Assembly (NCBI GenBank): GCA_014237465.1
Contig: JABZFM010000024.1
Coordinates: forward strand, 1 to 64,000
Length of the DNA stretch: 64,000 nt
Direction of reading: 5' to 3'
Source: Desulfobacteraceae bacterium
GTDB taxonomy: Bacteria; Desulfobacterota; Desulfobacteria; Desulfobacterales; Desulfosalsimonadaceae
The translations under genes were made by a program, and so were the position numbers. Below are positions 1-64,000 of this stretch, piece after piece (within the stretch, counting starts at the first letter, position 1; the number at the start of each line of letters is the position of its first letter). A model generated the notes under the pieces. That model did no database searches. It worked only from the letters and a program-made list of their open reading frames with translations, and was not told the origin of the DNA.

Positions 1-1
1 C

Positions 2-1411
2 CTCACCCAGGAGGTAGCCTACGGCAGTCTTCTTTTAAAACGAAGAAAGGAAATCCATGAAAAAATCGGAAATGTAATCGAGGATCTTTATTCCGAAAGG
101 CTGGAAGAGTATTACGAAATTCTGGCCTATCATTATGAGCGAAGCGATAACAAGGACAAAGCATTGAGGTACCTGGATCTGGCCAACCGGAAAGCAAGCA
201 ACGCCAGTGCGATGGAGGATGCCAAAGGCTATTTTTATAAGGCTATGGAGATCCTGGACACCATGCCGGATACTACAGAAAATCAAGAACAACGAATCTC
301 TCTCATAGTGAATCAGTGGATCGTATTTGAGCAGCTATTTAAAAGGCCTGAGTATTACGATCTTTTAACACGGTATGAATCCCTTGTGGCTGAGATAAAA
401 AATATTGGGATGGCAGGCGGGTTCTATGGCCGTATGGGGAGATGTGAAGTTGCATTCGGCTATTTTGATAAGGGCATTAAATCTGCAACAAAGGCGGTTG
501 AACTCTCTGAGGCTACGGGGAATGCGGAATATGCAGGATCTGCGTTTTTTGTATTGCAATTCAGCCATTTATATAAGGGTGACTTCGACCGTGTCTTTGC
601 CTTAAAAGAAGACATCCTCCGCATGACCACTGAACAGTTTAACCTTTTTACATATGTAAGATCCTTTGTTGCTATTTCACTGGCCTTCTCATTTTGTGGT
701 CGCTGGGACGAGGCAGTGAAGGAAGGCAAAAATGCACTGAATACTGCTCAGGAATATTCAGATGACAGTCTGATCTCATATGCGGCTTATGCCATTTCAA
801 TTGCTTATACTCACAAAGGAGAGATGGATCGAGCCTTCGAATATGGGGAAATGGCAATTAAGAAAGCGCCTACACCTCTGTACAAGGCGACGGCGCAATC
901 TGTTCTTGCATGGGCCTGGTGCCGTGCAGGAGAGCCATACAAAGGAATCGAGACTCTTGATGCGTATGTTCAAATATTTCGAGCTGGGCACGTTATAATT
1001 GGTGAGATTGCTTTATCCGCGAGCCTATCCGAAGGTTATTTGATGACTGGAGAGTATGATAAAGCAGAACAGACAGCTAAGGAGGCTTTAGAAGTTGCGG
1101 AGCGCTGCGGGGCAAAATTCTTTGTGGGTTGGGCTTTACGTCTGTTAGGTGAAATCGCTCTGGAAACCAACCATTCCAAAGCCTTACCACACTTCGAGAA
1201 AAGCATCACCATTTTTAAGGAGACTAAGGCCGAAAACGAGTTAGCCAAGGCATACGAAGGTTATGGCCGGTTATACAAAAAGCAAGGAGATACTGCGCAA
1301 GCACGGGAGTATCTCATGAAAGCGCTTGAAATCTTTGAGCGTCTTGGAACTTTGATAGAACCGGGCAAAGTTAAGAAAGAATTGGCTGATTTACCACCTG
1401 ATGAGGGATAA
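2..1411 (+). CDS. Class III cyclase/AAA/TPR protein, C-terminal part (copy 1, cut by window edge)
   Basis: The reading frame is open from base 2, so the gene starts left of the window. The first visible residues (LTQEVAYGSLL) match the post-AAA segment of the complete paralog at 5438. About 469 residues remain, almost all TPR-like helical repeats. The C-terminus (ALEIFERLGTLIEPGK, then KKELADLP) is nearly the same as that of the 5438 copy, its closest relative here. By homology the missing part holds zinc ribbons, a nucleotide cyclase and an AAA ATPase. The stop codon lies 3 nt before the next paralog's ATG, so the two are probably co-transcribed. Family and truncation are clear; any ligand of the TPR domain is unknown. 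Confidence 0.9.
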   Translation, partial: LTQEVAYGSLLLKRRKEIHEKIGNVIEDLYSERLEEYYEILAYHYERSDNKDKALRYLDLANRKASNASAMEDAKGYFYKAMEILDTMPDTTENQEQRISLIVNQWIVFEQLFKRPEYYDLLTRYESLVAEIKNIGMAGGFYGRMGRCEVAFGYFDKGIKSATKAVELSEATGNAEYAGSAFFVLQFSHLYKGDFDRVFALKEDILRMTTEQFNLFTYVRSFVAISLAFSFCGRWDEAVKEGKNALNTAQEYSDDSLISYAAYAISIAYTHKGEMDRAFEYGEMAIKKAPTPLYKATAQSVLAWAWCRAGEPYKGIETLDAYVQIFRAGHVIIGEIALSASLSEGYLMTGEYDKAEQTAKEALEVAERCGAKFFVGWALRLLGEIALETNHSKALPHFEKSITIFKETKAENELAKAYEGYGRLYKKQGDTAQAREYLMKALEIFERLGTLIEPGKVKKELADLPPDEG

Positions 1412-1414
1412 ATA

Positions 1415-4400
1415 ATGAAATGCTCAAAGTGTCAGTTTGAAAATCGTGAAGGAGTGAAATTCTGTGAGCAATGTGGGGCTAAATTTGAAATGGAATGCCC
1501 CAATTGCCAGGCCAAAATTCCTTTAGCTATAAAATTCTGCGGCAAGTGCGGTCACAACTTAACGATCCCCTCTGAGGCGCCTCCTCAGGAACTCTCCTTT
1601 GATGAAAAAATAGACAAGATCCAGCGATATCTTCCCAAAGGGCTTACTGAGAAAATCCTGGCTCAAAGGGGTAAAATCGAAGGTGAGCGCAAACAGGTCA
1701 CTGTCATGTTCTGCGACATGGCGGGATTTACCCCCCTTTCTGAGGTTCTGGGCGCTGAAGAAGCCTACAGCATCATGGACCAGGTCTATGAAATATTAAT
1801 CCACAAGGTCCATGAATTTGAGGGCACGGTCAATGAAATGACCGGTGACGGGGTGATGGCGTTATTTGGTGCGCCCATTGCGCTTGAAGATGCCCCCCAA
1901 CGTGCCATCAGGGTTGCCATGGCGATTCATAGGGAAATGTCAAAGTTCAATGACAAGCTAAAGCAGGAACAGTCGAGTCTGCCATTGCTTAAAATGCGCA
2001 TCGGCATTCACACCGGGCCTGTGGTCGTGGGAACGCTGGGCAATGATCTTCGGGTTGAGTTTAAAGCAGTCGGCGATACCGTCAATCTGGCGTCGCGTCT
2101 TGAGGGACTGGCCGTTCCCGGTGCCACCTATATAACCGAAGACACATTCAAGCTTACCGAGGGGCTTTTTCGCTTTGAAGCCTTGGGAGAAAGAGTGGTC
2201 AAAGGTAAAAAAGATCCAGTAAGAATCTATCGTGTTATTGCAACGAGTAGCCGGCGAACCCGGTTTGATGTCAGCGCCGAGCGGGGTTTGACGCCCTTTG
2301 TTGGAAGAGAACGGGAACTTGAGCTGTTGCTGGATGGGTTTGAACGATCAAAGACTGGTCGAGGTCAGGCATTCTCCGTTATGGCTGAAGCCGGGGTAGG
2401 CAAATCAAGACTCCTGTATGAGTTTAGAAAAGCAATCTCCAATGAGGATATAACATTTCTGGAAGGGAAATGCCTCTCCTACAGCAGGGGGGTTGCGTAT
2501 CATCCGGTTATTGATATTTTAAAATCAACCTTTAATATTTTAGACAGTGATGATTGTTTTAAAATACGAGAAAAAGTTGAGCAGTGGCTTAAAACAATCG
2601 GTATCAATGAAGCCGCTACTCTTCCCTACCTGCTTGAGCTGTTATCGGTCAAAGAAAGCGGTATAGACAAAATTCCCATGAGCCCGGAGTCCAGAAAAGA
2701 CCGCATCATGTCCGCTGTTAATCTGATTACCTTAAAGGGATCCGAGGTCCGGCCGCTAATAATAGCCGTTGAAGATCTTCACTGGATTGACCGAAGTTCC
2801 GAGGAGTTTTTTAAAACACAGCTTGAAAGCATTTCAGGCGCAAGGATATTTTTAATATTCACATACAGACCCGAATATGTGCACACCTGGGGTGGAAAAT
2901 CCTATCACAGCCAGATCACTCTGAATCGGCTTTCCAACCGGGAAAGCCTGGCCATGGTTTCCCATCTTTTGGGCACAGCAGAGATTGACAGTCAAATAGA
3001 GGAGTTGGTCCTTGAAAAAACCGAAGGCGTACCCTTTTTCATAGAAGAGTTTTTAAAATCTCTAAAAGATTTAAGGATTATTGAAGAGCAGAAGAAGAAA
3101 TATTGTCTGGTAAAAGACATTAAAAATGTCGCCATTCCCTCAACAATCCAGGAAGTAATCATGACCCGGGTCGACTCGCTGCCCGAAACCGCCAAGGAAT
3201 TGCTCCAGATCGGATCTGCTATTGAACGTGAGTTCAGCTATGAGTTGATTAAGAGGGTGACCAATTTTGATGAAAATGAATTATTGTCCCGACTATCTGT
3301 TTTAAAAGACTCAGAACTTCTCTATGAGAGAGGGATATATCCTCAATCCACATATATTTTCAAACATGCTCTTACTCAGGAGGTCGTCTATGATTCGATA
3401 CTTGGCAAAAGGAAAAAACATTTGCACGAAGAAATAGCCAAAATCATTGAAGAATTATACAAAGATAATATCGAAGAGCATTATGAGGTGTTATCCGAGC
3501 ATTTCATCAAGGCCAAAAATTATGAAAAAAGCGTAGAATATTGCAGGCTGATGGGAAAAAAGGCGGCTCAGAAAGCTTCGATAAATGATGCCATTGTATA
3601 TGGAAAAAAAAGACTGGCCTGTCTTGAAAAACTGAATCAGACAAAAGATGTCCGGAAAAAAATCATCGATGCGCGAACGACACTGGGTCTTTATTTTTTG
3701 CAAATGAGTAATTTCGTGGAAGCAAGAGAAGCTGTGACGCCAGTCATTGATCAGGCAATAAAAGAAAATTACAAAAAGAGGGTCTGCAAGATAAACGTGA
3801 TTGAAGGAGCATATTATTTTGCTATTAAGGAGGATTTGCCGGAAGCTTTAAATAAGCTAAAAAAAGCCTTAAAAATTTCACCGGAAGTAAATGATTATAT
3901 TTCAGTTGTTATAGCCCAAGGGGAGTTGGGATGTGCCATGGGACTTAACTGTGAATTTGATGAGGCTTTAAAGCATCTCCGAGATGCAATAAATATTGTT
4001 AAAACTACTAATAGCAAATGGGCAATGGCTATACACAAAAATTTTCAAACTTTTTTTATATATAATTTTCAGGGCAAGATAGATCTGGAATATAAAACCA
4101 GCAAAGAAGCAGTTCAATTAGCTGAAGATAGCGGCGACATTCTATCAAAGGCAATAGCTTTAACCAGCCTCGGTGTTTCCTGTTACAACAAAAGACTCCT
4201 GGCGGATGCTGAAAAGTATCTTCTTGAGGGATTTCATTATAGCGAACGAATCAACCTTCCTGTATGGGAATCAATAGCACAGGCATTTTTAGGGGAGACC
4301 TATTACGAACTGGGAGATTATCCAAAATCTAAAACTTATTTTATCAATGCTGATTCACAAATAGAAAAAAATAGGTTGCTACCATCATGGATGAATCTAA

Positions 4401-4783
4401 ATAAAATAGCAACCGTGAGATCAATGGTGATGAACAACGAAAAGGATGTCGATTTAGAAGCAATTTATAATTATATTTCTGAAAATAAATTTAAAGCTTA
4501 TGAAGGCTGGATAAGAAGGTATCTCGGTGAGATTCTTTCAAGTATAGATGAAAAGCACTTATCTGATGCCGAGGATTGGATCAAAAAAGCCATCGAAGCT
4601 GATCAGAGAAACGGCATGATGTTTTTTTTAGGTAAAGACTATGCACTTTATACTGAATATTTTAAACGAAAAGATGATCTGCCAAAAGCCAGAGAAAACT
4701 TAAACAAAGCCATAGATATTTTCAAAGAATGCGGCGCTGACGGCTGGGTTGAAAAATATGAAAAGGAACTGGCAGCAATGTAA
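1415..4783 (+). CDS. Zinc-ribbon / class III nucleotide cyclase / AAA ATPase / TPR protein (copy 2)
   Basis: A 1122-residue soluble signalling protein expected to make cAMP (or cGMP) in the cytoplasm. Two CxxC zinc ribbons occupy residues 3-47. The cyclase domain (~90-275) has both metal-binding aspartates (D101 in FCDMAGFT, D145 in TGDGVMAL) and the transition-state pair N224/R228 (DTVNLASR). The residue seven before N224 is Lys and the usual purine-recognition Lys is Glu (E141), so nucleotide preference cannot be read off. An AAA_16-type ATPase follows (Walker A GVGKS ~327-331; Walker B IIAVEDLHWID ~449-459), then about 450 residues of TPR-like helices. The layout resembles soluble adenylyl cyclase. 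The start follows a GAGGGA ribosome site and is probably coupled to copy 1. It is more divergent than copies 3-5. Confidence 0.93.
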   Translation: MKCSKCQFENREGVKFCEQCGAKFEMECPNCQAKIPLAIKFCGKCGHNLTIPSEAPPQELSFDEKIDKIQRYLPKGLTEKILAQRGKIEGERKQVTVMFCDMAGFTPLSEVLGAEEAYSIMDQVYEILIHKVHEFEGTVNEMTGDGVMALFGAPIALEDAPQRAIRVAMAIHREMSKFNDKLKQEQSSLPLLKMRIGIHTGPVVVGTLGNDLRVEFKAVGDTVNLASRLEGLAVPGATYITEDTFKLTEGLFRFEALGERVVKGKKDPVRIYRVIATSSRRTRFDVSAERGLTPFVGRERELELLLDGFERSKTGRGQAFSVMAEAGVGKSRLLYEFRKAISNEDITFLEGKCLSYSRGVAYHPVIDILKSTFNILDSDDCFKIREKVEQWLKTIGINEAATLPYLLELLSVKESGIDKIPMSPESRKDRIMSAVNLITLKGSEVRPLIIAVEDLHWIDRSSEEFFKTQLESISGARIFLIFTYRPEYVHTWGGKSYHSQITLNRLSNRESLAMVSHLLGTAEIDSQIEELVLEKTEGVPFFIEEFLKSLKDLRIIEEQKKKYCLVKDIKNVAIPSTIQEVIMTRVDSLPETAKELLQIGSAIEREFSYELIKRVTNFDENELLSRLSVLKDSELLYERGIYPQSTYIFKHALTQEVVYDSILGKRKKHLHEEIAKIIEELYKDNIEEHYEVLSEHFIKAKNYEKSVEYCRLMGKKAAQKASINDAIVYGKKRLACLEKLNQTKDVRKKIIDARTTLGLYFLQMSNFVEAREAVTPVIDQAIKENYKKRVCKINVIEGAYYFAIKEDLPEALNKLKKALKISPEVNDYISVVIAQGELGCAMGLNCEFDEALKHLRDAINIVKTTNSKWAMAIHKNFQTFFIYNFQGKIDLEYKTSKEAVQLAEDSGDILSKAIALTSLGVSCYNKRLLADAEKYLLEGFHYSERINLPVWESIAQAFLGETYYELGDYPKSKTYFINADSQIEKNRLLPSWMNLNKIATVRSMVMNNEKDVDLEAIYNYISENKFKAYEGWIRRYLGEILSSIDEKHLSDAEDWIKKAIEADQRNGMMFFLGKDYALYTEYFKRKDDLPKARENLNKAIDIFKECGADGWVEKYEKELAAM

Positions 4784-4880
4784 AAATATTAAGTACATGC
4801 TTTCATAAAAACAATTGCGAACCCCGAATTTCCCGGGCGGGGGCAAACCCCATAAGCGCTAACTTTAGAGATGGAGGGGG

Positions 4881-4910
4881 ACGTCATTCCGGCGAACGCC
4901 GGAATCCAGT
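4881..4910. repeat. Left inverted repeat flanking the GIY-YIG gene
   Basis: This hairpin (ATTCCGGCG-AA-CGCCGGAAT at 4886-4905) is the reverse complement of the repeat at 5211-5238, with one mismatch in about 28 bases. It ends ten bases before the nuclease start codon. Confidence 0.9.
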
Positions 4911-4919
4911 GAGACTACA

Positions 4920-5210
4920 ATGAATAAACAACCAGCGGTATATATACTAGCAAGCAAACGAAATGGTACACTCTATATCGGTGTGACTTCAGACCTCGTA
5001 AAGAGGATATGGGAGCATAAAAATAATTTTGTGCAAGGGTTTACTAAGCGCTACAATGTTCATCACCTGGTTTGGTATGAATTACACGGAAGCATGGATG
5101 CCGCTATTATTCGGGAAAAGCGTTTGAAAAATTGGAAACGAAAATGGAAACTAGAATTGATCGAGAGCAATAATCCAAACTGGCAAGATCTATATGATAA
5201 GATCGTTTGA
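4920..5210 (+). CDS. Small GIY-YIG endonuclease-like protein
   Basis: A 96-residue protein consisting only of a GIY-YIG domain. It has VYILASKRNGTLYIGVTS at residues 7-24, with the two signature elements YIL and YIG. It also has the conserved Arg (KRIWEHK, R29) and the catalytic-type Glu (REKRLKNW). Single-domain members of this UvrC-like family are small DNA nucleases of mostly unknown role. The gene is tightly enclosed by inverted palindromic repeats: the left one ends 10 nt before the ATG, and the right one begins at the base after the TGA stop. This suggests a mobile unit or a nuclease that acts on that palindrome (inference). There is no clear Shine-Dalgarno; the start lies just behind the hairpin. 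Confidence 0.88.
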   Translation: MNKQPAVYILASKRNGTLYIGVTSDLVKRIWEHKNNFVQGFTKRYNVHHLVWYELHGSMDAAIIREKRLKNWKRKWKLELIESNNPNWQDLYDKIV

Positions 5211-5238
5211 CTGGATTCCGGCGTTCACCGGAATGACG
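5211..5238. repeat. Right inverted repeat flanking the GIY-YIG gene
   Basis: The hairpin begins directly after the nuclease stop codon and is the inverted copy of 4881-4910. Its arms are ATTCCGG and CCGGAAT. Confidence 0.9.
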
Positions 5239-5253
5239 AGCGTTGGCTTTGCC

Positions 5254-5352
5254 GTCATGCCGGTCCCGGATCAAGTCCGGGATGACAGATCCGGCATCCA
5301 GGAGAAAACGCCACGAAAATATACTGGATTCCGGGTCAAGCCCGGAATGACG
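5254..5352. repeat. Two further REP-like palindromes
   Basis: Two related hairpins follow: 5254-5286 (arms GTCATGCCGGTCCCGGA and TCCGGGATGAC) and 5324-5352 (CTGGATTCCGGG, loop TCAAG, CCCGGAATGACG). The second shares its outer bases with the repeats that bracket the GIY-YIG gene. With those it makes a cluster of four related palindromes within 475 bp. Confidence 0.8.
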
Positions 5353-5437
5353 AAACACAGAGATGCTTTGTTTTTTTAATTATAACAAAGTCTCATAGGG
5401 AGTAGGGACAAACCATATTTCCAAAGTGGTGAATAAA

Positions 5438-8400
5438 ATGAAATGCCCAAAATGTCAGTTTGACAATCGTGAAGGCGCAAAATTCTGCAAAAAATGCGGT
5501 GAAAAATTAGAGCTTTTATGCCCCTCCTGTAATTATCCTTATCAACCGGGGAGTACTTTCTGTGATGAATGCGGCCACAACCTGCAGGAGCCAGAAGAAC
5601 CCCCTGACTACTCAGAACCCCAATCCTACACTCCCAAATTTTTAGCTGATAAAATCCTAACTTCTCGAAGCTCTATCGAAGGTGAGCGAAAACTGGTCAC
5701 GGTCCTTTTTTCTGATGTGGCCGGTTTTACTTCCATGTCGGAAAAACTCGATCCCGAAGAAGTCCACCAGATCATGGATGGATGCTTCAAGATCCTCATG
5801 GACGAGATTCACAAATTTGAAGGCACCATCAATCAGTTTACAGGTGATGGTGTGATGGCGCTATTTGGTGCACCAGTTGCACACGAAGACCATGCCCAGC
5901 GTGCCTGTTATGCATCGCTATCTATTCAAAAAGCGATAGAAAAATATGGTGAAAAGCTAAAGAATGAACGGGGTATAGATTTCAAGATGCGCATTGGGCT
6001 TAACTCCGGGCCGGTGATTGTCGGGGCTATTGGGGATGACTTAAGAATGGATTACACGGCAGTCGGCGATACCACTAATCTTGCAGCCCGAATGGAAAAT
6101 TCAGCCGAATCTGGCACTGTGCTGGTGTCAAAAAACACATATAAAATTGTCTCTGATTTTTTTAAATTTGATTCGCTGAAAAAAATCGAAGTTAAAGGTA
6201 AAGAAGCGCCCCAGGAGGCATTTAAGCTGATCGGCAAATCTGATGTTGAGACCCGGATTGCTGCTTCAGCCGCAAAAGGACTCACCCGGTTTGTGGGCCG
6301 GAAAAATACCATGGCTGCTCTCATGGAGGCATACACCAGGGTGAAGTCAGGCTCCGGCCAGGTGGTCGGCATGGTGGGCGAGGCCGGCGTCGGGAAATCA
6401 AGATTGTTGCTGGAATTTAGAAATCAATTGCCCCCGGATGAGTATACTTTTCTTGAAGGCCGATGCCTGCATTACGGTAGCGCCATGGCCTATCTGCCGT
6501 TTCTGGATATTTTAAAATCACATTTTAAGATTGCCGACGATGATCCTGAATCGCTTATCAAGCAAAAAATCGAAGAAAAAATCTTAAACCTCGACCAAAA
6601 TCTGCAAAGCATTTTTCCGCCGTTTCAGGATTTACTTTCCCTTAAGGTTGATGATGATAAGTATCTTCAGGTTGAGCCTTCCGAAAGAAAAATCCGGGTG
6701 TTTGAATCCCTTCGAAATCTGTTTGTTCAAGAAAGCCAGAACAGACCGCTCATTATTGCCATTGAAGATCTTCACTGGATCGACAAAATTTCTGAAGAGT
6801 TTATCAACTATTTCATCGAATGGGTACAAAACACAAAAATCCTGCTGATTCTTCTGTACCGGCCGGAATATACCCATCAATGGGGAAGCAAATCTCATTA
6901 CACCAAGGTCGGTCTGACACAGCTCGGCACTGAATCCAGCAGTCGACTGGTGCAAGCCATTCTCGAATCCGGGGAAGTTGTCCCGGAAATTAGAGAACTG
7001 GTCCTAAAAAGAGCCGGCGGCAATCCTTTGTTTGTGGAGGAACTTACCCATAATCTTTTAGAAAACGGTTCCATTGAAAAGAAAAACCAGCAATATGTGT
7101 TAACGAAAAAAGCATCAGACATTCAGGTGCCGGACACCCTTCAGGGAATTATCGCCTCCCGCATCGACCGGGTGGAAGAAAGCCTCAAACGGATAATGCA
7201 GATGGCATCGGTCATCGGCAGGGAATTTGCCTTTCGTATCTTAGAGTCCATAATGGGCATGAGAGAAGAACTAAAATCGTCTCTTCTCAACCTACAGGGG
7301 CTGGAATTTATCTCTGAAAAACAACTGTTTCCGGAGCTGGAATATATCTTCAAACATGCCCTCACCCAGGAAGTGGCGTATAATAGCCTGCTTCAAAACC
7401 GAAAAAAAGAGATTCATGAAAAGGTGGCGCAATCCATCGAAGCCCTGTATCCGGACAGACTTGAAGAATATTTTGAGCTCCTTGCGTACCATTATACGCG
7501 TAGCGAGAATGCGGAAAAGGCATTGGATTATCTGGATAAAGCAAACCAGAAGGCGGTCCGGCTTAATGCCATGCAAGAGGCGATGACTTATTTTAATGAG
7601 GTAATGGAACTCCTTGATACTTTAGATAAGACGCCTGAAAATCAAAAACGCCGCATTTCCATAATCTGCAATCAAATTTGGGTGTTCTTTATACTCCTGA
7701 AAGTTCAGGAATATTATGATCTGTTAAACCAATACAAATCGCTGGCAGCCGGCTTTGATGATAAGGGTCTTAATGCCAGGTTTTATTCGGCATTGTCACA
7801 ATGCGAATATACCTTCGGATATTTTGATCAGGCAATTGAAACCGCATCAATGGCAATCGACTTTGGAAAGGCTTCAGGCCAAACCGAATATGCATACTGG
7901 GCATATATATTTAAATTGTGGAGTTATTGTTGGATAGGGGAATATGAGAAGGTTCATGAATTAAGGCAGGAAATCTTAAATTTATTGGAAGTATCATTTA
8001 ACCTGCAACTATATATTCATGCATTTTGTGCGTCTTCTATGGCCTTTATGGAAGCAGGGCAATGTAACAAAGCTACACAAGCAAGCAATACAGCCATGGA
8101 GATGGCTGAAAAATTTTCAGATAAAGGCCTGACGATTCAATCGATCATATTCATTGGATGGGCTTACATAATAAAAGGCGAACCCGATAAGACAATAGAA
8201 CATGCAACAATTGCACTAAATCTAGCCCAAACACCCAGAGATAAAATAGTAGCACAAGGTGGGATTGCATGGGGATTATGCCATACCGGAGAGCCTAATC
8301 AAGGAATAGAGATTTTAGTTACAATTATTCCGATACTCAAAGCTGCCAGATATCAACCATTTTTCATTAATACACATTATTTTCTTGCCGAAGGATATTG

Positions 8401-8764
8401 GCTGGCAGGTGACTATGATCACGCAATCGAGACAGCTAAAAATTTACTGGATCTCGCAGAGCGCCATAACATGAAAAACCGGATTGGGTTTGCGCATTAC
8501 CTTTTAGGTGAAATTGCCATAGAAAAGGACCTATCACAGGCACCAACCCATTTTGAAAAAAGTATCGCAATATTTCAAGAAATCAAGGCTGAATATTATT
8601 TGGCACGGGCATATTCAGGTTACGGCCGATACCATAAACAACAGGGAGATATTGCCCAAGCACGGGAGTATTTAACGAAAGCTCTGGAAATCTTTGAACG
8701 ATTGGAAATCCTGATTGAGCCGGACAAGGTGAAGAAAGAGTTGGCTGACTTGCCCGAGAAATAA
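5438..8764 (+). CDS. Zinc-ribbon / class III nucleotide cyclase / AAA ATPase / TPR protein (copy 3)
   Basis: A 1108-residue paralog with two zinc ribbons (residues 3-47). The cyclase domain (~85-265) has metal aspartates D93 and D137 and the N214/R218 pair (DTTNLAARM). The AAA ATPase has Walker A GEAGVGKS at 314-321 and Walker B IIAIEDLHWID. TPR-like repeats run to the end. The residue seven before N214 is Thr, as in class IIIb (CyaC/sAC-like) cyclases, and the usual purine-site Lys is Gln (INQFTGDG). I chose the ATG at 5438 over an upstream GTG (5426) because the sequence then aligns with the paralogs' MKC.KCQ start. Its C-terminus is nearly that of copy 1. A pair of small hairpins follows the stop. 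Confidence 0.93.
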   Translation: MKCPKCQFDNREGAKFCKKCGEKLELLCPSCNYPYQPGSTFCDECGHNLQEPEEPPDYSEPQSYTPKFLADKILTSRSSIEGERKLVTVLFSDVAGFTSMSEKLDPEEVHQIMDGCFKILMDEIHKFEGTINQFTGDGVMALFGAPVAHEDHAQRACYASLSIQKAIEKYGEKLKNERGIDFKMRIGLNSGPVIVGAIGDDLRMDYTAVGDTTNLAARMENSAESGTVLVSKNTYKIVSDFFKFDSLKKIEVKGKEAPQEAFKLIGKSDVETRIAASAAKGLTRFVGRKNTMAALMEAYTRVKSGSGQVVGMVGEAGVGKSRLLLEFRNQLPPDEYTFLEGRCLHYGSAMAYLPFLDILKSHFKIADDDPESLIKQKIEEKILNLDQNLQSIFPPFQDLLSLKVDDDKYLQVEPSERKIRVFESLRNLFVQESQNRPLIIAIEDLHWIDKISEEFINYFIEWVQNTKILLILLYRPEYTHQWGSKSHYTKVGLTQLGTESSSRLVQAILESGEVVPEIRELVLKRAGGNPLFVEELTHNLLENGSIEKKNQQYVLTKKASDIQVPDTLQGIIASRIDRVEESLKRIMQMASVIGREFAFRILESIMGMREELKSSLLNLQGLEFISEKQLFPELEYIFKHALTQEVAYNSLLQNRKKEIHEKVAQSIEALYPDRLEEYFELLAYHYTRSENAEKALDYLDKANQKAVRLNAMQEAMTYFNEVMELLDTLDKTPENQKRRISIICNQIWVFFILLKVQEYYDLLNQYKSLAAGFDDKGLNARFYSALSQCEYTFGYFDQAIETASMAIDFGKASGQTEYAYWAYIFKLWSYCWIGEYEKVHELRQEILNLLEVSFNLQLYIHAFCASSMAFMEAGQCNKATQASNTAMEMAEKFSDKGLTIQSIIFIGWAYIIKGEPDKTIEHATIALNLAQTPRDKIVAQGGIAWGLCHTGEPNQGIEILVTIIPILKAARYQPFFINTHYFLAEGYWLAGDYDHAIETAKNLLDLAERHNMKNRIGFAHYLLGEIAIEKDLSQAPTHFEKSIAIFQEIKAEYYLARAYSGYGRYHKQQGDIAQAREYLTKALEIFERLEILIEPDKVKKELADLPEK

Positions 8765-8775
8765 ATCTCCCCCAA

Positions 8776-8823
8776 CCCCTCTTTATAAAGAGGGGAGCTT
8801 AAAGTCCCCCTTTTTAAAGGGGG
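8776..8823. repeat. Twin palindromes downstream of cyclase copy 3
   Basis: CCCCTCTTTATAAAGAGGGG at 8776-8795 is followed by a CCCCCTTT/AAAGGGGG hairpin at 8806-8823. Both are perfect short palindromes just after the stop codon, and may act as transcription or mRNA-end signals. Similar GGGGA-rich repeats are dispersed in many bacterial genomes. Confidence 0.7.
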
Positions 8824-8942
8824 ATTTAGGGGAATTTTTGAGTGCAACTTAACTAAAATGGATAACCACATAAATTAATATTTGGTTTAGATTATTAGCG
8901 ACTATTTGAACTGCAACATCAAAAAATGGAGGGAATGCTCTT

Positions 8943-9797
8943 ATGCCCGGTCTGCCGATTGATACACCCATAACAGAAATTATCACGAAAAGGCGATCCT
9001 GGAGAACCTATAACGGAAAACCTGTTGAAAACGAAAAAAAGGATCAGATTTTAAGTTTTATTTCCACATTGGATAAGCCGCCGTTTGGCTCTGAAGCAAG
9101 GTTTCAGATGGTTGACCTGGATCTGAAAGGAACGGGTAAAGTATCAGGCACTTATGGAGTTATCAAAGGGGCGGAAACATTTATTGCAACTATTGTTAAA
9201 AATAGCCCTATGGATATGGAAGATGTGGGATTTTTATTTGAAAAGATCATTCTTTTTGCCACAGCCATCGGACTTGACACCTGCTGGATGGGCGCAAGCT
9301 TCAGCACGCCTCTTTTTTCCGAAAAGATGGAGCTAAAACCCGAGGAAACAATCCCGGTCGTCAGCCCTATCGGATATCGGGCCGGCAGACGAAGCATCAC
9401 GGATACTGTTTTTCATATAAGCGCAGGATCAAAAAAGCGCAAGCCATGGCCGGATCTTTTCTTTGACAGCAACTTTGATTCACCGTTGGAAAAAAATGAT
9501 GCCGGAGAACTTGAAGTGCCGTTTGAGATGGTCAGGCTTGCACCCTCTGCGGTTAACAAGCAACCCTGGCGACTCATCCTCGATGGTAAGAAGGTCCATT
9601 TTTTTCTAAAACGAACCATGGGGTTTGAAAGCATGTTTAAGATGGATTTGCAGCGCATTGATATGGGGATTGCCATGTGCCATTTTGAACTTGCGGCCAA
9701 TGAAATGGGTGTTGAGGGTGGATGGAAGGTTGAAGAGCCGAATATTGAATCATTGCCGGATGGAATTGAATATGCTGTTAGCTGGGAATGTGATTGA
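8943..9797 (+). CDS. Nitroreductase-fold protein (TM1586-type)
   Basis: A 284-residue protein that begins with a nitroreductase-like helix (ITEIITKRRSWRTYNGKPV, residues 11-29). It continues with two related FMN-fold halves as in the putative TM1586 nitroreductase family; the second half has the typical VRLAPSAVNKQPWRLIL (~198-214). Members probably bind FMN and use NAD(P)H; the substrate is unknown. A GGAGG ribosome site lies ~9 nt before the ATG. It stands alone between two cyclase paralogs with its own 5' region, so it is probably not part of their signalling function. Confidence 0.82.
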   Translation: MPGLPIDTPITEIITKRRSWRTYNGKPVENEKKDQILSFISTLDKPPFGSEARFQMVDLDLKGTGKVSGTYGVIKGAETFIATIVKNSPMDMEDVGFLFEKIILFATAIGLDTCWMGASFSTPLFSEKMELKPEETIPVVSPIGYRAGRRSITDTVFHISAGSKKRKPWPDLFFDSNFDSPLEKNDAGELEVPFEMVRLAPSAVNKQPWRLILDGKKVHFFLKRTMGFESMFKMDLQRIDMGIAMCHFELAANEMGVEGGWKVEEPNIESLPDGIEYAVSWECD

Positions 9798-9935
9798 CTA
9801 TAATCCTTTAAAGAGTCAATACCCCCATTAAAGAAAATCATCGAAAATATAATCGAAAATGAGAACCTGTAAAAAGGTAACTATTTGATTAACGCGGATT
9901 TTTAAGGTGATAGCAGAAAGATAGAAATACTTTTA

Positions 9936-10076
9936 TTTGCATATCCGGTTCGGTTAAGTTGGTTAGAAAAATTGCACATCGCTGAAAGGTAGGGTGCATT
10001 CTATGCACCATATTCAGTGAAGTTTAAGCTTTCCCCCGGTGCGTAAAACGCACCCTACTTGAGCGAAGTGGATAAC
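9936..10076. repeat. 141-bp dispersed repeat, copy A (truncates cyclase copy 4)
   Basis: By eye this stretch is identical over 141 bases to 26518-26658. Inside are inverted arms GTAGGGTGC (9989-9997) and GCACCCTAC (10050-10058), plus nested GGTGC/GCACC motifs, so it can fold into a hairpin. At its right edge the sequence passes straight into the interior of a cyclase gene. The element's last bases (TAA at 10073-10075) put a stop in that frame. It encodes no protein and looks like a non-autonomous, MITE-like element. Confidence 0.9.
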
Positions 10077-10186
10077 GCGCTCATCCTCTTCAGACACCAG
10101 AACAAGCCTCTCCCATAGATTTCACCCAACCCCACTCCTACACCCCCAAGTTTCTCGCTGATAAAATCCTCACTACTCGAAGTGCC

Positions 10187-13100
10187 ATGGAGGGCGAACG
10201 GAAGCGGGTGACGGTTCTTTTTGCTGATGTTGCCGGTTTTACTTCGATGTCTGAAAAACTCGATCCCGAAGAAGTCCACCAGATCATGGACGGGTGTTTT
10301 AAAATATTGATGGATGAGATTCACAATCATCAGGGGACAATAAATCAATTTACCGGGGACGGGGTGATGGCGTTATTCGGCGCACCGGTTGCTATAGAAA
10401 ACCATGCCCAGAATGCTTGTCAAGCTGCGCTATCCATACAAAATGCTATTAAAAATTACAGTGAAGAATTGAAGAATAAGTATGGCTTTAAATTTAAAAT
10501 GCGAATCGGTCTTAACTCAGGCCCTGTAATCGTTGGATCTATCGGTGATGATCTGCGTATGGACTATACCGCTATCGGGGATACCACCAACTTGGCTGCC
10601 CGGATGGAAAGCATGGCACAGCCGGGTACCATTCTTGTTTCGCCCATCACTTACAAGCGGGTCAGCCAGTTTTTTAAATTTGAACCGCTCGGCAAGGTGA
10701 CGGTGAAAGGAAAAGAAGAGCCGTTAGATGTATACGAGTTAATTAAAGCCAAAGCTGACAGGCCACATCTGGGCTTTGAGCGGCAGATTTATTCTGAAAT
10801 GGTGGGTCGGGACAATGACCTCAACAAATTAGAACTTCAAGTAAATAAAGCCGTTGATGGGGAAGGATCTATCGTTAATGTAATCGGCGAGGCGGGCATC
10901 GGAAAATCGAGGCTGATTGCTGAGTTAAAAAATCGGGATGTGGTGAGTCGTGTTACCTTTCTGGAAGGAAGGGCCATCTCCATCGGCAGAAATCTAAGCT
11001 TCCACCCTATCATCAACCTCCTGAAGCACTGGGCCCGTATTAAAAAAGACGATAATTCATCAACAGCACTCGGCAAACTGGAAACAGCAATCAGAAGTGT
11101 TTGCCCGGAAGATACAAATGAAATTTTTCCGTTTGTGGCAACCCTTATGGGTATGAAGCTATCCGGCCGACACGCAGAGAGGGTGAAAGGTATTGAGGGG
11201 GAGGCGCTTGAAAAACTGATTTTTAAAAATATGCGGGATCTTTTGGTCAAGTCAACTGAGCTGACGCCTTTGGTTGTTGTGATTGAGGACCTGCACTGGG
11301 CAGATACCAGCTCCATCGAACTCATGGAATCCCTGTTCCGCCTTGCAGAAACCCAACGGATTGTTTTTATCAACGTATTTAGACCCAATCACCCGGAAAC
11401 CGGCGACAAAATAATCGAATCCATCAAAGAAAAAATGCCTGTCTATTATGTTGAAATCAGACTGCAACCGCTAAACGAACAAATGAGCGAAACGCTTATT
11501 AACAATATGCTCAATATCAGAGGCCTGCAACATTCGGTGATTGATCAGATCATCCAGCGTTCCGGCGGGAATCCTTTTTTCATCGAGGAAGTGGTGCGGT
11601 CGTTTATTGATGAGGGGGCGGTGGTCAAGACGAACGGAGCGTTTACGGTCACTGAAAAAATAGAGAAAATGGTGATTCCGCACACCATTAACGATGTACT
11701 GATAGCAAGGATTGACCGGCTGGATGAAAATACCCGGGATCTTATCAAAATCGCATCGGTCATCGGGAGGAGTTTTTTTTACCGGATTCTCACCGAAGTG
11801 GCAAACACGATTGATGGGATCGACAACCGGCTGTCTTATTTAAAACAGATTGAACTCATCAGGGAACGGCAACGGATGGAGGAACTGGAATATCTGTTCA
11901 AGCATGCCCTTGCCCAGGAAGCCGCTTATGAATCGATTTTGCACCAGAAACGAAAAGATCTGCATCTGCAAGTGGCCCAATCGATTGAAAAGGTCTTTGA
12001 TGAACGGTTGCATGAGTTTTATGGGATGCTGGCATTGCACTACATGAAGGCCGAAAATTATGAAAAAGCGGAAAAATATCTTGTCAAGGCCGGAGAAGAA
12101 GCACTAAAAGCCTCGGCATCCAGCGAAGCCTTAAATTACTATCAGGAAGGGTTAAAATTGTATCTCCAATTGAGTAAAGATACCGCAGACCCTGAAAAAC
12201 TGGCCATGTTTGAAAAAAATATCGCCATCGCCCTTTATAACAAATGCCGATGGGAAGAGGCAGTAGAGCATATTGATAAAGTTTTTAAATATTGGAATAT
12301 GCCTGTTTCTCCGAATCGGCTTCTCGCAATAATTAAGTTTATCAAAAATATCATTTTTATTATGGCGAGTCTTGATCGTGTATCCAGAAGAGCAAGGAAA
12401 ATACCCAGTCAAAGGGACAACGAGGTTTTTGAATTATTATATATGCGTGCCACAGCATTGGTTTATTTCGATAATGTCGAACTTTTTTTTCAAACTATAA
12501 GTGGATTTAATAAGATTTGCCAATTTGATTGGACCAAATCTCCAGCTGCAACCCAGGGCTTTTTAGGTACAGCTGCTATATTTTCTTTTGCTGGATTATT
12601 TTTTAAGATAGCTTACAAAATTCTGGATATCGGCAAAAGTAGAATGGATCAAGAAAATATTCAAAATCTTCTTACAGTCACTATGACGTATGATTATACA
12701 AACACTTTTTCTGGAAATTGGGAAAAGATAGCACCTATTAAAGAAACGCTTCTAAATGAAGCTCTAAAAAAAGGGGATTTGTTCAATGCAATAAATTATT
12801 TTGACTGCAAAACATTTGTATCAAACGATATGGGAGATTTTGATAACACCCAACGCCTGATTGATCAAATGCTCGAAATCGCAGTTGCTTATGATTATAG
12901 TCTTGCTAATGTTTATGCCGATATGCAAAAAACATACTTGTTGCTAAAAAAAGGCCAACTATCTGAAGCACTAAGTAAAGCTGAACAGGGTATAATATTT
13001 TCTGGCCGTCACAGTATGGGGCTTAACCAGCAAATGTTCTTTAGCTGGAGAGCTCAAGCACAAATTTTGTTAAATAATCTTGATGGAGCGAAAGAATCTT

Positions 13101-13603
13101 TACTTAGGGCTAAGGAAATAATCGATCATCATAAATATTTAGCTCCAAATTTCATTACACCCTATTTGATAGCTCAATTCATGATGCATATTTATTTATT
13201 AAAACAGGCCATCGTTTCTAATAAAAGCAATAATCTATCAAAGCTTAAAAACAAAGCTCGTCATAGTGGAAAAAAAGCTTTAAATATTTTAAAAAGGAAT
13301 GCGATAGACTGGACCCAAGGCCTCAGGTTGATGGGTGAATATTATTGGCTCATCGACAAACAGAATAAGGCATTAAAATGGTGGGATAAGGCAATCAAAA
13401 AGGGGGAAGCATTAGGTGCCCGGCCGGATTTGTCCCGAACCTATTCTGAAGTCGGCAAAAGCCTGCTGGAACCCGACAGCAAGTACAAAGAATTAAACGG
13501 CATCACTGCGGAAGAATACCTTGAAAAAGCACGGACCCTGTTTGAAGATATGAATCTTCAGTGGGATCTGGATGAGTTGGATAAGGTGATGGCGGGAAGA
13601 TAA
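10187..13603 (+). CDS. Class III cyclase / AAA ATPase / TPR protein, 5'-truncated (copy 4)
   Basis: A 1138-residue paralog of copy 5 that lacks the zinc ribbon. Codons for PIDFTQPHSYTPKFLADKI upstream of the ATG are still readable from 10076, but that frame is blocked by the TAA at the edge of the 141-bp repeat. The first usable ATG falls at the start of the cyclase domain (MEGERKRVTVLFAD) and has no Shine-Dalgarno. Catalytic features survive: D14, D58, N135, R139, and Walker A GEAGIGKS ~234-241. The first ~650 and last ~90 residues closely match copy 5, while the TPR middle is much more divergent. The gene may be expressed at low level or not at all; the absence of other lesions suggests a recent event or continued function. 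Confidence 0.85.
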   Translation: MEGERKRVTVLFADVAGFTSMSEKLDPEEVHQIMDGCFKILMDEIHNHQGTINQFTGDGVMALFGAPVAIENHAQNACQAALSIQNAIKNYSEELKNKYGFKFKMRIGLNSGPVIVGSIGDDLRMDYTAIGDTTNLAARMESMAQPGTILVSPITYKRVSQFFKFEPLGKVTVKGKEEPLDVYELIKAKADRPHLGFERQIYSEMVGRDNDLNKLELQVNKAVDGEGSIVNVIGEAGIGKSRLIAELKNRDVVSRVTFLEGRAISIGRNLSFHPIINLLKHWARIKKDDNSSTALGKLETAIRSVCPEDTNEIFPFVATLMGMKLSGRHAERVKGIEGEALEKLIFKNMRDLLVKSTELTPLVVVIEDLHWADTSSIELMESLFRLAETQRIVFINVFRPNHPETGDKIIESIKEKMPVYYVEIRLQPLNEQMSETLINNMLNIRGLQHSVIDQIIQRSGGNPFFIEEVVRSFIDEGAVVKTNGAFTVTEKIEKMVIPHTINDVLIARIDRLDENTRDLIKIASVIGRSFFYRILTEVANTIDGIDNRLSYLKQIELIRERQRMEELEYLFKHALAQEAAYESILHQKRKDLHLQVAQSIEKVFDERLHEFYGMLALHYMKAENYEKAEKYLVKAGEEALKASASSEALNYYQEGLKLYLQLSKDTADPEKLAMFEKNIAIALYNKCRWEEAVEHIDKVFKYWNMPVSPNRLLAIIKFIKNIIFIMASLDRVSRRARKIPSQRDNEVFELLYMRATALVYFDNVELFFQTISGFNKICQFDWTKSPAATQGFLGTAAIFSFAGLFFKIAYKILDIGKSRMDQENIQNLLTVTMTYDYTNTFSGNWEKIAPIKETLLNEALKKGDLFNAINYFDCKTFVSNDMGDFDNTQRLIDQMLEIAVAYDYSLANVYADMQKTYLLLKKGQLSEALSKAEQGIIFSGRHSMGLNQQMFFSWRAQAQILLNNLDGAKESLLRAKEIIDHHKYLAPNFITPYLIAQFMMHIYLLKQAIVSNKSNNLSKLKNKARHSGKKALNILKRNAIDWTQGLRLMGEYYWLIDKQNKALKWWDKAIKKGEALGARPDLSRTYSEVGKSLLEPDSKYKELNGITAEEYLEKARTLFEDMNLQWDLDELDKVMAGR

Positions 13604-13623
13604 AAAAATTTTCTTGCCAAGTA

Positions 13624-13666
13624 AAATTAACCCTGCTATTTTTCAATTAAAATATAAATTAACCCT
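13624..13666 (+). promoter_or_regulatory. Two direct repeats with 32-bp spacing upstream of DUF4143 ATPase
   Basis: AAATTAACCCT occurs at 13624-13634 and 13656-13666, exactly 32 bp apart. The second ends 18 nt before the ATG at 13685. Spacing and distance to the start codon match the array in front of the other DUF4143 gene, whose core sequence differs. This suggests an operator used by the gene's own product or a partner. Confidence 0.7.
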
Positions 13667-13684
13667 TTAAATGTTCATTAGCTC

Positions 13685-14989
13685 ATGGATCAAATCACAT
13701 TACAGGTGTTGCTGGGGCATAACCCATGGCTGCTTGATAAGAATGCGTGGCAGGATATCATAACCAGCCATCTTCCGGATCGGTATATTCCGCGGCACCT
13801 TGTTTCACCGCTTGAATGTATCAATAACAAAATTAATCTCATCATCGGCCCCAGACAGTCCGGCAAATCGACACTTATATGGCATTTTCTGGCAAACTTG
13901 TCACAGCCGTTTCTTTTGATTAATTGTGAAGAGCCATCCTGCCGGGAGCTGTGTAAATCCCCTGCACTATTTTTAACAAGTATTAAGGATATCGCAAGCC
14001 CGCTCCCCGGACTATTTTTTGAAGAGATTCAACATCTACCTGAAGCCGGTCTGTTTTTAAAGGGACTGGTGGATTTGAAACCCAATGTGCCGATTTTTGT
14101 TACCGGTTCCGCAAGTTATCACTTAAGAAGCAAAACACGGGAATCCCTTGCGGGCAGAGCTGTCCGGCATCACCTCCTTCCGTTCGGCATGACTGAGCTT
14201 TGGCCCGAACAACTGCCGCCTTTAATTTCAGAGGAAAAAGCAGCAACAAACTGGAAAGAGCTATTGATATGGGGTGGGTATCCGGAAGTGGTTTTAAATC
14301 AGAATAAGCAGGCAATTCTTGCACAGTTAGTTGAAGCCTTTGTATTACGAGATGCCTCGGATATCTACAGGATCAAACGACCGGATGCATTCAGGAAACT
14401 TCTCTCCCTTGCTGCATCGCAAATCGGGAACCTTGTCAATTTTTCCAATTGGGCTGAAAACGCCGGCATAAGTGTCAATACGGTCATTGAATATGTCAAC
14501 CTGATGGCGGAAAGTCATCTGGTGAAACTGGTTCCGCCTTTTGTGGGCGGCAAACGTGCTGAAGTGACATCAACCCCAAAAATCTTTTTCCTTGATAACG
14601 GGTTGCGCAATCTGTTGTTTGGCGGGTTTGCTTCTGAAAATCAACGGGCGGATTTTGGCGCTTTGACCGAAAATCTTGTTTTTACGGAATTGTGCAAAAA
14701 TACAAATCCCCTGCTGGATACGATACTGTATTGGCGGTCCAGTTCAGGAGCGGAAGTTGATTTTGTTATTCGGACAGCCGGGCAGCTGATTGCTGTTGAA
14801 GTGAAGGCCGGGGCATTAAAACGGCCCAAAGTGAGCCGATCGCTGAGGAGTTTTATCCAGGCTTACCGGCCCGACAAGGTATTTGTCTTTAACGAATCGC
14901 TTGTTGATTCTATAAAAATTGAAGGAATCGATGTTATATTTGACCGGCTGATTCACATACCTTCCAGGATAGGAAAAAATCAGCCTTAA
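13685..14989 (+). CDS. AAA ATPase with C-terminal DUF4143 domain (ATPase A)
   Basis: A 434-residue ATPase with Walker A GPRQSGKS at residues 55-62 and Walker B GLFFEEIQHL at ~108-117. The C-terminal DUF4143 part carries SSGAEVDFVI and, further on, VEVKAG. That D...EVK pattern is the one seen in PD-(D/E)XK nuclease-like folds. The AAA_14/DUF4143 family is very common in bacteria and archaea, but its cellular role is not established. The gene follows cyclase copy 4, with a pair of 32-bp-spaced repeats directly before its start. A second, distant homolog lies at 18772-20076 on the other strand. A defence, selfish-element or regulatory role are all possible. Confidence 0.9.
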   Translation: MDQITLQVLLGHNPWLLDKNAWQDIITSHLPDRYIPRHLVSPLECINNKINLIIGPRQSGKSTLIWHFLANLSQPFLLINCEEPSCRELCKSPALFLTSIKDIASPLPGLFFEEIQHLPEAGLFLKGLVDLKPNVPIFVTGSASYHLRSKTRESLAGRAVRHHLLPFGMTELWPEQLPPLISEEKAATNWKELLIWGGYPEVVLNQNKQAILAQLVEAFVLRDASDIYRIKRPDAFRKLLSLAASQIGNLVNFSNWAENAGISVNTVIEYVNLMAESHLVKLVPPFVGGKRAEVTSTPKIFFLDNGLRNLLFGGFASENQRADFGALTENLVFTELCKNTNPLLDTILYWRSSSGAEVDFVIRTAGQLIAVEVKAGALKRPKVSRSLRSFIQAYRPDKVFVFNESLVDSIKIEGIDVIFDRLIHIPSRIGKNQP

Positions 14990-14998
14990 AATTCAAGC

Positions 14999-15026
14999 GG
15001 CAGAACAACAAATTCGATGTTCTGCC
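14999..15026 (+). terminator. Hairpin after ATPase A
   Basis: GGCAGAAC (14999-15006) and GTTCTGCC (15019-15026) form a perfect 8-bp stem about 10 nt after the stop codon. There is no T tract, so it may be a weak terminator or only an mRNA-end hairpin. Confidence 0.45.
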
Positions 15027-15061
15027 TCATAGATACAATTACTTATTCAACCTGTCATTTA

Positions 15062-15135
15062 GCGGGCGGGGATGAACCCCGCCCCTACAAAAAATCCTGC
15101 TAACCCTTGTAGGGGCGGGCTTTATGCCCGCCCGG
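15062..15135. repeat. GC-rich palindromic repeat
   Basis: The arms are built from GGGCGGGG...CCCCGCCCCTACA and its inverse TGTAGGGGCGGGC...GCCCGCCC, giving a long cruciform-like structure between ATPase A and cyclase copy 5. It is a typical dispersed intergenic repeat and has no coding potential. Confidence 0.75.
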
Positions 15136-15197
15136 AAAAAGCTTGCGAATTTGCGACCATCTTTATGAAATCGTGTATTTAGTCGTGAGGATTCAAA

Positions 15198-18100
15198 ATG
15201 AAATGTCCAAAATGCCAACGTGAAAATCCTGAAGATGCAAGTTTTTGTAATGGATGCGGCCTTAATCTTCAAAATCCAGAATCCTCCCCTTCCATTGATT
15301 TCACCCAACCCCACTCCTATACCCCCAAGTTTCTTGCCGATAAGATTCTCACTACCCGAAGTGCCATGGAGGGTGAACGGAAGCGGGTCACCGTGCTATT
15401 TGCGGATGTGGCTGGATTTACTTCTATGTCTGAAAAACTCGATCCTGAACAGGTCCACCAGATCATGGACGGGTGCTTTAAAATCCTGATGGATGAAATT
15501 CACAATCACCAGGGAACGATTAATCAGTTTACCGGTGACGGGGTGATGGCTCTTTTTGGTGCGCCGGTTGCCATTGAAAATCATGCACAGAATGCCTGCC
15601 AGGCAGCGCTATCCATGCAAAGCGCTATTAAAAGATACAGCGAAAATTTGAAGACAAAGTTCGGGTTGGATTTTAAAATGCGGATTGGTCTCAACTCCGG
15701 CCCGGTGATCGTGGGTTCTATCGGGGATGATCTGCGGATGGACTATACTGCCATCGGCGATACCACAAATTTAGCCGCCCGAATGGAAAGCATGGCAAAG
15801 CCGGGCACAGTATTGGTTTCTCCAATCACTTACAAACGGGTTAGCCAGCAATTCGATTTTAAGCCTTTGGGTGAGGCCAAGGTTAAAGGTAAAGAAAAAC
15901 CTTTAGATGTATATGAGCTGATTAAAGCCAAGGTTGACAGACCACGTCTGGGTCTGGAGCGACAGATTTATTCTGAAATGGTCGGTCGGGATAACGATCT
16001 CAGCAAACTTGAACTTCAAGTCATGAAAGCTGCTAACGGGGAAGGATCCATTGTCAACGTGATCGGTGAAGCGGGCATTGGTAAATCAAGGCTTATTGCC
16101 GAGCTAAAGAACCGCGAAGTAGTGAAACGCACAACCCTTCTTGAAGGCAGGGCCATCTCCATCGGCAGAAATTTAAGCTTTCACCCCATTATAAACCTTT
16201 TTAAGCACTGGGCCCGTATTAAAGAAGACGATAATTCATCAACAGCACTCAGTAAACTGGAAACAGCCATCAGAAGTGTATGCCCGGAAGATACAAATGA
16301 AATTTTCCCTTTTGTGGCAACCCTGATGGGCATGAAGCTTTCCGGCAGGCACGCCGAAAGGGTTAAAGGCATTGAGGGGGAGGCGCTTGAAAAACTGATT
16401 TTTAAAAATATGCGGGATTTTTTAATTAAATCAACTGACCTGACACCTCTGATAATTGTGATAGAGGACCTTCACTGGGCGGATACCAGTTCCATTGAGC
16501 TTCTGGAAGCCCTGTCCAGCCTCGCAGAAACCCAGCGGATTCTTTTTATCAATGTATTCCGGCCCAATCACCTGGAAACAGGCGATAGAATCATAGAAAC
16601 CATCAAAGAAAAACTTCCTGTCTATTATGTTGAAATCAACTTGCAACCACTAAACGAACAAATGAGTGAAATGCTCATTAACAATATGCTCAATATAAGG
16701 GGTCTCCAGCATGCAATGGTTGATCAGATCATTCAGCGTTCCGGCGGCAATCCTTTTTTTATCGAGGAAGTGGTTCGGTCGTTTATTGATGAAGGCGCGG
16801 TGGTCAAAACAAATGGTGAGTTTGAAGTCACTGAAAAGATAGAGAAAATGATTATCCCGCATACCATCAATGATGTGCTCATGGCAAGGATTGACCGGCT
16901 TGATGAGAATACAAGAGATCTGGTCAAAGTCGCCTCGGTGATCGGGCGGAGCTTTTTTTACCGGATTCTTACACAAGTGGCAAACACGGTTGATGGGATC
17001 GACAACCGGCTGTCTTATTTAAAACAGATTGAACTCATTCGTGAGCGGCAGCGGATGGAGGAGCTGGAATATCTTTTCAAGCACGCCCTTGCACAGGAAG
17101 CGGCCTATGAGTCGATTTTGCTTCAGAAACGAAAAGATCTGCATCTGCAAGTGGCCCGATCAATCGAAAAGGTATTTGATGAACGGCTTCATGAATTTTA
17201 CGGGATGCTGGCACTTCATTATATAAAAGGCGAAGATTATGAAAAAGCAGAACATTATCTGGTAAAAGCCGGTGAAGAAGCCTTGCGTTCTTCTGCGTCC
17301 AGCGAAGCGTTGAACTATTATCAGGAAGGATTAAAGCTTTATTTGCAGTTTAATAAAGATACTGCAGACCCGGAAAAACTGGCCATATTTGAAAAAAATA
17401 TCGCCATCGCCCTATACAACAAGTCTCGATGGGTTGAGGCCGTGGAACACACAGATAAAGTTTTCGGGCACTGGAATATACCTACTTCCCCTAATAGGAT
17501 ACTCCTTCTGATAAAGTCTGCGAAAAATATAATCTCTATTATGACAGGCCTGTATCGTCTATTCGAAAAATCAAAACCTTCCCCCAGCAAAAGAGATAGC
17601 GAGTCATCAGATTTATTTTATAAAAAAGCTACGGCATTAATATATGTCGATAGTCTCAAATTTTTTTTTGATACTATCAGCAACTTTAACAATGCTTACA
17701 AGGTTGATATCGATAAGTCACAAGAAACGATCAACTTTTTTATAGGTACAGCCGGTGTGATTTCTGCAAGTGGTTTATCATTTAAATTAGCTTATAAAAT
17801 GTTAGAAATCGGCAAATCAAAAATGGATATGAATAACGTTAAAATTCTCATGTCGTATAACATGATATTTTTGATAGCGAATATTTTCTCGGGGAATTGG
17901 GACAGGATTGGACGTTTTAAAAAAACACTTGTAGATGACGCTTTTAAAAAAGGCGAAATGTTTGATGCCCTGAATTATATATTTTGGTTTCACTCTTTGA
18001 AAATCGAAACAGGTGATTTTTCAGATACTGACTTATGGATTAAAAAAATGAATGAAATTGCAAGCTCATATAATTATTATCTGGGGTATGTATACGCCAG

Positions 18101-18782
18101 CTTTTTCAAAATAGTGTCGCTAATAACGAGGAAAATTCAATTCTCTGAAGCTTGTGCGGAAGCTGACCATGTCATAACATTATGCAGCCAATATGATTTT
18201 AAACCGCATCACATGCTTGGTTTTTGCTGGAAAGCTGAAGCACTTGTTCTTTTAAATGATATTGATGGAGCTAAAAGATATATGTATCAAGGGGAAAAAA
18301 TAATTGATCAAGACAAGTTAACGCCCCCTTATATCATGGCAACCTATCTTATAGCTCAGTTCATTTTAGATATTACAATATTAAAGAGAGCCTTGACCTC
18401 TAAGGCTGACCCTGATCTATCAAATCTTAAAAAAAAAGCATGTAAAAGTGGAAAAGCCGCATTAAGGAAATTGAAAAATTATGCGCTAAACCGAACAAAA
18501 ACTCTTCGATTGATGGGCGAATATTACTGGCTCGCCGGCAAACAGAATAAAGCGCTCAAATGGTGGGATAAAGCCATCAAAAAAGGAGAAGAATTAGGCG
18601 CTCGACCGGATTTATCCCGTACCTATTTTGAAGTCGGCAAAAGCCTGCTGGAGCCCGGCAGCAAAACCAAAGAATTAAACGGCATCACCGCAGAAGAATA
18701 CCTTAAAAAGGCCCGGACCCTGTTTGAAGAGATGGACCTTCAGTGGGATCTGGATGAGTTGGATAAGGTGGTTAATCAATAA
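15198..18782 (+). CDS. Zinc-ribbon / class III nucleotide cyclase / AAA ATPase / TPR protein (copy 5)
   Basis: A complete 1194-residue paralog. It has one zinc ribbon (C3, C6, C17, C20), then the cyclase (~60-245) with metal aspartates D70 and D114. N191/R195 are the transition-state residues; Thr184 sits where ADCY-type enzymes have the purine-binding Asp, and Gln110 where they have Lys. Walker A is GEAGIGKS at 290-297, and a Walker B-like VIEDLHWAD follows. TPR repeats fill the rest. A GAGGA ribosome site precedes the ATG. Compared with copy 4, the catalytic head and the last ~90 residues are nearly the same while the TPR middle has drifted. The 3' end overlaps the convergent ATPase gene by 11 bp. 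Confidence 0.94.
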   Translation: MKCPKCQRENPEDASFCNGCGLNLQNPESSPSIDFTQPHSYTPKFLADKILTTRSAMEGERKRVTVLFADVAGFTSMSEKLDPEQVHQIMDGCFKILMDEIHNHQGTINQFTGDGVMALFGAPVAIENHAQNACQAALSMQSAIKRYSENLKTKFGLDFKMRIGLNSGPVIVGSIGDDLRMDYTAIGDTTNLAARMESMAKPGTVLVSPITYKRVSQQFDFKPLGEAKVKGKEKPLDVYELIKAKVDRPRLGLERQIYSEMVGRDNDLSKLELQVMKAANGEGSIVNVIGEAGIGKSRLIAELKNREVVKRTTLLEGRAISIGRNLSFHPIINLFKHWARIKEDDNSSTALSKLETAIRSVCPEDTNEIFPFVATLMGMKLSGRHAERVKGIEGEALEKLIFKNMRDFLIKSTDLTPLIIVIEDLHWADTSSIELLEALSSLAETQRILFINVFRPNHLETGDRIIETIKEKLPVYYVEINLQPLNEQMSEMLINNMLNIRGLQHAMVDQIIQRSGGNPFFIEEVVRSFIDEGAVVKTNGEFEVTEKIEKMIIPHTINDVLMARIDRLDENTRDLVKVASVIGRSFFYRILTQVANTVDGIDNRLSYLKQIELIRERQRMEELEYLFKHALAQEAAYESILLQKRKDLHLQVARSIEKVFDERLHEFYGMLALHYIKGEDYEKAEHYLVKAGEEALRSSASSEALNYYQEGLKLYLQFNKDTADPEKLAIFEKNIAIALYNKSRWVEAVEHTDKVFGHWNIPTSPNRILLLIKSAKNIISIMTGLYRLFEKSKPSPSKRDSESSDLFYKKATALIYVDSLKFFFDTISNFNNAYKVDIDKSQETINFFIGTAGVISASGLSFKLAYKMLEIGKSKMDMNNVKILMSYNMIFLIANIFSGNWDRIGRFKKTLVDDAFKKGEMFDALNYIFWFHSLKIETGDFSDTDLWIKKMNEIASSYNYYLGYVYASFFKIVSLITRKIQFSEACAEADHVITLCSQYDFKPHHMLGFCWKAEALVLLNDIDGAKRYMYQGEKIIDQDKLTPPYIMATYLIAQFILDITILKRALTSKADPDLSNLKKKACKSGKAALRKLKNYALNRTKTLRLMGEYYWLAGKQNKALKWWDKAIKKGEELGARPDLSRTYFEVGKSLLEPGSKTKELNGITAEEYLKKARTLFEEMDLQWDLDELDKVVNQ

Positions 18783-20076
18783 GCGGAAACAGAGAAACAC
18801 CATAGAGTGAATAATTGCAAATATTATCATCTTTTCTGAAATTCATTAGTGTGGACCGCGACAATACCAGGGGACTATATTTTTCACCATAAACTTTAAG
18901 GCTCTTTTTTTTTCTGCTGATTCCCGCCTTTACTTCAAGGGGAAAAATCTGCTCCTTATATTGTACGATGAAGTCAACTTCCGCAGCACTTTTACTCGAC
19001 CAGTAATACAGATTTTTATGGTTATTTGATACGAGTTCCTGTGCCACATAATTTTCCATAAATGCGCCATTGTACTCTGAAAACAAACGATTCCCGTCTA
19101 TCACTGTTTTTTGGGATATATCAAGCATAGCGCCCAATAGTCCCGTATCAAGCAAAAAGAGTTTGAAAATATTATCTTCACGATAACCGCTTAATGGAAG
19201 CCTGGGCGCTTTGATTTTGAACGACTTATAAGCAAGACCGGCATCCGCAAGCCATTGAATGGCTTCATTGTATTCACGCGCCCGTACGTTTTTAGAAATT
19301 TCGGAAAATTGAAATTTTTTATTCTCCTTTGCCAGTTGACCGGGAATCGCATGCCATGTATTTGCGATTTTTATTGCTTCAGACTTTGACGTATATTTCG
19401 AAAAATCAAACGTATACGCTTCAAGTAGATTTTTCTGGACATTTCTTACTTTTTCTAAATTCCCGTCTGACCTGTATTGCACTATCGCTTCGGGCATTCC
19501 GCCAATGAATAAATACATTCTAAGGTGGTCAATAAGATCCTCGTGAAAACTCGTTTCAATTGGCTGAAAATCTTTTTTGGTTTTAAGATAATGGCGGAGT
19601 TTTGATTTACCAATCCCCTCAAGATATTCCCCAAAAGAAAAAGGATAGAGGTCTAAAAAATTAACCTTTCCGACAGGAAACGGCGCTGACTGGCCAATCT
19701 TTATACCCAGCAGGGAGCCGGCGGCGGCAATATGATACTGGTTTGCATTTTCATGGAAGTATTTCAAACTGTTTAACGCCTGGGGGGAATGCTGAATTTC
19801 ATCAAATATGATGAGCGTTTTATCAGGATAAATTGTTGATTCAAGGTAAATGCTCAGTTTTTGAATGATTTTTTCCGGCTGAATGCGACTTTCAAAAATA
19901 TTATTTAACCCGGGATCCTCTTCAAAATTAATATAGGCAACTGTTTCATATTCATTCGCACCAAAATTCTTAAGAAGATACGTCTTGCCAACCTGCCGGG
20001 CGCCTTTGAGGATCAGAGGTTTCCGTTGCGTATTGTTTTTCCATTCGATCAATTTGTTATAAATATCTCGTTTCAT
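18772..20076 (-). CDS. AAA ATPase with C-terminal DUF4143 domain (ATPase B)
   Basis: A 434-residue ATPase (MKRDIYNKLIEWKN start) with Walker A GARQVGKT and Walker B LIIFDEIQHSPQALN. The C-terminal DUF4143 domain has the AAEVDFIVQ ... LEVKAG motif pair. I prefer the ATG at 20076 to an upstream TTG (20112), because the upstream codons run through a 32-bp repeat array and ATPase folds of this family start near this point. The gene converges on cyclase copy 5 and overlaps its end. It is only distantly similar to ATPase A. Four AAAACGTGAT-type repeats spaced exactly 32 bp sit directly upstream, which suggests strict and probably autogenous control (inference). Confidence 0.9.
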   Translation of the reverse strand: MKRDIYNKLIEWKNNTQRKPLILKGARQVGKTYLLKNFGANEYETVAYINFEEDPGLNNIFESRIQPEKIIQKLSIYLESTIYPDKTLIIFDEIQHSPQALNSLKYFHENANQYHIAAAGSLLGIKIGQSAPFPVGKVNFLDLYPFSFGEYLEGIGKSKLRHYLKTKKDFQPIETSFHEDLIDHLRMYLFIGGMPEAIVQYRSDGNLEKVRNVQKNLLEAYTFDFSKYTSKSEAIKIANTWHAIPGQLAKENKKFQFSEISKNVRAREYNEAIQWLADAGLAYKSFKIKAPRLPLSGYREDNIFKLFLLDTGLLGAMLDISQKTVIDGNRLFSEYNGAFMENYVAQELVSNNHKNLYYWSSKSAAEVDFIVQYKEQIFPLEVKAGISRKKKSLKVYGEKYSPLVLSRSTLMNFRKDDNICNYSLYGVSLFPLID

Positions 20077-20093
20077 AAATATTAAAATACACA

Positions 20094-20199
20094 AAAACGT
20101 GATGAAATACAAGTTTTATATCCAAAAAATGTGATAAAAATGCTATTTTTGATCCATAAAACGTGATTTTTTTCTGTTTTTTGATGCATAAAACGTGAT
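20094..20199 (-). promoter_or_regulatory. Four iterons with exact 32-bp period upstream of ATPase B
   Basis: AAAACGTGAT (plus strand) lies at 20094-20103, 20158-20167 and 20190-20199, and the variant AAAATGTGAT at 20126-20135. Starts are separated by 32, 32 and 32 bp, about three helical turns, so all copies face the same side of the helix. The first is 17 nt from the ATPase start codon at 20076. This is best explained as an operator array. It is too short and its spacers are too AT-rich and similar to be a CRISPR. Confidence 0.8.
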
Positions 20200-20270
20200 T
20201 TTTTATTAATTATTACAGATTGGAATATACTTTAACTTGCTGTAATTAAAAAAAGTTAACTCTATCTGGA

Positions 20271-20312
20271 GAGATGAATCTCCAGTGGGATCTGGATGAA
20301 TTGGATCGGATT
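20271..20312 (+). pseudogene. Fossil C-terminus of a sixth cyclase paralog
   Basis: The codons read EMNLQWDLDELDR, matching the last residues of copies 4 and 5 (MNLQWDLDELDKV in copy 4). No upstream part of the gene remains, and the frame runs on past the position where the paralogs stop. The following ~75 bp also resemble the sequence after copy 4, so this is the remnant of a duplicated cyclase-plus-operator segment. Confidence 0.75.
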
Positions 20313-20336
20313 GGCCGGCAACTTTTTTCTTATCAA

Positions 20337-20379
20337 AAATTAACCCTGCTATTTTTCAATTTAAATGCAAATTAACCCT
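20337..20379 (+). promoter_or_regulatory. Orphan pair of 32-bp-spaced repeats (relic operator)
   Basis: AAATTAACCCT occurs at 20337-20347 and 20369-20379, the same core and the same 32-bp spacing as in front of ATPase A. No ATPase gene follows; the sequence instead leads into the sigma-54 peptide promoter. It appears to be a duplicated copy whose gene was lost. Confidence 0.7.
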
Positions 20380-20552
20380 GAAAATATTCATTAATTTCCG
20401 GAAAGTTCTGAATTTCCGCCGGAATTATCGCAAAAATACATGTACAGCACTCATAATATGCGCCTCAGCCCATCCGGACACAGACCCAAAATTTCACCAG
20501 AAAAAAAATTATTCGTAAACAAAACAAGTCATTAAAAACTCCCCACGCGGTT

Positions 20553-20569
20553 TGGCACACTTATTGGAT
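20553..20569 (+). promoter_or_regulatory. Sigma-54 promoter P1 for peptide genes 1 and 2
   Basis: TGGCAC (20553-20558), five bases, then TTGGAT (20564-20569). GG to GG spacing is ten bases, as required for -24/-12 promoters. The -12 element has GG rather than the usual GC, but promoter P2 has the same variant. A start about 12 bp downstream leaves a ~40-nt leader before peptide 1. Confidence 0.8.
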
Positions 20570-20619
20570 TATTAATAATCAAACGGCAACAAAAACCAAC
20601 CACAAAAGGAGGAGACAAA

Positions 20620-20679
20620 ATGGAAACTTTACTGACAATAGGACACATCGTTGTTTATGCCATTCTCTGGATCGCTTAA
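20620..20679 (+). CDS. Tiny hydrophobic peptide 1 (19 aa)
   Basis: It encodes METLLTIGHIVVYAILWIA, a single hydrophobic stretch with a central His and Tyr, and would be expected to insert in or lie on the membrane. An AGGAGGA ribosome site lies 6 nt before the ATG and a sigma-54 promoter ~50 bp upstream. A near-copy (peptide 3) with its own promoter is at 22808, and differences between copies include several silent third-position changes, which supports translation. It resembles no family I can name; possibilities include a type I toxin-like peptide, a membrane-stress effector or a signalling peptide. Confidence 0.75.
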   Translation: METLLTIGHIVVYAILWIA

Positions 20680-20771
20680 CGGATCATTCGCCAAGTCAAT
20701 GAAAAGATCCATTAAACAAAGAGATGGCGCAATTCTTTTCAATAACGCAAATTAAAAAAAGGAGAAATAAA

Positions 20772-20834
20772 ATGGAAATTTTAACAATACTCACAAACGT
20801 TGTTTATTGTTTTACTCTTGGGTGGATTGTATAA
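20772..20834 (+). CDS. Tiny hydrophobic peptide 2 (20 aa)
   Basis: It encodes MEILTILTNVVYCFTLGWIV, following peptide 1 by 92 nt in the same presumed transcript, with an AAAGGAG ribosome site 7 nt upstream. It shares length, the ME..L start, an aromatic Tyr near position 12 and a C-terminal W-I with peptides 1 and 3, but is more divergent. It is probably the second member of a two-peptide unit; function unknown. Confidence 0.6.
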   Translation: MEILTILTNVVYCFTLGWIV

Positions 20835-20923
20835 TCCAATGATATTGATCAACTCACGATGTATTCTTAAAAAGCTTTGTCACGCCGCAGCGCGCCGCTG
20901 TATCAAAAAATAACTTTTATAAA

Positions 20924-20991
20924 GTAGGCCGGGTTTCTTACCCGGCGATTGACATAGCATTTTCATTTGTCGGGAAAGAATCCCGACCTAC
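20924..20991. repeat. CCGGG palindromic repeat, copy 1 of 2
   Basis: GTAGGCCGGGTTTCTTACCCGG is followed by GTCGGGA..TCCCGACCTAC, two hairpins inside one larger inverted repeat. A close copy lies at 29186-29250, and similarity extends a few bases upstream in both. It separates peptide 2 from the convergent regulator gene. Confidence 0.8.
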
Positions 20992-21120
20992 GATTTATTT
21001 CATCGACCATTATGAAGTTATTTGGAAGTCAAAAATTAGCTATTTCTGGACTTTTGCCATCAATAAATTCAATAAGATAAAAAGACAATTTCCCAAAACA
21101 CTGACTTTTTTGCGAAGACA

Positions 21121-22602
21121 TCAATCTTCATCAATATATTTTTTGACGGTACGTGTATCCAGCCCGGTCCTTCGCGCCACTTCAATGTAAGTGCCGAACT
21201 TGTCATGTAAATACCGGCAGTATCCCTTTAAAAGATTTTTGGCGTCAACATTACCGTTCTCCATGTCTTTTACGAGCTGAGACGGATAGATCTTTGAATT
21301 GGAATCAGTTTCTCTTTGATGACTGCCGTAACTTCGGTTGAGGAGTATTCGTCTGACGCATTGCGCCAGCTCCCGAACATTGCCCGGCCATGAATAATTA
21401 GTTCCCAGTTCAGCATCAATTGTCTTTTTCGTCAATTCAACCAGTTCCGCAGAAGGTTCCCCGGTAATCCGTTCAATGGTTACTTCCAGCAGATCATCCA
21501 GCTCACTGGAATCCTCTTCAATCCGCTGCCGAAGCGGGGGAACCATGATGATATCCGAACACAGCCGGTAAAAAAAATCATCCCGCAGCACCCCCTTGCC
21601 CTGAATTCTGTTAATGGGCTGGTTTGTGGCCGCAATGACCCGGCCTTTAAAACGGCTTTCATCGTGACTGCCGACCGGACTGTAGACCCTTTCTTCTAAG
21701 ACTTTCAGCAGCTTGATTTGAACCGGTATGGAAACTTCACCGATTTCATCCAGAAAAATGGAGCCATGGGGACTGCACCGGTCAAAAATGCCTTCATGGT
21801 CATTCACCGCGCCGGTAAAAGCGCCCTTCTTGTGACCAAAAAGCTCTGATTCAATCAGGTTTTCGGAAAACTGAGAAAGATTCATTGAAACAAAAGAGCT
21901 GTTAAAGCTTTCGGTAAAGCATGCCTTTTTTTCATCAAATGGAATAAATCCGCTTCTGCCGATGGCCATGGCGGCAGCACCTTTTCCGGTTCCTGTCTCC
22001 CCCAGAATCAACGTTGAGAAATCCTCCATGCGGTTCCATAAAAACCGGTTATACAGATCAAGATCATAGGTAAAAACCTTATTCCACAGGCTTTCCCGCA
22101 ATTTTTTCATACATTGACTTCTGCCCACCAGGCTGTGGTGGATGAAATAAAAGGCCCTCCTGAGTTGATAAAACAAAGCAAAGAATTGGATGGCTTCATC
22201 GTGTGAAAAACCTCTCTTGTGAAAAATGGCAAAAACATCATTTGCAAAGTTAACTTTTACTGATTTTTCTCCGGCCATAATCTGTTCCTGAATCAGGCTG
22301 TCAAACTGGCCGACAAACGTATAAAAAAGGTCAAATAGGCATGCGGAAGTAAGAATTTGACGGTCTTTTCCTGAAAATCGATTGATGTCGCACATTCCGC
22401 TGGATTCAAATTTTTGAATTCTTCTTTTGACTTCAGCAACAGCCGCTCCCACCAGCTTATTTATAGCCACATCCGGAAACATTCCCACGATTTTAAGATC
22501 ATTTTCCATTCTTTCATCTGAGAACGGATTGGCAAGCACTGCCTGACTTACAATCGAGAAAAACTCTTTTTCCTCAGCTTTTAAACGATATCTATTCGCC
22601 AT
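21121..22602 (-). CDS. Sigma-54-dependent transcriptional activator without receiver domain
   Basis: A 493-residue bacterial enhancer-binding protein. The AAA+ domain (~190-415) has Walker A GETGTGKG at 201-208, the sigma-54-contacting GAFTGA loop at 260-265, Walker B SIFLDEIGE at 281-289 and the sensor II-type WPGNVREL at 405-412. A Fis-like helix-turn-helix ends the protein (YIEVARRTGLDTRTVKKYI, 472-490). The first ~190 residues are helical, match no receiver, GAF or PAS pattern I know, and probably sense the signal. GGGAGGTG precedes the ATG at 22602, which I prefer to an upstream in-frame start. It is flanked on both sides by sigma-54 promoters for tiny peptide genes, the obvious candidate targets. 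Confidence 0.92.
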   Translation of the reverse strand: MANRYRLKAEEKEFFSIVSQAVLANPFSDERMENDLKIVGMFPDVAINKLVGAAVAEVKRRIQKFESSGMCDINRFSGKDRQILTSACLFDLFYTFVGQFDSLIQEQIMAGEKSVKVNFANDVFAIFHKRGFSHDEAIQFFALFYQLRRAFYFIHHSLVGRSQCMKKLRESLWNKVFTYDLDLYNRFLWNRMEDFSTLILGETGTGKGAAAMAIGRSGFIPFDEKKACFTESFNSSFVSMNLSQFSENLIESELFGHKKGAFTGAVNDHEGIFDRCSPHGSIFLDEIGEVSIPVQIKLLKVLEERVYSPVGSHDESRFKGRVIAATNQPINRIQGKGVLRDDFFYRLCSDIIMVPPLRQRIEEDSSELDDLLEVTIERITGEPSAELVELTKKTIDAELGTNYSWPGNVRELAQCVRRILLNRSYGSHQRETDSNSKIYPSQLVKDMENGNVDAKNLLKGYCRYLHDKFGTYIEVARRTGLDTRTVKKYIDED

Positions 22603-22626
22603 ATTCCACCTCCCGCAATAATACAC

Positions 22627-22671
22627 GCACTACATGCATTAACGTTATTCCAAAAGATAGCGCACATAGTG
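22627..22671 (+). promoter_or_regulatory. Candidate activator-binding sites upstream of P2
   Basis: GCACTACATGC (22627-22637; reverse complement GCATGTAGTGC) and GCACATAGTG (22662-22671) form an inverted pair sharing GCA..TAGTG. They lie 109 and 74 bp before the -24 element. A partial match, GCACTCAT, lies 106 bp before P1 (20447). Position fits an enhancer, but the motif is short and this is a weak call. Confidence 0.35.
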
Positions 22672-22735
22672 AATATTGGCAACAAAAAATAAAATAATCT
22701 TGAAAAAACAATTAGTTATAATTTATCGCATAGAT

Positions 22736-22752
22736 TGGCACGATTATTGGAT
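22736..22752 (+). promoter_or_regulatory. Sigma-54 promoter P2 for peptide genes 3 and 4
   Basis: TGGCAC (22736-22741), five bases, then TTGGAT (22747-22752), with the same spacing and the same -12 variant as P1. Similarity to P1 continues through the leader (TTATTGGATTA.TAATAAT.AAAC) into the peptide gene. The regulator gene starts 134 bp away in the opposite direction. Confidence 0.82.
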
Positions 22753-22807
22753 TACTAATAATTAAACATCACCAAAACCGGCAACCAATCAAACAAGGAG
22801 AGATAAA

Positions 22808-22867
22808 ATGGAAACTTTACTGACTTTCGGACACATTGTTTTTTATGCCATTCTCTGGATCGCATAA
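22808..22867 (+). CDS. Tiny hydrophobic peptide 3 (19 aa)
   Basis: It encodes METLLTFGHIVFYAILWIA, differing from peptide 1 only at positions 7 and 12, with several silent codon differences as well. An AAGGAGAG ribosome site lies 6 nt upstream. It is the first gene behind promoter P2 and, with peptide 1, shows that promoter, leader and peptide were duplicated as a unit around the activator gene. Function is unknown; a membrane-active role is inferred from hydrophobicity only. Confidence 0.75.
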   Translation: METLLTFGHIVFYAILWIA

Positions 22868-22980
22868 ATCAAAAGATTACCGGCAAATGAAAAAATCCTC
22901 TTAAATCAATTAAAACTTATAAAAAAGGGGGCAACAAAATGTTTTTCCGCAAACAATCCATCATCGAAAAGGATAAAAAA

Positions 22981-23040
22981 ATGGAATCCTTGCTGACATT
23001 CGGACACACCATTATTTATGCCCTTTTTCGGATTATATAA
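22981..23040 (+). CDS. Tiny hydrophobic peptide 4 (19 aa, or 33 aa from 22939)
   Basis: The core reads MESLLTFGHTIIYALFRII, aligning residue by residue with peptides 1 and 3 (ME.LLT.GH...YA....I). An in-frame ATG at 22939 would add a 14-residue basic and acidic N-terminal tail; that start has a GGGGG ribosome site, the internal one AAAAGGA. Alignment favours the internal start, but both could be used. The conserved Trp17 is Arg here. The stop lies ~30 bp from the end of the convergent phospholipase gene. Confidence 0.65.
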   Translation: MESLLTFGHTIIYALFRII

Positions 23041-23069
23041 ATGACCGTTCGAGAATCAGATATACAAAT

Positions 23070-25307
23070 TTATCTGTCTTTCCACTCCCGTATTTTCATT
23101 TTCCCATATTGATAGCCAACTTCAACAATCTCATCGAATGATTCAAACTCCAGGAATTTAAAGCGCTCCAAAGGAAGCCGCAGGCTCAGGTCGGCATCCA
23201 GCTGGGCCTTTTCGGTCTTTTGCCTGCTGCCGACTACCGCGGACCTGTAGATGATATCCAATATGTTGGGAACATACTCCCGATTTTTTAATGGGATCAT
23301 CCGGTCCCAGAGAACCTTCCATGGAGACGGGAATTCTGCCTGCGAAGTGCTCAGCACTTTTGCATCGGTCACATCCACGGCAATCACCTTGCCTTTAAAA
23401 AACCGCCGGGCAATGTCAACCGGCATATTGTTCATAATGCCGCCGTCTACAAGAATTTCATTGTTCTGAACCACCGGCGGAACAATGCCCGGGACCGAGG
23501 AAGTCGCCCGGATGGCTTTAAAAAGCGGTCCTTTACGGTGTATAACGGCCGCCGCTGAAGTCAAATTGGTGGAAATACAGAAAAATGGGAGCCACAGGTC
23601 TTCAATCTTTGTTTCCCTGAAAATCATTTTTGCAGCCAGGTCAAACTTCCGCCCCCGGATGAAGGAAATCAACGGCAGGGTCATGTCCTTCATGGGCTTT
23701 GAAAGCACCCAAAACCACCGATTGTTCCGTATCAAATCAGCATATCCCATGCCAATGGCATATTGGGATGCGATAAGAGCGCCCATACTTGTGCCGCTGA
23801 TACTGTCAATGGGGACTTCACATTCCTCAAGGGCACGGATAACCCCTATGTGGGCCAAACCGCAAGCAGCGCCGCCACTGAGGACCAGGTTAAAAGCGTT
23901 TCCGGTCAATAAACGGGCAATGCGGCCTATATCCGAATTCCTGCCTTGAAGAACATGATAATGTTCATTTGCCGGAAGCACGCTGAGCCAATGATCAGAA
24001 CCTGAAGGACGTGAGGTGCCTTCCGGATGAATAAATACCAGGGCCCGGTTCGATGATTCGCCGCATTCATTCTGGAAAAATGAAATAAATTCTTTTTCAA
24101 TGACCGAAACCGGCTTGTTTCCCGGAACAAGCACCAGGATTTTGTCGGCATTTTGAAGGCATTGTTTTGTCCAGGCAGATGCCGACATATCCGCCTCATA
24201 AACCATAAAATCATACCGGGTTTCCTGCTCGTTAAACCATGCGGAAAGTCTGACGGTAAACGGGTTTTCTTCCTTGATATGCTCTATGCCGCGCAACCCG
24301 AAAATGCCGCTCATATGCCGGCTGTTCAGGTGGAGGGTCGACGTATGCATGGACAACTCTTTTGAGAGGCATTCTGAAAATTCGGCCAGGGGCATATCCG
24401 GGCAAACAGCGACAATCGCCAGGTTTATTTGGGCAGCAGATTCACGAAAGGGTTCTTCGGCCTTCAGGATCCGTCTGGCAAGTGTCTGGCCGATGGACAT
24501 GATTGCTCGTGGATGGACGCTGGCAAGCCTTTCAAATGCATCCGTGGAAATCTTCACAAGATCCGATTCGCGCAGTGCAAAAAGCGTCGCGGACCTGAGC
24601 CCTCCGGTAAGGAACGCCATCTCTCCCAGGATTTCACCGCGACCGATGGTGCCCAGGTCTATTTTGCTATGATTCTCATCTTCCTTGACAACCTGAAGTC
24701 TCCCGCTGACAACGATATACAGGCAGTCCCCCAGGTCACACTGGCGGCAGAGGATCTCTTTGCGGCAAAGATGGATCCACTCACTGTGCTTTTCAATATA
24801 CTCAAGCTCTGTTTTATCCAGGGTCCCGAATAGGTTCGGCAGAAGCGCCCTAAGCTGGTCGTTTCTTAATCGTCTGCGGGCGATGTTTAAAATTTTCTGA
24901 AACGTATCCGGCGCATCTGAAGCGATGCATTCCATAACAGGGGGGGGAATTTTGAGCAGGCGGGTTCTGGTGCCGGCATAAACGCTGGCGGTTCGGCGTC
25001 CCCCGGTGAGTGCCTGAATTTCACCGACAGGCATAAACGGGTCCACTTTCCCTATAAGTACCGGGCGGCCTTTCTCATCCGCCACATTAGACACGTTAGA
25101 CACACTTGACATGGACACTTCCAGTTGTCCGAGAAGGACCACGTACATGGCGTCTGCAGGGTCATCCTGGCAAAACAGAATTTGACCTTTTTCGAGTTCA
25201 ACCGATTCCGAATTCTCACAAATCATCTGCCAGACCGATTCATTGATCTGGCAGAACAGCTCCGACTGTCGCATTTCGCAAAAAAGGTCTTCACTCAACC
25301 GGTTCAT
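23070..25307 (-). CDS. Patatin-like phospholipase with two cyclic-nucleotide-binding domains
   Basis: A 745-residue protein related to the bacterial NTE (neuropathy target esterase) group. Two cNMP-binding domains occupy ~15-135 and ~155-280, each with a phosphate-cassette-like segment (GEIQALTGGRRTAS ~95-108; GEMAFLTGGLRSAT ~228-241). A linker of ~180 residues follows, then the patatin domain (~470-670) with oxyanion GGAACG, nucleophile S507 in GTSMG, and the catalytic Asp in DGG (621-623). It probably hydrolyses phospholipids or lysophospholipids at the inner membrane under cyclic-nucleotide control. Five cyclase genes lie within 25 kb upstream, so cAMP is a plausible ligand (inference). 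It is convergent with peptide 4. Confidence 0.92.
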   Translation of the reverse strand: MNRLSEDLFCEMRQSELFCQINESVWQMICENSESVELEKGQILFCQDDPADAMYVVLLGQLEVSMSSVSNVSNVADEKGRPVLIGKVDPFMPVGEIQALTGGRRTASVYAGTRTRLLKIPPPVMECIASDAPDTFQKILNIARRRLRNDQLRALLPNLFGTLDKTELEYIEKHSEWIHLCRKEILCRQCDLGDCLYIVVSGRLQVVKEDENHSKIDLGTIGRGEILGEMAFLTGGLRSATLFALRESDLVKISTDAFERLASVHPRAIMSIGQTLARRILKAEEPFRESAAQINLAIVAVCPDMPLAEFSECLSKELSMHTSTLHLNSRHMSGIFGLRGIEHIKEENPFTVRLSAWFNEQETRYDFMVYEADMSASAWTKQCLQNADKILVLVPGNKPVSVIEKEFISFFQNECGESSNRALVFIHPEGTSRPSGSDHWLSVLPANEHYHVLQGRNSDIGRIARLLTGNAFNLVLSGGAACGLAHIGVIRALEECEVPIDSISGTSMGALIASQYAIGMGYADLIRNNRWFWVLSKPMKDMTLPLISFIRGRKFDLAAKMIFRETKIEDLWLPFFCISTNLTSAAAVIHRKGPLFKAIRATSSVPGIVPPVVQNNEILVDGGIMNNMPVDIARRFFKGKVIAVDVTDAKVLSTSQAEFPSPWKVLWDRMIPLKNREYVPNILDIIYRSAVVGSRQKTEKAQLDADLSLRLPLERFKFLEFESFDEIVEVGYQYGKMKIREWKDR

Positions 25308-25464
25308 GGCAAAGCCTCTCAGGCCGGGTCGATTTTTACGAATTCCATAGTAACGCTTTTATATATTTTAGAATATAATTATTTCTCTTTTTGTTCAAAT
25401 GATATTTTAAAATGCCTCATAATGAATTAATCACAGCGGAATGTGAAAATCTGGAGGGCGCTAA

Positions 25465-25671
25465 TTAAAGTAAAAATTTTGATTTATAAACCCTGCGCTC
25501 CAGCATGCGCTTTTTTTGCGTGACGCAGGCCATACAGGAACAACCGCTGGAAAGTGGATGTTTTCCCAGTTTTTCAGATAAAATAATGGCGTCTTCGATC
25601 ATTTCAACAATTTGTTTTAAAGCCTTGTCAGCTTTTAGTTTATTGGCGTTAATTTTGTCTATATTTTCCAA
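25465..25671 (-). CDS. Small protein overlapping the nucleotidyltransferase gene
   Basis: A 68-residue protein with a helical N-terminal half and a GCSCMAC cysteine cluster at ~43-49, suggesting metal binding. It starts with TTG inside the last codons of the upstream nucleotidyltransferase gene (13-nt overlap), with an AGGA ribosome site, so translation is probably coupled. I do not recognise the family. The pairing recalls two-gene toxin-antitoxin-like units with AbiEii-type nucleotidyltransferases, but that is inference only. Confidence 0.6.
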   Translation of the reverse strand: MENIDKINANKLKADKALKQIVEMIEDAIILSEKLGKHPLSSGCSCMACVTQKKRMLERRVYKSKFLL

Positions 25672-26258
25672 TTTAAAGATTCCTGTTCCCCTGCCTTTTT
25701 AAATACATCCTTGACCAATTGAACCTGTTTAAACCTTTCAGCAAATTGAAGCACCCTTTCTTTTTCAATCCTGTTAAACGGCTTTGGGATCATTTGTTTA
25801 GTATTCATCCGGAGTAAAGAAATGATGTCCGCGGCATCCCTGTGTGTTCTATCCGGATTATTGGCAATCGCCATTATTTTTAAAATAATATAGTCGCTGG
25901 GTTGTATGACAGGATGTTTCCCTGTTAACTCATTTGCAACTTCAACGCTGTTTTGTATCATCGATTTTCCATCATCTGTTTGCACGAACAAAAAATCAAC
26001 ATTCCAGAGATCTTTCTGATCGGAATCAAATTGCGCAAAAGAATCCGTATCCTGGTAGCAATTATATCCCAACTGTGTCATGACATCAGATATATTTTTG
26101 TTGAATTTTCTTTCTGAAATCAGGTCTATATCAGCAGTATATCGTGGAAAGCCATAATAACCGAGGGCAAACGCGCCGATGATGGCATAAGGAATTGAGC
26201 GGTTTCGGAGACGACCGGTGACATTTTCTATAATTTCTTTAAATCTGGAAGAAGGCAT
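25659..26258 (-). CDS. Nucleotidyltransferase-fold protein (AbiEii-like)
   Basis: A 199-residue protein with a nucleotidyltransferase core: AIIGAFALGYYGFPRYTADI near residues 24-43, where DIDL provides the metal-binding aspartates, and a third acidic site in WNVDFLF (~86-92). Similar proteins include AbiEii-type toxins and other proteins of mixed function. The ATG at 26258 was chosen over a TTG six bases upstream. It overlaps and precedes the 68-residue gene, forming a two-gene unit isolated from its neighbours. Confidence 0.75.
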   Translation of the reverse strand: MPSSRFKEIIENVTGRLRNRSIPYAIIGAFALGYYGFPRYTADIDLISERKFNKNISDVMTQLGYNCYQDTDSFAQFDSDQKDLWNVDFLFVQTDDGKSMIQNSVEVANELTGKHPVIQPSDYIILKIMAIANNPDRTHRDAADIISLLRMNTKQMIPKPFNRIEKERVLQFAERFKQVQLVKDVFKKAGEQESLNWKI

Positions 26259-26517
26259 GCGCAAAATCTCACATATTTAATTGAATTCAATGGATAATCA
26301 TTCTACCATTCATAATTGTATCTTGCAAACATTAAACAACATTAAATTCATACCTGCACAAAAACCATGATTTAAAATTGTCATCGCCAACGAGTTTTTC
26401 CTTCAAATTGAATATTTTTCACTTTAAAGGAAATCCCGCTTATTTTACAGGAAGATGGAGCGGTTTACTTGTAGAATCGATAAGGGGGAAAGCTTCGACT
26501 TTATCCTATTAATTTTT

Positions 26518-26658
26518 TTTGCATATCCGGTTCGGTTAAGTTGGTTAGAAAAATTGCACATCGCTGAAAGGTAGGGTGCATTCTATGCACCATATTCAGT
26601 GAAGTTTAAGCTTTCCCCCGGTGCGTAAAACGCACCCTACTTGAGCGAAGTGGATAAC
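26518..26658. repeat. 141-bp dispersed repeat, copy B (supplies the end of the acetyltransferase gene)
   Basis: By eye it is identical to copy A at 9936-10076. On the minus strand the acetyltransferase frame runs into it and stops there, so its last ~17 residues (from GYPLRSSRVRF) are coded by the repeat. Flanks outside the 141 bp do not match copy A. Confidence 0.9.
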
Positions 26659-27073
26659 CAGTAAACCCGAGGCGTTTGTAAAAACTCAGCTGTCTGAATT
26701 CGATAAAAGATTCCACATAAAGTCGTTTTTTCTCTTTTCGGGCCATTGCTTTGGCATGAGAAACAAGCTGGATACCAAGTCCGTTTCTTCTGAATTCCGG
26801 ATGCACGCTTAACGTACCGACAGCCAGCGACTGGTAAGGGTATTGATTTTCCGGATTCCGGTGTTCCATGATCATGGCAGCCATAGTGATTGCCCCATCT
26901 TTTATAATAAAACAACGCTTTTCCGTGATCGCGGCCCTTATGTATGGATCCGTATTCCAGTAAAAATCTTTGACACCCATATTTTTAACTGGATTTTTTA
27001 ACTGGATTTTCAACAGGGTATTTAATTCCCGGACACCCGTTAAATCATTTAACCGGGCGCATTCAATATCCAT
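26606..27073 (-). CDS. GNAT-family N-acetyltransferase with a repeat-derived C-terminus
   Basis: A 155-residue acetyl-CoA-dependent transferase. The acetyl-CoA site is RRNGLGIQL (~100-108) after the beta strand LAVGTLSVHPEF, and the motif-B end is SFYKRLGF. The ATG overlaps the stop of the upstream flavoenzyme gene (TAATG), so it is the last gene of the catabolic operon. The final residues after GFTG come from the 141-bp repeat, which probably replaced the original C-terminus. The acetyl acceptor is unknown. Confidence 0.85.
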   Translation of the reverse strand: MDIECARLNDLTGVRELNTLLKIQLKNPVKNMGVKDFYWNTDPYIRAAITEKRCFIIKDGAITMAAMIMEHRNPENQYPYQSLAVGTLSVHPEFRRNGLGIQLVSHAKAMARKEKKRLYVESFIEFRQLSFYKRLGFTGYPLRSSRVRFTHRGKA

Positions 27074-29073
27074 TAAATATCAAGTGCCGCCAGAAAACCG
27101 CCATGAACCGCGTGGTTGATTTTTCCCGGCTGTACCCCGTCGCCGATGACTGCAAAAGGGATATCCAGCTTCTCGATTTTTTCGGCAATGTTTTTAACGG
27201 ATTTGGAGCCTGCCGCGTTAATGATATTGTCAAACTGCCGTTGATGTTCTTTGCCGTCCTTTTTATATGTCAGCAGGCCGTTTTTGATTGAAACCACCGC
27301 CGCCTCTGTGATGGTGGCAACTCCGTATTTGTCCAGCTCACTCATCAAAACCCATTTGGTGGATCTTCCCACATCTTTTCCGACCTTGGGGAGCATTTCA
27401 AACACCGTAACATTCGATGTCCCCTTAAACATGAGTTCCCGCAGCCGTTCAACACTTTCGGCTTCATGGGTAAACAGGAAATGCAGTACCTCGGGCGTAA
27501 TTGTACCTTTGGCAGCAACCAACAAAGCGGTCTCAAGGCCCACGGCACCGCCGCCAATAATCGCCACTTCATCGCCCAGGAGCCGGTCTTCCCTGAGCAG
27601 GTCCCAGGCGGATACCACACTCGGATCATCAATGCCGTCAATCGGCGGGAGCAACGGCTCCGCTCCTTCCGCGACAATCAAAAAATCCGGATTTTTTTCC
27701 TTAATCAGCCGATCATCCACTTTGGTGTTCAGGTGCAGCGAAACATTGTGTTTCCAGAGCATGGCCTGATAATACCGCACAAATTTGAACAATTCTCCTT
27801 TATGAGGCGGCGCGCCGGCAACCCATAACTGCCCCCCGATTTCATCGTTTTTTTCATACAAATCCACCCGGTGCCCAACTTTAGCGGCGGTAACCGCTGC
27901 CTCCAGGCCGGCCAGGCCCGCGCCCACGATCATCACATTTTTAGGGGTTTCACATTTCTCAATTTTCCGCTCGCCCTCATAACCGGCCAAAGGATTTGCT
28001 ACACACGTGACCGGTTGTCCGCTCATGACACTATCCATACAGCCCTGAAGGCACGCCACACAGGGCCGGATTTCATCGGATTTTCCGACCATGGCCTTGT
28101 TGACCCATTGGGGATCAGCTATCAGTCCCCGGCCGATGCTCACCATATCGGCATAACCGTCTTTCAGCAGTTTTTCCGCGGTCTCGGGAGATGAAATCCG
28201 GTTGGAGGCCATCACCGGCACCGAGACTTCTTTTTTAATATTATATGCCAGAAACGCAAAACCGGATTGGGGCAGACTGGCGGGCAGCTGGGGGACATGG
28301 GTTTCATGCCAGCCGCCGGTTACACTAATGGCATCCACACCGGCCGTTTCATATATTTTTGCAAACTCCTTTGTTTCCGCATCCGTGTTGCTGCCGGTCA
28401 CAAAATCATTGCCAGCCATACGGATGGTCAAGGGGAAATCATCTCCCAGACGCTTTCGGGTGTGTTCAATCACCTCTTTGGGGAACCGGACCCGGTTTTC
28501 AAAACTGCCGCCATATTCATCGGTTCGCTGATTTTTGACCGGGGAAAGAAACTGGGTAATGAGGTAACCGCCGGATCCGAGGATCTCGACCCCGTCAAAT
28601 CCGGCTTCCTGCGCCTTGAGTGCGGCGCTGACAAACGCTTCCCGGACTCTTTGAATATCTTCGATGGTCATTTCCCGGGGCATGGCTTTCGAATACCTGG
28701 AGTATACCGCGGATGGCGCTATGGGCGGTTCATCCCCGAGCAGCATGGGGTATGAATAGGCACCGGCGTGAAACAGCTGAACCCAGGCCCGGGCCCCTTC
28801 GTCTTTAACTACAGACGCCATCTTCTTAAACGAAGGAATCGCATCATCATTGTCGAGCATGGGGATAATATTTCCGGAGCCGACAAAATCAATCCCCACC
28901 GGCCCCACCGTCACCAGGCCCGTGCCGCCCCTGGCTTTTTCTTGAAAATAATTGTAATACCGGTCATTTAATGTACCGTCATAGGAGTACAGCAATCCCA
29001 GGGAGGGATAGACCACCCGGTTCCTGATTTCCAGCTTGTTTATTTTGATCGGACTCAGCAGATTTTTATACAT
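27073..29073 (-). CDS. FadH-like NADH:flavin oxidoreductase (2,4-dienoyl-CoA reductase family)
   Basis: A 666-residue protein with an old-yellow-enzyme FMN barrel (1-~330). A 4Fe-4S cysteine set follows at C338, C341, C345 and C357. The FAD domain has MIVGAGLAGLEAA at ~381 and the nested NAD domain VAIIGGGAVGLE. The FadH catalytic pair appears kept: Tyr170 (GGYLITQF) and His256 (GGWHE). It would reduce an unsaturated acyl-CoA, or a related enone, with NAD(P)H in the cytoplasm. As part of the Atu-like operon, removal of a 4,5-double bond from a terpenoid acyl-CoA is a reasonable guess, but other enoates are possible. Confidence 0.92.
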   Translation of the reverse strand: MYKNLLSPIKINKLEIRNRVVYPSLGLLYSYDGTLNDRYYNYFQEKARGGTGLVTVGPVGIDFVGSGNIIPMLDNDDAIPSFKKMASVVKDEGARAWVQLFHAGAYSYPMLLGDEPPIAPSAVYSRYSKAMPREMTIEDIQRVREAFVSAALKAQEAGFDGVEILGSGGYLITQFLSPVKNQRTDEYGGSFENRVRFPKEVIEHTRKRLGDDFPLTIRMAGNDFVTGSNTDAETKEFAKIYETAGVDAISVTGGWHETHVPQLPASLPQSGFAFLAYNIKKEVSVPVMASNRISSPETAEKLLKDGYADMVSIGRGLIADPQWVNKAMVGKSDEIRPCVACLQGCMDSVMSGQPVTCVANPLAGYEGERKIEKCETPKNVMIVGAGLAGLEAAVTAAKVGHRVDLYEKNDEIGGQLWVAGAPPHKGELFKFVRYYQAMLWKHNVSLHLNTKVDDRLIKEKNPDFLIVAEGAEPLLPPIDGIDDPSVVSAWDLLREDRLLGDEVAIIGGGAVGLETALLVAAKGTITPEVLHFLFTHEAESVERLRELMFKGTSNVTVFEMLPKVGKDVGRSTKWVLMSELDKYGVATITEAAVVSIKNGLLTYKKDGKEHQRQFDNIINAAGSKSVKNIAEKIEKLDIPFAVIGDGVQPGKINHAVHGGFLAALDI

Positions 29074-29185
29074 AATCCTATTCCTTTATATGAAACAAAA
29101 ATTCTTACGTATTTATTGATGAATTCGTAAAAAAAAACAATTGATGCCGCCTTGCGACACTCTATCATTAAATAATTTCTACAAA

Positions 29186-29250
29186 GTAGGCCGGGTTTCT
29201 TACCCGGCAATTGACATGTTCCATTTGTCGGGATTGGAATCCCGACCTAC
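29186..29250. repeat. CCGGG palindromic repeat, copy 2 of 2
   Basis: The same double hairpin as 20924-20991 (GTAGGCCGGGTTTCTTACCCGG, then GTCGGGATTGGAATCCCGAC). Preceding bases (AATAA.TT.TA.AAAGTAGG) also match. It lies in the gap between the flavoenzyme and cleavage-enzyme genes. Confidence 0.8.
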
Positions 29251-29267
29251 AAATAAAATACTTTCAG

Positions 29268-29348
29268 ATAATTAATTTGGCAAGGCCAGAGGGAGGAGAT
29301 AATACTGTTCGTATATCTCCAACCGATAACGCAGCCCAAATTAATTAT
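29268..29348. repeat. CAAGGC/AACGCAG hairpin element, copy 1
   Basis: Outer arms ATAATTAATTTGG (29268-29280) and CCAAATTAATTAT pair perfectly, enclosing CAAGGC at 29281 and AACGCAG at 29328-29334. The outer arm differs completely from copies 3-7 but still pairs with itself. It ends 9 bp before the cleavage-enzyme stop codon. Confidence 0.8.
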
Positions 29349-29356
29349 CCGGAAGT

Positions 29357-30235
29357 CTATGGATTAATTTCTAAAATTTCCCGAGCTTCTTCCGGACTCG
29401 CCGGCTCTTTTCCCACCTCCCGGATAATCTTTACCAAGGCCGCCACCAGCTGCCCGTTATTCTCCGCTTTTTCACCGCTTGGCAGATAAAACGTGTCTTC
29501 AAGACCGGTCCGGACATTCCCGCCAAGTTCAATACATGCCCGATGGAGTTCCCAGAGTTTTTCACGGCCTGGCCCTGTGGCAATCACCTGCCAGTGTGAA
29601 TTTTCCGGCAGTTCATCCTTTAAGATTGGCAGCAGGTCCGCTCGGGCGGGCATACCCGAGTCTACCCCCATGACAAACGACAGGTGGGGATTGCCTGAAA
29701 ACATGCCGTTTGCCTTGAACATCCCGACGCTGCGAACAATACCGGTATCAAAACATTCAAACTCCGGAACAATATTATGCGCAGTCATGGTATCAGTAAA
29801 TTCTTTCACCTTTTCAACCGGGTTGTCAAAAAGAATCGGGGGCCAGGCCCACTGGCCGTCTTTGCGGATTTTCAGATAATTCAGTGATCCGGCATTGCAC
29901 GCGGCCATTTCCGGTTTAAACTTTTCAAGACATGCCATGGGTCCTGAAATATTGGCGCCCATAACACCGGTGCTCATATTGATGATCATCTTCGGCACCC
30001 GCTGCCGGATGGCCGTCATGATATCACCGACCTCTTTTAAGTCCCATGTGGGCCACATTCCCATGCCCGGCTGCTGGGATCTGAAGTGGGCGTGGACAAT
30101 GGTGGCGCCCTGGTCAAAAGCCTGACGAGTGGCTTCCGCCATCTCTTCAGGGGTTACCGGAACATTGAATTTTCCCGGATTGGTGAGTACACCGGTGATG
30201 GCACAGGTAACAACAACCTTATCGTTTAAATCCAT
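29357..30235 (-). CDS. Beta-keto acid cleavage enzyme (BKACE, DUF849)
   Basis: A 292-residue (beta/alpha)8 zinc enzyme of the 3-keto-5-aminohexanoate cleavage family, which condenses a beta-keto acid with acetyl-CoA to give acetoacetate and a new acyl-CoA. Family signs are the zinc-ligand pair in IVHAHFR and the C-terminal GGNVRTGLED. Two ATGs lie 9 nt apart. AGGAGG directly abuts the first, so the second (30235) is the better start. It overlaps the end of the TIGR03084 gene, implying coupling. The keto-acid substrate is unknown. In this operon it may take the place of an HMG-CoA-lyase-type step (inference). Confidence 0.9.
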   Translation of the reverse strand: MDLNDKVVVTCAITGVLTNPGKFNVPVTPEEMAEATRQAFDQGATIVHAHFRSQQPGMGMWPTWDLKEVGDIMTAIRQRVPKMIINMSTGVMGANISGPMACLEKFKPEMAACNAGSLNYLKIRKDGQWAWPPILFDNPVEKVKEFTDTMTAHNIVPEFECFDTGIVRSVGMFKANGMFSGNPHLSFVMGVDSGMPARADLLPILKDELPENSHWQVIATGPGREKLWELHRACIELGGNVRTGLEDTFYLPSGEKAENNGQLVAALVKIIREVGKEPASPEEAREILEINP

Positions 30236-31052
30236 TGAATCCATCCTCCTTTAATTGTGGATTTTTCCTTACACCCGGGGCCGGGGCATCTTCCGGCGGC
30301 CCGGCAAAGACCTGAGCAATCTGCATCCATTGGCCGGCAATGTCACCCTGAATCTTTAACCCGGTATCCGCTGCATTGCGCCGCTGGGTAACAGCCAGAC
30401 AGAAATCCTCTGCTGATCCGGAGACAACATTGTCCGCATCTTCCGGTCCCCAGGCCCACAGTTCATCCGACGGACCGGTCAGGGCCACCCGAACCGCCTG
30501 ATCCGGAACTGCCAGCTTCCGATTTTTAAAACTCCATTTAAACGTAGACACCCCCAGAAAGGCGATATGCTTGAGCCGATCCGTTCCGGGACGGACAATC
30601 TTTAATGCATCCACGATATCCTGACCATGGGCCCAGGTTTCCATGATTCGTGCGGTTGCAGAACTTCGCGCACTCATGGTAGGGCCGTACCAGGGAACCC
30701 GAGTCTCCGGTTTCAGGGATTCAAAACCCGCCACCAGCTGCATACGCTCTTTCCGCCACCATGCCAGCAGATCGGCATTGGTCATGCTTCCGCCAACGGC
30801 ATTCACTTTTTTGTGCATGTCATCATAGTCGGCAATCCCTTCAAGCATGTTTTCGAAATCTTTGGCAAAGGCCTTTGCATCCGTTGCCGAAAGAAAGGCA
30901 GCGCGATCAAAATATGCCAGATGACTGATTTCGTCCTTGATCGTCCACTTAAAAAACGGGGTCCGCATCTGCCACTGGTCATCATCAAGGTCTTTTACAA
31001 TATCATCTAAGGCCGCATATTCTTCGGCAAGATCTTTACAAATGGATTTCAT
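30219..31052 (-). CDS. TIGR03084 family protein (DinB-like helical bundle)
   Basis: A 277-residue protein with an N-terminal mycothiol/maleylpyruvate-isomerase-like bundle (WTIKDEISHLAYFD ~36-49 supplies a likely metal His). The second conserved segment is ARIMETWAHGQDIVDAL (~133-149), with His and Asp. Such proteins are metal-binding and turn up in acyl-CoA degradation clusters, but no reaction is established. AGAGGAG lies upstream of the ATG. The 3' end overlaps the BKACE start, and a hairpin element fills the gap to the acyl-CoA dehydrogenase. Confidence 0.85.
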   Translation of the reverse strand: MKSICKDLAEEYAALDDIVKDLDDDQWQMRTPFFKWTIKDEISHLAYFDRAAFLSATDAKAFAKDFENMLEGIADYDDMHKKVNAVGGSMTNADLLAWWRKERMQLVAGFESLKPETRVPWYGPTMSARSSATARIMETWAHGQDIVDALKIVRPGTDRLKHIAFLGVSTFKWSFKNRKLAVPDQAVRVALTGPSDELWAWGPEDADNVVSGSAEDFCLAVTQRRNAADTGLKIQGDIAGQWMQIAQVFAGPPEDAPAPGVRKNPQLKEDGFNGFKR

Positions 31053-31082
31053 TTTATTTTTTCTCCTCTAATCCGATATTGA

Positions 31083-31170
31083 TCTGATTCTTTCATTTGC
31101 AAGGCATAAGGGACTCGCTGTAGTGTGCTACCGCGAGTCCCTTATAACGCAGCAAATGGATGAATCAGGT
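31083..31170. repeat. CAAGGC/AACGCAG hairpin element, copy 2
   Basis: The nested structure is CTGATTC...CATTTG, CAAGGC, ATAAGGGACTCGC, loop, GCGAGTCCCTTAT, AACGCAG, CAAATG...GAATCAGGT. Both inner and outer arms are paired but differ in sequence from the other copies. Its last base belongs to the acyl-CoA dehydrogenase stop codon. Confidence 0.85.
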
Positions 31171-32321
31171 TAATATCCCTCGAGTTTGGCGATGACATCA
31201 CTCATCACCTCGCTGGCGCCCCCGCCGATGGACAGCAGGCGGCAATCCCGATACGCCCGGGAAATACTCATTTCATTCATTAATCCCAAACCGCCGTACA
31301 TCTGCAGACAACCGTCCGCCACCTTGCTCAACAGGTTTCCGCTAAAAAGTTTTCCCATGGATATTTCCTTTGAAACGTCCTGGCCGGCCATCTTCATACG
31401 CACGATATGGTACGTAAGCTGCTGGAGACATTCTATTTCACTCAGCCATTCCACAAGCCGGTGACGCAGGACCTGCTTTTTGATCAGGGGTTTGCCGAAC
31501 ACAATCCGGCCCTTGAGGTATTCAACCGTTTCATTAATAATATCTCTGGCGCTGATATATGTCAGAGGCAGCACGGCAAACCGCTCATGCTGGAACTGCA
31601 TCATCTGATGAATAAACCCCTGGCCTTCGATCCCGATAAGATTTTCAGCCGGAATCCGCATGTCATCAAAATACAGTTCCGCGGTATCACTGCTTCGCAT
31701 ACCCATTTTATCCAGTTTTTTACTGACCTGAAATCCAGGCAGGTTTGTGGGGACCACAAACAGGCTGAATGAATGATATCCCGGATCTTCGCTGGTGCGG
31801 GCCAGCAGGGTCAGAAAATCCGCCTGGGTCCCGTTGGTGATGAAGGTTTTGGAGCCGTTTAATATATAAGAATCACCGTCTTTTTGGGCAAATGTTTTCA
31901 ACGCTGCCACATCGGACCCGGCATCCGGCTCGGTCACAGCGATTGCGGAAACCATGTCCCCTTTGATGGCCGGTTTTAAATAAGTTTCTTTTAAATACTC
32001 GCTGCCGAATTCATCAATGGCCGGCGTGGACATGCTCATTTGAACCGCAATGGCCATAGGAACACCGCCGCATTTAATGTGGGCCAGTTCTTCCATGACA
32101 ACGGTTTCATACCAGTAGTCCAGCGCTTCGCCGCCGTATTTTTCATCAAAACGGATGCCGAGAAAGCCCAGGTCCCCCATTTTTTTAAACAACTCATGCA
32201 GCGGGGCAACACCTTTTTCTTCCCATTCATCCACATACGGATTGATTTCCCGGTTGACAAAGTCCCGGACTGCCTTGCGCACCAATTCATGATCTTTATT
32301 AAAATAAATTTCGCTTCCCAT
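31170..32321 (-). CDS. Acyl-CoA dehydrogenase (AtuD/IVD-like)
   Basis: A 383-residue FAD enzyme that introduces an alpha,beta double bond into an acyl-CoA and passes electrons to ETF. Typical blocks are AIAVTEPDAGSD (~132-143), SKTFITNG and the C-terminal SISRAYRDCRLLSIGGGASE. Straight-chain enzymes of the MCAD type have a catalytic Glu in a YEGT motif there. Here the position reads GGGA, as in isovaleryl-, long-chain- and citronellyl-CoA dehydrogenases, where the base comes from another helix; a Glu in WLSEIECLQ (~298-306) is a candidate. This fits a branched substrate. No ETF gene is nearby. Confidence 0.92.
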   Translation of the reverse strand: MGSEIYFNKDHELVRKAVRDFVNREINPYVDEWEEKGVAPLHELFKKMGDLGFLGIRFDEKYGGEALDYWYETVVMEELAHIKCGGVPMAIAVQMSMSTPAIDEFGSEYLKETYLKPAIKGDMVSAIAVTEPDAGSDVAALKTFAQKDGDSYILNGSKTFITNGTQADFLTLLARTSEDPGYHSFSLFVVPTNLPGFQVSKKLDKMGMRSSDTAELYFDDMRIPAENLIGIEGQGFIHQMMQFQHERFAVLPLTYISARDIINETVEYLKGRIVFGKPLIKKQVLRHRLVEWLSEIECLQQLTYHIVRMKMAGQDVSKEISMGKLFSGNLLSKVADGCLQMYGGLGLMNEMSISRAYRDCRLLSIGGGASEVMSDVIAKLEGY

Positions 32322-32521
32322 TGCGTCCTCCCTTACCCGGATAAATCGAGCAATTTTAAATATTCAAAAACGGGCTATTCCCATAACATAACCAAGATCT
32401 CAGATGACAGGTGTCAGGTATCAGGAACAAAAAAGCACCTCCTGAACACTGAAACCCGAAACCTGGAATAATGTTTTTTAAAATATTTTAGAAAAACAGG
32501 CCATAAAACTCATAACCTGGC

Positions 32522-34285
32522 TCATTTCAATATAGTTTCCGGTACCTCAATAACCTTTGCCCGAAGATATTCCCCTAACGTTTTGGCCTGGGGATCATTT
32601 CTAACGGACGCCGCCACCCCTTCACCCAGCGCCCCTTTTATATAAAAATTAATCGCAAAAAGGTTGGGCAGTTCATAGCGTTCAATGTCAAATTCCTTCA
32701 TATCCGGCAGCAGGTCTTTTAATTTTTCTGTTGTCAGAAACCTGTTTAAAAATGAATAGGATTCTATATTTTTCGCCCACACCCCGAGGTTGGCATTTCC
32801 GCCTTTATCACCTGACCGGGAGGCAAACAGCCGGCCAAGGTGGATTTTTTGCGTATTATCCATGGGGACATCAACCAGAGCAACGTCCTTTGGTTGAATA
32901 TCCGTGACCGCAGGATAAGACCCCACTGGTTTTACAGTAAACTCCGAACCATTCATTGAAATCTTGTGCTCGAGAAATTCATTTTTCACCAGTGTCGGCC
33001 AGTGCTGGAGCGCCGGAGAACCATTTGACGGCGGGCTGGTCATGGTAAACCCCGGAATATTCGATAATGCCATTTCCACCAGCTTAGCAGAAAACAGTTT
33101 TCCCACCTTTTTCTGATCCGGGTCCATAAGTGAAATTTTTAAATGCGCACACGCAACATCGTTATGTTCGGGATTTTCCTTGTCAATTCGGATCAGCTGG
33201 ACATTGGTAAATGAAAACTGATCTTTGCCGCCCAGAAGATCAAAAATGGTTTCTTCCACAATTTCCGCCTTTTTCTCAATATCAAGGCCGGTCAGCACCA
33301 CTGTCATAGAATTCCGGTAACCATAAAGATTGTTAATGCAGACCTTTGCGGAACCGGTTGGCGATTCACCCCGTATGCCGTCAATTAAAACCCGGTCAGC
33401 CGCTTCCTGACGGATATTGATTGTATCAAACCGGACTTTTACATCCGGCGTCAGATATGCCGGTTCCCTTACTTCATATAAAAGCTGCGCAGTTACCGTA
33501 CCCACGGAAACCAGCCCGCCCGTTCCGGGATGTTTGGTAATGACAAACGAACCGTCTTCATGCATTTCGGCAATCGGATACCCCACATTTTTAAAACTGG
33601 GGACTTCTTCAATAAAAGAATAATTTCCCCCCGTGGCCTGCGCGCCGCATTCGATAATATGTCCGGCCGCATACGCACCGGCCATCCTATCCCAGTCATC
33701 TTGCTTCCAGCCGAATTTCCATGCGCTGGGGCCGGAAACCAGGGCCGCATCAGCAATTCTGCCACCAACAACAATATCAGCGCCTTCGCTCAGCGCTTTG
33801 GTGATTCCCCAGCCCCCCAAATAGGCATTGGCGGTAATCGGCATGGCCCCGGCTTCTTTGAGGCTTGTCCCCTTATCCAGATGTCTGAATTCTTCTCCCT
33901 GCTGCTGCAAATCTTCGAGTCGGGGCAGCAGATCATCGCCTTCGATACAGGCAATTCTGGGACGGATGCCGAGTTGCCCGGCAATCTTTTCAAGCTCAGC
34001 GGCAAGGCCTTTTGGATTCAGCCCACCCGCGTTTGCGACAATTTTAATATTTTTTTCCAGACACAGCCCCATCACATCATTCATTTGTTTGAGAAATGTT
34101 GTGGCGTATCCTTTTTCAGGTGCTTTCATCTTCATTCGAAACAACAGCGCCATGGTCAATTCCGCGAGATAGTCACCGGTAAGAACATGTATTTCTCCGC
34201 CTTCAATAAGTTCCCTGGCAGCAGAAAGTTTATCTCCCAGATAACCGCTGCAGTTTGCTATAATCAGTTTGTCATTTTGAGTCAT
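32522..34285 (-). CDS. AtuA-like protein (acyclic terpene utilization family, DUF1446)
   Basis: A 587-residue soluble protein with the AtuA/DUF1446 N-terminal region (ANCSGYLGDKLSAARELIEG; later VVGGRIADAALVSGP ~173-187) and the C-terminal ferredoxin-like extension (LGRLFASRSGDKGGNANLGV ~496-515). The family is required for citronellol/geraniol use in Pseudomonas, but its reaction is not established. It sits between the enoyl-CoA hydratase and acyl-CoA dehydrogenase genes. Its gap to the hydratase holds a hairpin element. Confidence 0.9.
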   Translation of the reverse strand: MTQNDKLIIANCSGYLGDKLSAARELIEGGEIHVLTGDYLAELTMALLFRMKMKAPEKGYATTFLKQMNDVMGLCLEKNIKIVANAGGLNPKGLAAELEKIAGQLGIRPRIACIEGDDLLPRLEDLQQQGEEFRHLDKGTSLKEAGAMPITANAYLGGWGITKALSEGADIVVGGRIADAALVSGPSAWKFGWKQDDWDRMAGAYAAGHIIECGAQATGGNYSFIEEVPSFKNVGYPIAEMHEDGSFVITKHPGTGGLVSVGTVTAQLLYEVREPAYLTPDVKVRFDTINIRQEAADRVLIDGIRGESPTGSAKVCINNLYGYRNSMTVVLTGLDIEKKAEIVEETIFDLLGGKDQFSFTNVQLIRIDKENPEHNDVACAHLKISLMDPDQKKVGKLFSAKLVEMALSNIPGFTMTSPPSNGSPALQHWPTLVKNEFLEHKISMNGSEFTVKPVGSYPAVTDIQPKDVALVDVPMDNTQKIHLGRLFASRSGDKGGNANLGVWAKNIESYSFLNRFLTTEKLKDLLPDMKEFDIERYELPNLFAINFYIKGALGEGVAASVRNDPQAKTLGEYLRAKVIEVPETILK

Positions 34286-34345
34286 ATATATTTTTTCCTG
34301 TATATTCTTAATTGTGAAGTTTTTATTTTTCGATAATCAGGTATT

Positions 34346-34467
34346 GATGGCAAAGATAAATGTTCAAACTCAAGGCGCACAAATTCTGAGGAATGAGGCG
34401 TAGCGGGCTACTCCGCAGTGACGAAGAATTTGTGCAACGCAGAGTTTGGGCATTTAGAGAAGCCATC
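34346..34467. repeat. CAAGGC/AACGCAG hairpin element, copy 3
   Basis: GATGGC (34346) and GCCATC (34462-34467) bound the element. Inside are CAAACT-CAAGGC-GCACAAATTCT and its pairing partner AGAATTTGTGC-AACGCAG-AGTTTG. The right end shares bases with the stop codon of the enoyl-CoA hydratase gene. Confidence 0.85.
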
Positions 34468-35245
34468 ATTTGCCTTTAAAAACCGGCGCCCTCTTCTCAA
34501 TAAACGCTGTGATCCCTTCCACGGCATCTTCGGTTGAGGCAACTTCGGAAAGTTTTTCGGAAAGAAAATCCAGTGCCTCTTCAAAGCCCAAGTCCTGCAT
34601 GGCATAAAACGATTGTTTCCCGATCTTCATTCCAATGGGACTTTTGGCGGCCAGGCTTTCAAGAATTTTATTCACTGTTTCATCCAGTTTTTCCGGTGCA
34701 ACCGACCGGGTGATCAGCCCCATTTCCTGCGCTTGGGCAGCTCCCAGTTTTTCTCCGAGAAGCACCATCTCCATGGCTTTTTTCTTTAACACATTTCTGA
34801 AAATCAAGGCCCCGATCATCATGGGAAAAAGTCCGACATTGACTTCCGGGGTGCCGAATTTGGCATCATTGCGCGCAATCACAATATCGCAGGCCAGCAT
34901 GAAACCGGTTCCGCCGGCCAGGCAGTATCCATTGATCCTTGCCACTGTGGGCTTTGAATAACCTGCCAGGCGCTTTAACAGATCGGCATAATTTCGAAAT
35001 GCCTGATTTTTGCCCTCTCCTTCCGCACTCATTGCCCCACCAAGGTCCGCACCGGAACAAAAGGCCTTTTCACCGGCACCTGTGACACAGATAACCCGCA
35101 CGGCATCATCTTTCTCAGCCTGGTCCAGATATTGTCTAAACAGGTCAACCGCTTCCGCGCTGATGGAATTCCGGTATTTCTCCCGGTTAATTGTTATATG
35201 CGCAATATGGTCTTTTACGCTGTACAGCAGATCCTTTTCTGTCAT
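34466..35245 (-). CDS. Enoyl-CoA hydratase/isomerase family protein
   Basis: A 259-residue crotonase-fold enzyme. The oxyanion-hole segments are FCSGADLGGAM (~62-72) and NGYCLAGGTGFMLACD (~104-119), with NVGLFPMM following. Expected to hydrate an alpha,beta-unsaturated acyl-CoA, here plausibly the product of the adjacent carboxylase (methyl- or isohexenyl-glutaconyl-CoA, as for LiuC/AtuE). The start overlaps the biotin-carrier stop (ATGA), so the two are coupled. Glu at the usual catalytic position is not clear (GTPEVNVGLFP), so substrate and exact reaction remain open. Confidence 0.9.
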   Translation of the reverse strand: MTEKDLLYSVKDHIAHITINREKYRNSISAEAVDLFRQYLDQAEKDDAVRVICVTGAGEKAFCSGADLGGAMSAEGEGKNQAFRNYADLLKRLAGYSKPTVARINGYCLAGGTGFMLACDIVIARNDAKFGTPEVNVGLFPMMIGALIFRNVLKKKAMEMVLLGEKLGAAQAQEMGLITRSVAPEKLDETVNKILESLAAKSPIGMKIGKQSFYAMQDLGFEEALDFLSEKLSEVASTEDAVEGITAFIEKRAPVFKGK

Positions 35246-35769
35246 GACAAAATCTCCTCTTCCGGTTCATTTTTTTCAATATCCACCAGAATATCCCCGG
35301 GCATGACCTTATCCCCTTCAGCGACATTTACTTTTTGAACTGTCCCGTTAAACGGCGCAACCAGGGTGGTCTCCATTTTCATGGCGGAAACAATGACAAC
35401 CGCCTGCCCTTTTTCAACGACATCTCCTTCACCAACCGCAACGGCTATGACAACCGCCGGCATTGGCGGCGTGACTTCCGTAAGGTCCGATCCCGGCCCT
35501 TTTTTCCTTGTTTTGTTTTGTTCAAGCAGGTCCGCATCCTGCACGAAATAGGATTTCCCCTTGATCGCGATAATTTTTCCATCGCCCTGATCACTCACAT
35601 AGACATTTACCCCCTGACCATTAACAGACAAGTGAATGCAGTGGTCATTTACCGTCGTATAGCTGACGTCAAACGCATTTTTCCCGATAACGGCCGTGAA
35701 TTTTTCCTCTTCGTCATTTTCCACTTCCACGGGAAGGGTCTCTTCATTGATTTTAAGCCTGTATTCCAC
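35242..35769 (-). CDS. Biotin carboxyl carrier protein of an acyl-CoA carboxylase
   Basis: A 175-residue carrier. The C-terminal biotinyl domain (~95-170) has the attachment lysine in SAMKMETTL, and a basic linker with a Pro/Ala hinge precedes it. I chose a GTG start at 35769 because AAGGAG lies 8 nt upstream and the encoded protein then begins at VEYRLKINEE; the open frame upstream has no plausible start. The free-standing carrier means the alpha chain of the carboxylase is split into two genes, unlike AtuF or LiuD, which fuse carboxylase and carrier. Confidence 0.88.
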   Translation of the reverse strand: MEYRLKINEETLPVEVENDEEEKFTAVIGKNAFDVSYTTVNDHCIHLSVNGQGVNVYVSDQGDGKIIAIKGKSYFVQDADLLEQNKTRKKGPGSDLTEVTPPMPAVVIAVAVGEGDVVEKGQAVVIVSAMKMETTLVAPFNGTVQKVNVAEGDKVMPGDILVDIEKNEPEEEILS

Positions 35770-35801
35770 TGAAATCTCCTTTATATTGCTTATCAGGGTG
35801 T

Positions 35802-37295
35802 TTACCCCCCTTGCCGCCAGTTCCCCAAAGTCTGCCAAGGCGTCGGAATTGCATCTTCTGCTGAAGCCACTCTCTTCGCCTTTCGGTTGCTGCACATTTC
35901 ATCAACAACAAAGGCGATCCGGGCAAGGTCGGCATCGGACATGTCCGGCTTCCAGTCTGAAAAATGGGTTTCAATAAAATCCGTAAAGACTTCACCTTGG
36001 ACAAAGGGCTCTGATTGTAAGACGTCAATTAAAAAATCAATGGGCGTTTTGACCCCCAGCACAATATAACTCTTTAATGCCTTTATCATTTTATTAATGG
36101 CGTGTTCCCGGGTTTGGGCGTGAACAATCAGTTTTGAAAGGATCGGATCATAATCCACCGGCACCTCAAAACCGGAATATACCCCGCAGTCATTGCGAAT
36201 ACCCGGTCCGGTGGGTTCCTTCAGAAATGTTATTGTCCCGGGTGACGGGAAAAAGTCGTTTTCCGGATCTTCGGCATAAATCCGGCATTCAATGGAATGG
36301 CCGCGGCCTGCAATATCCTCCTGCGAAATTGTCAGTTCTTGCCCGTAAGCGATCTCCAGTTGTAGTCGGACCAGATCAACCCCGGTGATCATTTCCGTTA
36401 CCGGGTGCTCCACCTGGAGACGGGTATTGACCTCCAGAAAATAAAAATTGTTGTTTTCATCCAGCAAAAATTCAACGGTTCCCGCGTTTACATATCCCGA
36501 GGCTCGGGCAGCCGTTACCGCTGCCTTGCCCATTTCCTCCCTGAGCGCCGGGGTCAGCACCGAAGACGGGGTTTCTTCAATGATCTTCTGGTGCCTTCTT
36601 TGCACCGAGCACTCCCTTTCAAGCAGATGAATGGTATTTCCAAACTTATCCGCAAGTACCTGAAACTCGATATGGCGGGCTTTTGTGAAAAACTTTTCCA
36701 GATAGATTTCACCGTTGCCGAATGCATTGACTGCTTCCCGGGAGGCCGCGCTGCAGGCATCGGCCATCTCTTCAGATGAATTAACGATCCGAATTCCCTT
36801 TCCACCGCCGCCGGCCGTGGCTTTAATGAGCACCGGGTAGCCCACCTTTTCGGCTTCGACGATCATGACATCTGCGTCTGCTTCCGTACTGGTCAGCCCG
36901 GGTGTAACCGGAACTCCGCTGTTCACCATAATTTTTCTGGACGTTATTTTATCCCCTAAATCCTTAATTACCTTTGCCGGAGGACCGATAAAAACAACGC
37001 TCTGCTGTTCACATTTTTCAACAAACTCGCTGTTTTCAGCAAGAAAACCGTAACCCGGATGAATGGCTTCCGCGCCGGTCGTTTTTGCGGCGTCGATGAT
37101 TTTATCCATATGGAGATAACTTTGGGACGGTTCGGAAGGCCCCAGGTAAACCGCTTCATCGGCGGCAAGAACATGCATTGCTTTTTTATCCGCATCCGAA
37201 TAAACCGCCACTGTTTTAACACCCATATCCCGGCATGTATTGATCACCCGAAGTGCGATTTCACCTCTGTTTGCGACGAGTATTTTTTTAAACAT
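35802..37295 (-). CDS. Biotin carboxylase subunit of an acyl-CoA carboxylase
   Basis: A 497-residue ATP-grasp enzyme that carboxylates biotin with bicarbonate and ATP. Motifs are KILVANRGEIALRV at the N-terminus, the glycine loop KATAGGGGKGIRIV (~159-172), HIEFQVLAD and ERECSVQRRHQKIIEE. The C-terminal ~45 residues after the standard domain are not familiar. The ATG at 37295 has AAGGAA upstream and is preferred to a TTG six bases earlier. It works with the adjacent carrier and carboxyltransferase. The acyl-CoA substrate is set by the latter. Confidence 0.93.
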   Translation of the reverse strand: MFKKILVANRGEIALRVINTCRDMGVKTVAVYSDADKKAMHVLAADEAVYLGPSEPSQSYLHMDKIIDAAKTTGAEAIHPGYGFLAENSEFVEKCEQQSVVFIGPPAKVIKDLGDKITSRKIMVNSGVPVTPGLTSTEADADVMIVEAEKVGYPVLIKATAGGGGKGIRIVNSSEEMADACSAASREAVNAFGNGEIYLEKFFTKARHIEFQVLADKFGNTIHLLERECSVQRRHQKIIEETPSSVLTPALREEMGKAAVTAARASGYVNAGTVEFLLDENNNFYFLEVNTRLQVEHPVTEMITGVDLVRLQLEIAYGQELTISQEDIAGRGHSIECRIYAEDPENDFFPSPGTITFLKEPTGPGIRNDCGVYSGFEVPVDYDPILSKLIVHAQTREHAINKMIKALKSYIVLGVKTPIDFLIDVLQSEPFVQGEVFTDFIETHFSDWKPDMSDADLARIAFVVDEMCSNRKAKRVASAEDAIPTPWQTLGNWRQGG

Positions 37296-37335
37296 TTTCA
37301 ATTTCCTTGATAAGCCTTAAAAAAAAGCAGCTTCA

Positions 37336-37472
37336 GATGACAAAAAAAAATGTTTCACCAACCTTATAAAACTGGCAAGGCGCACAGATTCTGAGGAATG
37401 AGGCGTAGTAAGCTGCTCCGCAGTGACGAAGAATTTGTGCAACACAGAATTTGAACATTTTACGAAGCCATC
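37336..37472. repeat. CAAGGC/AACGCAG hairpin element, copy 4
   Basis: The inner arms GCACAGATTCT and AGAATTTGTGC are bracketed by CAAGGC and AACACAG, with GATGAC at the left end and GCCATC at the right. It lies between the biotin-carboxylase and carboxyltransferase genes and ends 2 bp from the latter's stop. Confidence 0.82.
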
Positions 37473-37474
37473 TT

Positions 37475-39091
37475 TTACATGCGGAAGACGCCGAAACCAT
37501 ACTCATCATCCCTGATCGGGGCGTTGAGCGACGCTGATATGGCAAGCCCCAAAATATCTCTTGTCTTTGCCGGATCGATAATGCCGTCATCCCATAGCTG
37601 GGATGTCGCATAATAAGCGTTGCCTTCCTTTTGTGCGTTTTCAATGACCGGTCCCTTGATAAACTCAACCTCCTCTTTTGTTAGCGGCGCCTGGCCAAGT
37701 CTTGCCCGCTGGTTGTTGGTGATGGTCTCAAGAACACCGGCCGCCTGTTCGCCGCCCATGACGCCGATCTGGGCATTGGGCCACATCCACATGAATCTCG
37801 GTGAATAAGCCCTGCCGCACATGGCGTAGTTTCCGGCCCCGAAAGACGCGCCCACCACAACGGTAAACTTGGGAACTGACGCAGTTGAGACGGCATTCAC
37901 CATTTTATGCCCATCTTTGGTAATCCCGCCGCGTTCATACTGGCTGCCAACGATAAATCCGTTGATATTCTGGAGGAACAAAAGCGGAATTTTTCGCTTG
38001 TCGCACAGCTGAATAAACTGGGTGGCTTTTTTGGCACTGTCTGAAAATAAAATCCCGTTGTTGGCCAAAATGCCCACCGGATACCCGTGAATATGGGCCC
38101 ACCCGGTCACCAGGGTCGAACCAAACATTTCCTTGAATTCCAAAAACTTGCTCCCATCCACAATGCGGGCAATCACTTCCCGGCAGTCATAGGGTTTAGA
38201 CAGATCCGGGCTCACGATCCCATACAATTGCATTGGATCATAAAGGGGTGGTTCCGGTTCCGCCATGGTGAGCTTTGATTTTTCGGTTGCCGGCAGATTT
38301 TTGACAATACTCCGGACAATCTGGATGGCATGGGGGTCATCTTCCGCATAATAATCAGACACTCCGGAATCACTACAATGAAGTTCCGGCCCGCCCAACT
38401 CATTGGCGGTGACTTCTTCTCCGGTAGCTGCCTTGACAAGGGGAGGGCCGCCCAAAAAAATAGCACCGTGTCCTTTTACATGAACAATATCATCACACAT
38501 GGCAGCCCCATACGCACCACCGGCCGTACAGAGGCCCATGACTGCAGCGATCTGGGGAATCCCCATCTTAGAGATCATGGCCTGATTATAAAATAACCGG
38601 CCGCCACCATTAATATCCGGAAACATTTCCGACTGCAGGGGCAGATAACCACCGGCAGAGTCAATCAGAGAAACACTGGGCAGCCGGTTTTCCATAACAA
38701 TGGCCTGACCGCGCAAGCCTTTTTTAGCACTCATGGGATAGGCAGCCCCACCCTTGATAGTGGCGTCATTTATGCCGATCATGCATTCACGGCCTTCAAT
38801 CACCCCGATACCCATTACCAAGCCAGCCTTATGGATTTTGCCGTCATACATACCGCGGGCCGCCAGGGGCGCTATTTCAAGAAACGGTGTATTTTTATCC
38901 AGAAGCAGTTCCAGCTTCTTTTTTGCCGGAATTTTTTCGGATTCTTTCTGCCGGTCCAGGGCCTTTTGCGACCGCTGATTCATGGCAATGTCAAGCTCTT
39001 TGTTCAGGTCTTCAACAAGGGCTGACATATCCTTAAAATTTTTTTGATACTCCTCGGAATTGATATCTATCTTACTTTCAATGACTTCCAT
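37475..39091 (-). CDS. Acyl-CoA carboxylase carboxyltransferase subunit (MccB/AtuC-like)
   Basis: A 538-residue crotonase-fold carboxyltransferase of the methylcrotonyl-/geranyl-CoA carboxylase beta type. It has the acyl-CoA half (INDATIKGGAAYPMS, LIDSAGGYLP) and the biotin half (VVGASFGAGNYAMCGRAYSP ~420-440). The start at 39091 follows GAGGAA. Single-chain beta subunits with this SAGGYLP signature accept beta-methyl-branched enoyl-CoAs in characterised relatives. I cannot tell methylcrotonyl- from geranyl-CoA by eye. Confidence 0.92.
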   Translation of the reverse strand: MEVIESKIDINSEEYQKNFKDMSALVEDLNKELDIAMNQRSQKALDRQKESEKIPAKKKLELLLDKNTPFLEIAPLAARGMYDGKIHKAGLVMGIGVIEGRECMIGINDATIKGGAAYPMSAKKGLRGQAIVMENRLPSVSLIDSAGGYLPLQSEMFPDINGGGRLFYNQAMISKMGIPQIAAVMGLCTAGGAYGAAMCDDIVHVKGHGAIFLGGPPLVKAATGEEVTANELGGPELHCSDSGVSDYYAEDDPHAIQIVRSIVKNLPATEKSKLTMAEPEPPLYDPMQLYGIVSPDLSKPYDCREVIARIVDGSKFLEFKEMFGSTLVTGWAHIHGYPVGILANNGILFSDSAKKATQFIQLCDKRKIPLLFLQNINGFIVGSQYERGGITKDGHKMVNAVSTASVPKFTVVVGASFGAGNYAMCGRAYSPRFMWMWPNAQIGVMGGEQAAGVLETITNNQRARLGQAPLTKEEVEFIKGPVIENAQKEGNAYYATSQLWDDGIIDPAKTRDILGLAISASLNAPIRDDEYGFGVFRM

Positions 39092-39147
39092 GGTGTAGTT
39101 CCTCAATGTCGATCAATTATTTTTAACCACAATACCTGAAACCCGAT

Positions 39148-39795
39148 TCAGGGCTCCTGCTCAACGTTCTTTTGAGAAAGCAACGGACAGTTGGGAGTCT
39201 CCGGCTTTTTTTGTATCAGCTTGAGACAAACTTCAAACATCGGCTCAAATGCATCCATGAGATTTTCCGGCTTTCCCCGCAGCAGCCAGTTAATGACGAT
39301 ATGTTCTAAGGATCCGATCAGGGTAGCTCTCAAATAATAAGGATCAATATCGGCGTAGATCTCGCCGGATTCAACACCTTCCTTGAGGCAGCGGTCTACG
39401 ATTTTCAGATAGTCGCGTATCTCTTTGTGTGCATCCGTATTGATGAATTTCCGGTTATGTTTGAGAATCAGTAATAAAACTGCCGTAAATTCAGGGTGCT
39501 CGCTGTAATATATTAACTGCATATACAGGGTGGCATGCAGCTTATTCACCGCCCCCCGGATCAGCTTTAAATGGAACTCTATGTTTTCAAAGAGTTTTTG
39601 CATGTGTTCCCGGGGAATGGAAAACAACAGGTTCTCCTTGGTACTGAAATACTCGTACACAAATGCATCCGATGCGCCGGCCGCCTTTGCGATCTCTGAA
39701 ATGGTCGCATCCTGAAAGCCTTTTTCGGAAAATATTTTGGTTGCTGCTTCCAGTATCTTACTTTTCCGGGCTTCTGTTTTTTCCGGACCTGTCAT
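39148..39795 (-). CDS. TetR-family regulator of the acyl-CoA operon
   Basis: A 215-residue repressor. The helix-turn-helix is TISEIAKAAGASDAFVYEYFSTKENLL (~30-56), and a helical ligand domain follows. As the first gene of the minus-strand run, 56 bp from the carboxyltransferase start, it probably controls the operon, with an acyl-CoA as likely effector (inference, as for FadR/PsrA-type TetR proteins). AAGGAAG lies before the ATG, and an imperfect palindrome sits in the leader. Confidence 0.88.
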   Translation of the reverse strand: MTGPEKTEARKSKILEAATKIFSEKGFQDATISEIAKAAGASDAFVYEYFSTKENLLFSIPREHMQKLFENIEFHLKLIRGAVNKLHATLYMQLIYYSEHPEFTAVLLLILKHNRKFINTDAHKEIRDYLKIVDRCLKEGVESGEIYADIDPYYLRATLIGSLEHIVINWLLRGKPENLMDAFEPMFEVCLKLIQKKPETPNCPLLSQKNVEQEP

Positions 39796-39805
39796 AAATG
39801 CTTCC

Positions 39806-39823
39806 TTGAAAAATATTATTCAA
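39806..39823. promoter_or_regulatory. Candidate TetR operator
   Basis: TTGAAAAATATTATTCAA is an imperfect 18-bp palindrome 10 bp before the TetR start codon; its arms share TTGAA..AT. Position fits autoregulation, but AT-richness makes chance occurrence likely. Confidence 0.3.
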
Positions 39824-40236
39824 CAGCGATATCGCCTGACTCATTGAAATCGGTTTTAATTTATTAATAATAACATAATAATTTTAAATAATTAAAATTT
39901 AATAAAATAAAATATGATTAAAATTTAAAGTAAAGCTTTTTTTTTGTCAATATTTTTTTTGTACCACTATTTTTTTTACTAAATAATAAATGTTATTCAA
40001 TTATTATTTGTCAAATTTTAAAGTTATAGAAAATAACTTCTTTTTTTACTCCATTATCCGGTACTATAAATCTTTCATAAGCATCAGGCACAAAACTGGT
40101 TTTCATTATCCGTCCCAATCATCCTTATCAAATTGACAGCAAGCCCCCTTTGGCATATATTTAAAATTATCAAACATATTAAAACATCAGCATATCATTT
40201 TTTAGTTTTTAAATGGTTTCAATTCAGGAGGATTTC
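39824..40236. other. AT-rich intergenic region
   Basis: A very AT-rich divergent region between the TetR gene and the TPR protein gene, with long A and T tracts. Promoters for both directions must lie here, but I cannot single out convincing -35/-10 pairs, and I see no RNA gene or repeat. Confidence 0.5.
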
Positions 40237-40737
40237 ATGAAAATATCTTTTTTTATTAAATTAACAGTTATATTTCTGACCATTTGCCTGGTGCCTGCGT
40301 CCGGATTTGGTGAAGACACCAATATTATTTTTAAACATGACAAGACCGGGGTGGCTGATGAAGTCAATAAAATGAAAGACTTTGATTTTGAGCTTCAGGA
40401 GCGGGAAAGAGACCGAATGAAACAGTGGAACATTGAAGACTCCACTGATGCCATGAATGTGGGTGATGTGTATTATGAAAAGGGTGAAACTGAAGATGCA
40501 ATTTTATTCTATCAAATTGCCATCAAAATCGATCCGTCCAACGAAAACGCCCACGAAAAATACATCACTGCCAGACAGATTGAAAAAGCGGAAGCCAGCA
40601 CACACTACCATCAGGCCATGGAGTATTATCGGAAAGGGATGAAGGAAAAAGCAATTGATGAGTTAATCGCTGAAATTAAAGAAAACCCGGACAATGAAGA
40701 GGCCCGCGTTAAGCTTAACGAGATTGAGAGTCAATGA
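40237..40737 (+). CDS. Exported TPR protein
   Basis: A 166-residue protein starting MKISFFIKLTVIFLTICLVP, a clear signal peptide with a probable cleavage near residue 25 (ASGFG). A charged segment follows (FDFELQERERDRMKQW), then two to three TPR units (AMNVGDVYYEKGETEDAILF; later STHYHQAMEYYRKGMKEKAI). AGGAGG lies 7 nt before this ATG, which I prefer to an in-frame ATG at 40213. Probably periplasmic and involved in protein-protein contacts; partner unknown. Its TGA stop is part of the hairpin element that follows. Confidence 0.85.
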   Translation: MKISFFIKLTVIFLTICLVPASGFGEDTNIIFKHDKTGVADEVNKMKDFDFELQERERDRMKQWNIEDSTDAMNVGDVYYEKGETEDAILFYQIAIKIDPSNENAHEKYITARQIEKAEASTHYHQAMEYYRKGMKEKAIDELIAEIKENPDNEEARVKLNEIESQ

Positions 40738-40874
40738 TGGCTTCGTAAAAAGTCCAACTTCTGCGTTGCGCTGCATCCTTCGTTTCTTCATGGTACGATA
40801 AGCACAAATCATCACTCAGGATTTGCGCGCCTTGCCAATTGTATATGAATGGTGAAGCTTTTTTCTTTGCCATC
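40736..40874. repeat. CAAGGC/AACGCAG hairpin element, copy 5 (reverse orientation)
   Basis: GATGGC overlaps the TGA stop of the TPR gene and GCCATC ends at 40874. CTGCGTT (40761-40767) and GCCTTG (40829-40834) are the reverse complements of the conserved core words. It separates convergent genes. Confidence 0.8.
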
Positions 40875-40916
40875 CGAATCTGACTTTTTACGAGAGAGTC
40901 AATAAAATTCGTTTTT

Positions 40917-41876
40917 TTAATCGCCAGACTGCCGGACGGGCTGCCTGCTTGACAAGTAAAAGGACTTTTTAAGCGCATCGCCCGGCTGTTTTTTCCATCG
41001 CCGGTGCATCCAGACCCATTGTTCCGGATGCCGCCGGATCATTTGTTCGCATACGTCTGAACACTTTTGGGTAAAGGTTATAATATCTTTCCCCTTATCA
41101 CCGGTGTCGATATAATATATGGGTTCAAATGATTCTATTTCATAGGTTAGATCTTTTTTTAAATGCATTGCCATGGGAATGAGGGGAACATCCAGCAATC
41201 CGGCAAGTGCGGCAGGACCAATGGGCGTATGCGCTTTGGTGCCGAAAAAATCGACAAAAACGCCTTTGGCCCGGGTATCCTGATCTATCAGTAATGCCAC
41301 CGGAAAACCGTCTTTTATTGCTTTAATGATCCCACGGGTTGCATTGCCCCTTTCGATATTGATATAACCGGCAGCATTTCTCGTATCAACCATGAGCTTA
41401 TTGAGCCTGGGATTTGATAAAGCAGCCCCAACCACATGCGGCTGAAATTTCTTCTGAGCCACCCAGGCGCCCATTAACTCCCAGTTCCCAAAATGACCGG
41501 TCAGCAGCAGAAACCCTTTCTCGTCATTATACGCCTTTTCCAGGTGATGTAAATTTTTCGTCGTAATATACCGGTCAATACCGTTTTTAATATGAATTGG
41601 TATTCTTATGGCGTCCACACCGGTGGTTCCAAAATGAAAAAACACGCCACGAGCGATCCGCCTGATTTCTTTTTCGGATTTTTCATCACCAAACGCCATG
41701 GTTAAATGGCGTATTGCATTTTCACGATGTTCTTTTGCAAGTACATAGAAAACCAGTGCAAACGCCCTTCCCAAAAAAATTCCGGTACGTCGCGGAATCA
41801 CCCGAAAAAAAGCAAACACTGAGACAACAGTGAAATACGCGATATTATGCCTGATAGATTTCTTTAGTTTCATCAT
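40917..41876 (-). CDS. Lipid A biosynthesis acyltransferase (LpxL/HtrB family)
   Basis: A 319-residue inner-membrane enzyme that adds a secondary acyl chain to lipid A precursors. It has an N-terminal hydrophobic helix (~12-30), the HX4E catalytic motif in TGHFGNWEL (H128, E133) and downstream family blocks GFPVALLIDQDTRAKGVFVDF and PEQWVWMHRRWK. The presence of this enzyme indicates a Gram-negative outer membrane. No other lpx gene is adjacent. Two consecutive ATGs at the start cannot be separated. Confidence 0.92.
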   Translation of the reverse strand: MMKLKKSIRHNIAYFTVVSVFAFFRVIPRRTGIFLGRAFALVFYVLAKEHRENAIRHLTMAFGDEKSEKEIRRIARGVFFHFGTTGVDAIRIPIHIKNGIDRYITTKNLHHLEKAYNDEKGFLLLTGHFGNWELMGAWVAQKKFQPHVVGAALSNPRLNKLMVDTRNAAGYINIERGNATRGIIKAIKDGFPVALLIDQDTRAKGVFVDFFGTKAHTPIGPAALAGLLDVPLIPMAMHLKKDLTYEIESFEPIYYIDTGDKGKDIITFTQKCSDVCEQMIRRHPEQWVWMHRRWKKQPGDALKKSFYLSSRQPVRQSGD

Positions 41877-41917
41877 CTACTCGAAAAAAAACCATGAACA
41901 GGAGTATCAATAATTAA

Positions 41918-42055
41918 TTAAAAATGAAGAATCACGATCGGAACCGCCATCAGCACGGCGGACCCAATGCCCAGTCCGGCATGACCGTCATCGTCATTGC
42001 TGTTAGCATCAACGGCAGTCGCCACAAACCCGGCGGTCGCCAGTGTCGCCAGCAC
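41918..42055 (-). CDS. Possible small secreted or membrane protein (45 aa)
   Basis: A GTG-started frame coding 45 residues: a hydrophobic Ala-rich start (VLATLATAGFVATA), the acidic segment DANSNDDDGHAGLG, and a second hydrophobic stretch (SAVLMAVPIVILHF). The region is much more GC-rich than its flanks, which speaks for coding. AAAAGG lies ~9 nt upstream. No homolog comes to mind. It could also be the tail of a decayed gene, since an upstream stop closes the frame. Confidence 0.4.
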   Translation of the reverse strand: MLATLATAGFVATAVDANSNDDDGHAGLGIGSAVLMAVPIVILHF

Positions 42056-42149
42056 AGAAAAAACCTTTTATTTAATATAATTTAAAAAACATAATCGCAA
42101 TATGAAAAAGGCTTGACTTTAACCCCATTACATTTTAAATAAACAAATA

Positions 42150-42160
42150 AACAAATTGTT
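42150..42160. promoter_or_regulatory. Candidate operator of the 42183 TetR gene
   Basis: AACAAATTGTT is a perfect 5-1-5 inverted repeat whose symmetry extends imperfectly to about 17 bp. It lies 23 bp before the regulator's ATG, a usual place for an autoregulatory TetR site. Confidence 0.4.
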
Positions 42161-42182
42161 CATTTATTTAAAAAGAGATGCC

Positions 42183-42773
42183 ATGAAACCCAGAGAAGAC
42201 ATTGAAACCATCTATCAGGTTGCCCTGTCCGCATTTTCGGAATTCGGATACCGGAAAACAACTATGGATGATGTTGCCGGCCGCCTGAATATGACCAAGG
42301 GGAACCTGTATCTGTACGTAAAAAACAAAAAAGACCTGTATCGTAAAACCATTTCCCATGCCCTCATGAAGTGGCAGTCAAAGGTTTTGGAAGCAGTTGA
42401 TAACGAAGCAGATGTTAAGAAAAAATTCTCAATCATGTGCTTTAAAGCCGTTGAATACCTGTCCGAAGATCTTCAGCTCCGGCAGGTTCTAATCCGTGAC
42501 CCGGATATTTTTCCCATGTTTCCGTCAAAAGATCCCTTTTATGACATTAACAGAAATTCGGTGGAACTGATTAAAGCGATTTTAAAACAGGGAATTGCTG
42601 AAAAGGTCTTTCGGGACATCGACCCGGACCGTGTGTCGGAAGTTGTTTTTATGGTCTATAAAATGTTTATCATCCGTATGTATATTAAAACAGAAGACAA
42701 ACTGATCCATGAAATGTTTGAGGACACGGTGGATCTGTTTGCTCATGGATTGTTTGTGAATGAATGGGTTTAG
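42183..42773 (+). CDS. TetR-family transcriptional regulator
   Basis: A 196-residue repressor beginning MKPREDIETIYQVALSAFSE. The HTH is TMDDVAGRLNMTKGNLYLYVKNKKDLYR (~29-56). The start at 42183 fits the family's usual length better than an in-frame codon 27 bases upstream. It precedes the SCP2 and M24 genes on the same strand, with a ~170-bp gap, and may control them or the lipid A acyltransferase. The stop is followed by a short GGAAGGT-rich stretch (42775-42802). Confidence 0.88.
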   Translation: MKPREDIETIYQVALSAFSEFGYRKTTMDDVAGRLNMTKGNLYLYVKNKKDLYRKTISHALMKWQSKVLEAVDNEADVKKKFSIMCFKAVEYLSEDLQLRQVLIRDPDIFPMFPSKDPFYDINRNSVELIKAILKQGIAEKVFRDIDPDRVSEVVFMVYKMFIIRMYIKTEDKLIHEMFEDTVDLFAHGLFVNEWV

Positions 42774-42942
42774 ATGGAAGGTGGAAGGTGGAAGGCGGAA
42801 GAAAAAATCATCCACTTCAATGATTTAAAAATTTTCCGTTGTTTTTACCCTTTGATCATAGGCTGATAACCCGATGATTGACAATATATGAACGATTACA
42901 TCGTTCATCCAATTAACGTACATAATAACAAGGAGGACAACC

Positions 42943-43344
42943 ATGGCCGAAAAAGTCAAATACCTGAGCCCGGAATGGCGGGATGAGGCGGAACGGCGCC
43001 TGACAGCAGAACTGCCGCCGGAAAAAATGAATTTCGTCACCTCATCCATGAGCAATATTTACCGGAATTGCCCGGATGGATCGGAAAAATATCTTTATTT
43101 CAAGTTTGTGGACGGCAAATTTGCAGAAATGCTCATTGGCGAGGGGGAATCACCCAAACCGGAGTTTGCCATTACCGGTAATTATGAAACATTTGCCAAA
43201 ATCACCCGCGGTGAACTCAACGCCCAGAAGGCGTTGATGACCTTAAAGCTCAAACTCAAGGGAAACATGGTCAAAGCGCTCCGGCTGGCATCCCTTGCCG
43301 ACCGATTGAACAAAGTGTTGGCCACGATTCCCACTGATTATTAA
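42943..43344 (+). CDS. SCP2 sterol-carrier-like lipid-binding protein
   Basis: A 133-residue single-domain SCP2 protein. The recognisable part is KYLYFKFVDGKFAEMLIGEG followed by PEFAITGNYETFAKITRGELNAQKALMTLKLKLKGNMVKALRL, the typical end of the fold. It probably binds a lipid or acyl-CoA in a hydrophobic tunnel. AAGGAGG precedes the ATG. It is followed 94 bp later by the M24 gene. A substrate link with the acyl-CoA operon is possible but not shown. Confidence 0.85.
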   Translation: MAEKVKYLSPEWRDEAERRLTAELPPEKMNFVTSSMSNIYRNCPDGSEKYLYFKFVDGKFAEMLIGEGESPKPEFAITGNYETFAKITRGELNAQKALMTLKLKLKGNMVKALRLASLADRLNKVLATIPTDY

Positions 43345-43438
43345 CAATGCCCGAACGGAAACCGCCACTTTTCCCAATTTCTGCGTTGGGAGAAAATTTT
43401 CAGGCTTTCATTCAGACATTTATAAAGGAGATAAAACC

Positions 43439-44659
43439 ATGACAACCCAACCCAATGCCCCCTATTTCATCGATTTTCCTAAGCGCATTAAAAATATCCA
43501 GGAACAAATGCAAAAGGAAAACATTGACGTATATTTAGGCTCCCGGCTACGGACACTTTCCTGGACCACCGACGCCTTCTTTCCATGGCGCAGCTTTATT
43601 GTAATTCCTCCGGAAGGCCTGCCCACGGCATTTACATTTGTTATTGACGCAGCCCGTGCAGCAGATGATTCATGGCTGGGTGAAGACCATGTTTACGGGT
43701 TTGCCCCCATGGGCGGCCAGGACCAGATTGAACAGATTTCCGACTTTATCAAGGAACTGCTAAAAAACGGGAAAGGCCGGGTGGGCGTTGAAAGCGGAAT
43801 GTCCAACTATCTGCCCGAAGGCTGGCTGACCCATTATGAATACCAGCAATTTGATGCAGCCATGCCGGATGCCGAACTGGTCAATGCCCACACCATTGTG
43901 GACAAGCTGGCGCTGATCAAGGATGCAGGGACAATTAACCGGTTCAAAGAGGCTTCACGCATTGTGGATGTTGGGCATCAGGCAGTGTTTGACGCCATTA
44001 AAGACGGGGGCTACAAAGGCATGACGGAAACGGAAATTGCCGGCATTGCCGCCCTGGCCATGAGACGGGCCGGCAGTGAATGGGAATGGTCTTTTACCGG
44101 CGGCAATGAAATTGCCAGTGGTTACCGGACCGGATATGCCGGCGGCGCCTGCACACCGGCGTCACGGCGTGAAATCCAGGCCGGAGAACCCCTGATGGTG
44201 GATATTCATGCCACGTTCAAGCTGGGCCTGGGCGACCATGCCCACAATTACCTGATCGGGCCGGCAACAGACAGACAGCGATGGCATGCGGATAACTTTG
44301 TCAGTATTGTTAAAAAAACTCTGGAAACCTATCGGGCCGGCATCACTCCGTCGTTGCTGGCGGAGCAGATGATGGATTTCTCCGAACAGGGCGGGTTCGC
44401 GGATTATATGGTCCCCGGCTATGAGCACGGCATCGGGTTGCTGGGAGATGAATGGCGCATCGGGTTAAATGACGGCCCCTTCCCCTTCTGGACGAACCCG
44501 GACCATGTGTACCAGGAAAATGAGGTGCTGATCTGCGCCATGCAGTACGCCTGCCCGGACGAAAACATCGGTTTCCGGTATGAAAATCCGATTGTTCTTT
44601 TCAAAGATCATTGCGAAGAAATGTCAAAATTTCCGCTGGCAATTGAGGAAATCGCCTGA
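43439..44659 (+). CDS. M24-family (Xaa-Pro peptidase / creatinase-like) protein
   Basis: A 406-residue pita-bread-fold protein with a creatinase-type N-terminal domain (~15-155). Likely metal ligands are present in the C-terminal half: the two Asp in MVDIHATFKLGLGDHAHNY (~253-271), His in GYEHGIGLLGDE (~330), and the Glu residues in ENEVLICAM and RYENPIVLF. It may be an aminopeptidase P-like enzyme or a creatinase-type hydrolase. An AAAGGAG ribosome site precedes the ATG. Cytoplasmic; no signal peptide. Confidence 0.87.
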   Translation: MTTQPNAPYFIDFPKRIKNIQEQMQKENIDVYLGSRLRTLSWTTDAFFPWRSFIVIPPEGLPTAFTFVIDAARAADDSWLGEDHVYGFAPMGGQDQIEQISDFIKELLKNGKGRVGVESGMSNYLPEGWLTHYEYQQFDAAMPDAELVNAHTIVDKLALIKDAGTINRFKEASRIVDVGHQAVFDAIKDGGYKGMTETEIAGIAALAMRRAGSEWEWSFTGGNEIASGYRTGYAGGACTPASRREIQAGEPLMVDIHATFKLGLGDHAHNYLIGPATDRQRWHADNFVSIVKKTLETYRAGITPSLLAEQMMDFSEQGGFADYMVPGYEHGIGLLGDEWRIGLNDGPFPFWTNPDHVYQENEVLICAMQYACPDENIGFRYENPIVLFKDHCEEMSKFPLAIEEIA

Positions 44660-44776
44660 ATAGGTATTTTTTGAGTACAACTTACACTAAATAGTGTGTG
44701 AACGGAAACCCACCGGTCCCGCCAAAGGCGGGATTGGGTTTCGCCCTTTAGAATCTAAGCTTGGCTAAACGGTTGA

Positions 44777-44845
44777 TTCTCGTAGGTTGGGTAGAGCGTA
44801 GCGAAACCCAACATGTCAGAGCGGGCTCTACCCAACCTACGAGAA
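44777..44845. repeat. 21-bp perfect inverted repeat
   Basis: TTCTCGTAGGTTGGGTAGAG(C) at 44777-44797 is exactly inverted at 44825-44845, with a loop containing GCGTAGCGAAACCCAAC. It resembles widespread GTAGGTTGGG intergenic repeats. The rest of 44660-45162 shows no gene. Confidence 0.8.
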
Positions 44846-45022
44846 ACCAAGGTTTTCGTCCACGCACTACCTAAAATGGAAAACCCGATAATAGTTTTTA
44901 TGTTGACCCGCCTTAAAAAACGAGTAAATTTTACTTAACCTTAAAAAACTCGTGATTTTTTTAAGGTGGGGATTAAAATAATAGATTGAGTTCAGCGATA
45001 TATTAATTTGATGGATTGAGAA

Positions 45023-45072
45023 CAAATGGAGGGCGTCACCGGCTGCCCATGATCTGCTGCGCCCTCCATTTG
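45023..45072. repeat. 13-bp perfect hairpin between M24 and mazG genes
   Basis: CAAATGGAGGGCG (45023-45035) pairs with CGCCCTCCATTTG (45060-45072) around a 24-nt loop. It lies between convergent genes and may end transcription from both sides. A smaller GGGTCAA/TTGACCC hairpin follows at about 45095-45117. Confidence 0.6.
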
Positions 45073-45162
45073 AATCAATTGCCTTATCCCAAAAAGGGGT
45101 CAAGTCTACGTTTGACCCTTAAGTCATTGCAACACCGGGCAGATGATAAAGGTCTATTTTTT

Positions 45163-45936
45163 TCAGATTTTCTTCTTAGCGTCTTCCCAGATCCGATCCT
45201 TTTCCGCCATGGCCATCTCAGACACTTTTATACCGCGCTGTTTGGCTACTTTTTCAATCTCATAAAACCGTTGCGAAAACTTTTTATTGGTCCTCCGAAG
45301 CGCGGCCTCCGGATCAATTTTCAGCAGCCTGGCCAAATTCACCACGCTGAACATCAGGTCACCGATTTCATCTTCCACCTGATCTTCATTTTTCGCTTCC
45401 ATGGCTTCCCCAAGCTCTTGGATTTCTTCTCTTATTTTATCAACCACCCCTTCAGGATTTTCCCAGTCAAACCCCACGCGACTCACAATAGACTGAATTT
45501 TCAGCGCATTAAGCAATGCCGGCAGTGTGTTGGGAATACCGGACAAAATGAATTCCCGCTGTTTTTTGGAATTTTCCTTTCTTTTGAGCTTCTCCCAGTT
45601 TTTAATCACTTCACTGGAATCACGGACACTGGCATCTCCAAACACATGGGGATGCCGGTAAATCAGTTTATCGCACAGCTCATTGATGACCTCATCCAAG
45701 GTAAACCTATGGTTATCCCTGGCAATAGCACTGTGAAACACCACCTGCAGGAACACGTCGCCAAGTTCTTCTTTAAGAACGTCCACATCATCTTCTTCAA
45801 TGGCGTCCGCCAGTTCATAGGTTTCTTCGATCAGACATTTCATAATGCTTTTATGATCCTGCTCAATATCCCAGGGACATCCCCCAGGCCCCCGCAGGAT
45901 ATCCATAATATCCAACAGGCGATCCAGCGCTTCCAT
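45163..45936 (-). CDS. mazG: Nucleoside triphosphate pyrophosphohydrolase MazG
   Basis: A 257-residue two-domain MazG that hydrolyses NTPs/dNTPs to monophosphate and pyrophosphate, a house-cleaning and alarmone-related role. The N-terminal domain has GGCPWDIEQ (~18-26), EETYELADAIEEDD and EELGDVFLQVVFHS; the second domain repeats the EExxE...ExxD pattern (EEIQELGEAME, EDEIGDLMFSVVNLARL). Length and motifs match E. coli MazG. AAAGGA precedes the ATG. It is divergent from the ABC cluster. Confidence 0.95.
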   Translation of the reverse strand: MEALDRLLDIMDILRGPGGCPWDIEQDHKSIMKCLIEETYELADAIEEDDVDVLKEELGDVFLQVVFHSAIARDNHRFTLDEVINELCDKLIYRHPHVFGDASVRDSSEVIKNWEKLKRKENSKKQREFILSGIPNTLPALLNALKIQSIVSRVGFDWENPEGVVDKIREEIQELGEAMEAKNEDQVEDEIGDLMFSVVNLARLLKIDPEAALRRTNKKFSQRFYEIEKVAKQRGIKVSEMAMAEKDRIWEDAKKKI

Positions 45937-46257
45937 ATCTTTATCCTTTTTTATATTTACTCTATTTTCTATTAAATTAAAAACTTAAATCATAACAACT
46001 AACGACCGCCAAATACCCTGACGATACTTATAGGAACTTCCCTTTAAAAAAATTTTCAAATATGCAAAGCCCTTCCAGCTCGCCCCATCGTCAGCTGTAA
46101 CTTTTTAATGCTGATATAGACAAAAGCATAACCCCGGTCAAGACTTAGAAACAACATCTGAGTGACAGCACCTTTTTTGAAAAATAACCTATTGTAAATA
46201 TAGAATTAATATCAATTACAACATACTATTTCTGAAATTTACAAACTAACATTGCTA

Positions 46258-46286
46258 TTGACAAACCACTTATGAACGATTATTTT
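46258..46286 (+). promoter_or_regulatory. Candidate sigma-70 promoter for the ABC cluster
   Basis: TTGACA (46258-46263), 17 bases, then TATTTT (46281-46286), 261 bp before the first ABC gene. The -10 is imperfect. The rest of the 45937-46547 gap shows no gene. Confidence 0.3.
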
Positions 46287-46345
46287 TGCCTCCATACTGG
46301 CTGTCCTTGATTTTGTTATTAGGGATTGGCTGTATAACTCCCCCT

Positions 46346-46371
46346 GAATTCCCCCTTAACCGGGGGAATTC
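46346..46371. repeat. 10-bp perfect hairpin in the leader of the ABC cluster
   Basis: GAATTCCCCC (46346-46355) pairs with GGGGGAATTC (46362-46371). It is like the CCCCC-type palindromes at 8776-8823 and lies between the candidate promoter and the first ABC gene. Confidence 0.6.
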
Positions 46372-46547
46372 AATTTTAAGCCCCCCGATACGGAGGGAAA
46401 CAAAGGCGGAAATAATTTAAAAATTGAGCCGAACGGGAAAAGGAAAAAGCGGTTTTCGTCAGGCACTTAATAATTTCAGTTTATTGTTTTACTTCGATGA
46501 CTTATCTTACAGTTCAAATGATATATAATAAAGGAGAGGTGAATGAA

Positions 46548-47489
46548 ATGATTCATGTCGAAAATCTGACAAAATATTATGACAGCTTTTGCGCAGTGGA
46601 TCAGATCAATATTGAAATCAACAAAGGCGAAATTCTGGGGCTTTTAGGTCCCAACGGTGCCGGCAAAACAACCACATTGAAAATGCTCACCGGATATTTC
46701 AAACCCAGCACCGGAACCATCCATGTCAATGATTACAATATTGAAGACCACCCGCTTGAGATCAAGCAAATGATCGGCTATCTTCCGGAGTCTTCCCCTT
46801 TTTATAAGGATATGCTGGTATATGATTACTTGGAATATGTTTCCAAAATCAAGGGCATCACGCCCAGCGACCGGCATCCCAGGCTTCGTTACCTGGCGGA
46901 CCTCTGCGGTCTCAGCCACATCATGCACAAGGCAATCGGGGAACTCTCAAAAGGCCTGAACCAGCGGGTCGGCCTGGCGCATGCCATGATGAGTGACCCG
47001 GAGATCCTGATTTTAGATGAGCCCACCCAGGGACTTGACCCCAACCAGATTGTCGAAATCAGGCATATTATTAAAAAAATCGGGCAGGAAAAAACCGTCA
47101 TTTTCTCAACGCATATTTTGAGCGAAGCCGAAGCCACCTGCGACCGGATTATCATCATCAATCGGGGTAAAATAGTGGCGGATGGAAACACCGCTGATCT
47201 CAAGCAGTCAGCAGACCAGAAAACAACCATTCAGCTGTCCCTGTTAAATGCGGAAACGGAATCCGTGCAAAATGCCCTAAGTGCCATTGAAGGAATTGAT
47301 AATGTTGAACCAATAAGCCGGACGGATGATGGGATTTTAAAGGTAAAGGCTTACAGCAGTTCTCCTGTGGATTTAAGGGAGAATATTTATAAAACGATTA
47401 AATCTACAGACTGGGTGATCATTGAATTTCTGCAGGAGGCCAAAACCCTTGAAACGATATTTAGAGACCTAACGCGGCAAATTAATTAA
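46548..47489 (+). CDS. ABC transporter ATP-binding protein (GldA-like)
   Basis: A 313-residue ATPase. Walker A is GPNGAGKTTT (~36-45), the signature is ELSKGLNQRVGLAHA (~133-147, LSKG variant) and Walker B ILILDEPTQGLDP, with H-loop FSTHI. A ~90-residue C-terminal tail (TTIQLSLLNAETES...) fits the gliding-motility GldA / multidrug ABC-2 type. The ATG at 46548 was chosen because it starts IHVENLTKYY, as family members do; AGGAGAGG lies upstream. It drives the permease and accessory proteins encoded next, as one operon with gaps of 5-15 bp. Confidence 0.92.
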   Translation: MIHVENLTKYYDSFCAVDQINIEINKGEILGLLGPNGAGKTTTLKMLTGYFKPSTGTIHVNDYNIEDHPLEIKQMIGYLPESSPFYKDMLVYDYLEYVSKIKGITPSDRHPRLRYLADLCGLSHIMHKAIGELSKGLNQRVGLAHAMMSDPEILILDEPTQGLDPNQIVEIRHIIKKIGQEKTVIFSTHILSEAEATCDRIIIINRGKIVADGNTADLKQSADQKTTIQLSLLNAETESVQNALSAIEGIDNVEPISRTDDGILKVKAYSSSPVDLRENIYKTIKSTDWVIIEFLQEAKTLETIFRDLTRQIN

Positions 47490-47501
47490 GGAGCATTGAA
47501 A

Positions 47502-48206
47502 ATGTGGCAGTTCACCCATATTTTAAAAAAAGAATTAAAAGATTATTTCATTTCCCCGATTGCGTATATCGTGATCTCGATTTTTCTGATCATCACCGGA
47601 TGGTTTTTCTTTTCCACTTTTTTCCTCTATGATCAGGCCAATATGCGGGGATTTTTCTCGCTGTTGCCCATCATTTTTTCTTTTGTGATTCCGGCAATCA
47701 CCATGCGGCTGTTTGCCGAAGAATTCAATATCGGTTCCTATGAAATTCTGCAGACCATGCCGGTGACATTTTCCGATATTATTTTCGGAAAATTTGCCGC
47801 CGGTTTCGTTATGACCGGCGCCATGCTGCTTCCGACGTTGGCGTATCCGGTTTCCATTGCATTTATCGGAGACCTGGACTGGGGGCCTGTTATCGGCGGA
47901 TACCTCGGCGCGCTGCTGCTCGGCGGGACCTTTTCAGCCATCGGCGTTTTTGCGTCCGCTTTGACCCACAACCAGATTATCGCCTTTATCCTGGGCGCTG
48001 CCATCTGCTTTGTGCTCACCCTGGTCGACAAAATGCTCTTTTTCTTTCCTGAATCCATCTTAAACATTATCGAGTATCTTGGCGCGGATTTTCATTTCCG
48101 CAATGTTGCCAGAGGCATTATCGATTCCCGGGATCTGATTTATTTTATCAGTGTGATTTTCATCAGTCTCTACAGCACCTATCTGGCCCTTCTGAAAAAA
48201 GAATAA
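47502..48206 (+). CDS. ABC-2 type permease (GldF-like)
   Basis: A 234-residue membrane protein with about six hydrophobic segments, starting MWQFTHILKKELKDYFISPIAY, a usual opening for GldF/NosY-type permeases. AAGGAG lies 10 nt before the chosen ATG (47502). It pairs with the ATPase just upstream. The cargo is not evident; in non-gliding bacteria this module is uncharacterised. Confidence 0.88.
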   Translation: MWQFTHILKKELKDYFISPIAYIVISIFLIITGWFFFSTFFLYDQANMRGFFSLLPIIFSFVIPAITMRLFAEEFNIGSYEILQTMPVTFSDIIFGKFAAGFVMTGAMLLPTLAYPVSIAFIGDLDWGPVIGGYLGALLLGGTFSAIGVFASALTHNQIIAFILGAAICFVLTLVDKMLFFFPESILNIIEYLGADFHFRNVARGIIDSRDLIYFISVIFISLYSTYLALLKKE

Positions 48207-48216
48207 GGAGTTGATA

Positions 48217-50457
48217 ATGAAAGGCAAATTTAAAGCAGATACATATATTAAATTTTTAATTTATGCCGTGGTCATTGTTTTGATCAATATAGCCGGCAAA
48301 ACCCTGTTTTTCAGAGTCGATCTGACAGAAAACAGGATTTATTCTTTATCTGATGCCAGCAAGACCGCGGTTGCCAAGCTGTCCGAACCGCTGACCCTCA
48401 ATGTGTTTTTCACTGAAAATCTTCCAGCCCCCCATAACAGCACCCAACGCTATTTGATGGACCTTCTGGAGGAATACGCCATTTATAACAAAAAATATTT
48501 CAATTACCGCTTCTATAATGTCAGCCCCCAGGAAGAAGGGGTGAGCGAGAAAGCCATGGAAAACCGGAAACTAGCTGAAAATTACGGCATCCACCCGGTT
48601 GAAATCCGCATGCTTGAAAAAGATGAGCTGAAATTCAAAAAAGCCTATATGGGCATGGTAATGATCCAGGGCGATATTATTGAACAGATACCCGCCATTA
48701 CCACAACAGACGGCCTTGAATATAAGCTGACCACCACGATCAAAAAACTGAACAATAAAATCAGCACCCTGGCCGGCCTTCCGGAAAAAGTGAACATCAA
48801 ATTGATCATGTCGTCATCCATTAAAAATGTAGCGCCGGTCATCGGGATCAATGAAATCCCGCAACTGCCTGAGTCCGTAAAAGAAACCGTGAAAAAACTG
48901 AATACCGCCAACTACGGCCAGCTGACCTATGAATATATTGATCCGGCAACCGATAGCAATATTGATGCTTTAATTGAAAAATACAATATCCGGGTGCTCC
49001 AGTGGCCGGATATCCTGGAACAGACCATCACCGCGGGAAGGGGCGCCATCGGCCTGAGCGTTGAATACGATAATGAAAAAGCCTATGTTCAGCTGCTCGA
49101 TGTCATGAGAATACCCATCATCGGCACCCGCTATGAATTAATCGATATGGATAATCTGGAAGAAATCATCAATAAAAATATCGAAACCCTGATCGGTATC
49201 AATGAAGATGTGGGATACCTTGCGGATCACGGCACTCTTAAACTTGTCGCCCCGATGATGATGCACCCCCAGGCCCCCCAGTCCGATAATCAGCTCCGGA
49301 ATTTCCAGGCGCTGATGAATAAAAATTACACGTTAAAATCGATTAATTTAAAAGAAACCCGGATTCCGGAAAGCCTGAACTGCTTAATCATTGCTCAGCC
49401 CACGGAAGAATTTACCGATTATGAGCTGTACCAGATTGACCAGGCGCTGATGCGGGGAACCAACCTGGCGGTTTTCACCGATGCATTTAAGGAAACCCCC
49501 CAGCCGCCCCAGCAGCAGTTTTCCTTTAACAGGGGGCCGTCTTACAAAGCTCTGGACACCGGACTGGAAAAACTGCTGGCGCACTATGGCGTCCAGGTGA
49601 AGCCCTCTTATATCATGGACAAAAATTCCTTTAAACAGACCCTACCGGCCCAGGCTGGCGGCGGAGAACGCCCCATCTATTTCGCGCCCATGATCAAAAA
49701 TGAAAATATTAATCACGACCTGGAATTTATGAAAAATATCAAAGGCTTGATCACTTTAAACATTTCCCCGGTGTCTTTAGATAATGAGATTATCAAGAAA
49801 AACAATATCAACGCGTATCAGCTGATCGCGTCATCTGAGCAAGCCTGGGAAATGACCGGCCAGATTAACTTAAACCCCTTATTCATTCAGCCGCCTCAGG
49901 AACAAGACAAATTTAAAAGCTATCCATTGGCGTATTTACTGGAAGGAAAATTTTCCAGTTTTTATAATGGCAAGGAAATCCCTCAAAAAGAGGTGGAAAC
50001 ACCGAATGAATCAGAACCGAATGAATCAGAACCGGATGAATCAGAACCGGATGAATCAGAAACAGATACGGAGATAACGGAGAAGGATGAAAATCCGGAC
50101 CTGTCAAAAATTAAAAGCAAAGAAAGCTTTATTCCCACCGGCAAACCCGGAAAAATCAGCCTCATCGGATCTTCAGCCATGTTAAAAGACAATCTGCTGG
50201 ACACTGAAGGCAGAAGCCCGAATGCCGCGTTTATCCTTAACCTCATTGACACATTAAACGGCCGGGATGATATCGCCGTAATGCGCAGCAAAATCCAGCA
50301 GTTCAACCCCCTTGATGAAACCGAAGTGATGACCAAAAACGTCATTAAACTGTTTAATATCGTGGGGCTGCCGGTGATCATCGTCGTCTTCGGACTGTTT
50401 ACATGGTGGCGCAGAAGTGTGCGGCGGAAGAATATCAGGCTGCTGTTTCAAAAGTAA
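48217..50457 (+). CDS. GldG-family auxiliary protein of ABC export
   Basis: A 746-residue protein anchored by a helix near the N-terminus (~12-30) and another near the C-terminus (~720-738, VGLPVIIVVFGLFTWW). The large extracytoplasmic part carries the GldG/ABC_transp_aux domain (KTLFFRVDLTENRIYSLSD start). Near residues 590-620 a low-complexity acidic array of ESEPN/ESEPD units, coded by 15-nt repeats, forms a flexible linker. The ATG follows AAGGAG. It works with the ATPase and permease; in Bacteroidetes the homolog serves gliding, here more likely export or envelope maintenance. Confidence 0.88.
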   Translation: MKGKFKADTYIKFLIYAVVIVLINIAGKTLFFRVDLTENRIYSLSDASKTAVAKLSEPLTLNVFFTENLPAPHNSTQRYLMDLLEEYAIYNKKYFNYRFYNVSPQEEGVSEKAMENRKLAENYGIHPVEIRMLEKDELKFKKAYMGMVMIQGDIIEQIPAITTTDGLEYKLTTTIKKLNNKISTLAGLPEKVNIKLIMSSSIKNVAPVIGINEIPQLPESVKETVKKLNTANYGQLTYEYIDPATDSNIDALIEKYNIRVLQWPDILEQTITAGRGAIGLSVEYDNEKAYVQLLDVMRIPIIGTRYELIDMDNLEEIINKNIETLIGINEDVGYLADHGTLKLVAPMMMHPQAPQSDNQLRNFQALMNKNYTLKSINLKETRIPESLNCLIIAQPTEEFTDYELYQIDQALMRGTNLAVFTDAFKETPQPPQQQFSFNRGPSYKALDTGLEKLLAHYGVQVKPSYIMDKNSFKQTLPAQAGGGERPIYFAPMIKNENINHDLEFMKNIKGLITLNISPVSLDNEIIKKNNINAYQLIASSEQAWEMTGQINLNPLFIQPPQEQDKFKSYPLAYLLEGKFSSFYNGKEIPQKEVETPNESEPNESEPDESEPDESETDTEITEKDENPDLSKIKSKESFIPTGKPGKISLIGSSAMLKDNLLDTEGRSPNAAFILNLIDTLNGRDDIAVMRSKIQQFNPLDETEVMTKNVIKLFNIVGLPVIIVVFGLFTWWRRSVRRKNIRLLFQK

Positions 50458-50470
50458 AAAGAGGAAAATC

Positions 50471-51436
50471 ATGAAATCAAAAAAAGAGTACATCATTTTA
50501 GGAATCATCATCGCCGTCCTGGCTGCGTATCTGGCTGTTCACAAAACAGACCGGACCCATTATGAATTACCGATCATTTCAAAACTGACGGATTCTGATA
50601 TTACTTTCATAAAAATCACAAAAGATCTTGAAATCATTGAACTCAACCTGAAAGACGACAACTGGCTGATTCATCACGAAAAATATCCGGCAGACAACAG
50701 CAAAATCAAACCCATGGTGGACGTGATCAAATCACTCACCGTGACCGCCCTGGTATCTGAAGCCGAATCCTACCACCGGTATGAACTGGATACGGAAAAC
50801 CGAATCAGCATCCAGGCGGGATCAGATGGTAACATCCTGCGCACCTTTGATATCGGCAAATCAGCGCCGTCAAACCGTCACACGTTTATTAAACTGCCCA
50901 ACGACAAACGGGTATATCATGCCCGGGACAATTTCAGAAGCAAGTTTGATCAGACAAAAGATGATTTGCGGGATAAAACCGTGCTCAGTGTCGAAAAGTC
51001 ACAGGTTCAGCAGGTTGACATTAAAGACAAAGACGGAAATCTGGTATTGGGTATGCAGCAAAAGCCGGTTGAAGTTGAAATTGGGGTGGAAGACGGTTCT
51101 GAATCAGGACCAACCGATGAGAAAAAGACGCCTCTGGAAAATATCGCTCCGGAACTGGTCTGGCAGGATGCAGACGGCAACCCGGTCAAGGAATCGGACA
51201 TCAATAATTTCTTCAACAATATATCTACACTTAAATGCCAGTCTTATATTGCCGATAAAACCAGGGCGGATTTCACTGACCCCATGTACACCCTGACAAT
51301 GACCGGCACCAAGACGGTTACCCTTTTGATATTTGAGAAAATAAATGAAGACGACGATGCCTACCCGGCCATCTCATCTCAAAACGACTATCCGTTTATG
51401 CTCCCGGCGTATAAGATGGATAATATGGTAAAATAA
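50471..51436 (+). CDS. DUF4340 domain protein of the ABC operon
   Basis: A 321-residue protein with one N-terminal membrane helix (EYIILGIIIAVLAAYLAV, ~5-22) and a periplasmic DUF4340 region (ITKDLEIIELNLKDDNWLIH; later RTFDIGKSAPSNRHTFIKL). DUF4340 proteins regularly follow GldG-like genes. AGAGGAAA precedes the ATG, 13 bp after the previous stop. Probably the fourth subunit of the envelope complex. Its precise role is unknown. Confidence 0.85.
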   Translation: MKSKKEYIILGIIIAVLAAYLAVHKTDRTHYELPIISKLTDSDITFIKITKDLEIIELNLKDDNWLIHHEKYPADNSKIKPMVDVIKSLTVTALVSEAESYHRYELDTENRISIQAGSDGNILRTFDIGKSAPSNRHTFIKLPNDKRVYHARDNFRSKFDQTKDDLRDKTVLSVEKSQVQQVDIKDKDGNLVLGMQQKPVEVEIGVEDGSESGPTDEKKTPLENIAPELVWQDADGNPVKESDINNFFNNISTLKCQSYIADKTRADFTDPMYTLTMTGTKTVTLLIFEKINEDDDAYPAISSQNDYPFMLPAYKMDNMVK

Positions 51437-51440
51437 AATT

Positions 51441-51567
51441 TATGGCGTTGTTAAAAATTCCATCTACTGCGTTGTATCGGTTTTTCAGACTTTCCATATA
51501 CGACTTGTATTATTTCAATTCTGAAAAACCGCTACGCCTTGTATATGAAACTTTTAACTTTGCCATC
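51441..51567. repeat. CAAGGC/AACGCAG hairpin element, copy 6 (reverse orientation)
   Basis: TATGGC at the left and GCCATC (51562-51567) at the right, with CTGCGTTG (51467-51474) and GCCTTG (51536-51541) inside. The inner arms are CGGTTTTTCAG and CTGAAAAACCG, unlike those of other copies. It follows the DUF4340 gene by a few bases; the remaining ~200 bp to the next gene show nothing. Confidence 0.8.
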
Positions 51568-51776
51568 CAGCCACTTTTCACGGAATTCTCAATTTCTTCT
51601 CTTTAAAAATCAATCTTTATTCGATTTTAAAAAAATTTGAGGAGCAAAGCGACATCATTCTTCAGCGTTCATCTTTTAGAATCTTCTTTCTTCCTTGAAG
51701 CCTTTTCCCTGATCTGTTATTTTATCTGTCACAGTCAATAAATCCCTTTCACCCACCCTTATTGAAAGGAAAAAAA

Positions 51777-53375
51777 ATGACCCCCAAAACCATTTCTTTT
51801 CTTAAATTCTCTTTGCTGATATTCATCGCACTATCCGTACTGCTGGCGTCAAACACCCATGCCAAACCAGTGGCCGCAATCATTTATCCGAACGACGCAA
51901 AAATCACCGAACACCATATTGCAGATGTTCAGGCAGATGGTGATCGCCATAAGGCAAGCTTCTTCCTGCCCATTCATGCCAACAAAGAAACCCTGACGGT
52001 GAATACAGCGCCCGGTTCCCATATGCGGATCACCTCGGTCAATATTGAAAAACAGGCACTGCCCGTTGCAGATCAGGTTGAAGCGCTGAAAAATCAGTTA
52101 AAAAACCTGAACCGGAAAAAATCGGAGTTTGAAACCCGGATCAAGGCTGACATCGCTTATATTGATTTCTGGCAAACCCAGGCAAAAAATCAGCCGGAAA
52201 AAATTGAAGATATTGAATCAGTGGAAAAACTGGGCAATGCCATCAAAAAAGGAATTACCCAAGCCTATGATGAAATCTTCCAGTACACCCAATCCCTTGA
52301 AGAACTGGCTGAAAAAATCAAGAAAGTCCGGAAACAACTCAATGACCTGACCGGGGCTACCAAAAAACGCTGGCAGGTAGACGTATATCTGAGCGGAAAA
52401 CCGCAGCCGAAAATCGACCTTACCTGTTCCTACCACATCCGGAACTGTTACTGGCGCCCGACATATACACTCAATGCCCTTCCTGCCAAATCAGAAACAG
52501 AACTCAACTGGTATGCGCAAATCACCCAGAACACCGGCATTGACTGGGAAGACGTTGAACTCAAGATTGCCACCGCCCAAGCCGTCACCCGGCCGGAACC
52601 GCCGTTTTTAAGGGACTGGATTATTCAGCCCCGAAAAGAGATCGTATATTCCACGGCAAGGCATACAAGTTCCATGGCAGAAGAATCACTGATGTTTGCG
52701 GCACCGCAACTAAGTGCCGACATGGCAGCAGGCGCACCGCCGCCGGAACCGGAACAGAAAGCGGGTTTTACTTTTGACACCTATGATCTGGGCAAACGCA
52801 CCATTAAAGCAGGGGAGTCCCGGCGGTTCACGATTCGGGAGATGGTGTTAAATTCTGACTTTAAATACCTGATCCGCCCCCATGAAACCCCCCAGGCATT
52901 TTTGTTTGCCCAGTTAGATATCAAAGATGACGATTTTATCCGACTTCCCAATGGCGATGCCACCTATCTGGTTGATTCCGCGTTTATTGCCATTCGCTCA
53001 TTTTCAATGCATGACAAAGAACAAAAACTGTTCTTCGGGTCTGATCCACAGGTGGATGTGAAACTCACAATTCTTGAAAAAAAATCCAATGAAACAGGAT
53101 TTTTGATCGGCAAAAAACAATACCAGTGGGGATGGAAAGTATCGATCAACAATCTAAAGGCGCATAAAATTGCTGTTCTCATGGAAGACGCCTATCCGCA
53201 GATACGTGATAAACGCATTAAACTCAAAGAAACATTTAACGGCGTCGCCCCGCAAAAAGAAGATAACCTTTTGAAATGGACCTTTCCGGTTTTACCGCAA
53301 ACAGAGACAGCCGTTGAATACGGATTTAGCGTCACCTATCCGGATGAGATGGACCTTTCCTTTGGCGGCCGATAA
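51777..53375 (+). CDS. DUF4139 (MuiA-like) exported protein
   Basis: A 532-residue protein with signal peptide (hydrophobic ~9-28, then HAKP). An N-terminal DUF4140 region begins VAAIIYPNDAKITEHHIADV. A coiled coil follows (~88-195, VEALKNQLKNLNRKKSEFET), then the DUF4139 beta domain (VYLSGKPQPKIDLTCSYHIRNCYWRPTYTL). MuiA-type proteins are linked to mucoidy inhibition in Pseudomonas, but their mechanism is not known. AAAGGA precedes the chosen ATG, and an in-frame TTG 15 bases upstream was rejected. It stands alone. Confidence 0.85.
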   Translation: MTPKTISFLKFSLLIFIALSVLLASNTHAKPVAAIIYPNDAKITEHHIADVQADGDRHKASFFLPIHANKETLTVNTAPGSHMRITSVNIEKQALPVADQVEALKNQLKNLNRKKSEFETRIKADIAYIDFWQTQAKNQPEKIEDIESVEKLGNAIKKGITQAYDEIFQYTQSLEELAEKIKKVRKQLNDLTGATKKRWQVDVYLSGKPQPKIDLTCSYHIRNCYWRPTYTLNALPAKSETELNWYAQITQNTGIDWEDVELKIATAQAVTRPEPPFLRDWIIQPRKEIVYSTARHTSSMAEESLMFAAPQLSADMAAGAPPPEPEQKAGFTFDTYDLGKRTIKAGESRRFTIREMVLNSDFKYLIRPHETPQAFLFAQLDIKDDDFIRLPNGDATYLVDSAFIAIRSFSMHDKEQKLFFGSDPQVDVKLTILEKKSNETGFLIGKKQYQWGWKVSINNLKAHKIAVLMEDAYPQIRDKRIKLKETFNGVAPQKEDNLLKWTFPVLPQTETAVEYGFSVTYPDEMDLSFGGR

Positions 53376-53497
53376 ATATTGCCGAACGTAAACCGAATCG
53401 ACAAAACAATGCTTTAATTTCAGAGATTAAGGTGATATCTAATCTGAAATTCTTTCTATGAATTGATAAAAAAGCATTCCAATTGGAGACATGACGT

Positions 53498-54862
53498 ATG
53501 GATCAAATGTTAAGCACTATCAGCGGATTTGTGTGGGGACCTGTAACAATCATACTATTAGTCGGCACCGGTGTGCTGGTGGCGCTGATCACCAAAGCGA
53601 TTCAACTCCGAAAATTCGGATATGCCTGGAAGCTGATTTCCGGAAAATTCGACAACCCGGATGATGATGGCGAAATCACCCATTTTCAGGCATTAAGTGC
53701 GGCCCTTTCCGCCACCATCGGCACAGGCAACATCGCCGGCGTGGGCACGGCCATTGCCCTGGGCGGACCCGGCGCGGTTTTCTGGATGTGGGTGACCGCT
53801 GTTTTCGGCATGGGCTTGAAATATGCGGAATGTCTGCTGGCTTTAAAATTCCGGACCATCCACAAAGACGGCACCGTGGGCGCAGGCCCCATGTATTACC
53901 TTGAAAAAGGTCTGGGCTGGAAATGGCTGGGCATTCTATTTGCTATGTTTGCCGCCATCGCGTCTTTCGGTATCGGCAATATGGTCCAGGCCAATTCCGT
54001 GGCCGAACCGGTACTCAAAACATTCGGTATTCCCAAACTGGTCACCGGCCTGATCATCGGCGGTTTGGTTTTTGCCGTTATTGTTGGCGGGATAAAACGC
54101 ATCGGCCAGGTCGCCAGCCGACTGGTGCCGTTTATGGCTGTCTTCTATGTGGGCGGCGCGCTGTGGGTAATCGTCTTAAATTTTGATATGATCCCGGCGG
54201 CATTTGCCATGATATTTTCCGATGCATTCACCGGAAGCGCGGCAACCGGTGGATTCGCGGGTGCCGCCCTTGCCCAGGCCATCCGTTTCGGCGTGGCCAG
54301 AGGGGTGTTTTCCAATGAAGCCGGGCTCGGCAGCGCGCCCATCGCCCACGGGGCCGCCCAGACTAAAGAGCCCGTCCGTGAAGGGCTGGTTGCCATGCTC
54401 GGACCGTTTATCGACACGATTGTCATCTGCACCATGACGGCAATGGTCATCCTGACAACCAACGCCTTTACCCTCAACGGTTCGGACGGAAACGCCCTGA
54501 CCGGCGCGGTGCTGACCGCCAAAGCATTTAATATGGGCCTGCCCGGTCCGGGTGATTATATTGTCTCCATCGGCATCATCTTTTTCGCGTTTTCCACGGC
54601 TATCAGCTGGTCGTACTACGGCGACCGGTGCGTGGACTACTTGTTCGGCGAAAAAATGGTCATGCCGTATCGTGTCATCTACTGCATCCTTTTGCCGGTG
54701 GGCGCAGCAGTTGAACTGACCACCGTGTGGACCATATCCGATATCTTTAACGCCCTGATGGCATGGCCCAACCTCATCGGCCTGATATTCTTAAGCCCGG
54801 TGGTGATTAGAACGACCAAAGAATATTTTTCTGATCCGAATCGGGTGTATCCGTATAAATAA
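53498..54862 (+). CDS. Sodium:alanine/glycine symporter (AGCS family)
   Basis: A 454-residue membrane transporter with about eleven helices. Family marks are ALSATIGTGNIAGVGTAIALGGPGAVFWMW (~65-94) and ARGVFSNEAGLGSAPIAHGAA (~266-286). It imports alanine or glycine with Na+. GGAG lies upstream of the ATG. A stand-alone gene between the DUF4139 and purN genes. Confidence 0.93.
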   Translation: MDQMLSTISGFVWGPVTIILLVGTGVLVALITKAIQLRKFGYAWKLISGKFDNPDDDGEITHFQALSAALSATIGTGNIAGVGTAIALGGPGAVFWMWVTAVFGMGLKYAECLLALKFRTIHKDGTVGAGPMYYLEKGLGWKWLGILFAMFAAIASFGIGNMVQANSVAEPVLKTFGIPKLVTGLIIGGLVFAVIVGGIKRIGQVASRLVPFMAVFYVGGALWVIVLNFDMIPAAFAMIFSDAFTGSAATGGFAGAALAQAIRFGVARGVFSNEAGLGSAPIAHGAAQTKEPVREGLVAMLGPFIDTIVICTMTAMVILTTNAFTLNGSDGNALTGAVLTAKAFNMGLPGPGDYIVSIGIIFFAFSTAISWSYYGDRCVDYLFGEKMVMPYRVIYCILLPVGAAVELTTVWTISDIFNALMAWPNLIGLIFLSPVVIRTTKEYFSDPNRVYPYK

Positions 54863-54974
54863 AACAAATTTACCATGATAAGAATAACTGTGAAAATTGC
54901 AATCATCTGCAAAAAATGATAAAAATAAATATAAATAACCTTAATCTGTTTTCTTTAAGAAAACGAGGCGCACT

Positions 54975-55793
54975 ATGGATAAAAAAATCAAAATCGGCGG
55001 GATTATCAGCGGGACCGGCACCAACATGGATGCCATTATTAAAGCCTGTGAAAAAGGAAGAATTGACGGTGAAGTCATCTTTGTGGGGTCTGACAACCCG
55101 GACGCCAAGGGCCTTGAAAAAGCCGCCAAAAAAGGGATCCCCACGTTTGTGGTCAACTACTCTGAAATTATCCAGAATTTCAAACAAGCCCCTGAAAACT
55201 ACTTTTTCCCGGATGATTTTAACTTAGAAGATATTAAAATAAAACAGTCCCTGTTAAACAAGGAAACCGATGCAAAAAAAGTTTCCACCTTTATCGAAAC
55301 CCGCGCCATTGCGGAAGCCGCCCTTCTTGAAAAAATTAAAGAGTATCCCTTTGACCTGCTCGTTTTAGCGGGTTTCATGCGGAACCTGACCCCCTACTTT
55401 ATCGACAGGGTCAACACCACGCCCGGAAAACCACGGATCATGAACATCCATCCGGCCCTGCTCCCGTCTTTTCCCGGAACTGACGGATATGGCGACACCT
55501 TCCGTTACGGCTGCAAAGTCGGTGGCTGCACGGTCCATTTTATCGACTATGGCGAAGATTCCGGCCCCATCATCGGCCAGCGATGCTTTCCCATCACGGC
55601 AACAGACACCATTGACTCCATCAAACAAAAAGGCCTGGCCCTGGAATATCAGCTATACCCTGAATGTATCCAGCACTTTGCCGAAGACCGGCTGACCACC
55701 GTAAAAATGACGGTTACGGATCACAAGGGCAGCGTCAGTCAGCGGACCGTGGTGAAAATTGCTCAGACCGACATTCGCTCAAGTGATGATTGA
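54975..55793 (+). CDS. purN: Phosphoribosylglycinamide formyltransferase-like protein (PurN) with an insertion
   Basis: A 272-residue formyltransferase, about 60 longer than E. coli PurN. The core is complete: GIISGTGTNMDAII (phosphate loop), VGSDNPDAKGLEKA, the catalytic Asn/His in IMNIHPALLPSFPG and Asp in FIDYGEDSGPII. It should transfer the formyl group from 10-formyl-THF to GAR in purine synthesis. The extra residues (~75-115, ENYFFPDDFNLEDIKIK) are charged and of unknown use. GAGG lies ~9 nt before the ATG. No other purine gene is near. Confidence 0.88.
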   Translation: MDKKIKIGGIISGTGTNMDAIIKACEKGRIDGEVIFVGSDNPDAKGLEKAAKKGIPTFVVNYSEIIQNFKQAPENYFFPDDFNLEDIKIKQSLLNKETDAKKVSTFIETRAIAEAALLEKIKEYPFDLLVLAGFMRNLTPYFIDRVNTTPGKPRIMNIHPALLPSFPGTDGYGDTFRYGCKVGGCTVHFIDYGEDSGPIIGQRCFPITATDTIDSIKQKGLALEYQLYPECIQHFAEDRLTTVKMTVTDHKGSVSQRTVVKIAQTDIRSSDD

Positions 55794-55898
55794 ATTCTTT
55801 TCTAACCCAACATTGTGTCAATCACGACAATAGAAAAACCGGTCTTCGTTACGGGTAGTGGCAAGCTTTATGCACCGAACGTCCTGCGTGAGCCGCCT

Positions 55899-55973
55899 GG
55901 TGGGTGAAAAGAACTTACGCAAAAACAATTATTTTTCAAGCCAATGAAAACGCTTGAAAAAGAGCGACCCACC
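55899..55973. other. Nested hairpins between purN and the DUF1846 gene
   Basis: TTTTTCAAGC (55932-55941) pairs with GCTTGAAAAA (55952-55961) inside GGTGGGT (55899-55905) and ACCCACC (55967-55973). Both stems are perfect and concentric. No T tract follows, so a structured RNA or repeat relic is as likely as a terminator. Confidence 0.4.
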
Positions 55974-56097
55974 AAGTCGGTCTCTACGCAATTGTTAGAA
56001 AATGTTTCTCCCATCTCTGACAAAGGCAAATAGGCAACATCTGAAATAACTATCTTATATCTATTGTACATTGATTTTTTTTCTTGTACGTATGAGC

Positions 56098-56164
56098 GTC
56101 AAAGCTTGAATTTTAAATAACTATCGGCAACACAAAAGCATTAATTACTAATTCAAGCTTTGAC
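56098..56164. other. 15-bp perfect inverted repeat upstream of the DUF1846 gene
   Basis: GTCAAAGCTTGAATT (56098-56112) and AATTCAAGCTTTGAC (56150-56164) are exact inverses separated by 37 nt. The element ends 81 bp before the ATG at 56245. It could be an operator, an attenuator stem or a dispersed element. Confidence 0.55.
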
Positions 56165-56244
56165 ACTAAGAACGGTGCATCTATTTTAAAAATGAGATCA
56201 TTTCTTTTATAGCATAACGGTAAAACGCAGGAGAGGGAGATTTT

Positions 56245-57762
56245 ATGGCTACAGTAGCGGCTTTTGATAATGGGAAGTATATAGCAGAACAGTCAGCTGA
56301 GATCCTTGAACGGGTGAATAAATTCGGCGACAAGCTTTACCTCGAATTTGGCGGCAAACTTCTTTATGATTATCATGCGTCCAGAGTGTTGCCTGGATAT
56401 GATCCAAATATTAAAATGGCGCTTCTCCAGGAACTGAAAGATAAAGCAGACGTCCTGCTTTGCATTTTCGCCGAAGACATTGAAAGAAAAAAAATGAGGG
56501 CGGATTTCGGCATCACCTATGATTCTGATGCCTTAAAATTAATCGATGACTTAAAAGGCTGGGAAATCAATGTTCTGGGCGTTGTCATAACCCGTTATAG
56601 CGGCCAGCTCTCCGCCAAATTGTTTAAACAGAAACTGGAAAGACGCGGCATAAAAGTCTATACTCATCAATTTACAAAAGGGTATCCGACAGATGTTGAT
56701 TTAATTGTCAGTGATGAAGGCTATGGGGCCAATGAATATATTGAAACAGACAAGCCCTTAGTCATTGTTACCGGTCCCGGCCCCGGCAGCGGCAAACTGG
56801 CCACATGCCTTTCTCAGGTATATCATGATTACCGACGAGGTATAAAAGCAGGATACGCAAAATTCGAAACGTTTCCGGTATGGAACCTGCCCCTCAAACA
56901 CCCCGTAAATATCGCCTATGAGGCCGCAACAGCGGACATCAAGGATTTCAACCTCATTGATCCGTTCCACCTGGAAGCCTACAATAAAAAAGCGGTGAAC
57001 TATAATCGTGATGTGGACGTATTTCCTGTCCTTAAACGAATATTGAAAAAAATCAGCGGTGATGAACCGTTTTATCAATCTCCGACAGACATGGGGGTGA
57101 ATCGGGTCGGTTTTGCGATAACAGATGATGCGGCAACCAGAGAGGCAGCGAAACAGGAAGTGATTCGACGGTATTTTCGCTACCAGTGTGAATATGTGAT
57201 GGGACTGACCAACAAAGAAACCGTCGAGCGGGTTGAACTTTTTATCAAAGATTTTAATATCCCACACGAATACCGGAGAGTGGTTGAGCCGGCGCGTCAG
57301 GCTGCTTTGGACGCGATTGAAAGAAACAAAGGCAGTGAAGGGGTTTATTGCGGTGCGGCCATTGAATTAAAAGACGGAACCATTGTTACCGGCAGCAACT
57401 CACCCCATTTTCATGCGGCAACCAGCCTTATCATGCATGCGATCAAGCATCTGACAGGCATTCCCGAAAAAATTAAACTCCTGCCGCCCAACATCACAGA
57501 ATCGGTCAGCAATCTTAAAACCAAAATTTTAAACGAAAAAAATCTGAGCATGGATCTGGTGGAAGCGCTGATTTCACTCAGCATCGGCGCCACAACCAAT
57601 CATACCATTGAAGTGGCCATGGAAAAATTAATCGAACTTCAGGGCTGTGAGGCCCATATGACCCATATTCCCACGCCGGGCGATGAAGCAGGTTTGAGAC
57701 GCCTTGGCATTAATCTGACCAGCGATCCTAATTTTTCAACAAAAGATTTGTTTATTTCATAA
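56245..57762 (+). CDS. DUF1846 family protein
   Basis: A 505-residue protein recognisable as the DUF1846 family by LEFGGKLLYDYHASRVLPGYDP (~34-56) and the segment VIVTGPGPGSGKLATCLSQVYHDY (~173-196), a P-loop-like stretch. The family is widespread in Firmicutes and other anaerobes; a structure exists for a homolog, but its function is not settled. A GGAGAGGGAG ribosome site precedes the ATG. The small SnoaL/NTF2-like gene follows 50 bp later. Confidence 0.9.
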   Translation: MATVAAFDNGKYIAEQSAEILERVNKFGDKLYLEFGGKLLYDYHASRVLPGYDPNIKMALLQELKDKADVLLCIFAEDIERKKMRADFGITYDSDALKLIDDLKGWEINVLGVVITRYSGQLSAKLFKQKLERRGIKVYTHQFTKGYPTDVDLIVSDEGYGANEYIETDKPLVIVTGPGPGSGKLATCLSQVYHDYRRGIKAGYAKFETFPVWNLPLKHPVNIAYEAATADIKDFNLIDPFHLEAYNKKAVNYNRDVDVFPVLKRILKKISGDEPFYQSPTDMGVNRVGFAITDDAATREAAKQEVIRRYFRYQCEYVMGLTNKETVERVELFIKDFNIPHEYRRVVEPARQAALDAIERNKGSEGVYCGAAIELKDGTIVTGSNSPHFHAATSLIMHAIKHLTGIPEKIKLLPPNITESVSNLKTKILNEKNLSMDLVEALISLSIGATTNHTIEVAMEKLIELQGCEAHMTHIPTPGDEAGLRRLGINLTSDPNFSTKDLFIS

Positions 57763-57814
57763 ATATTGACAGAATCGTAAAAAGACAATTTGCCATCAAT
57801 TGAAAGGAGGATCC

Positions 57815-58201
57815 ATGCCAGAACCCGATGATGAAAAAAATGCCATTAAAAATGCCATTATGACGTATTACCATGAAGGTCATGTAAAATCAGATCCCGA
57901 ATTGTATAATGAAATCCTTCATGATAAATGGAAATTCTTTTTCTTTGATGACAACGGCAATATGTTGATGATCAATAAAGCCGATTATTTATCCTGGTAT
58001 GATCCCAAAAAAGCAGATAGCAGCCTGAAATGGGAAACTGAATTCTACTATGTTGATGTAACGGAAAATATCGGGGCGGCTAAAATCAGATTGGAATGCC
58101 AGAATGTCTGCTATATCGATTATTTTAATTTAGTCAAAACAGACAATAAGTGGTGGATCGTAAACAAACTGTCCCATGGCGTTTATAAAACCACGGCATA
58201 A
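57815..58201 (+). CDS. SnoaL/NTF2-fold protein (lumazine-binding-like family)
   Basis: A 128-residue protein (MPEPDDEKNAIKNAIMTYYHEG) of the NTF2-like fold. The pattern is a helical start, the segment LHDKWKFFFFDDNGNMLMINKADYLSWYD and a C-terminal sheet ending KTDNKWWIVNKLSHGVYK. Such proteins bind small ligands or act as enzymes without a shared reaction. The ATG at 57815 has AAAGGAGG 5 nt upstream, better than a TTG fifteen bases before. Possibly co-transcribed with the DUF1846 gene. Confidence 0.78.
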   Translation: MPEPDDEKNAIKNAIMTYYHEGHVKSDPELYNEILHDKWKFFFFDDNGNMLMINKADYLSWYDPKKADSSLKWETEFYYVDVTENIGAAKIRLECQNVCYIDYFNLVKTDNKWWIVNKLSHGVYKTTA

Positions 58202-58221
58202 GAAGAAATGGGGGTAATGTA

Positions 58222-58323
58222 ATGAGTGATGAAAATCCACCTCAAAATTGTAGACTCTGTCTATGTTTCGGCACTAGTGCTAAATCTTCCAGCGGTGAAC
58301 ACTATCGAGTGTGCAAAATTTAA
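58222..58323 (+). CDS. Doubtful 33-aa cysteine-rich ORF
   Basis: It encodes MSDENPPQNCRLCLCFGTSA and ends YRVCKI, with four Cys. A GGGGG stretch ~8 nt upstream could be a ribosome site. It follows the SnoaL-like gene by 20 bp. No known family; coding is uncertain. Confidence 0.25.
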   Translation: MSDENPPQNCRLCLCFGTSAKSSSGEHYRVCKI

Positions 58324-58952
58324 AGGGTGCCGAACTAGTGTCGCTGCTGGCATGGTGCAGCGAACGCTATGCCTTAACTGCCGAGTGTGATATAGAAACT
58401 GACTACGAATGTCTTAAAATAATTAACTGCATCACTCGAAAAAAATACCACTTTTATCCTGTCGGCTTTATAAGTAATTGATGATTATTTTTTAAGGTAG
58501 CATAAAAAAATATAACCCATTAAAATAAAATAGACTTATTCCAAATTTATTAATAATATCAAATAATAATACAGATATTTTTTACGAGAAACGACAATTA
58601 CTCCTCATTTTTCATTTAACCGAAAATGAAGAACCCGTCATGAAAGCATGAACGTGACTGAATCATTTAATTGTGACAGAAGCTAAAATCTAAAGCACTA
58701 CCCCCCCCCCTGAATGGCTGTTGAAACATAATCAAAAGTAGTTTATAAAGATTCTGTAATAGCGATTCGAAAAGCAATAATGGGCAGGTGCGGAAAAGAA
58801 TTTTAACTTTGCAAGTCATCATGTCGTTTATGGATCAAAGACGTTTTTGAGTCTGTCGATAAGCAACGGGCATGACAAGTATGTTGGCCCGTCACTAAAA
58901 TCGACGGTTCAGTAAATGACAGCCCCAATCGCAGACATTCCCGGAGGTAACA
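58324..58952. other. Intergenic region upstream of the phosphofructokinase gene
   Basis: About 630 bp with no convincing gene. It has an AT-rich part (58480-58620) and a run of ten C at 58701-58710. ACTAGTG-containing motifs at 58270-58345 occur in opposite orientation. It may hold decayed sequence. No promoter could be assigned with confidence. Confidence 0.5.
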
Positions 58953-60242
58953 ATGCAAAATACCGAAATATCCACCCAGGTCCAGAAATTAGGCGAGTGC
59001 AGGATTCCGTCACCCATGACGGGTATGCCGTTTATCAGTGATGATGAACGGGTATTGTATCATTCCAGTACCAAAAGGATCGAAGCCTGTCTTAACGCCG
59101 GCAAAACGCCCTTAAGTTTTGAGATGGCCGGTGCCAGGGAAAAGATTTATTTTGATCCGGCAAAACTCAAATGCGGCATTGTCACCTGCGGCGGCCTGTG
59201 CCCGGGACTGAACGATGTGATCCGCTCCATTGTGCTCAGTCTGTTTCATCACTACGGGGTCCGCACGGTCTTCGGGTTCCGGTATGGATTTGAGGGGCTT
59301 TCCTACCGGTACGGACATACGCCCTTTGAGTTGACGCCTTCAATAGTTGAAGATATTCACGCAAAGGGAGGGACGATTTTAGCATCATCCAGGGGGCCTC
59401 AGGATGTGGGTGAAATGGTGGATACTCTAGAGCAGATGAATGTGGGCATCCTTTTTACCATTGGCGGGGACGGGACGCTGCGCGGGGCTCAGGCCATTGC
59501 CGAGGAGGTGGAAAAAAGGCGACTCAAGATCAGTGTCATCGGTATTCCAAAAACCATTGACAATGATATCGGATACGTAGACCAGTCTTTCGGCTTCGAG
59601 ACCGCAGTGTACGAGTCCAGGCATGCTATTTATTCCGCGCATATGGAAGCGTTGGGTGCCAGAAACGGCGTGGGCCTGGTGAAACTGATGGGGCGTCATT
59701 CCGGTTTTATTGCCGCCTTTGCCACCCTGGCCAACAGTGATGTTAATTTCTGCCTGATTCCGGAAAGTGATTTCACCCTTGAGGGGTTTTTAGAAGCGCT
59801 CAAGGAACGGCTTGAACAAAGAGGTCATGCGGTGGTAGTGGTTGGTGAAGGTGCCGGGCAGAGCCTCATGGAAACAACCGAAGCCCGGGATTCTTCCGGC
59901 AACCTTCGATTAGAGGATATCGGCACCTTTTTGAAAGACCAGATCAAAATTCATTCTGATAAGAGCGGCATGGAGGTGACGTTAAAGTATATCGATCCCA
60001 GTTACATGATCCGCAGCGTGCCTGCCAGTCCTCATGATTCGGCGCTCTGTCTGCTCATGGCCCACAACGCAGTGCATGCGGGCATGACCGGCCGCACCAA
60101 TATCGTGATCGGTTACTGGAAACGCGAGTTCACCCACCTGCCCATTTCGCTTGCCGTGAGCCGGCGCAAAACCATCGATCCGGGCAGCCGGCTGTGGGCC
60201 AGCGTGTTGGCGTGTACCGGTCAGAAAAGAGAAATGCGGTAA
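58953..60242 (+). CDS. 6-phosphofructokinase (GGDGT/PKTIDND type)
   Basis: A 429-residue PFK-A family enzyme phosphorylating fructose 6-phosphate. The phosphodonor site reads GGDGTLRGA, as in ATP-dependent enzymes (Gly where PPi enzymes have Asp). The catalytic loop reads PKTIDNDI, with the Lys typical of PPi-dependent ones. That combination occurs in the long ATP-PFKs of trypanosomatids, plants and some bacteria, so ATP use is more likely. The substrate block GRHSGFIA and an N-terminal extension (~75 residues) also fit that group. CCGGAGG precedes the ATG. Confidence 0.9.
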   Translation: MQNTEISTQVQKLGECRIPSPMTGMPFISDDERVLYHSSTKRIEACLNAGKTPLSFEMAGAREKIYFDPAKLKCGIVTCGGLCPGLNDVIRSIVLSLFHHYGVRTVFGFRYGFEGLSYRYGHTPFELTPSIVEDIHAKGGTILASSRGPQDVGEMVDTLEQMNVGILFTIGGDGTLRGAQAIAEEVEKRRLKISVIGIPKTIDNDIGYVDQSFGFETAVYESRHAIYSAHMEALGARNGVGLVKLMGRHSGFIAAFATLANSDVNFCLIPESDFTLEGFLEALKERLEQRGHAVVVVGEGAGQSLMETTEARDSSGNLRLEDIGTFLKDQIKIHSDKSGMEVTLKYIDPSYMIRSVPASPHDSALCLLMAHNAVHAGMTGRTNIVIGYWKREFTHLPISLAVSRRKTIDPGSRLWASVLACTGQKREMR

Positions 60243-60262
60243 AAATCGCAGACAGGTATTCC

Positions 60263-60293
60263 CGATAGAGATATATTAGCGCTGTCTATCGGC
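60263..60293 (+). terminator. Hairpin after the phosphofructokinase gene
   Basis: CCGATAGA (60263-60270) pairs with TCTATCGG (60286-60293) about 20 nt after the stop. No T tract follows, so this is a tentative terminator. Confidence 0.35.
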
Positions 60294-60425
60294 GGGTTGA
60301 CCGGCGTGGTCTCGGGCAATATTTGCCTTCAAACAAAGTAAAAACAACAATAATGAATATTTCCAACATTAAGCACCTTCTATGCACCAAATAAAAAAGA
60401 TTCAGCAAACCAGGTCCTGCCATAA

Positions 60426-60490
60426 TGGTGCCGGAGACGATAATCGAACTCGCACACCATTGCTGACGAAGAATTTTGAGTCTCTATAGC
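60426..60490 (-). pseudogene. 3' fragment of tRNA-Leu(CAA)
   Basis: On the minus strand, 5' to 3': an anticodon loop CTCAAAA (60480-60474, anticodon CAA), a leucine-type variable arm (CGTCAGCAATGGTG), the T-arm GCGAG-TTCGATT, then acceptor strand CTCCGGC, A and CCA (60428-60426). The expected 5' half (GCCGGAG, D-arm) is missing upstream, where the sequence is AT-rich. Stems contain mismatches. tRNA 3' ends are standard integrase targets, so this may be an attachment-site remnant. Confidence 0.65.
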
Positions 60491-60678
60491 AAAATTCATG
60501 ATTTTTCAACAATTTTAACATCTTGAAATTTTGAAACAATTTTTTGAACTTTTGGTTTTGTTTGGAAATGTTTGGTCTTGACAGGCACAAGATATGACGT
60601 TTCCCCCTCATCTCAATTTCCTTTAAATCCCCCCCCAAAATATATTGAAAATGTCATCAACAGTAACAAAAGGAGACT

Positions 60679-61851
60679 TTATCCCAGCACTTTCATCATC
60701 ATGGGCAGGGCCACAAATGTACCGATGCCGCTGCCGAGGTTGGTGAAGAGCACCACCAGCAGAATCCGGGTGACCTTGTTGCGCCAGAATCCCCGGGCCG
60801 ACAGGATGTCTTCCGGAAGGGCCTCCAGATCCCGGACCTTGGGTTTTCGGGTGACCGCCTCCACAAGTCCCGATACCCAGCCGGCGGCAATCATGGGGTT
60901 TAATGAGGTCAGGGGGGCCGCAAAAATCGCTGAAAGTATAGTCAGCGGATGACCGAACGCGATAATGGCCCCGATGCCGGCGAATATCCCGTTCACCGCA
61001 ACCCACCAGACAATCATATCTTTACCCGCGTCTGCCCCGCCCTGGAAAAAGCCGAAAATGATCAGGCAAATAATGACCGCAGGAATCAGCCATTTTAATA
61101 CACCGGAGAATCGGCCTTTGGGGGGAAGCGTTTCAAGGGCCTGAATATTGATATCGTCGTTAATATATTTCCGGATACCGGGCACATGCCCCGCCCCAAC
61201 GACAGCCACGATTTTTTTGCCGGGCGCTGTTTTTATCTTTTGGGCAAGATACCGGTCCCGCTCGTCAATTAGTATTTCCCGCAAAACAGGGTGTGATTTT
61301 TCAACTTCAGACAAAATGGATTCCAGCATATCTGCCTGCTTCATCTCCTCAATGTCCTTTTCGTCAATTTCATCCACACCGCCCATGGACAGCATGAGCT
61401 GAAACAGTAATTTCATTTTGCTCCAAAACCCTGTACTTCGCCATGTCCGGGAAAGTGTTATTGTAATGTCCCGGTCAGCCAGGCAAATCTCCGCCCCTGA
61501 GGATTCCGCGGTATCTATTGCCCGGATCATTTCCTCGCCGGGCTTTACCCCAAGCTTGTCCCCGATCCGTTTTTGAAATGAGGCCAGCATCAGATTCGAC
61601 AACAGGAGAAACGACTTTTTCTCCTTGATCACTTTGATGATATCCATTTCCAGCCACTGGTCTTTCTTTTTAATTGACTGGAATCTTGACGGACAAAGTT
61701 CCACACATACCGTATCCGGCTGTTTCTCGTTAATCACCGACTCCACCAGTTCAACACTTTCTTTTGATACATGTGCTGTTCCGACCAGTGTAATTTCCTT
61801 ATCATTAATATAAATTTTTTCGCCCGTTTCACTCTCAGCAACGGTGTTCAT
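60679..61851 (-). CDS. TraB/PrgY-family membrane protein
   Basis: A 390-residue protein. The N-terminal TraB domain has GTAHVSKESVELV (~24-36), VCVELCPSRF (~48-57) and the later VVGAGHVPGI (~217-226), with conserved Glu, Arg and two GxxH motifs. The C-terminal part has about four to five membrane helices. PrgY in Enterococcus blocks pheromone signalling, and related proteins are thought to be metal-dependent proteases of the EreA/Tiki type; the role in this organism is unknown. AAAGGATC precedes the ATG. Confidence 0.9.
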   Translation of the reverse strand: MNTVAESETGEKIYINDKEITLVGTAHVSKESVELVESVINEKQPDTVCVELCPSRFQSIKKKDQWLEMDIIKVIKEKKSFLLLSNLMLASFQKRIGDKLGVKPGEEMIRAIDTAESSGAEICLADRDITITLSRTWRSTGFWSKMKLLFQLMLSMGGVDEIDEKDIEEMKQADMLESILSEVEKSHPVLREILIDERDRYLAQKIKTAPGKKIVAVVGAGHVPGIRKYINDDINIQALETLPPKGRFSGVLKWLIPAVIICLIIFGFFQGGADAGKDMIVWWVAVNGIFAGIGAIIAFGHPLTILSAIFAAPLTSLNPMIAAGWVSGLVEAVTRKPKVRDLEALPEDILSARGFWRNKVTRILLVVLFTNLGSGIGTFVALPMMMKVLG

Positions 61852-61935
61852 AGATTGATCCTTTCGTAATGGCTAAAACAAAAAAATAATACCGGATTAA
61901 TAAGCCATGAAACCTGCCAAAACAAGAATAAATTT

Positions 61936-62074
61936 GATGGCTTCAGAAAAAGTCCAAATTCTGCGTTGCACTGCATTCTTCGTCACTGCGGAGTAGGCTG
62001 GCTACGCCTCATTCCTCATAATTTGTGCGCCTTGCCAATTTTATGAGAATGGTGGAACTTTTTGATTTGCCATC
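61936..62074. repeat. CAAGGC/AACGCAG hairpin element, copy 7 (reverse orientation)
   Basis: GATGGC (61936-61941) and GCCATC (62069-62074) bound AAAAAGTCCAAATT-CTGCGTT and GCGCCTTG-CCAATTTT...AACTTTTT. Its inner part (GAGTAGGCTGGCTACGCCTCATTC) resembles copies 3 and 4 in inverted orientation. The rest of 61852-62212 shows nothing. Confidence 0.85.
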
Positions 62075-62212
62075 GAAATCTAATACCGGTTCATCAAGTT
62101 TATTAAGATATTCACATCCGCTCCTAAAATCCGTTTGTGACTTGACCTGCCGGCAGGTAACACTTATTTTAATTTAATGAACTTTCTCATTCTTTAAACT
62201 TGGAATTTCAAT

Positions 62213-62626
62213 ATGCCGATCTACGATTCAACATATACATGGGAGGGATGGGGCGGCAAGCTTCAGTTGGCCAGCGGAAAATGCAGGCTCCGCATCTATG
62301 ACCGGTCAAAAGGAAAAGGTAAAGACATATCCTTTTTACGACCTTATGTTGTCATTGTGTCTGATGCGCCGGACAGCAAAATGACCATTAGAAGCTGTGC
62401 CGGACATATTGCAACCAAAGTGACCCAGGATTTTAACATCGATCCCCACCGCATGTTCTGGGTAGAATATTATCCGCTGATTACGTATGGGGCCAATTTT
62501 GAGAATAAAATCCCGGAACAATATGTTGCGGTAGATTTTGAATGGTACAAAGGAAAAGCCATCAGCCCCAAATGGCGGCAGCTGAAACCGCCGCTGCTGG
62601 ATATTGTCAAAAGCCTTACAAAATAA
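62213..62626 (+). CDS. Hypothetical protein (137 aa)
   Basis: I do not recognise the family. The protein (MPIYDSTYTWEGWGGKLQLA start) is soluble, rich in Tyr and Trp, basic, mostly beta by pattern, with a single Cys pair (C24, C62) and no signal peptide. The ribosome site is weak (GGAA). Codon use resembles its neighbours and it has normal amino-acid composition, so it is probably real. A 42-residue gene follows 23 bp later. Confidence 0.7.
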   Translation: MPIYDSTYTWEGWGGKLQLASGKCRLRIYDRSKGKGKDISFLRPYVVIVSDAPDSKMTIRSCAGHIATKVTQDFNIDPHRMFWVEYYPLITYGANFENKIPEQYVAVDFEWYKGKAISPKWRQLKPPLLDIVKSLTK

Positions 62627-62649
62627 TAAAAATCACACAGGATTGCAAA

Positions 62650-62778
62650 ATGAATGGAATTTACAATATTGACAACATGGTGGCAAAAATCGCCAAAGAG
62701 CATAAAATCATCACGGAATATGTCGTAAAATTCAACAAAAGCTTAAAAAACCGTGACAAGGAATTTTTTAATATTTGA
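62650..62778 (+). CDS. Small hypothetical protein (42 aa)
   Basis: It encodes MNGIYNIDNMVAKIAKEHKI and ends SLKNRDKEFFNI, a charged helical peptide. AGGATTG lies 6-12 nt before the ATG. It follows the 62213 gene closely on the same strand and precedes a terminator, so it is likely the end of a two-gene unit. No family known. Confidence 0.5.
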   Translation: MNGIYNIDNMVAKIAKEHKIITEYVVKFNKSLKNRDKEFFNI

Positions 62779-62860
62779 TTCCACGCATCCCTGGGTTGCA
62801 CCCACGAATTGGATTCAAGATACATGATACGCCCTTTCTTTTTAACAAAGGCGGCTTCAC

Positions 62861-62881
62861 CGGTAAAGATACCGTTTTTTT
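62861..62881 (+). terminator. Intrinsic terminator
   Basis: CGGTA-AAGA-TACCG followed at once by seven T. A second small stem (CGCCCTTT/AAAGGCG) lies just upstream. It closes the 62213-62778 unit. The remaining ~220 bp to the next gene are AT-rich without a clear feature. Confidence 0.65.
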
Positions 62882-63104
62882 GCCTGAAAACCGTATTCTG
62901 GTTTCTATCGAAAAAATAATTATTAAAAAATTTATATTATATAAATAGCTGAATAAAAAATAAAAAAATGTAAAATCCGTATTCTGAAGAATACATTTTT
63001 TAATAATATTGGCAACAAATCATTTGTGTAATCACCGGTTGAGATGATAGGCTGGAGTCCATCAAAGAGTGGCCGCCTGCATAGACTTTTAAATGGTGTT
63101 GTAC

Positions 63105-63947
63105 ATGGACCGACCATCAATATACAATTTTTCAGCATACAGACAGTTTCTTAAAAAAATGTTTGATTATAAAAAAGAGACCGTCCAATCTTTTTCTTAC
63201 CGAAATTTTTCCCGGCTGGCCGGGTTTTCATCTCCCAACTTTCTCAAGCTGGTCATCGACGGGCACCGCAACCTCACCAGCACCAGCATTGCCAAAATTG
63301 CAAAAGGCTTTAAACTGAAAAAACCGGAAAGGGAATATTTTGAAATCCTGGTATATATGAACCAGGCACCGGACCATCAGGAAAGAGACCATTATTATAA
63401 AAAAATAATTTCCATGAGAACACCGAAGAATATGAAACTGCTGCAATCTGCCCAGTATAATTATTTTTCCAAATGGTATTTGCCGGCTCTCAGGGAGCTG
63501 GTAATGTTTGATGGGAAAAAATTAACCGCGCAGGCGCTTGCTGAAAAACTGTTCCCAAAAGTTAAGGTAAAAGATGTGGAGACCGCCTTAAAGCAGTTGG
63601 AAAACCTTGGTTTGATCCACAAAAACAAAAACGGATGCTGGAAACAATCCGATCAGGTAATCACAACCGGTCCTGAGGTAAAATCCCTGCTGATTACAAA
63701 TTTCCATCATGAAATGATCAAAATGGCCTCAGAATCCATTGACCGGTATTCCGCCGATAAAAGAGACATCACTGCGGTGACGCTGAGTATTGCCCAAAAA
63801 GATATCCCCGAACTAAAAAACAAAATTGCTGAATTCAGAAAAAGAATCCTTAAAGAATATGCCGGTGGCGAAAACCCGGACCAGGTCATTCAGATCAATA
63901 TACAAATGTTTCCGCTGACAAAAACAGATGACAAGGGAGAGATATGA
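63105..63947 (+). CDS. TIGR02147 family (DUF4423) putative DNA-binding regulator
   Basis: A 280-residue protein with the family's opening (IYNFSAYRQFLKKMFDYKKE) and an N-terminal HTH-like region (FSYRNFSRLAGFSSPNFLKLVIDGHRNLT ~27-55). A C-terminal winged-helix-like part (ALAEKLFPKVKVKDVETALKQLENLGLIHKN) and helical tail follow. TIGR02147 proteins occur in Fibrobacter, Bdellovibrio and related groups, usually next to a secreted-protein gene. I took the ATG at 63105, since GGTG lies ahead of it; another in-frame ATG is at 63093. Overlap ATGA couples it to the next gene. Confidence 0.85.
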   Translation: MDRPSIYNFSAYRQFLKKMFDYKKETVQSFSYRNFSRLAGFSSPNFLKLVIDGHRNLTSTSIAKIAKGFKLKKPEREYFEILVYMNQAPDHQERDHYYKKIISMRTPKNMKLLQSAQYNYFSKWYLPALRELVMFDGKKLTAQALAEKLFPKVKVKDVETALKQLENLGLIHKNKNGCWKQSDQVITTGPEVKSLLITNFHHEMIKMASESIDRYSADKRDITAVTLSIAQKDIPELKNKIAEFRKRILKEYAGGENPDQVIQINIQMFPLTKTDDKGEI

Positions 63948-64000
63948 TGAATCGCTGCAGTAACTTAATCGGCCTCATGATGTCCTTTATACTGGCCCTG
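63944..64000 (+). CDS. Start of an exported protein gene, cut by the window edge
   Basis: Nineteen codons are visible (MMNRCSNLIGLMMSFILAL): a short basic start followed by a hydrophobic run, as in a signal peptide. The ATG overlaps the stop of the TIGR02147 gene and GGGAGAG lies upstream. The product cannot be named. Confidence 0.6.
   Translation, partial: MMNRCSNLIGLMMSFILAL

Follow-up and report, generated by a model that had tools for sequence, protein, structure and literature searches.

The window analysed in this study, 64,000 nucleotides of a Desulfobacteraceae genome (contig JABZFM010000024.1, positions 1 to 64,000 of the forward strand), contains between positions 1415 and 18782 a row of four class III cyclase, AAA_16 and TPR paralogues, with which two ATPases, here named A and B, are interleaved. 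Both ATPases combine AAA_14 with DUF4143, both are preceded by evenly spaced direct repeats, and a further pair of repeats lies nearby with no ATPase behind it (Table 1). Two adjacent tiny ORFs (20620-20679 and 20772-20834) encode similar hydrophobic peptides of 19 aa (METLLTIGHIVVYAILWIA) and 20 aa (MEILTILTNVVYCFTLGWIV), with strong ribosome-binding-like sites ahead of them.

Table 1. Features of the window around the two DUF4143 ATPases; the operators are candidate assignments.
Feature	Position	Strand	Basis
Weak promoter-like match TTGCCA-17-TATTTT, core copy 1 inside spacer	13614..13642	+	9/12 positions
ATPase A candidate operator, core copy 1, AAATTAACCCT	13624..13634	+	exact match
ATPase A candidate operator, core copy 2, AAATTAACCCT	13656..13666	+	exact match
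ATPase A, AAA_14 + winged helix + DUF4143 PD-(D/E)XK nuclease, PDC-S01	13685..14989	+	Pfam, PADLOC, AlphaFold2
Predicted recognition helix of ATPase A, residues 264-276	14474..14512	+	secondary structure; homologous columns co-vary
PD-(D/E)XK nuclease domain of ATPase A	14636..14944	+	alignment, fold matches
ATPase B, second AAA_14/DUF4143 protein (PDC-S01)	18772..20076	-	Pfam, PADLOC
ATPase B candidate operator copy 4, ATCACGTTTTTGTGTA, 32 bp on	20088..20103	-	
ATPase B candidate operator copy 3, ATCACATTTTTTGGAT, 32 bp on	20120..20135	-	
ATPase B candidate operator copy 2, ATCACGTTTTATGGAT, 32 bp on	20152..20167	-	
ATPase B candidate operator copy 1, ATCACGTTTTATGCAT	20184..20199	-	
Orphan ATPase A candidate operator, core 1, no ATPase after	20337..20347	+	
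Orphan ATPase A candidate operator, core 2	20369..20379	+	

ATPase A matches DUF4143 (129.7 bits) and AAA_14 (93.4 bits) of Pfam above cut-off and the PDC-S01 model of PADLOC at 1.1e-83; ATPase B and all 15 aligned relatives likewise match PDC-S01 models. PDC-S01 is a PADLOC candidate for single-gene defence and corresponds to AAA_14-DUF4143 and COG1373. Pfam assigns AAA_14, DUF4143 and, weakly, AAA_22 to ATPase B, and it detected no Rep, initiator or Par domain in either protein. The Walker A/B and PD-(D/E)XK residues of ATPase A are intact (G55, K61, D113, E114, E357, D359, E372, K374), and the nuclease residues E357, D359, E372 and K374 are invariant across 75 aligned sequences. In the AlphaFold2 model (mean pLDDT 91.4), an AAA domain is followed by a winged helix and, at the C-terminus, by a nuclease fold. 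A search by sequence yielded no relative with a solved structure. By fold, the AAA and winged-helix part of ATPase A is closest to SSO1545 (Z 16.5) and PAB2304 (Z 16.4), with the STAND proteins CED-4 (Z 14.5) and Avs5 (Z 12.6) as the next matches and with Z 13.0 in comparison to Cdc6/Orc1 on origin DNA. Taken by itself, the nuclease domain resembles McrC (Z 10.2) and Can2 (Z 8.9). In a 2026 survey, PDC-S01 takes fourth place by abundance among the defence families detected across prokaryotes and is called unvalidated, and the published text on the family is confined to its abundance and its ATPase and PD-(D/E)XK composition (PMC12988326). An anti-phage role of PDC-S01 is a database prediction. 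Our search of the literature found no report of leader repeats or of a DNA-reading winged helix in PDC-S01, and DUF4143 itself is scarcely named there.

The two copies of AAATTAACCCT before ATPase A are placed 32 bp apart, start to start, and the second one ends 18 nt from the ATG (13685), precisely as given in the preliminary description of this DNA. When the region was shuffled by dinucleotides, 0.03% of trials had an equally good repeat at 31-33 bp, and 0.9% had one at any lag from 14 to 69. Within the 5.09-Mb genome, the pair is found at just two sites, 13624/13656 and 20337/20369; the latter, also with a lag of 32 bp, is the orphan and had been overlooked earlier. The ATPase A orthologue from another genus (G015; 81% protein identity) has the identical pair at the identical lag, and both cores are kept in the orthologue as well as in the orphan copy. 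The weak promoter-like match whose spacer encloses core copy 1 is a speculative assignment; the shuffle control for it returned a mean of 0.5 matches. In the leader of ATPase B, four copies of ATCAC[G/A]TTTT are arranged at -122, -90, -58 and -26 from the ATG (20076) with a pitch of exactly 32 bp, and the genome has this core nowhere else; a sigma-70 scan of this leader gave no match. The spacing originally claimed to be equal at the two ATPases is therefore exactly so, but the arrangement is not, for B has four copies rather than two.

The orphan pair lies in a segment (20276-20405) where it follows what is left of the neighbouring cyclase gene's 3' end, its two cores intact in the absence of an ATPase. 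The same cyclase 3'-tail-like sequence is present ahead of the operator of the G015 orthologue (L317, 440-600). From its occurrence before the operator in two genera, it appears that tail, operator and ATPase move or are inherited together. That the repeat could be no more than a duplicated remnant of the upstream cyclase gene was considered and rejected: the copy at 20337 is duplicated, yet the lag rule is valid in unrelated genomes.

Regarding the generality of the spacing, leaders were examined from 40 related genomes, from 80 loci spread over many phyla and from 20 genomes, most of them Bacteroidota, and were merged into a set of 230 non-redundant DUF4143 ATPases covering many phyla. A repeat was sought within 140 nt of the start, every lag from 14 up was scored with a threshold segment score of at least 10, and 295 unrelated genes from the same genomes as the DUF4143 loci were used as control. 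A direct repeat at 31-33 bp precedes 58 of the 230 ATPases as compared to none of the 295 control genes and 0.85 of 230 in dinucleotide shuffles, hence such repeats are not equally frequent before unrelated genes. At the same threshold, 43 loci of the merged set fall on lag 32 and 12 on lag 33, and no other lag exceeds 7 loci; the ones standing out are 64 (7 loci) and 66 (6), both multiples, and 22 (5). The individual samples behave alike, with lag 32 in 22 of 105 leaders of the relatives (mean of 1.6 at other lags) and in 30 of 81 loci of the broad set, and 32 new loci collected afterwards contributed 16 more, 14 at lag 32 and 2 at lag 33, with at most one at any other lag. Because the loci share descent, their independence is overstated and the associated p-values are too small; the lag-specific peak nonetheless has an internal control of its own. 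No direct repeat above threshold was detected at 172 of the 230 loci, many of which have a single dyad instead, while some show nothing clear; inverted repeats scoring at least 12 are several-fold enriched in DUF4143 leaders (54/186) over controls (12/295). Evenly spaced leader repeats are confirmed as a family-wide rule, though some subfamilies do not follow it. The source genome has 17 DUF4143 matches, and the count per genome reaches 54; three genomes of 2.3-3.5 Mb (G194, G196 and G197) have 54, 53 and 31.

The leaders set in rows of 32 contain 2-4 copies per array, and many of the repeat units are dyads, as exemplified by TTTTTGGATTgtAATCCAAAAA in L198 and TTTTGCGATTGCAATCGCAAAA in L164. 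The cores vary from gene to gene, and their half-sites shift in concert (TTCCGAAA/TTTCGGAA in L083 and L086; TTCCGGAA/TTCCGGAA in L084, with L081 close to it). The Bacteroidota -7 box TAnnTTTG is, in one clade, usually located 0-20 nt downstream of the proximal repeat, which places the array directly next to the promoter and mostly outside the transcript. At some loci (L075, L168, L006, L158), the second repeat copy falls at or within the beginning of the reading frame. An RNA element was rejected as the identity of the repeats, given that there was no Rfam match and that the Bacteroidota array is mostly upstream of the promoter. The class of spacing tracks the protein subfamily. Five clusters are at 31-33 bp; the largest cluster, the YPV-type DUF4143 with 71 proteins, has no 32-bp peak and sometimes a 22-bp spacing in as many as five copies; and a further cluster, of 19 proteins, has neither 32-bp nor 22-bp repeats. 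Four YPV-type loci (L257, L258, L291, L033) display 3-5 repeats in 22-bp rather than 32-bp pitch. In the sister family of DUF234 ATPases (PDC-S27), a 15-bp pitch is found in 7 of 38 leaders, with at most 2 at other lags; dyads or direct repeats of that pitch lie near the start codon in L229, L230, L234, L235, L387, L389, L396 and L397.

Evidence on the protein that reads the repeats comes from their co-variation with the ATPase. Paralogues within one genome have different cores (L006, L008, L009, L012, L014, L015) and orthologues in different genera have agreeing ones, which ties the core to the protein rather than to its host. Core similarity is near that of shuffled controls below 40% protein identity, it amounts to 0.56 as compared to 0.27 at 50-60% identity, and above 60% the core is common to nearly all pairs. 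Together with the family-specific repeats and the subfamily-specific spacing, this rise of core similarity with protein identity supports the earlier suggestion of a co-evolving protein-site pair, with subfamily and core correlated. The co-varying part of the protein is not, however, the N-terminus, as had been expected, but the recognition helix of the winged helix in mid-protein. A scan of all 337 variable columns against operator similarity in one clade of 65 proteins, corrected for overall identity, assessed by permutation of the loci and unbiased over columns, placed K229, K233 and D227 at ranks 1-3 (z 6.85, 5.19 and 4.12) and S228 at rank 6, all four residues in the recognition helix, with operator similarity expressed as a GC-weighted local score within that clade, picked after a whole-family measure had failed. 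With control DNA from -400 to -300, the recognition-helix columns fell to ranks 17-140. Outside the best-sampled clade the helix signal lost strength, its columns taking ranks 6, 9 and 13 among about 310, and the original sliding-window partial correlation over the whole family had no peak because the measure of operator similarity was too noisy across distant clades.

At the level of individual residues, post hoc comparison associated lysine at the second helix position (p2) with a GTGA/GTCA half-site (17/18 as compared to 11/47) and lysine or histidine at the third (p3) with GGAWT (18/23 as compared to 5/42). Fixed in advance and then run on 18 new loci, a small test in which the helix pattern had to be adjusted after five loci had been missed, the p3=K/H rule held in 5 of 6 versus 3 of 12 (p=0.032), the p2=K rule in 3 of 5 versus 5 of 13 (p=0.38) and the p3=E/Q rule in 0 of 2. 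These results are suggestive only of a residue-to-half-site rule that is partly borne out. In ATPase A, the element reading the operator would correspond to the predicted helix of residues 264-276. Overall, the co-variation strongly supports the notion that each DUF4143 protein recognises the repeats of its own gene.

Alternative explanations differ in how they fare against these data. That the repeats arise by chance or from generic promoter repetition in AT-rich DNA has a practically negligible probability: single 11-bp repeats at some lag are not rare in AT-rich leaders, but the empty control set, the near-empty shuffles and the replication in new loci refute chance as a general explanation. 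A trans-acting host regulator reading the repeats in place of the ATPase would be compatible with the spacing alone, and DNA binding by the ATPase is itself a prediction; such a regulator is very improbable, however, considering that cores are unlike among paralogues of one genome and alike in orthologues across genera, and that it is the recognition-helix residues of the ATPase that track the operator. We also regard it as quite unlikely that the array is a target or decoy of the nuclease, in the sense that the protein recognises the same sequence in an invader's DNA or cuts at the array, with the gene's own leader copy acting as a self tag. The invariant PD-(D/E)XK active site would suit this role, as would the gene-less orphan array (20337-20379) that retains both cores, but a scan of 2.9 million viral contigs for two operators found no match for one and a single match for the other, this being unrelated tandem repeats, and a virus-borne site was rejected for this reason.

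The main rival is an iteron-like assembly platform, on which the AAA+ protein would load as an initiator-like or filament-forming complex, in the manner of Cdc6/Orc1 or iteron-binding Rep proteins, in the service of replication, transposition or nuclease activation, with regulation being secondary. Phased arrays of 2-5 copies in 22- or 32-bp pitch and the resemblance of the AAA and winged-helix part to Cdc6/Orc1 on origin DNA are in its favour; we nevertheless consider it unlikely, given that no Rep or initiator family was matched, that SSO1545/PAB2304 and STAND proteins come nearer in fold, that the arrays adjoin promoters and that the number of family members per genome speaks against origins. 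The analogy to plasmid partition or selfish replicons, drawn in the preliminary description, is not supported, given the lack of a partner gene and of Rep or Par domains and the many copies per genome. Par systems differ in that neither ATPase is accompanied by ParA/ParM or a centromere-binding partner, the neighbours being the cyclase/AAA_16/TPR genes. The data fit an autoregulatory operator array better than partition or an autonomous replicon.

Several known systems invite comparison. Iteron-binding plasmid Rep initiators such as R6K pi and RK2 TrfA use helically phased direct repeats and autoregulation; DUF4143 arrays are likewise phased direct repeats adjoining the gene of their probable reader, which would autoregulate as well, but these ATPases have no Rep domain and carry an AAA ATPase and a nuclease, their pitch is 32-33 bp in most subfamilies, and a single genome can hold many paralogues. 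Private operators and timed control of a dangerous effector characterise the controller (C) proteins in restriction-modification systems and autoregulated antitoxins. DUF4143 resembles them in a putative private operator that would insulate paralogous systems and time a dangerous effector; in contrast to them, regulator, ATPase and nuclease appear to be a single polypeptide. The DUF234 ATPases, a related ATPase-nuclease family, also have repeats before the gene, differing in pitch. The STAND ATPases have in common with ATPase A the nucleotide-binding fold with a winged helix, but the C-terminus of ATPase A is a nuclease fold and not a set of superstructure-forming sensor repeats. With SSO1545 (2fna) and PAB2304 (2qen) ATPase A has the AAA and winged-helix core in common; MalT and IniR are further proteins of this kind. 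IniR, a promoter-binding protein whose ATPase domain is SSO1545-like, contacts DNA via a C-terminal domain of its own and contains a sensor region like that of MalT (PMC5760070); ATPase A has a nuclease instead.

Based on the collective evidence, the repeats are likely to be a private operator array, bound by the ATPase's own winged helix at its own promoter and most probably self-repressing. The site is found at the gene's own promoter exclusively for ATPase B, and for ATPase A with one orphan duplicate in addition. The ATPase, probably as an oligomer formed through the AAA domain, would contact through its winged helix the repeat units placed three helical turns (32-33 bp) apart beside its promoter and, thus bound, would most likely repress its own gene. 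Orthogonal operators would prevent cross-control among the many paralogues of a genome, and self-control would keep the fused nuclease in check. A broader proposal, which we find conceivable if slightly more doubtful than credible, is that a single polypeptide unites an AAA motor and a nuclease with a winged helix whose residue-to-base code is readable and evolvable, that the oligomer's geometry can be read from the pitch (32, 22 or 15 bp), and that orthogonal codes let dozens of such proteins coexist per chromosome.

Lastly, AAA_14-DUF4143 is a huge bacterial family without validated function and a leading, unproven anti-virus candidate. The operator rule offers a first concrete biochemical handle on PDC-S01, in that every member with an array gains a candidate DNA ligand, and the family gains a predicted helix for reading DNA, a recognition code amenable to testing and a spacing that may report the geometry of the complex. 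Private operators would help explain how genomes can have up to 54 paralogues.

Follow-up and report, generated by a model that had tools for sequence, protein, structure and literature searches.

A promoter-linked array with a 32–33 bp period accompanies relatives of a DUF4143 ATPase in many bacterial phyla

The window analyzed in this study, a 64,000-nt stretch of DNA, carries on its minus strand (18772–20076) a gene encoding a 434-aa AAA_14-DUF4143 ATPase. The product exceeded the curated cut-offs of both PF13173 (AAA_14, 100.4 bits) and PF13635 (DUF4143, 132.6 bits), and its residues 1–429 were matched by the PADLOC model PDLC04786 (E 1.1e-169) for PDC-S01, a putative single-gene defence system with a putative anti-phage role. 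No family matching the protein was found in NCBIfam. An upstream TTG could extend the ORF; homologues begin with MKR at the ATG adopted here (20074–20076).

In the AlphaFold2 model of the protein (mean pLDDT 89, pTM 0.89), residues 1–320 matched the folds of the archaeal ATPases 2QEN (Z 15.4, 268 aligned, 4.8 Å) and 2FNA (Z 14.4) and of the NLR-type proteins CED-4 and RPP1 (Z about 14), and Orc/Cdc6-like proteins were also among the matches. As modelled, the core is of the STAND type (NBD-HD-WHD); the Walker motifs GARQVGKT and FDE are conserved in the family alignment. The winged helix (approximately residues 228–322), when searched alone, mostly resembled winged-helix regulators (ArsR, MarR, Orc1), with moderate scores (Z 6–7). 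Fold matches of the model span residues 1–355; the C-terminal motif is, as judged from sequence, of the PD-(D/E)XK type, with E381-x-K383 invariant in 56 sequences and, in the compared rows, either D or E at position 368 (D368 in the window protein). Sequence searches retrieved no relevant solved structure, and a Pfam search detected no Rep (replication initiator) domain.

Upstream of this gene, the 10-mer AAAA[C/T]GTGAT occurs on the plus strand at 20094, 20126, 20158 and 20190, with start-to-start distances of 32, 32 and 32 bp, and its nearest copy lies 17 nt from the ATG, so that both the four-repeat array with its exact period and its distance from the ATPase start were as the original prediction had described them. 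Copy 1 (20094–20103, AAAACGTGAT) reads ATCACGTTTT on the gene strand, at −27 to −18, and copy 2 (20126–20135, AAAATGTGAT) has one mismatch. Copies 3 (20158–20167) and 4 (20190–20199) belong to the longer units TTTTTGATCCATAAAACGTGATTTTTT (20146–20172) and TTTTTGATGCATAAAACGTGATTTTTT (20178–20204), which are identical at 26 of 27 bp and read ATCACGTTTTATGSATCAAAAA on the gene strand. A candidate sigma70-like promoter can be read from the sequence on the minus strand at 20084–20112, consisting of TTGTAT (20112–20107), a 17-bp spacer and TATTTT (20089–20084). This candidate promoter ends 7 nt from the ATG and would give near-leaderless transcripts; copy 1 falls within its spacer.

The best direct-repeat score of this region was 23.2, at an offset of 32, compared with a maximum of 14.4 among 2000 dinucleotide shuffles (0/2000 matching it), and none of these 2000 shuffles contained four equally spaced 10-mers. 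A genome-wide search (5.09 Mb) that tolerated up to 3 mismatches found no further instance of the paired motif, and single 13-mer sites amounted to two exact ones, both inside the array, and five with one mismatch. A wide regulon was rejected on the basis of this absence of the motif pair and scarcity of single sites.

A second DUF4143 ATPase, also of 434 aa and belonging to another PDC-S01 subfamily, is encoded on the plus strand at 13685–14989. Its upstream region (13624–13666, plus strand) contains two copies of AAATTAACCCT, at 13624 and 13656, exactly 32 bp apart; thus, the geometry is the same as in the four-repeat array, whereas the sequence is different. An orphan copy of this pair, again with two AAATTAACCCT 32 bp apart, was found on the plus strand at 20337–20379. 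It lies within a segment (20259–20393) that adjoins the four-repeat array and is a stray duplicate, 77% identical, of the cyclase tail and promoter at 13535–13680, which suggests that a DUF4143 copy was lost here. The DUF4143 genes alternate with genes of the adenylate/guanylate-cyclase + AAA_16 + TPR type (10187–13603 and 15198–18782), 78% identical in DNA, and a third related cyclase-type ORF is located at 5426–8764. Near the cyclase genes, the ORF at 23070–25307 appears by eye to encode two cyclic-nucleotide-binding-type domains and a patatin-like domain.

The genome contains 15 full-length DUF4143 genes, seven of which showed a best direct-repeat offset of 32 or 33 bp within 150 bp upstream, with a unit sequence that differs from gene to gene; several of the other paralogues carry inverted repeats at the promoter instead. 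With the exception of the single orphan promoter duplicate, array pairs in this genome are restricted to their own gene.

A survey was made of 105 relatives of the window protein (33–73% identical, about ten bacterial phyla). Since loci were collected by protein similarity only and not by the presence of an array, there was no selection for repeats. The best offset between 14 and 79 bp was determined in the 150 bp upstream of each automatically assigned start codon, with 245 upstream regions of other ORFs from the same loci as controls. Offsets of 32 or 33 bp were best in 77 of the 105 relatives (53 and 24, respectively; raw counts in which closely related groups are over-represented), compared with 7 of the 245 controls (3 and 4) and 3.3% of shuffles. 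When the set was thinned to 30 relatives by a 60% protein identity cut, 21 stayed positive. Repeat scores of at least 10 at these offsets were reached by 64/105 relatives and 1/245 controls, and the mean score was flat at approximately 3–4 across all offsets except 32 (14.1), 33 (7.9) and 64–66. The signal was present in Bacillota, relatives from the order to which the window belongs (Desulfobacterota according to record titles), Bacteroidota, Spirochaetota, Fibrobacterota, Fusobacteriota, Lentisphaerota, Kiritimatiellota and Pseudomonadota, taxa being those named in the records, some of them metagenome-assembled genomes that may be mis-binned. All eight relatives on plasmid or phage contigs (Glaesserella, Fusobacterium, Segatella, Parabacteroides, Bacteroides, Acinetobacter, Collinsella and a faecal phage contig) showed offsets of 32, 33 or 66 bp. 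Periodic repeats upstream of DUF4143 genes in relatives, which the original prediction had called for, were therefore found, and close orthologues, whose lack of such repeats would have spoken against it, retain the 32-bp lattice. Indeed, a 32–33 bp promoter-linked array accompanies relatives of this DUF4143 ATPase in many bacterial phyla.

About a quarter of the relatives lack a 32/33 peak, which counts against an operator of this kind. Where a strong tandem array is missing, the promoter of a DUF4143 gene is often spanned by a long, near-perfect inverted repeat with arms of about 19–26 bp, as upstream of the genes in loci L012, L199, L201, L174, L180 and L226. The TT_P0211 gene of Thermus thermophilus showed no 32-bp repeat, and a TGAATGA-CTA-TCATTCA palindrome was noted by eye at its promoter. 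The phylum's other DUF4143 subfamilies gave a tandem signal that was weaker yet present (offsets of 32/33 in 16/87, compared with 15/357 controls, p 3e-5), and their promoters had inverted repeats in 32/87 compared with 65/357 controls (p 3e-4).

Chance or neutral tandem duplication could be proposed for an AT-rich region such as this one, and the arrays of L044, L098 and L119 consist of near-identical copies, as if recently duplicated. However, unrelated units share the 32/33 spacing across phyla, and cores are kept while spacers diverge. This explanation, whose probability we consider negligible, was rejected by the survey together with the shuffles. Arrays are not a general property of ATPase-PDDEXK genes either, a possibility that was rejected when none of 22 genes of PF08011, another ATPase-nuclease family, from related genomes peaked at 32/33. 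In the sister family DUF234 (PF03008, archaeal-ATPase type; loci L266–L300), the best offset was 15 bp in 13 of 32 promoters, with units that are often palindromic (e.g., TAGTCTACTTTAAAG, AGTCTACTTTATAGTAGACTACTTTATAG). Tandem operators may therefore be common in the superfamily, each family having its own period.

When folded at their period, the arrays resolve into a conserved core of 12–20 bp and a free spacer, commonly in 2–4 copies. The window core CATAAAACGTGAT matches, on the opposite strand, the Lachnospiraceae core GGCTCATAAAATGTGA; GTCCAAAAATATGCA is the core in Fibrobacterota and some Clostridia, and CCCTTGAAAAAGTGTA in others. Units of the form TGTGA-N6-TCAC occur in a clade 47–50% identical to the window protein, and TATGCA units in one protein clade spread over Clostridia, Fibrobacterota and Spirochaetota. 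Orthologues 66–73% identical retain little beyond TCAC and an A/T run, their flanks having diverged; nevertheless, the TCAC cores, located at −123/−91/−59/−27 from the ATG in the window, are found at −121/−89/−57/−25 in one orthologue and at −90/−58/−26 in two. As 32–33 bp correspond to three helical turns, the sites are placed on one helix face, an arrangement compatible with cooperative binding.

Sigma70-like promoters near arrays were found on the gene strand in 54 of 75 cases and on the opposite strand in 13, with the −10 in fixed phase to the lattice (mean 28–29 bp, Rayleigh p about 2e-5). Since the array of many relatives precedes or overlaps the promoter, it would escape transcription there, and this speaks against an RNA device. 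Downstream of genes, arrays were essentially absent (4/99), and transposon-like arrays at both gene ends were rejected on this count.

The reading that we hold to be probable is that the array is an operator read by the ATPase encoded next to it, for a cooperative and gene-specific autoregulation that is probably repressive. Each 32-bp unit would be occupied by one ATPase protomer or dimer, which would contact it with the winged helix, part of the STAND-like core. Binding of neighbouring ATPases would be cooperative, so that a row is built over the promoter or up against it. Such a row would exert negative autoregulation, keeping a potentially toxic nuclease-ATPase at low levels until a change in ATP/ADP state or an invasion signal alters the assembly and releases expression. 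What was observed is the array, with its conservation, spacing, fixed place and phase to the promoter, co-inheritance with the protein and uniqueness in the genome, and the fold was predicted; that the ATPase is the binder, that it binds cooperatively, that the effect is repressive and that phage are involved at all is inferred. Each gene has its own unit sequence, scarce or absent elsewhere, that follows the protein tree, which points to a reader that moves along with the gene; the ATPase is the sole candidate shared by all loci. Unit similarity increased with protein identity (rho 0.42 vs 0.21 for shuffled units), and on the protein tree, whose clades span phyla, the period required 11 changes compared with at least 17 in 300 shuffles, and the motif class 15 compared with at least 23. 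Nevertheless, shared ancestry is a confounder whenever motif and protein vary together, and it weakens the statistical argument for the ATPase as reader. In addition, a mutual-information scan against motif class placed its top columns over all domains without singling out the winged helix, and winged helices of STAND proteins are often switches rather than DNA readers, which also counts against this model.

Repression is favoured because many of the promoters are near consensus (e.g., TTGACA/TATAAT) and, in the window, copy 1 falls inside the candidate promoter, between −35 and −10. The position of the array is also compatible with activation. The main rival is a positive autoregulation in which an ATP-bound multimer, sitting on the array as MalT does on its boxes, recruits RNA polymerase and so makes an all-or-none switch, an outcome that we regard as possible but unlikely. 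The arrays of many relatives stop shortly before the −35, and the −10 follows approximately 28 bp beyond the array end, as would be expected of an activator, whereas near-consensus promoters should make an activator needless and the copy inside the window promoter suits repression. MalT reads DNA through a separate C-terminal LuxR-type domain, which the DUF4143 ATPase lacks, its C-terminus being PD-(D/E)XK-like, and MalT activates sugar genes, whereas the only array found for the ATPase is at its own gene. MalT of E. coli is a precedent in that this STAND ATPase forms multimers by means of its NOD and occupies repeated promoter boxes cooperatively (PMC4381067).

Reading of the array by a host regulator, such as a protein of the CRP/FNR type, seems improbable. 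TGTGA-N6-TCAC units are present in several clades (L035, L038, L041, L044, L045 and L229), the window half-site is CGTGAT/TGTGAT, and cyclase and cyclic-nucleotide-binding genes are nearby. However, the window units do not form the CRP palindrome TGTGA-N6-TCACA, as they have one half-site each with GGATC or GCATC on the partner side. Other clades keep the spacing with unrelated units (TATGCA, TTGAAAAAGTGTA, AATTTGCC), DUF4143 paralogues of a single genome differ in sequence, and the few 13-mer sites in the genome also speak against such a regulator.

Even more doubtful is that the array is a site of action of the ATPase-nuclease in recombination, iteron-type replication or self-recognition, perhaps in gene mobility. 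Wide movement of the gene between phyla, conservation of the PD-(D/E)XK motif and the Orc/Cdc6-like proteins in the fold search speak for it; against this, there is one array per gene, upstream only and phased with a gene-strand promoter, and the protein belongs to no replication initiator family. The designation of the repeats as iterons in the original prediction is therefore not to be taken to mean a replication origin. Plasmid iterons share with the window array the even spacing of direct repeats in helix phase, whereas the window lacks a Rep protein or replication context and its array is tied to a promoter.

The autoregulatory reading can be extended, although we consider this extension rather unlikely, to a lattice that would act as a DNA template on which an NLR-like STAND ATPase-nuclease lines up in register at its own promoter. 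The bound protein would be both autorepressor and pre-loaded effector store, and infection (through ATP exchange, a ligand or competing DNA) would dissolve the row, turning on expression and nuclease activity together.

A related arrangement has been described for RptR, a repressor encoded in a phage-defence island that binds direct repeats overlapping the island promoter (PMC12255303). The two are alike in the overlap of direct repeats with a defence-gene promoter; however, RptR is a small protein dedicated to repression and its repeats, three in number and 9 bp long, contain TAGCTA, whereas in the window the ATPase-nuclease itself is the putative regulator and the unit measures 32–33 bp. No earlier description of an array of this kind was found in a search of the open-access literature. 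The window gene belongs, by Pfam and PADLOC models, to a family (PDC-S01/AAA_14-DUF4143) for which this literature describes neither operator nor regulation, even where DUF4143 is named, in agreement with the original prediction.

Few predicted defence genes of bacteria and archaea are as numerous as those of the poorly characterised DUF4143/PDC-S01 family. A 2026 study counted approximately 40,000 PDC-S01 genes and placed this candidate fourth in frequency among prokaryotic defences, experimental validation being pending for most such candidates (PMC12988326). An operator shared by the whole family, fixed in geometry and specific to each gene in sequence, would name a DNA ligand for each protein and predict autoregulation. 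It would also make the ATPase a candidate for a STAND protein that binds DNA, and the spacing of array units could help to annotate and subdivide the DUF4143 family.

Downstream of the orphan duplicate in window coordinates, four tiny ORFs (20621–20680, 20772–20834, 22809–22868 and 22982–23040) encode related hydrophobic peptides of 19–20 aa (METLLTIGHIVVYAILWIA and variants). They have strong ribosome sites and flank a sigma54 activator gene (21121–22626), and two of them come after sigma54-like −24/−12 elements, TTGGCACACTTATTGG near 20552 and TTGGCACGATTATTGG near 22736.

Follow-up and report, generated by a model that had tools for sequence, protein, structure and literature searches.

An IS1595-type MITE and the replacement of a GNAT acetyltransferase C-terminus in a Desulfobacteraceae bacterium

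The window analysed here, a stretch of 64,000 nucleotides from a Desulfobacteraceae bacterium, contains a gene for a GNAT acetyltransferase whose 3' end lies inside a short repeat, and the question raised by this locus is where the C-terminus of the protein came from and how the repeat reached it. The window is contig C39:1-64000 of a 5.09 Mb genome (G000) assembled in 70 contigs with a stated completeness of 99.96%. A sequence-only reading had described the repeat as a 141 bp non-autonomous element at 26518-26658, with inverted GTAGGGTGC arms and no transposase in sight, which had spread recently and had reshaped two genes. As a whole, that interpretation is partly supported by the results below.

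Extent, ends and copies of the repeat

The coordinates of the features are collected in Table 1. The two window copies lie 16,582 bp apart, are 99% identical over 149 nt and share an identical core of 138 bp. The repeat is real, but at the acetyltransferase gene it is 144 bp in length and reaches 26661; the figure of 141 bp fits the other copy, 9936-10076, in which the terminal CAG is missing. In the orientation of the window the element starts with TTTGCATATCCGGTTCG and finishes with CGAAGTGGATAACCAG, and its ends are imperfect inverted repeats with the shared core TATCCNNTTCGNTYAAGT. The inverted GTAGGGTGC arms are two internal palindromes and are ruled out as the element ends, since conserved sequence and target duplications lie beyond them. 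The palindrome pattern gave 54 matches in the genome compared with none for the reversed control, and single-stranded DNA folding of 26510-26658 gave a z-score of -6.1 against 200 shuffles, which places the repeat far above chance.

A 201 nt query located 27 places of at least 89 bp in the genome, together with two short matches, and the genome-wide count proposed earlier as a check therefore stands at 27 full or partial copies. There are 13 full copies in subfamily 1 (96.4-100% identical) and ten in subfamily 2 (97.8-100% identical), with an identity of 76-79% between the subfamilies. The close identity of the 13 subfamily 1 copies bears out the recent spread of a non-autonomous element. Among 98 genomes, element matches (E <= 0.001) were obtained in nine, eight of them of the genus of the window (its own included) and one, G019, of the same family.

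With the ends fixed at TTTGC and CCAG, a 9 bp target-site duplication with at most one mismatch was found at eight of the 23 two-ended copies, compared with one of 506 swapped flank pairs. When 9-10 bp are allowed with the same tolerance the number is ten of 23; this test also gave three cross-matches among 24 left x 27 right flanks, one of which (L013/L011) arises because two overlapping loci show one and the same element. An eleventh duplication, ATAAAATAT, is found at L014, a copy with an internal deletion, giving 11 of 24 two-ended copies. The duplicated target sequences are A/T-rich. Exact ends and target duplications had likewise been named as points to check: the ends are now set, and the duplications are present at these 11 copies and at neither window copy.

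The length of 144/142 bp, the multiple copies, the core TATCCNNTTCGNTYAAGT at both ends, the lack of a transposase gene and the near-constant duplication length of 9-10 bp are those of a MITE, yet 13 of the 23 copies, both window copies included, have no duplication. The element resembles the bacterial MITEs RUP, NEMIS, Nezha and ERIC, which are named in excerpts of PMC3733652 (70-300 bp, terminal inverted repeats, noncoding, multicopy and with strong secondary structure), but differs from them in its ends and transposase family and in having interiors that vary between unrelated pairs of REP type.

Table 1. Features of the two element copies in the window and of the adjoining genes.
Feature	Position	Strand	Details
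IS1595-type MITE, copy at the GNAT gene	26518..26661	+	144 bp; both terminal sequences intact; no target-site duplication
Left terminal inverted repeat TTTGCATATCCGGTTCGGTTAAGT	26518..26541	+	
Internal GTAG-tagged palindrome GTAGGGTGCATTCTATGCACC	26571..26591	+	REP-like
Internal GTAG-tagged palindrome GTAGGGTGCGTTTTACGCACC	26620..26640	-	REP-like; opposed to GTAGGGTGCATTCTATGCACC
Right terminal inverted repeat CTGGTTATCCACTTCGCTCAAGT	26639..26661	-	
GNAT acetyltransferase ORF	26606..27073	-	155 aa; Pfam PF13508 42.2 bits, PF00583 37.4 bits
Second window copy	9936..10076	+	141 bp; right end without terminal CAG; no target-site duplication
Nucleotidyl cyclase/AAA ORF	10187..13603	+	Without the N-terminal zinc ribbon of paralogs 5426-8764 and 15198-18782

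The acetyltransferase tail and the copies without duplications

The C-terminus of the GNAT ORF reads ...FYKRLGFTGYPLRSSRVRFTHRGKA, followed by the stop codon. Residues 1-137 are native, T138 is a hybrid, and GYPLRSSRVRFTHRGKA and the stop codon come from the element, which contributes the last 17 codons and two bases of the one hybrid codon; past the native part the protein continues TGYPLRSSRVRFTHRGKA. This reading of the ORF, together with the different tail of the orthologs, confirms the claim that the element forms the last ~17 codons of the gene. Orthologs in distant genomes with the same C-terminal sequence had been named as evidence that would speak against it. The orthologs from the same-genus genomes G005, G002 and G010 have a different, conserved C-terminus, ending in KEYHG(K/N)PYHVLFI(D/N)P, and these three are the independent ones, since the genes of two named MAG records (L244 and L245) apparently duplicate those of G010 and G002. 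The gene was found in four of the 60 genomes searched, its own included, so that the comparison stays within the genus.

The GNAT gene and the upstream oxidoreductase are common to the sister species, and the homology to these relatives breaks at the edge of the element. The element ends at 26661; the window DNA aligns down to 26662 with G005 (L115; 84%, 1906 columns) and with G010 (L114; 77%), and down to 26663 with a C-terminal piece of the G002 gene (L118; 89% over 66 columns). With L116, another contig of G002 (85%, 1843 columns), the alignment breaks off before this, where that contig ends. A search of the own genome with a degenerate pattern of the native tail, allowing three mismatches at most, gave no match, and ten other genomes of the genus contain nothing that matches the DNA on the left side of the GNAT copy (25660-26517). 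With no duplication, a missing native tail and an unmatched left flank, the GNAT copy is not a clean insertion. The first two of these features indicate that a one-sided deletion or rearrangement took part, and a deletion and another rearrangement look alike at this site because the left-flank DNA is unmatched in the ten genomes.

Judged from these comparisons, the native GNAT tail has been lost and replaced by a tail derived from the element. This settles the oddity of the protein, whose last 17-18 residues were supplied by a mobile repeat instead of being inherited from its ancestor. The case further suggests that elements of this kind not only insert but also take gene ends along. An AlphaFold model of the element-derived tail (3-row alignment) had a mean pLDDT of 38.7 and was set aside. 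We also note that AGTAAACC occurs at the right junction of the GNAT copy (26660-26667) and, inverted, in its left flank (26462-26469), and that the left flank contains the 12-mer GGGGGAAAGCTT (26484-26495), which is present inside the element on the other strand. These are possibly the trace of an inversion, or could be due to chance.

The right end of the second window copy, without its CAG, stands before a cyclase/AAA gene, and the homology between this ORF and its paralog at 15198 starts about ten bases past the element. Pfam profile comparison indicates that the N-terminal zinc ribbon of the paralogs, which is a double ribbon at 5426 (PF12773, 48.1 bits) and just at the cut-off at 15198 (PF13240, 25 bits), is absent from the ORF. 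The claim that two genes were reshaped by identical copies 16.6 kb apart holds in that both are altered at element edges and the 138 bp core is identical, with the correction that in the second gene it is the cyclase N-terminus that is missing. Three cyclase/AAA paralogs occupy the region 5426-18782 of the window, and a stretch near 1617 is related to them; the element lies just upstream of the middle paralog. Elsewhere in the genome, the subfamily 2 copy L022 (G000:C64:184994-185132) supplies the C-terminal tail CYPFRLSRVRFTHHLKADRL of a TPR protein, using the same element reading frame as in the GNAT gene.

The copies that lack a duplication differ from the others at their ends. Eleven of the 13 deviate by one to three bases from TTTGC or CCAG, in every case at one end only, compared with one of the ten copies with a duplication (L004, one base). 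Four of these 11 departures are single bases, which ordinary mutation could explain; if departures of at least two bases are counted, the numbers are seven of 13 and none of ten. The 10-mer beside the departing end averages 56% A+T in the 11 copies and that beside the other end 90%. Both ends are intact in the remaining two copies without a duplication, L001 (at the GNAT gene) and L002. The coincidence of a missing duplication with one altered end suggests a one-sided rearrangement that accompanied or followed insertion. Excerpts of PMC11708052 discuss adjacent deletions as well as IS movement that is coupled to rearrangement and leaves no duplication.

The reading that we prefer, with a probability of about 0.86, is that an IS1595-type MITE was mobilized in trans, that one-sided loss occurred at about half of its copies and that the GNAT tail was replaced in this way. 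A DDE transposase from a full-length IS1595-type element with the same ends would act in trans on the MITE, which would insert into A/T-rich sites and leave a target duplication of 9-10 bp. At about half of the copies, both window copies included, the duplication would have been lost on one side or never made, with a one-sided deletion or rearrangement falling at, or a few bases from, one element end. At the GNAT gene this event would have fused codon 138 with the right end of the element, which is intact; about 20 native codons are missing from the end of the gene, and 17 residues and the stop codon come from the element. We infer the mobilization in trans and the order of these events, and also that the loss of the GNAT tail was a deletion. 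The copy at the GNAT gene has both ends intact, which counts against this reading, as do the four single-base departures.

Homologous recombination between copies, instead of one-sided deletion, could also have removed the duplications and joined the GNAT gene to the element. The absence of a duplication from 13 of 23 copies is consistent with this, and such recombination is a known cause of missing duplications (excerpts of PMC11708052). It predicts matching half-sites, but the only cross-matches are L007/L021, L014/L023 and L013/L011; the last of these is one element, and L021 and L014 each carry their own duplication. Neither the GNAT nor the cyclase junction is completed by any copy and the altered ends are left unexplained, so that we consider this course of events improbable. 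An assembly artefact at the GNAT junction might be suspected in an assembly of 70 contigs with 27 copies of the repeat, but is very improbable, as 144 bp is short enough for paired reads to span, the native GNAT tail is nowhere else in an assembly given as 99.96% complete and the loss of three end bases at the cyclase copy is not what a misjoin within a repeat should produce.

A candidate transposase of the IS1595 family

The ends of the MITE match those found beside IS1595-family transposase genes in sister species, namely in G002 (both ends), G003, G005 and G007. One end of the G002 element and one of the G003 element share all 23 bp of the right repeat CTGGTTATCCACTTCGCTCAAGT. The 18 bp core of the left repeat TTTGCATATCCGGTTCGGTTAAGT agrees at 16 of 18 positions with the transposase-3' end of the G002 element, with which the left core of subfamily 2 agrees at all 18. 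The G002 element (L181) is about 1.1 kb in length and has both kinds of MITE end: CTGGTTATCCACTTCGCTCAAGT lies towards the 5' end of the transposase gene and CTGCTTATCCGGTTCGCTCAAGT towards its 3' end, with AAAACTTTT outside each of them and one extra C on the left. The transposase gene of L181 contains internal stop codons. The G003 transposase is intact (317 aa from its ATG; PF12762 121.5 bits, PF12760 40.6 bits, NF033547 211.8 bits with a cut-off of 75), and one end only is well preserved. In G005 and G007 the MITE-type ends lie beside transposase pieces at contig ends; the G007 end has one core mismatch, and the G005 fragment consists of one MITE-type end and then the start of a gene. No single assembled IS thus combines both good ends with an intact transposase, the ends being those of G002 and the gene that of G003.

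The derivation of the MITE from, or its mobilization by, IS1595-type elements is well supported, and the shared ends point to probable mobilization in trans by a transposase of this type. Unlike an IS of this family, the MITE has no transposase gene, is 144 bp in length compared with about 1.1 kb and has an unrelated interior. The usual IS1595 duplication is 8 bp, and the 9-10 bp found here are slightly longer. Excerpts of PMC12561309 give repeats of 7-9 bp for IS1016-type IS1595 elements and A/T-rich 8 bp repeats for ISApl4; the A/T-rich duplications of the MITE are near the former, a likeness to the IS1016 subgroup that concerns the duplications and does not assign the transposase to it. Among the papers retrieved on IS1595/IS1016 and on MITEs, no title announces an IS1595-derived MITE, which does not prove that none has been described.

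No cognate transposase with matching ends was found in the own genome, nor is one strictly required of a MITE. In correction of the earlier statement that no transposase was in sight, the likely transposase can be named: it belongs to the IS1595 family, whose elements in sister species have matching ends. The cognate gene may have been lost from the own genome, may be missing from the 70-contig assembly or may act from elsewhere. The one intact IS1595 gene of this genome, L220 (G000:C39:78822-79760), lies on the same contig, 15 kb past the end of the window; it has 36% identity and is flanked by unrelated ends around CCTATTGACTTAGCTGACCC. An IS1595 fragment is also present on C21. Solitary end motifs on C6, C39, C51 and C66 were inspected for an autonomous copy over 3.5-8 kb each and no IS1595-like ORF was seen, the C51 stretch containing an IS200-type Y1 transposase; those on C15, C57, C61 and C63 look like the ends of other mini-elements.

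Mini-elements with REP-type interiors

Small palindromes of REP type are widespread among bacteria. Each window element carries two opposed GTAG-tagged palindromes, in which it resembles REPINs and the GTAG-tagged REPs described in excerpts of PMC3733652. The repeat might therefore be a pair of REPs (BIME/REPIN), with the palindromes as the mobile unit and a RAYT tyrosine transposase as the mover. The tag and stem-loop form are those described for REPs in the same excerpts, the opposed orientation is that of a REPIN and the own genome has 16 Y1_Tnp matches (15 over the cut-off), two regions of which (L234 and L240) contain other GTAG-tagged palindromes. The repeated unit, however, reaches past the palindromes to the terminal repeats and the 9-10 bp duplications, by which the RAYT reading is largely refuted; IS200-type transposition is not known to make target duplications. 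Of the 16 Y1_Tnp regions, some of which are cut by contig ends, L240 and L241 alone contain the 9-mer GTAGGGTGC and neither was scored as a palindrome, so that RAYT as the mover is unsupported. A hand count in the own genome places 50 of the 54 exact GTAGGGTGC palindromes within the element. We regard this reading as very unlikely: unlike a REP or REPIN, the mobile unit here is larger and bounded by IS1595-type ends and target duplications, and we saw no link to a RAYT.

The core motif without mismatch occurs in 12 of 37 genomes, that is in 12 of the 23 from the family of the window and in none of the 14 from other families of the order; the two sites in G011 could not be paired credibly. A set of 60 paired-end mini-elements (one per locus, from the relatives and the own genome) with 11 interior families was drawn from the sequence surrounding many of the sites, those near contig ends being mostly left out. 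Four candidates in which an end was paired with sequence judged coding or unrelated (L181, L182, L330 and L331) were left out, row L011 of the set represents the neighbouring element L013 in place of its own and a few members are weak (for example L289, L290 and L299). Duplications of 9 bp are present at 24 of 34 mini-elements of the relatives (44 of 1122 swapped pairs) and at 12 of 26 in the own genome (8 of 650).

Opposed palindromes of GTAG or CGTC type were found in 27 of the 60 mini-elements compared with three of 1040 flank windows of equal length, many of the 27 being copies of the family found in the window, to which 25 of the 60 belong. By family representative, three of the 11 families have such tagged pairs (GTAGGGTGC, GTAGGGCAGGCCACCGTGCC and GTCATNCCCGC). 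Inspection adds two families that the strict rule missed, with CGTCATTCCGGGC...CCCGGAAT and TGTCATTGCGAGG...CTCGTAATGAC palindromes, and the other six are without clear tagged pairs. Comparison of the families therefore indicates that elements with the same ends and duplications carry unrelated interiors of REP type, if not in every case, and some carry a pair like the CGTC-tagged REPs.

The IS1595-type system apparently also moves REP pairs. As a kind the MITE is already known, and the REP-carrying swarm is a variant of it. Within this clade the view of the elements as REP vehicles is supported for at least three REP types, and it may hold more generally. In its full form, that one IS1595-type system in a Desulfobacteraceae-like clade repeatedly carries unrelated REP dimers (GTAGGGTGC, GTAGGGCAGGCCACCGTGCC, GTCATNCCCGC and probably two further palindromes of CGTC/TGTC type), which spread as MITE interiors, we put it forward tentatively and at slightly less than even odds. 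If true, a DDE transposase would be a vehicle for REPs, including the CGTC REPs that have no known dedicated transposase and whose spread is stated as an open question in excerpts of PMC3733652. The REP dimers within longer palindromes of A. variabilis and H. neapolitanus are similar in that inverted repeats frame them; the same excerpts describe these as REPs inserted in palindromes, whereas here the frame consists of transposon ends with duplications and a transposase family. If our proposal is true, the REPs inserted in palindromes of other bacteria would be recast as MITEs carrying REPs. The proposal gives REP dimers a concrete vehicle that is open to testing, a unit that has REPs between IS1595-type ends and is bordered by target duplications.

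The GTCATNCCCGC pattern was matched in four of 12 genomes (G000, G001, G004 and G005) and in none of the other eight. Both ends lie nearby (within 260-290 bp, with at most four mismatches) at six of its 29 loci, corresponding to four dimers, which indicates that this REP mostly lives elsewhere; that CGTC REPs are mainly carried by these elements is unsupported. A fifth dimer, L342/L345, has such ends by inspection and failed the fixed criterion. At L356 a GTCATNCCCGC site is enclosed by another inverted pair, CGTAAAAAGTC...GACTTTTTACG, and the same pair encloses a repeat of the window.

This second repeat family is found at 40735-40900 of the window, with related repeats at 61935-62081, 34371-34471 and 37376-37476. 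The copy at 40746-40890 has the ends GATGGCTTCGTAAAAAGTC...GACTTTTTACGAG and GAGAGTCAAT on both sides, and at L111 a GTAGGGTGCATTTTATGCACC palindrome lies inside the same kind of frame. Two further repeat copies, at 20884-20955 and 29146-29217 of the window (83%), carry another GTAG-tagged palindrome, GTAGGCCGGGTTTCTTACCCGGC.
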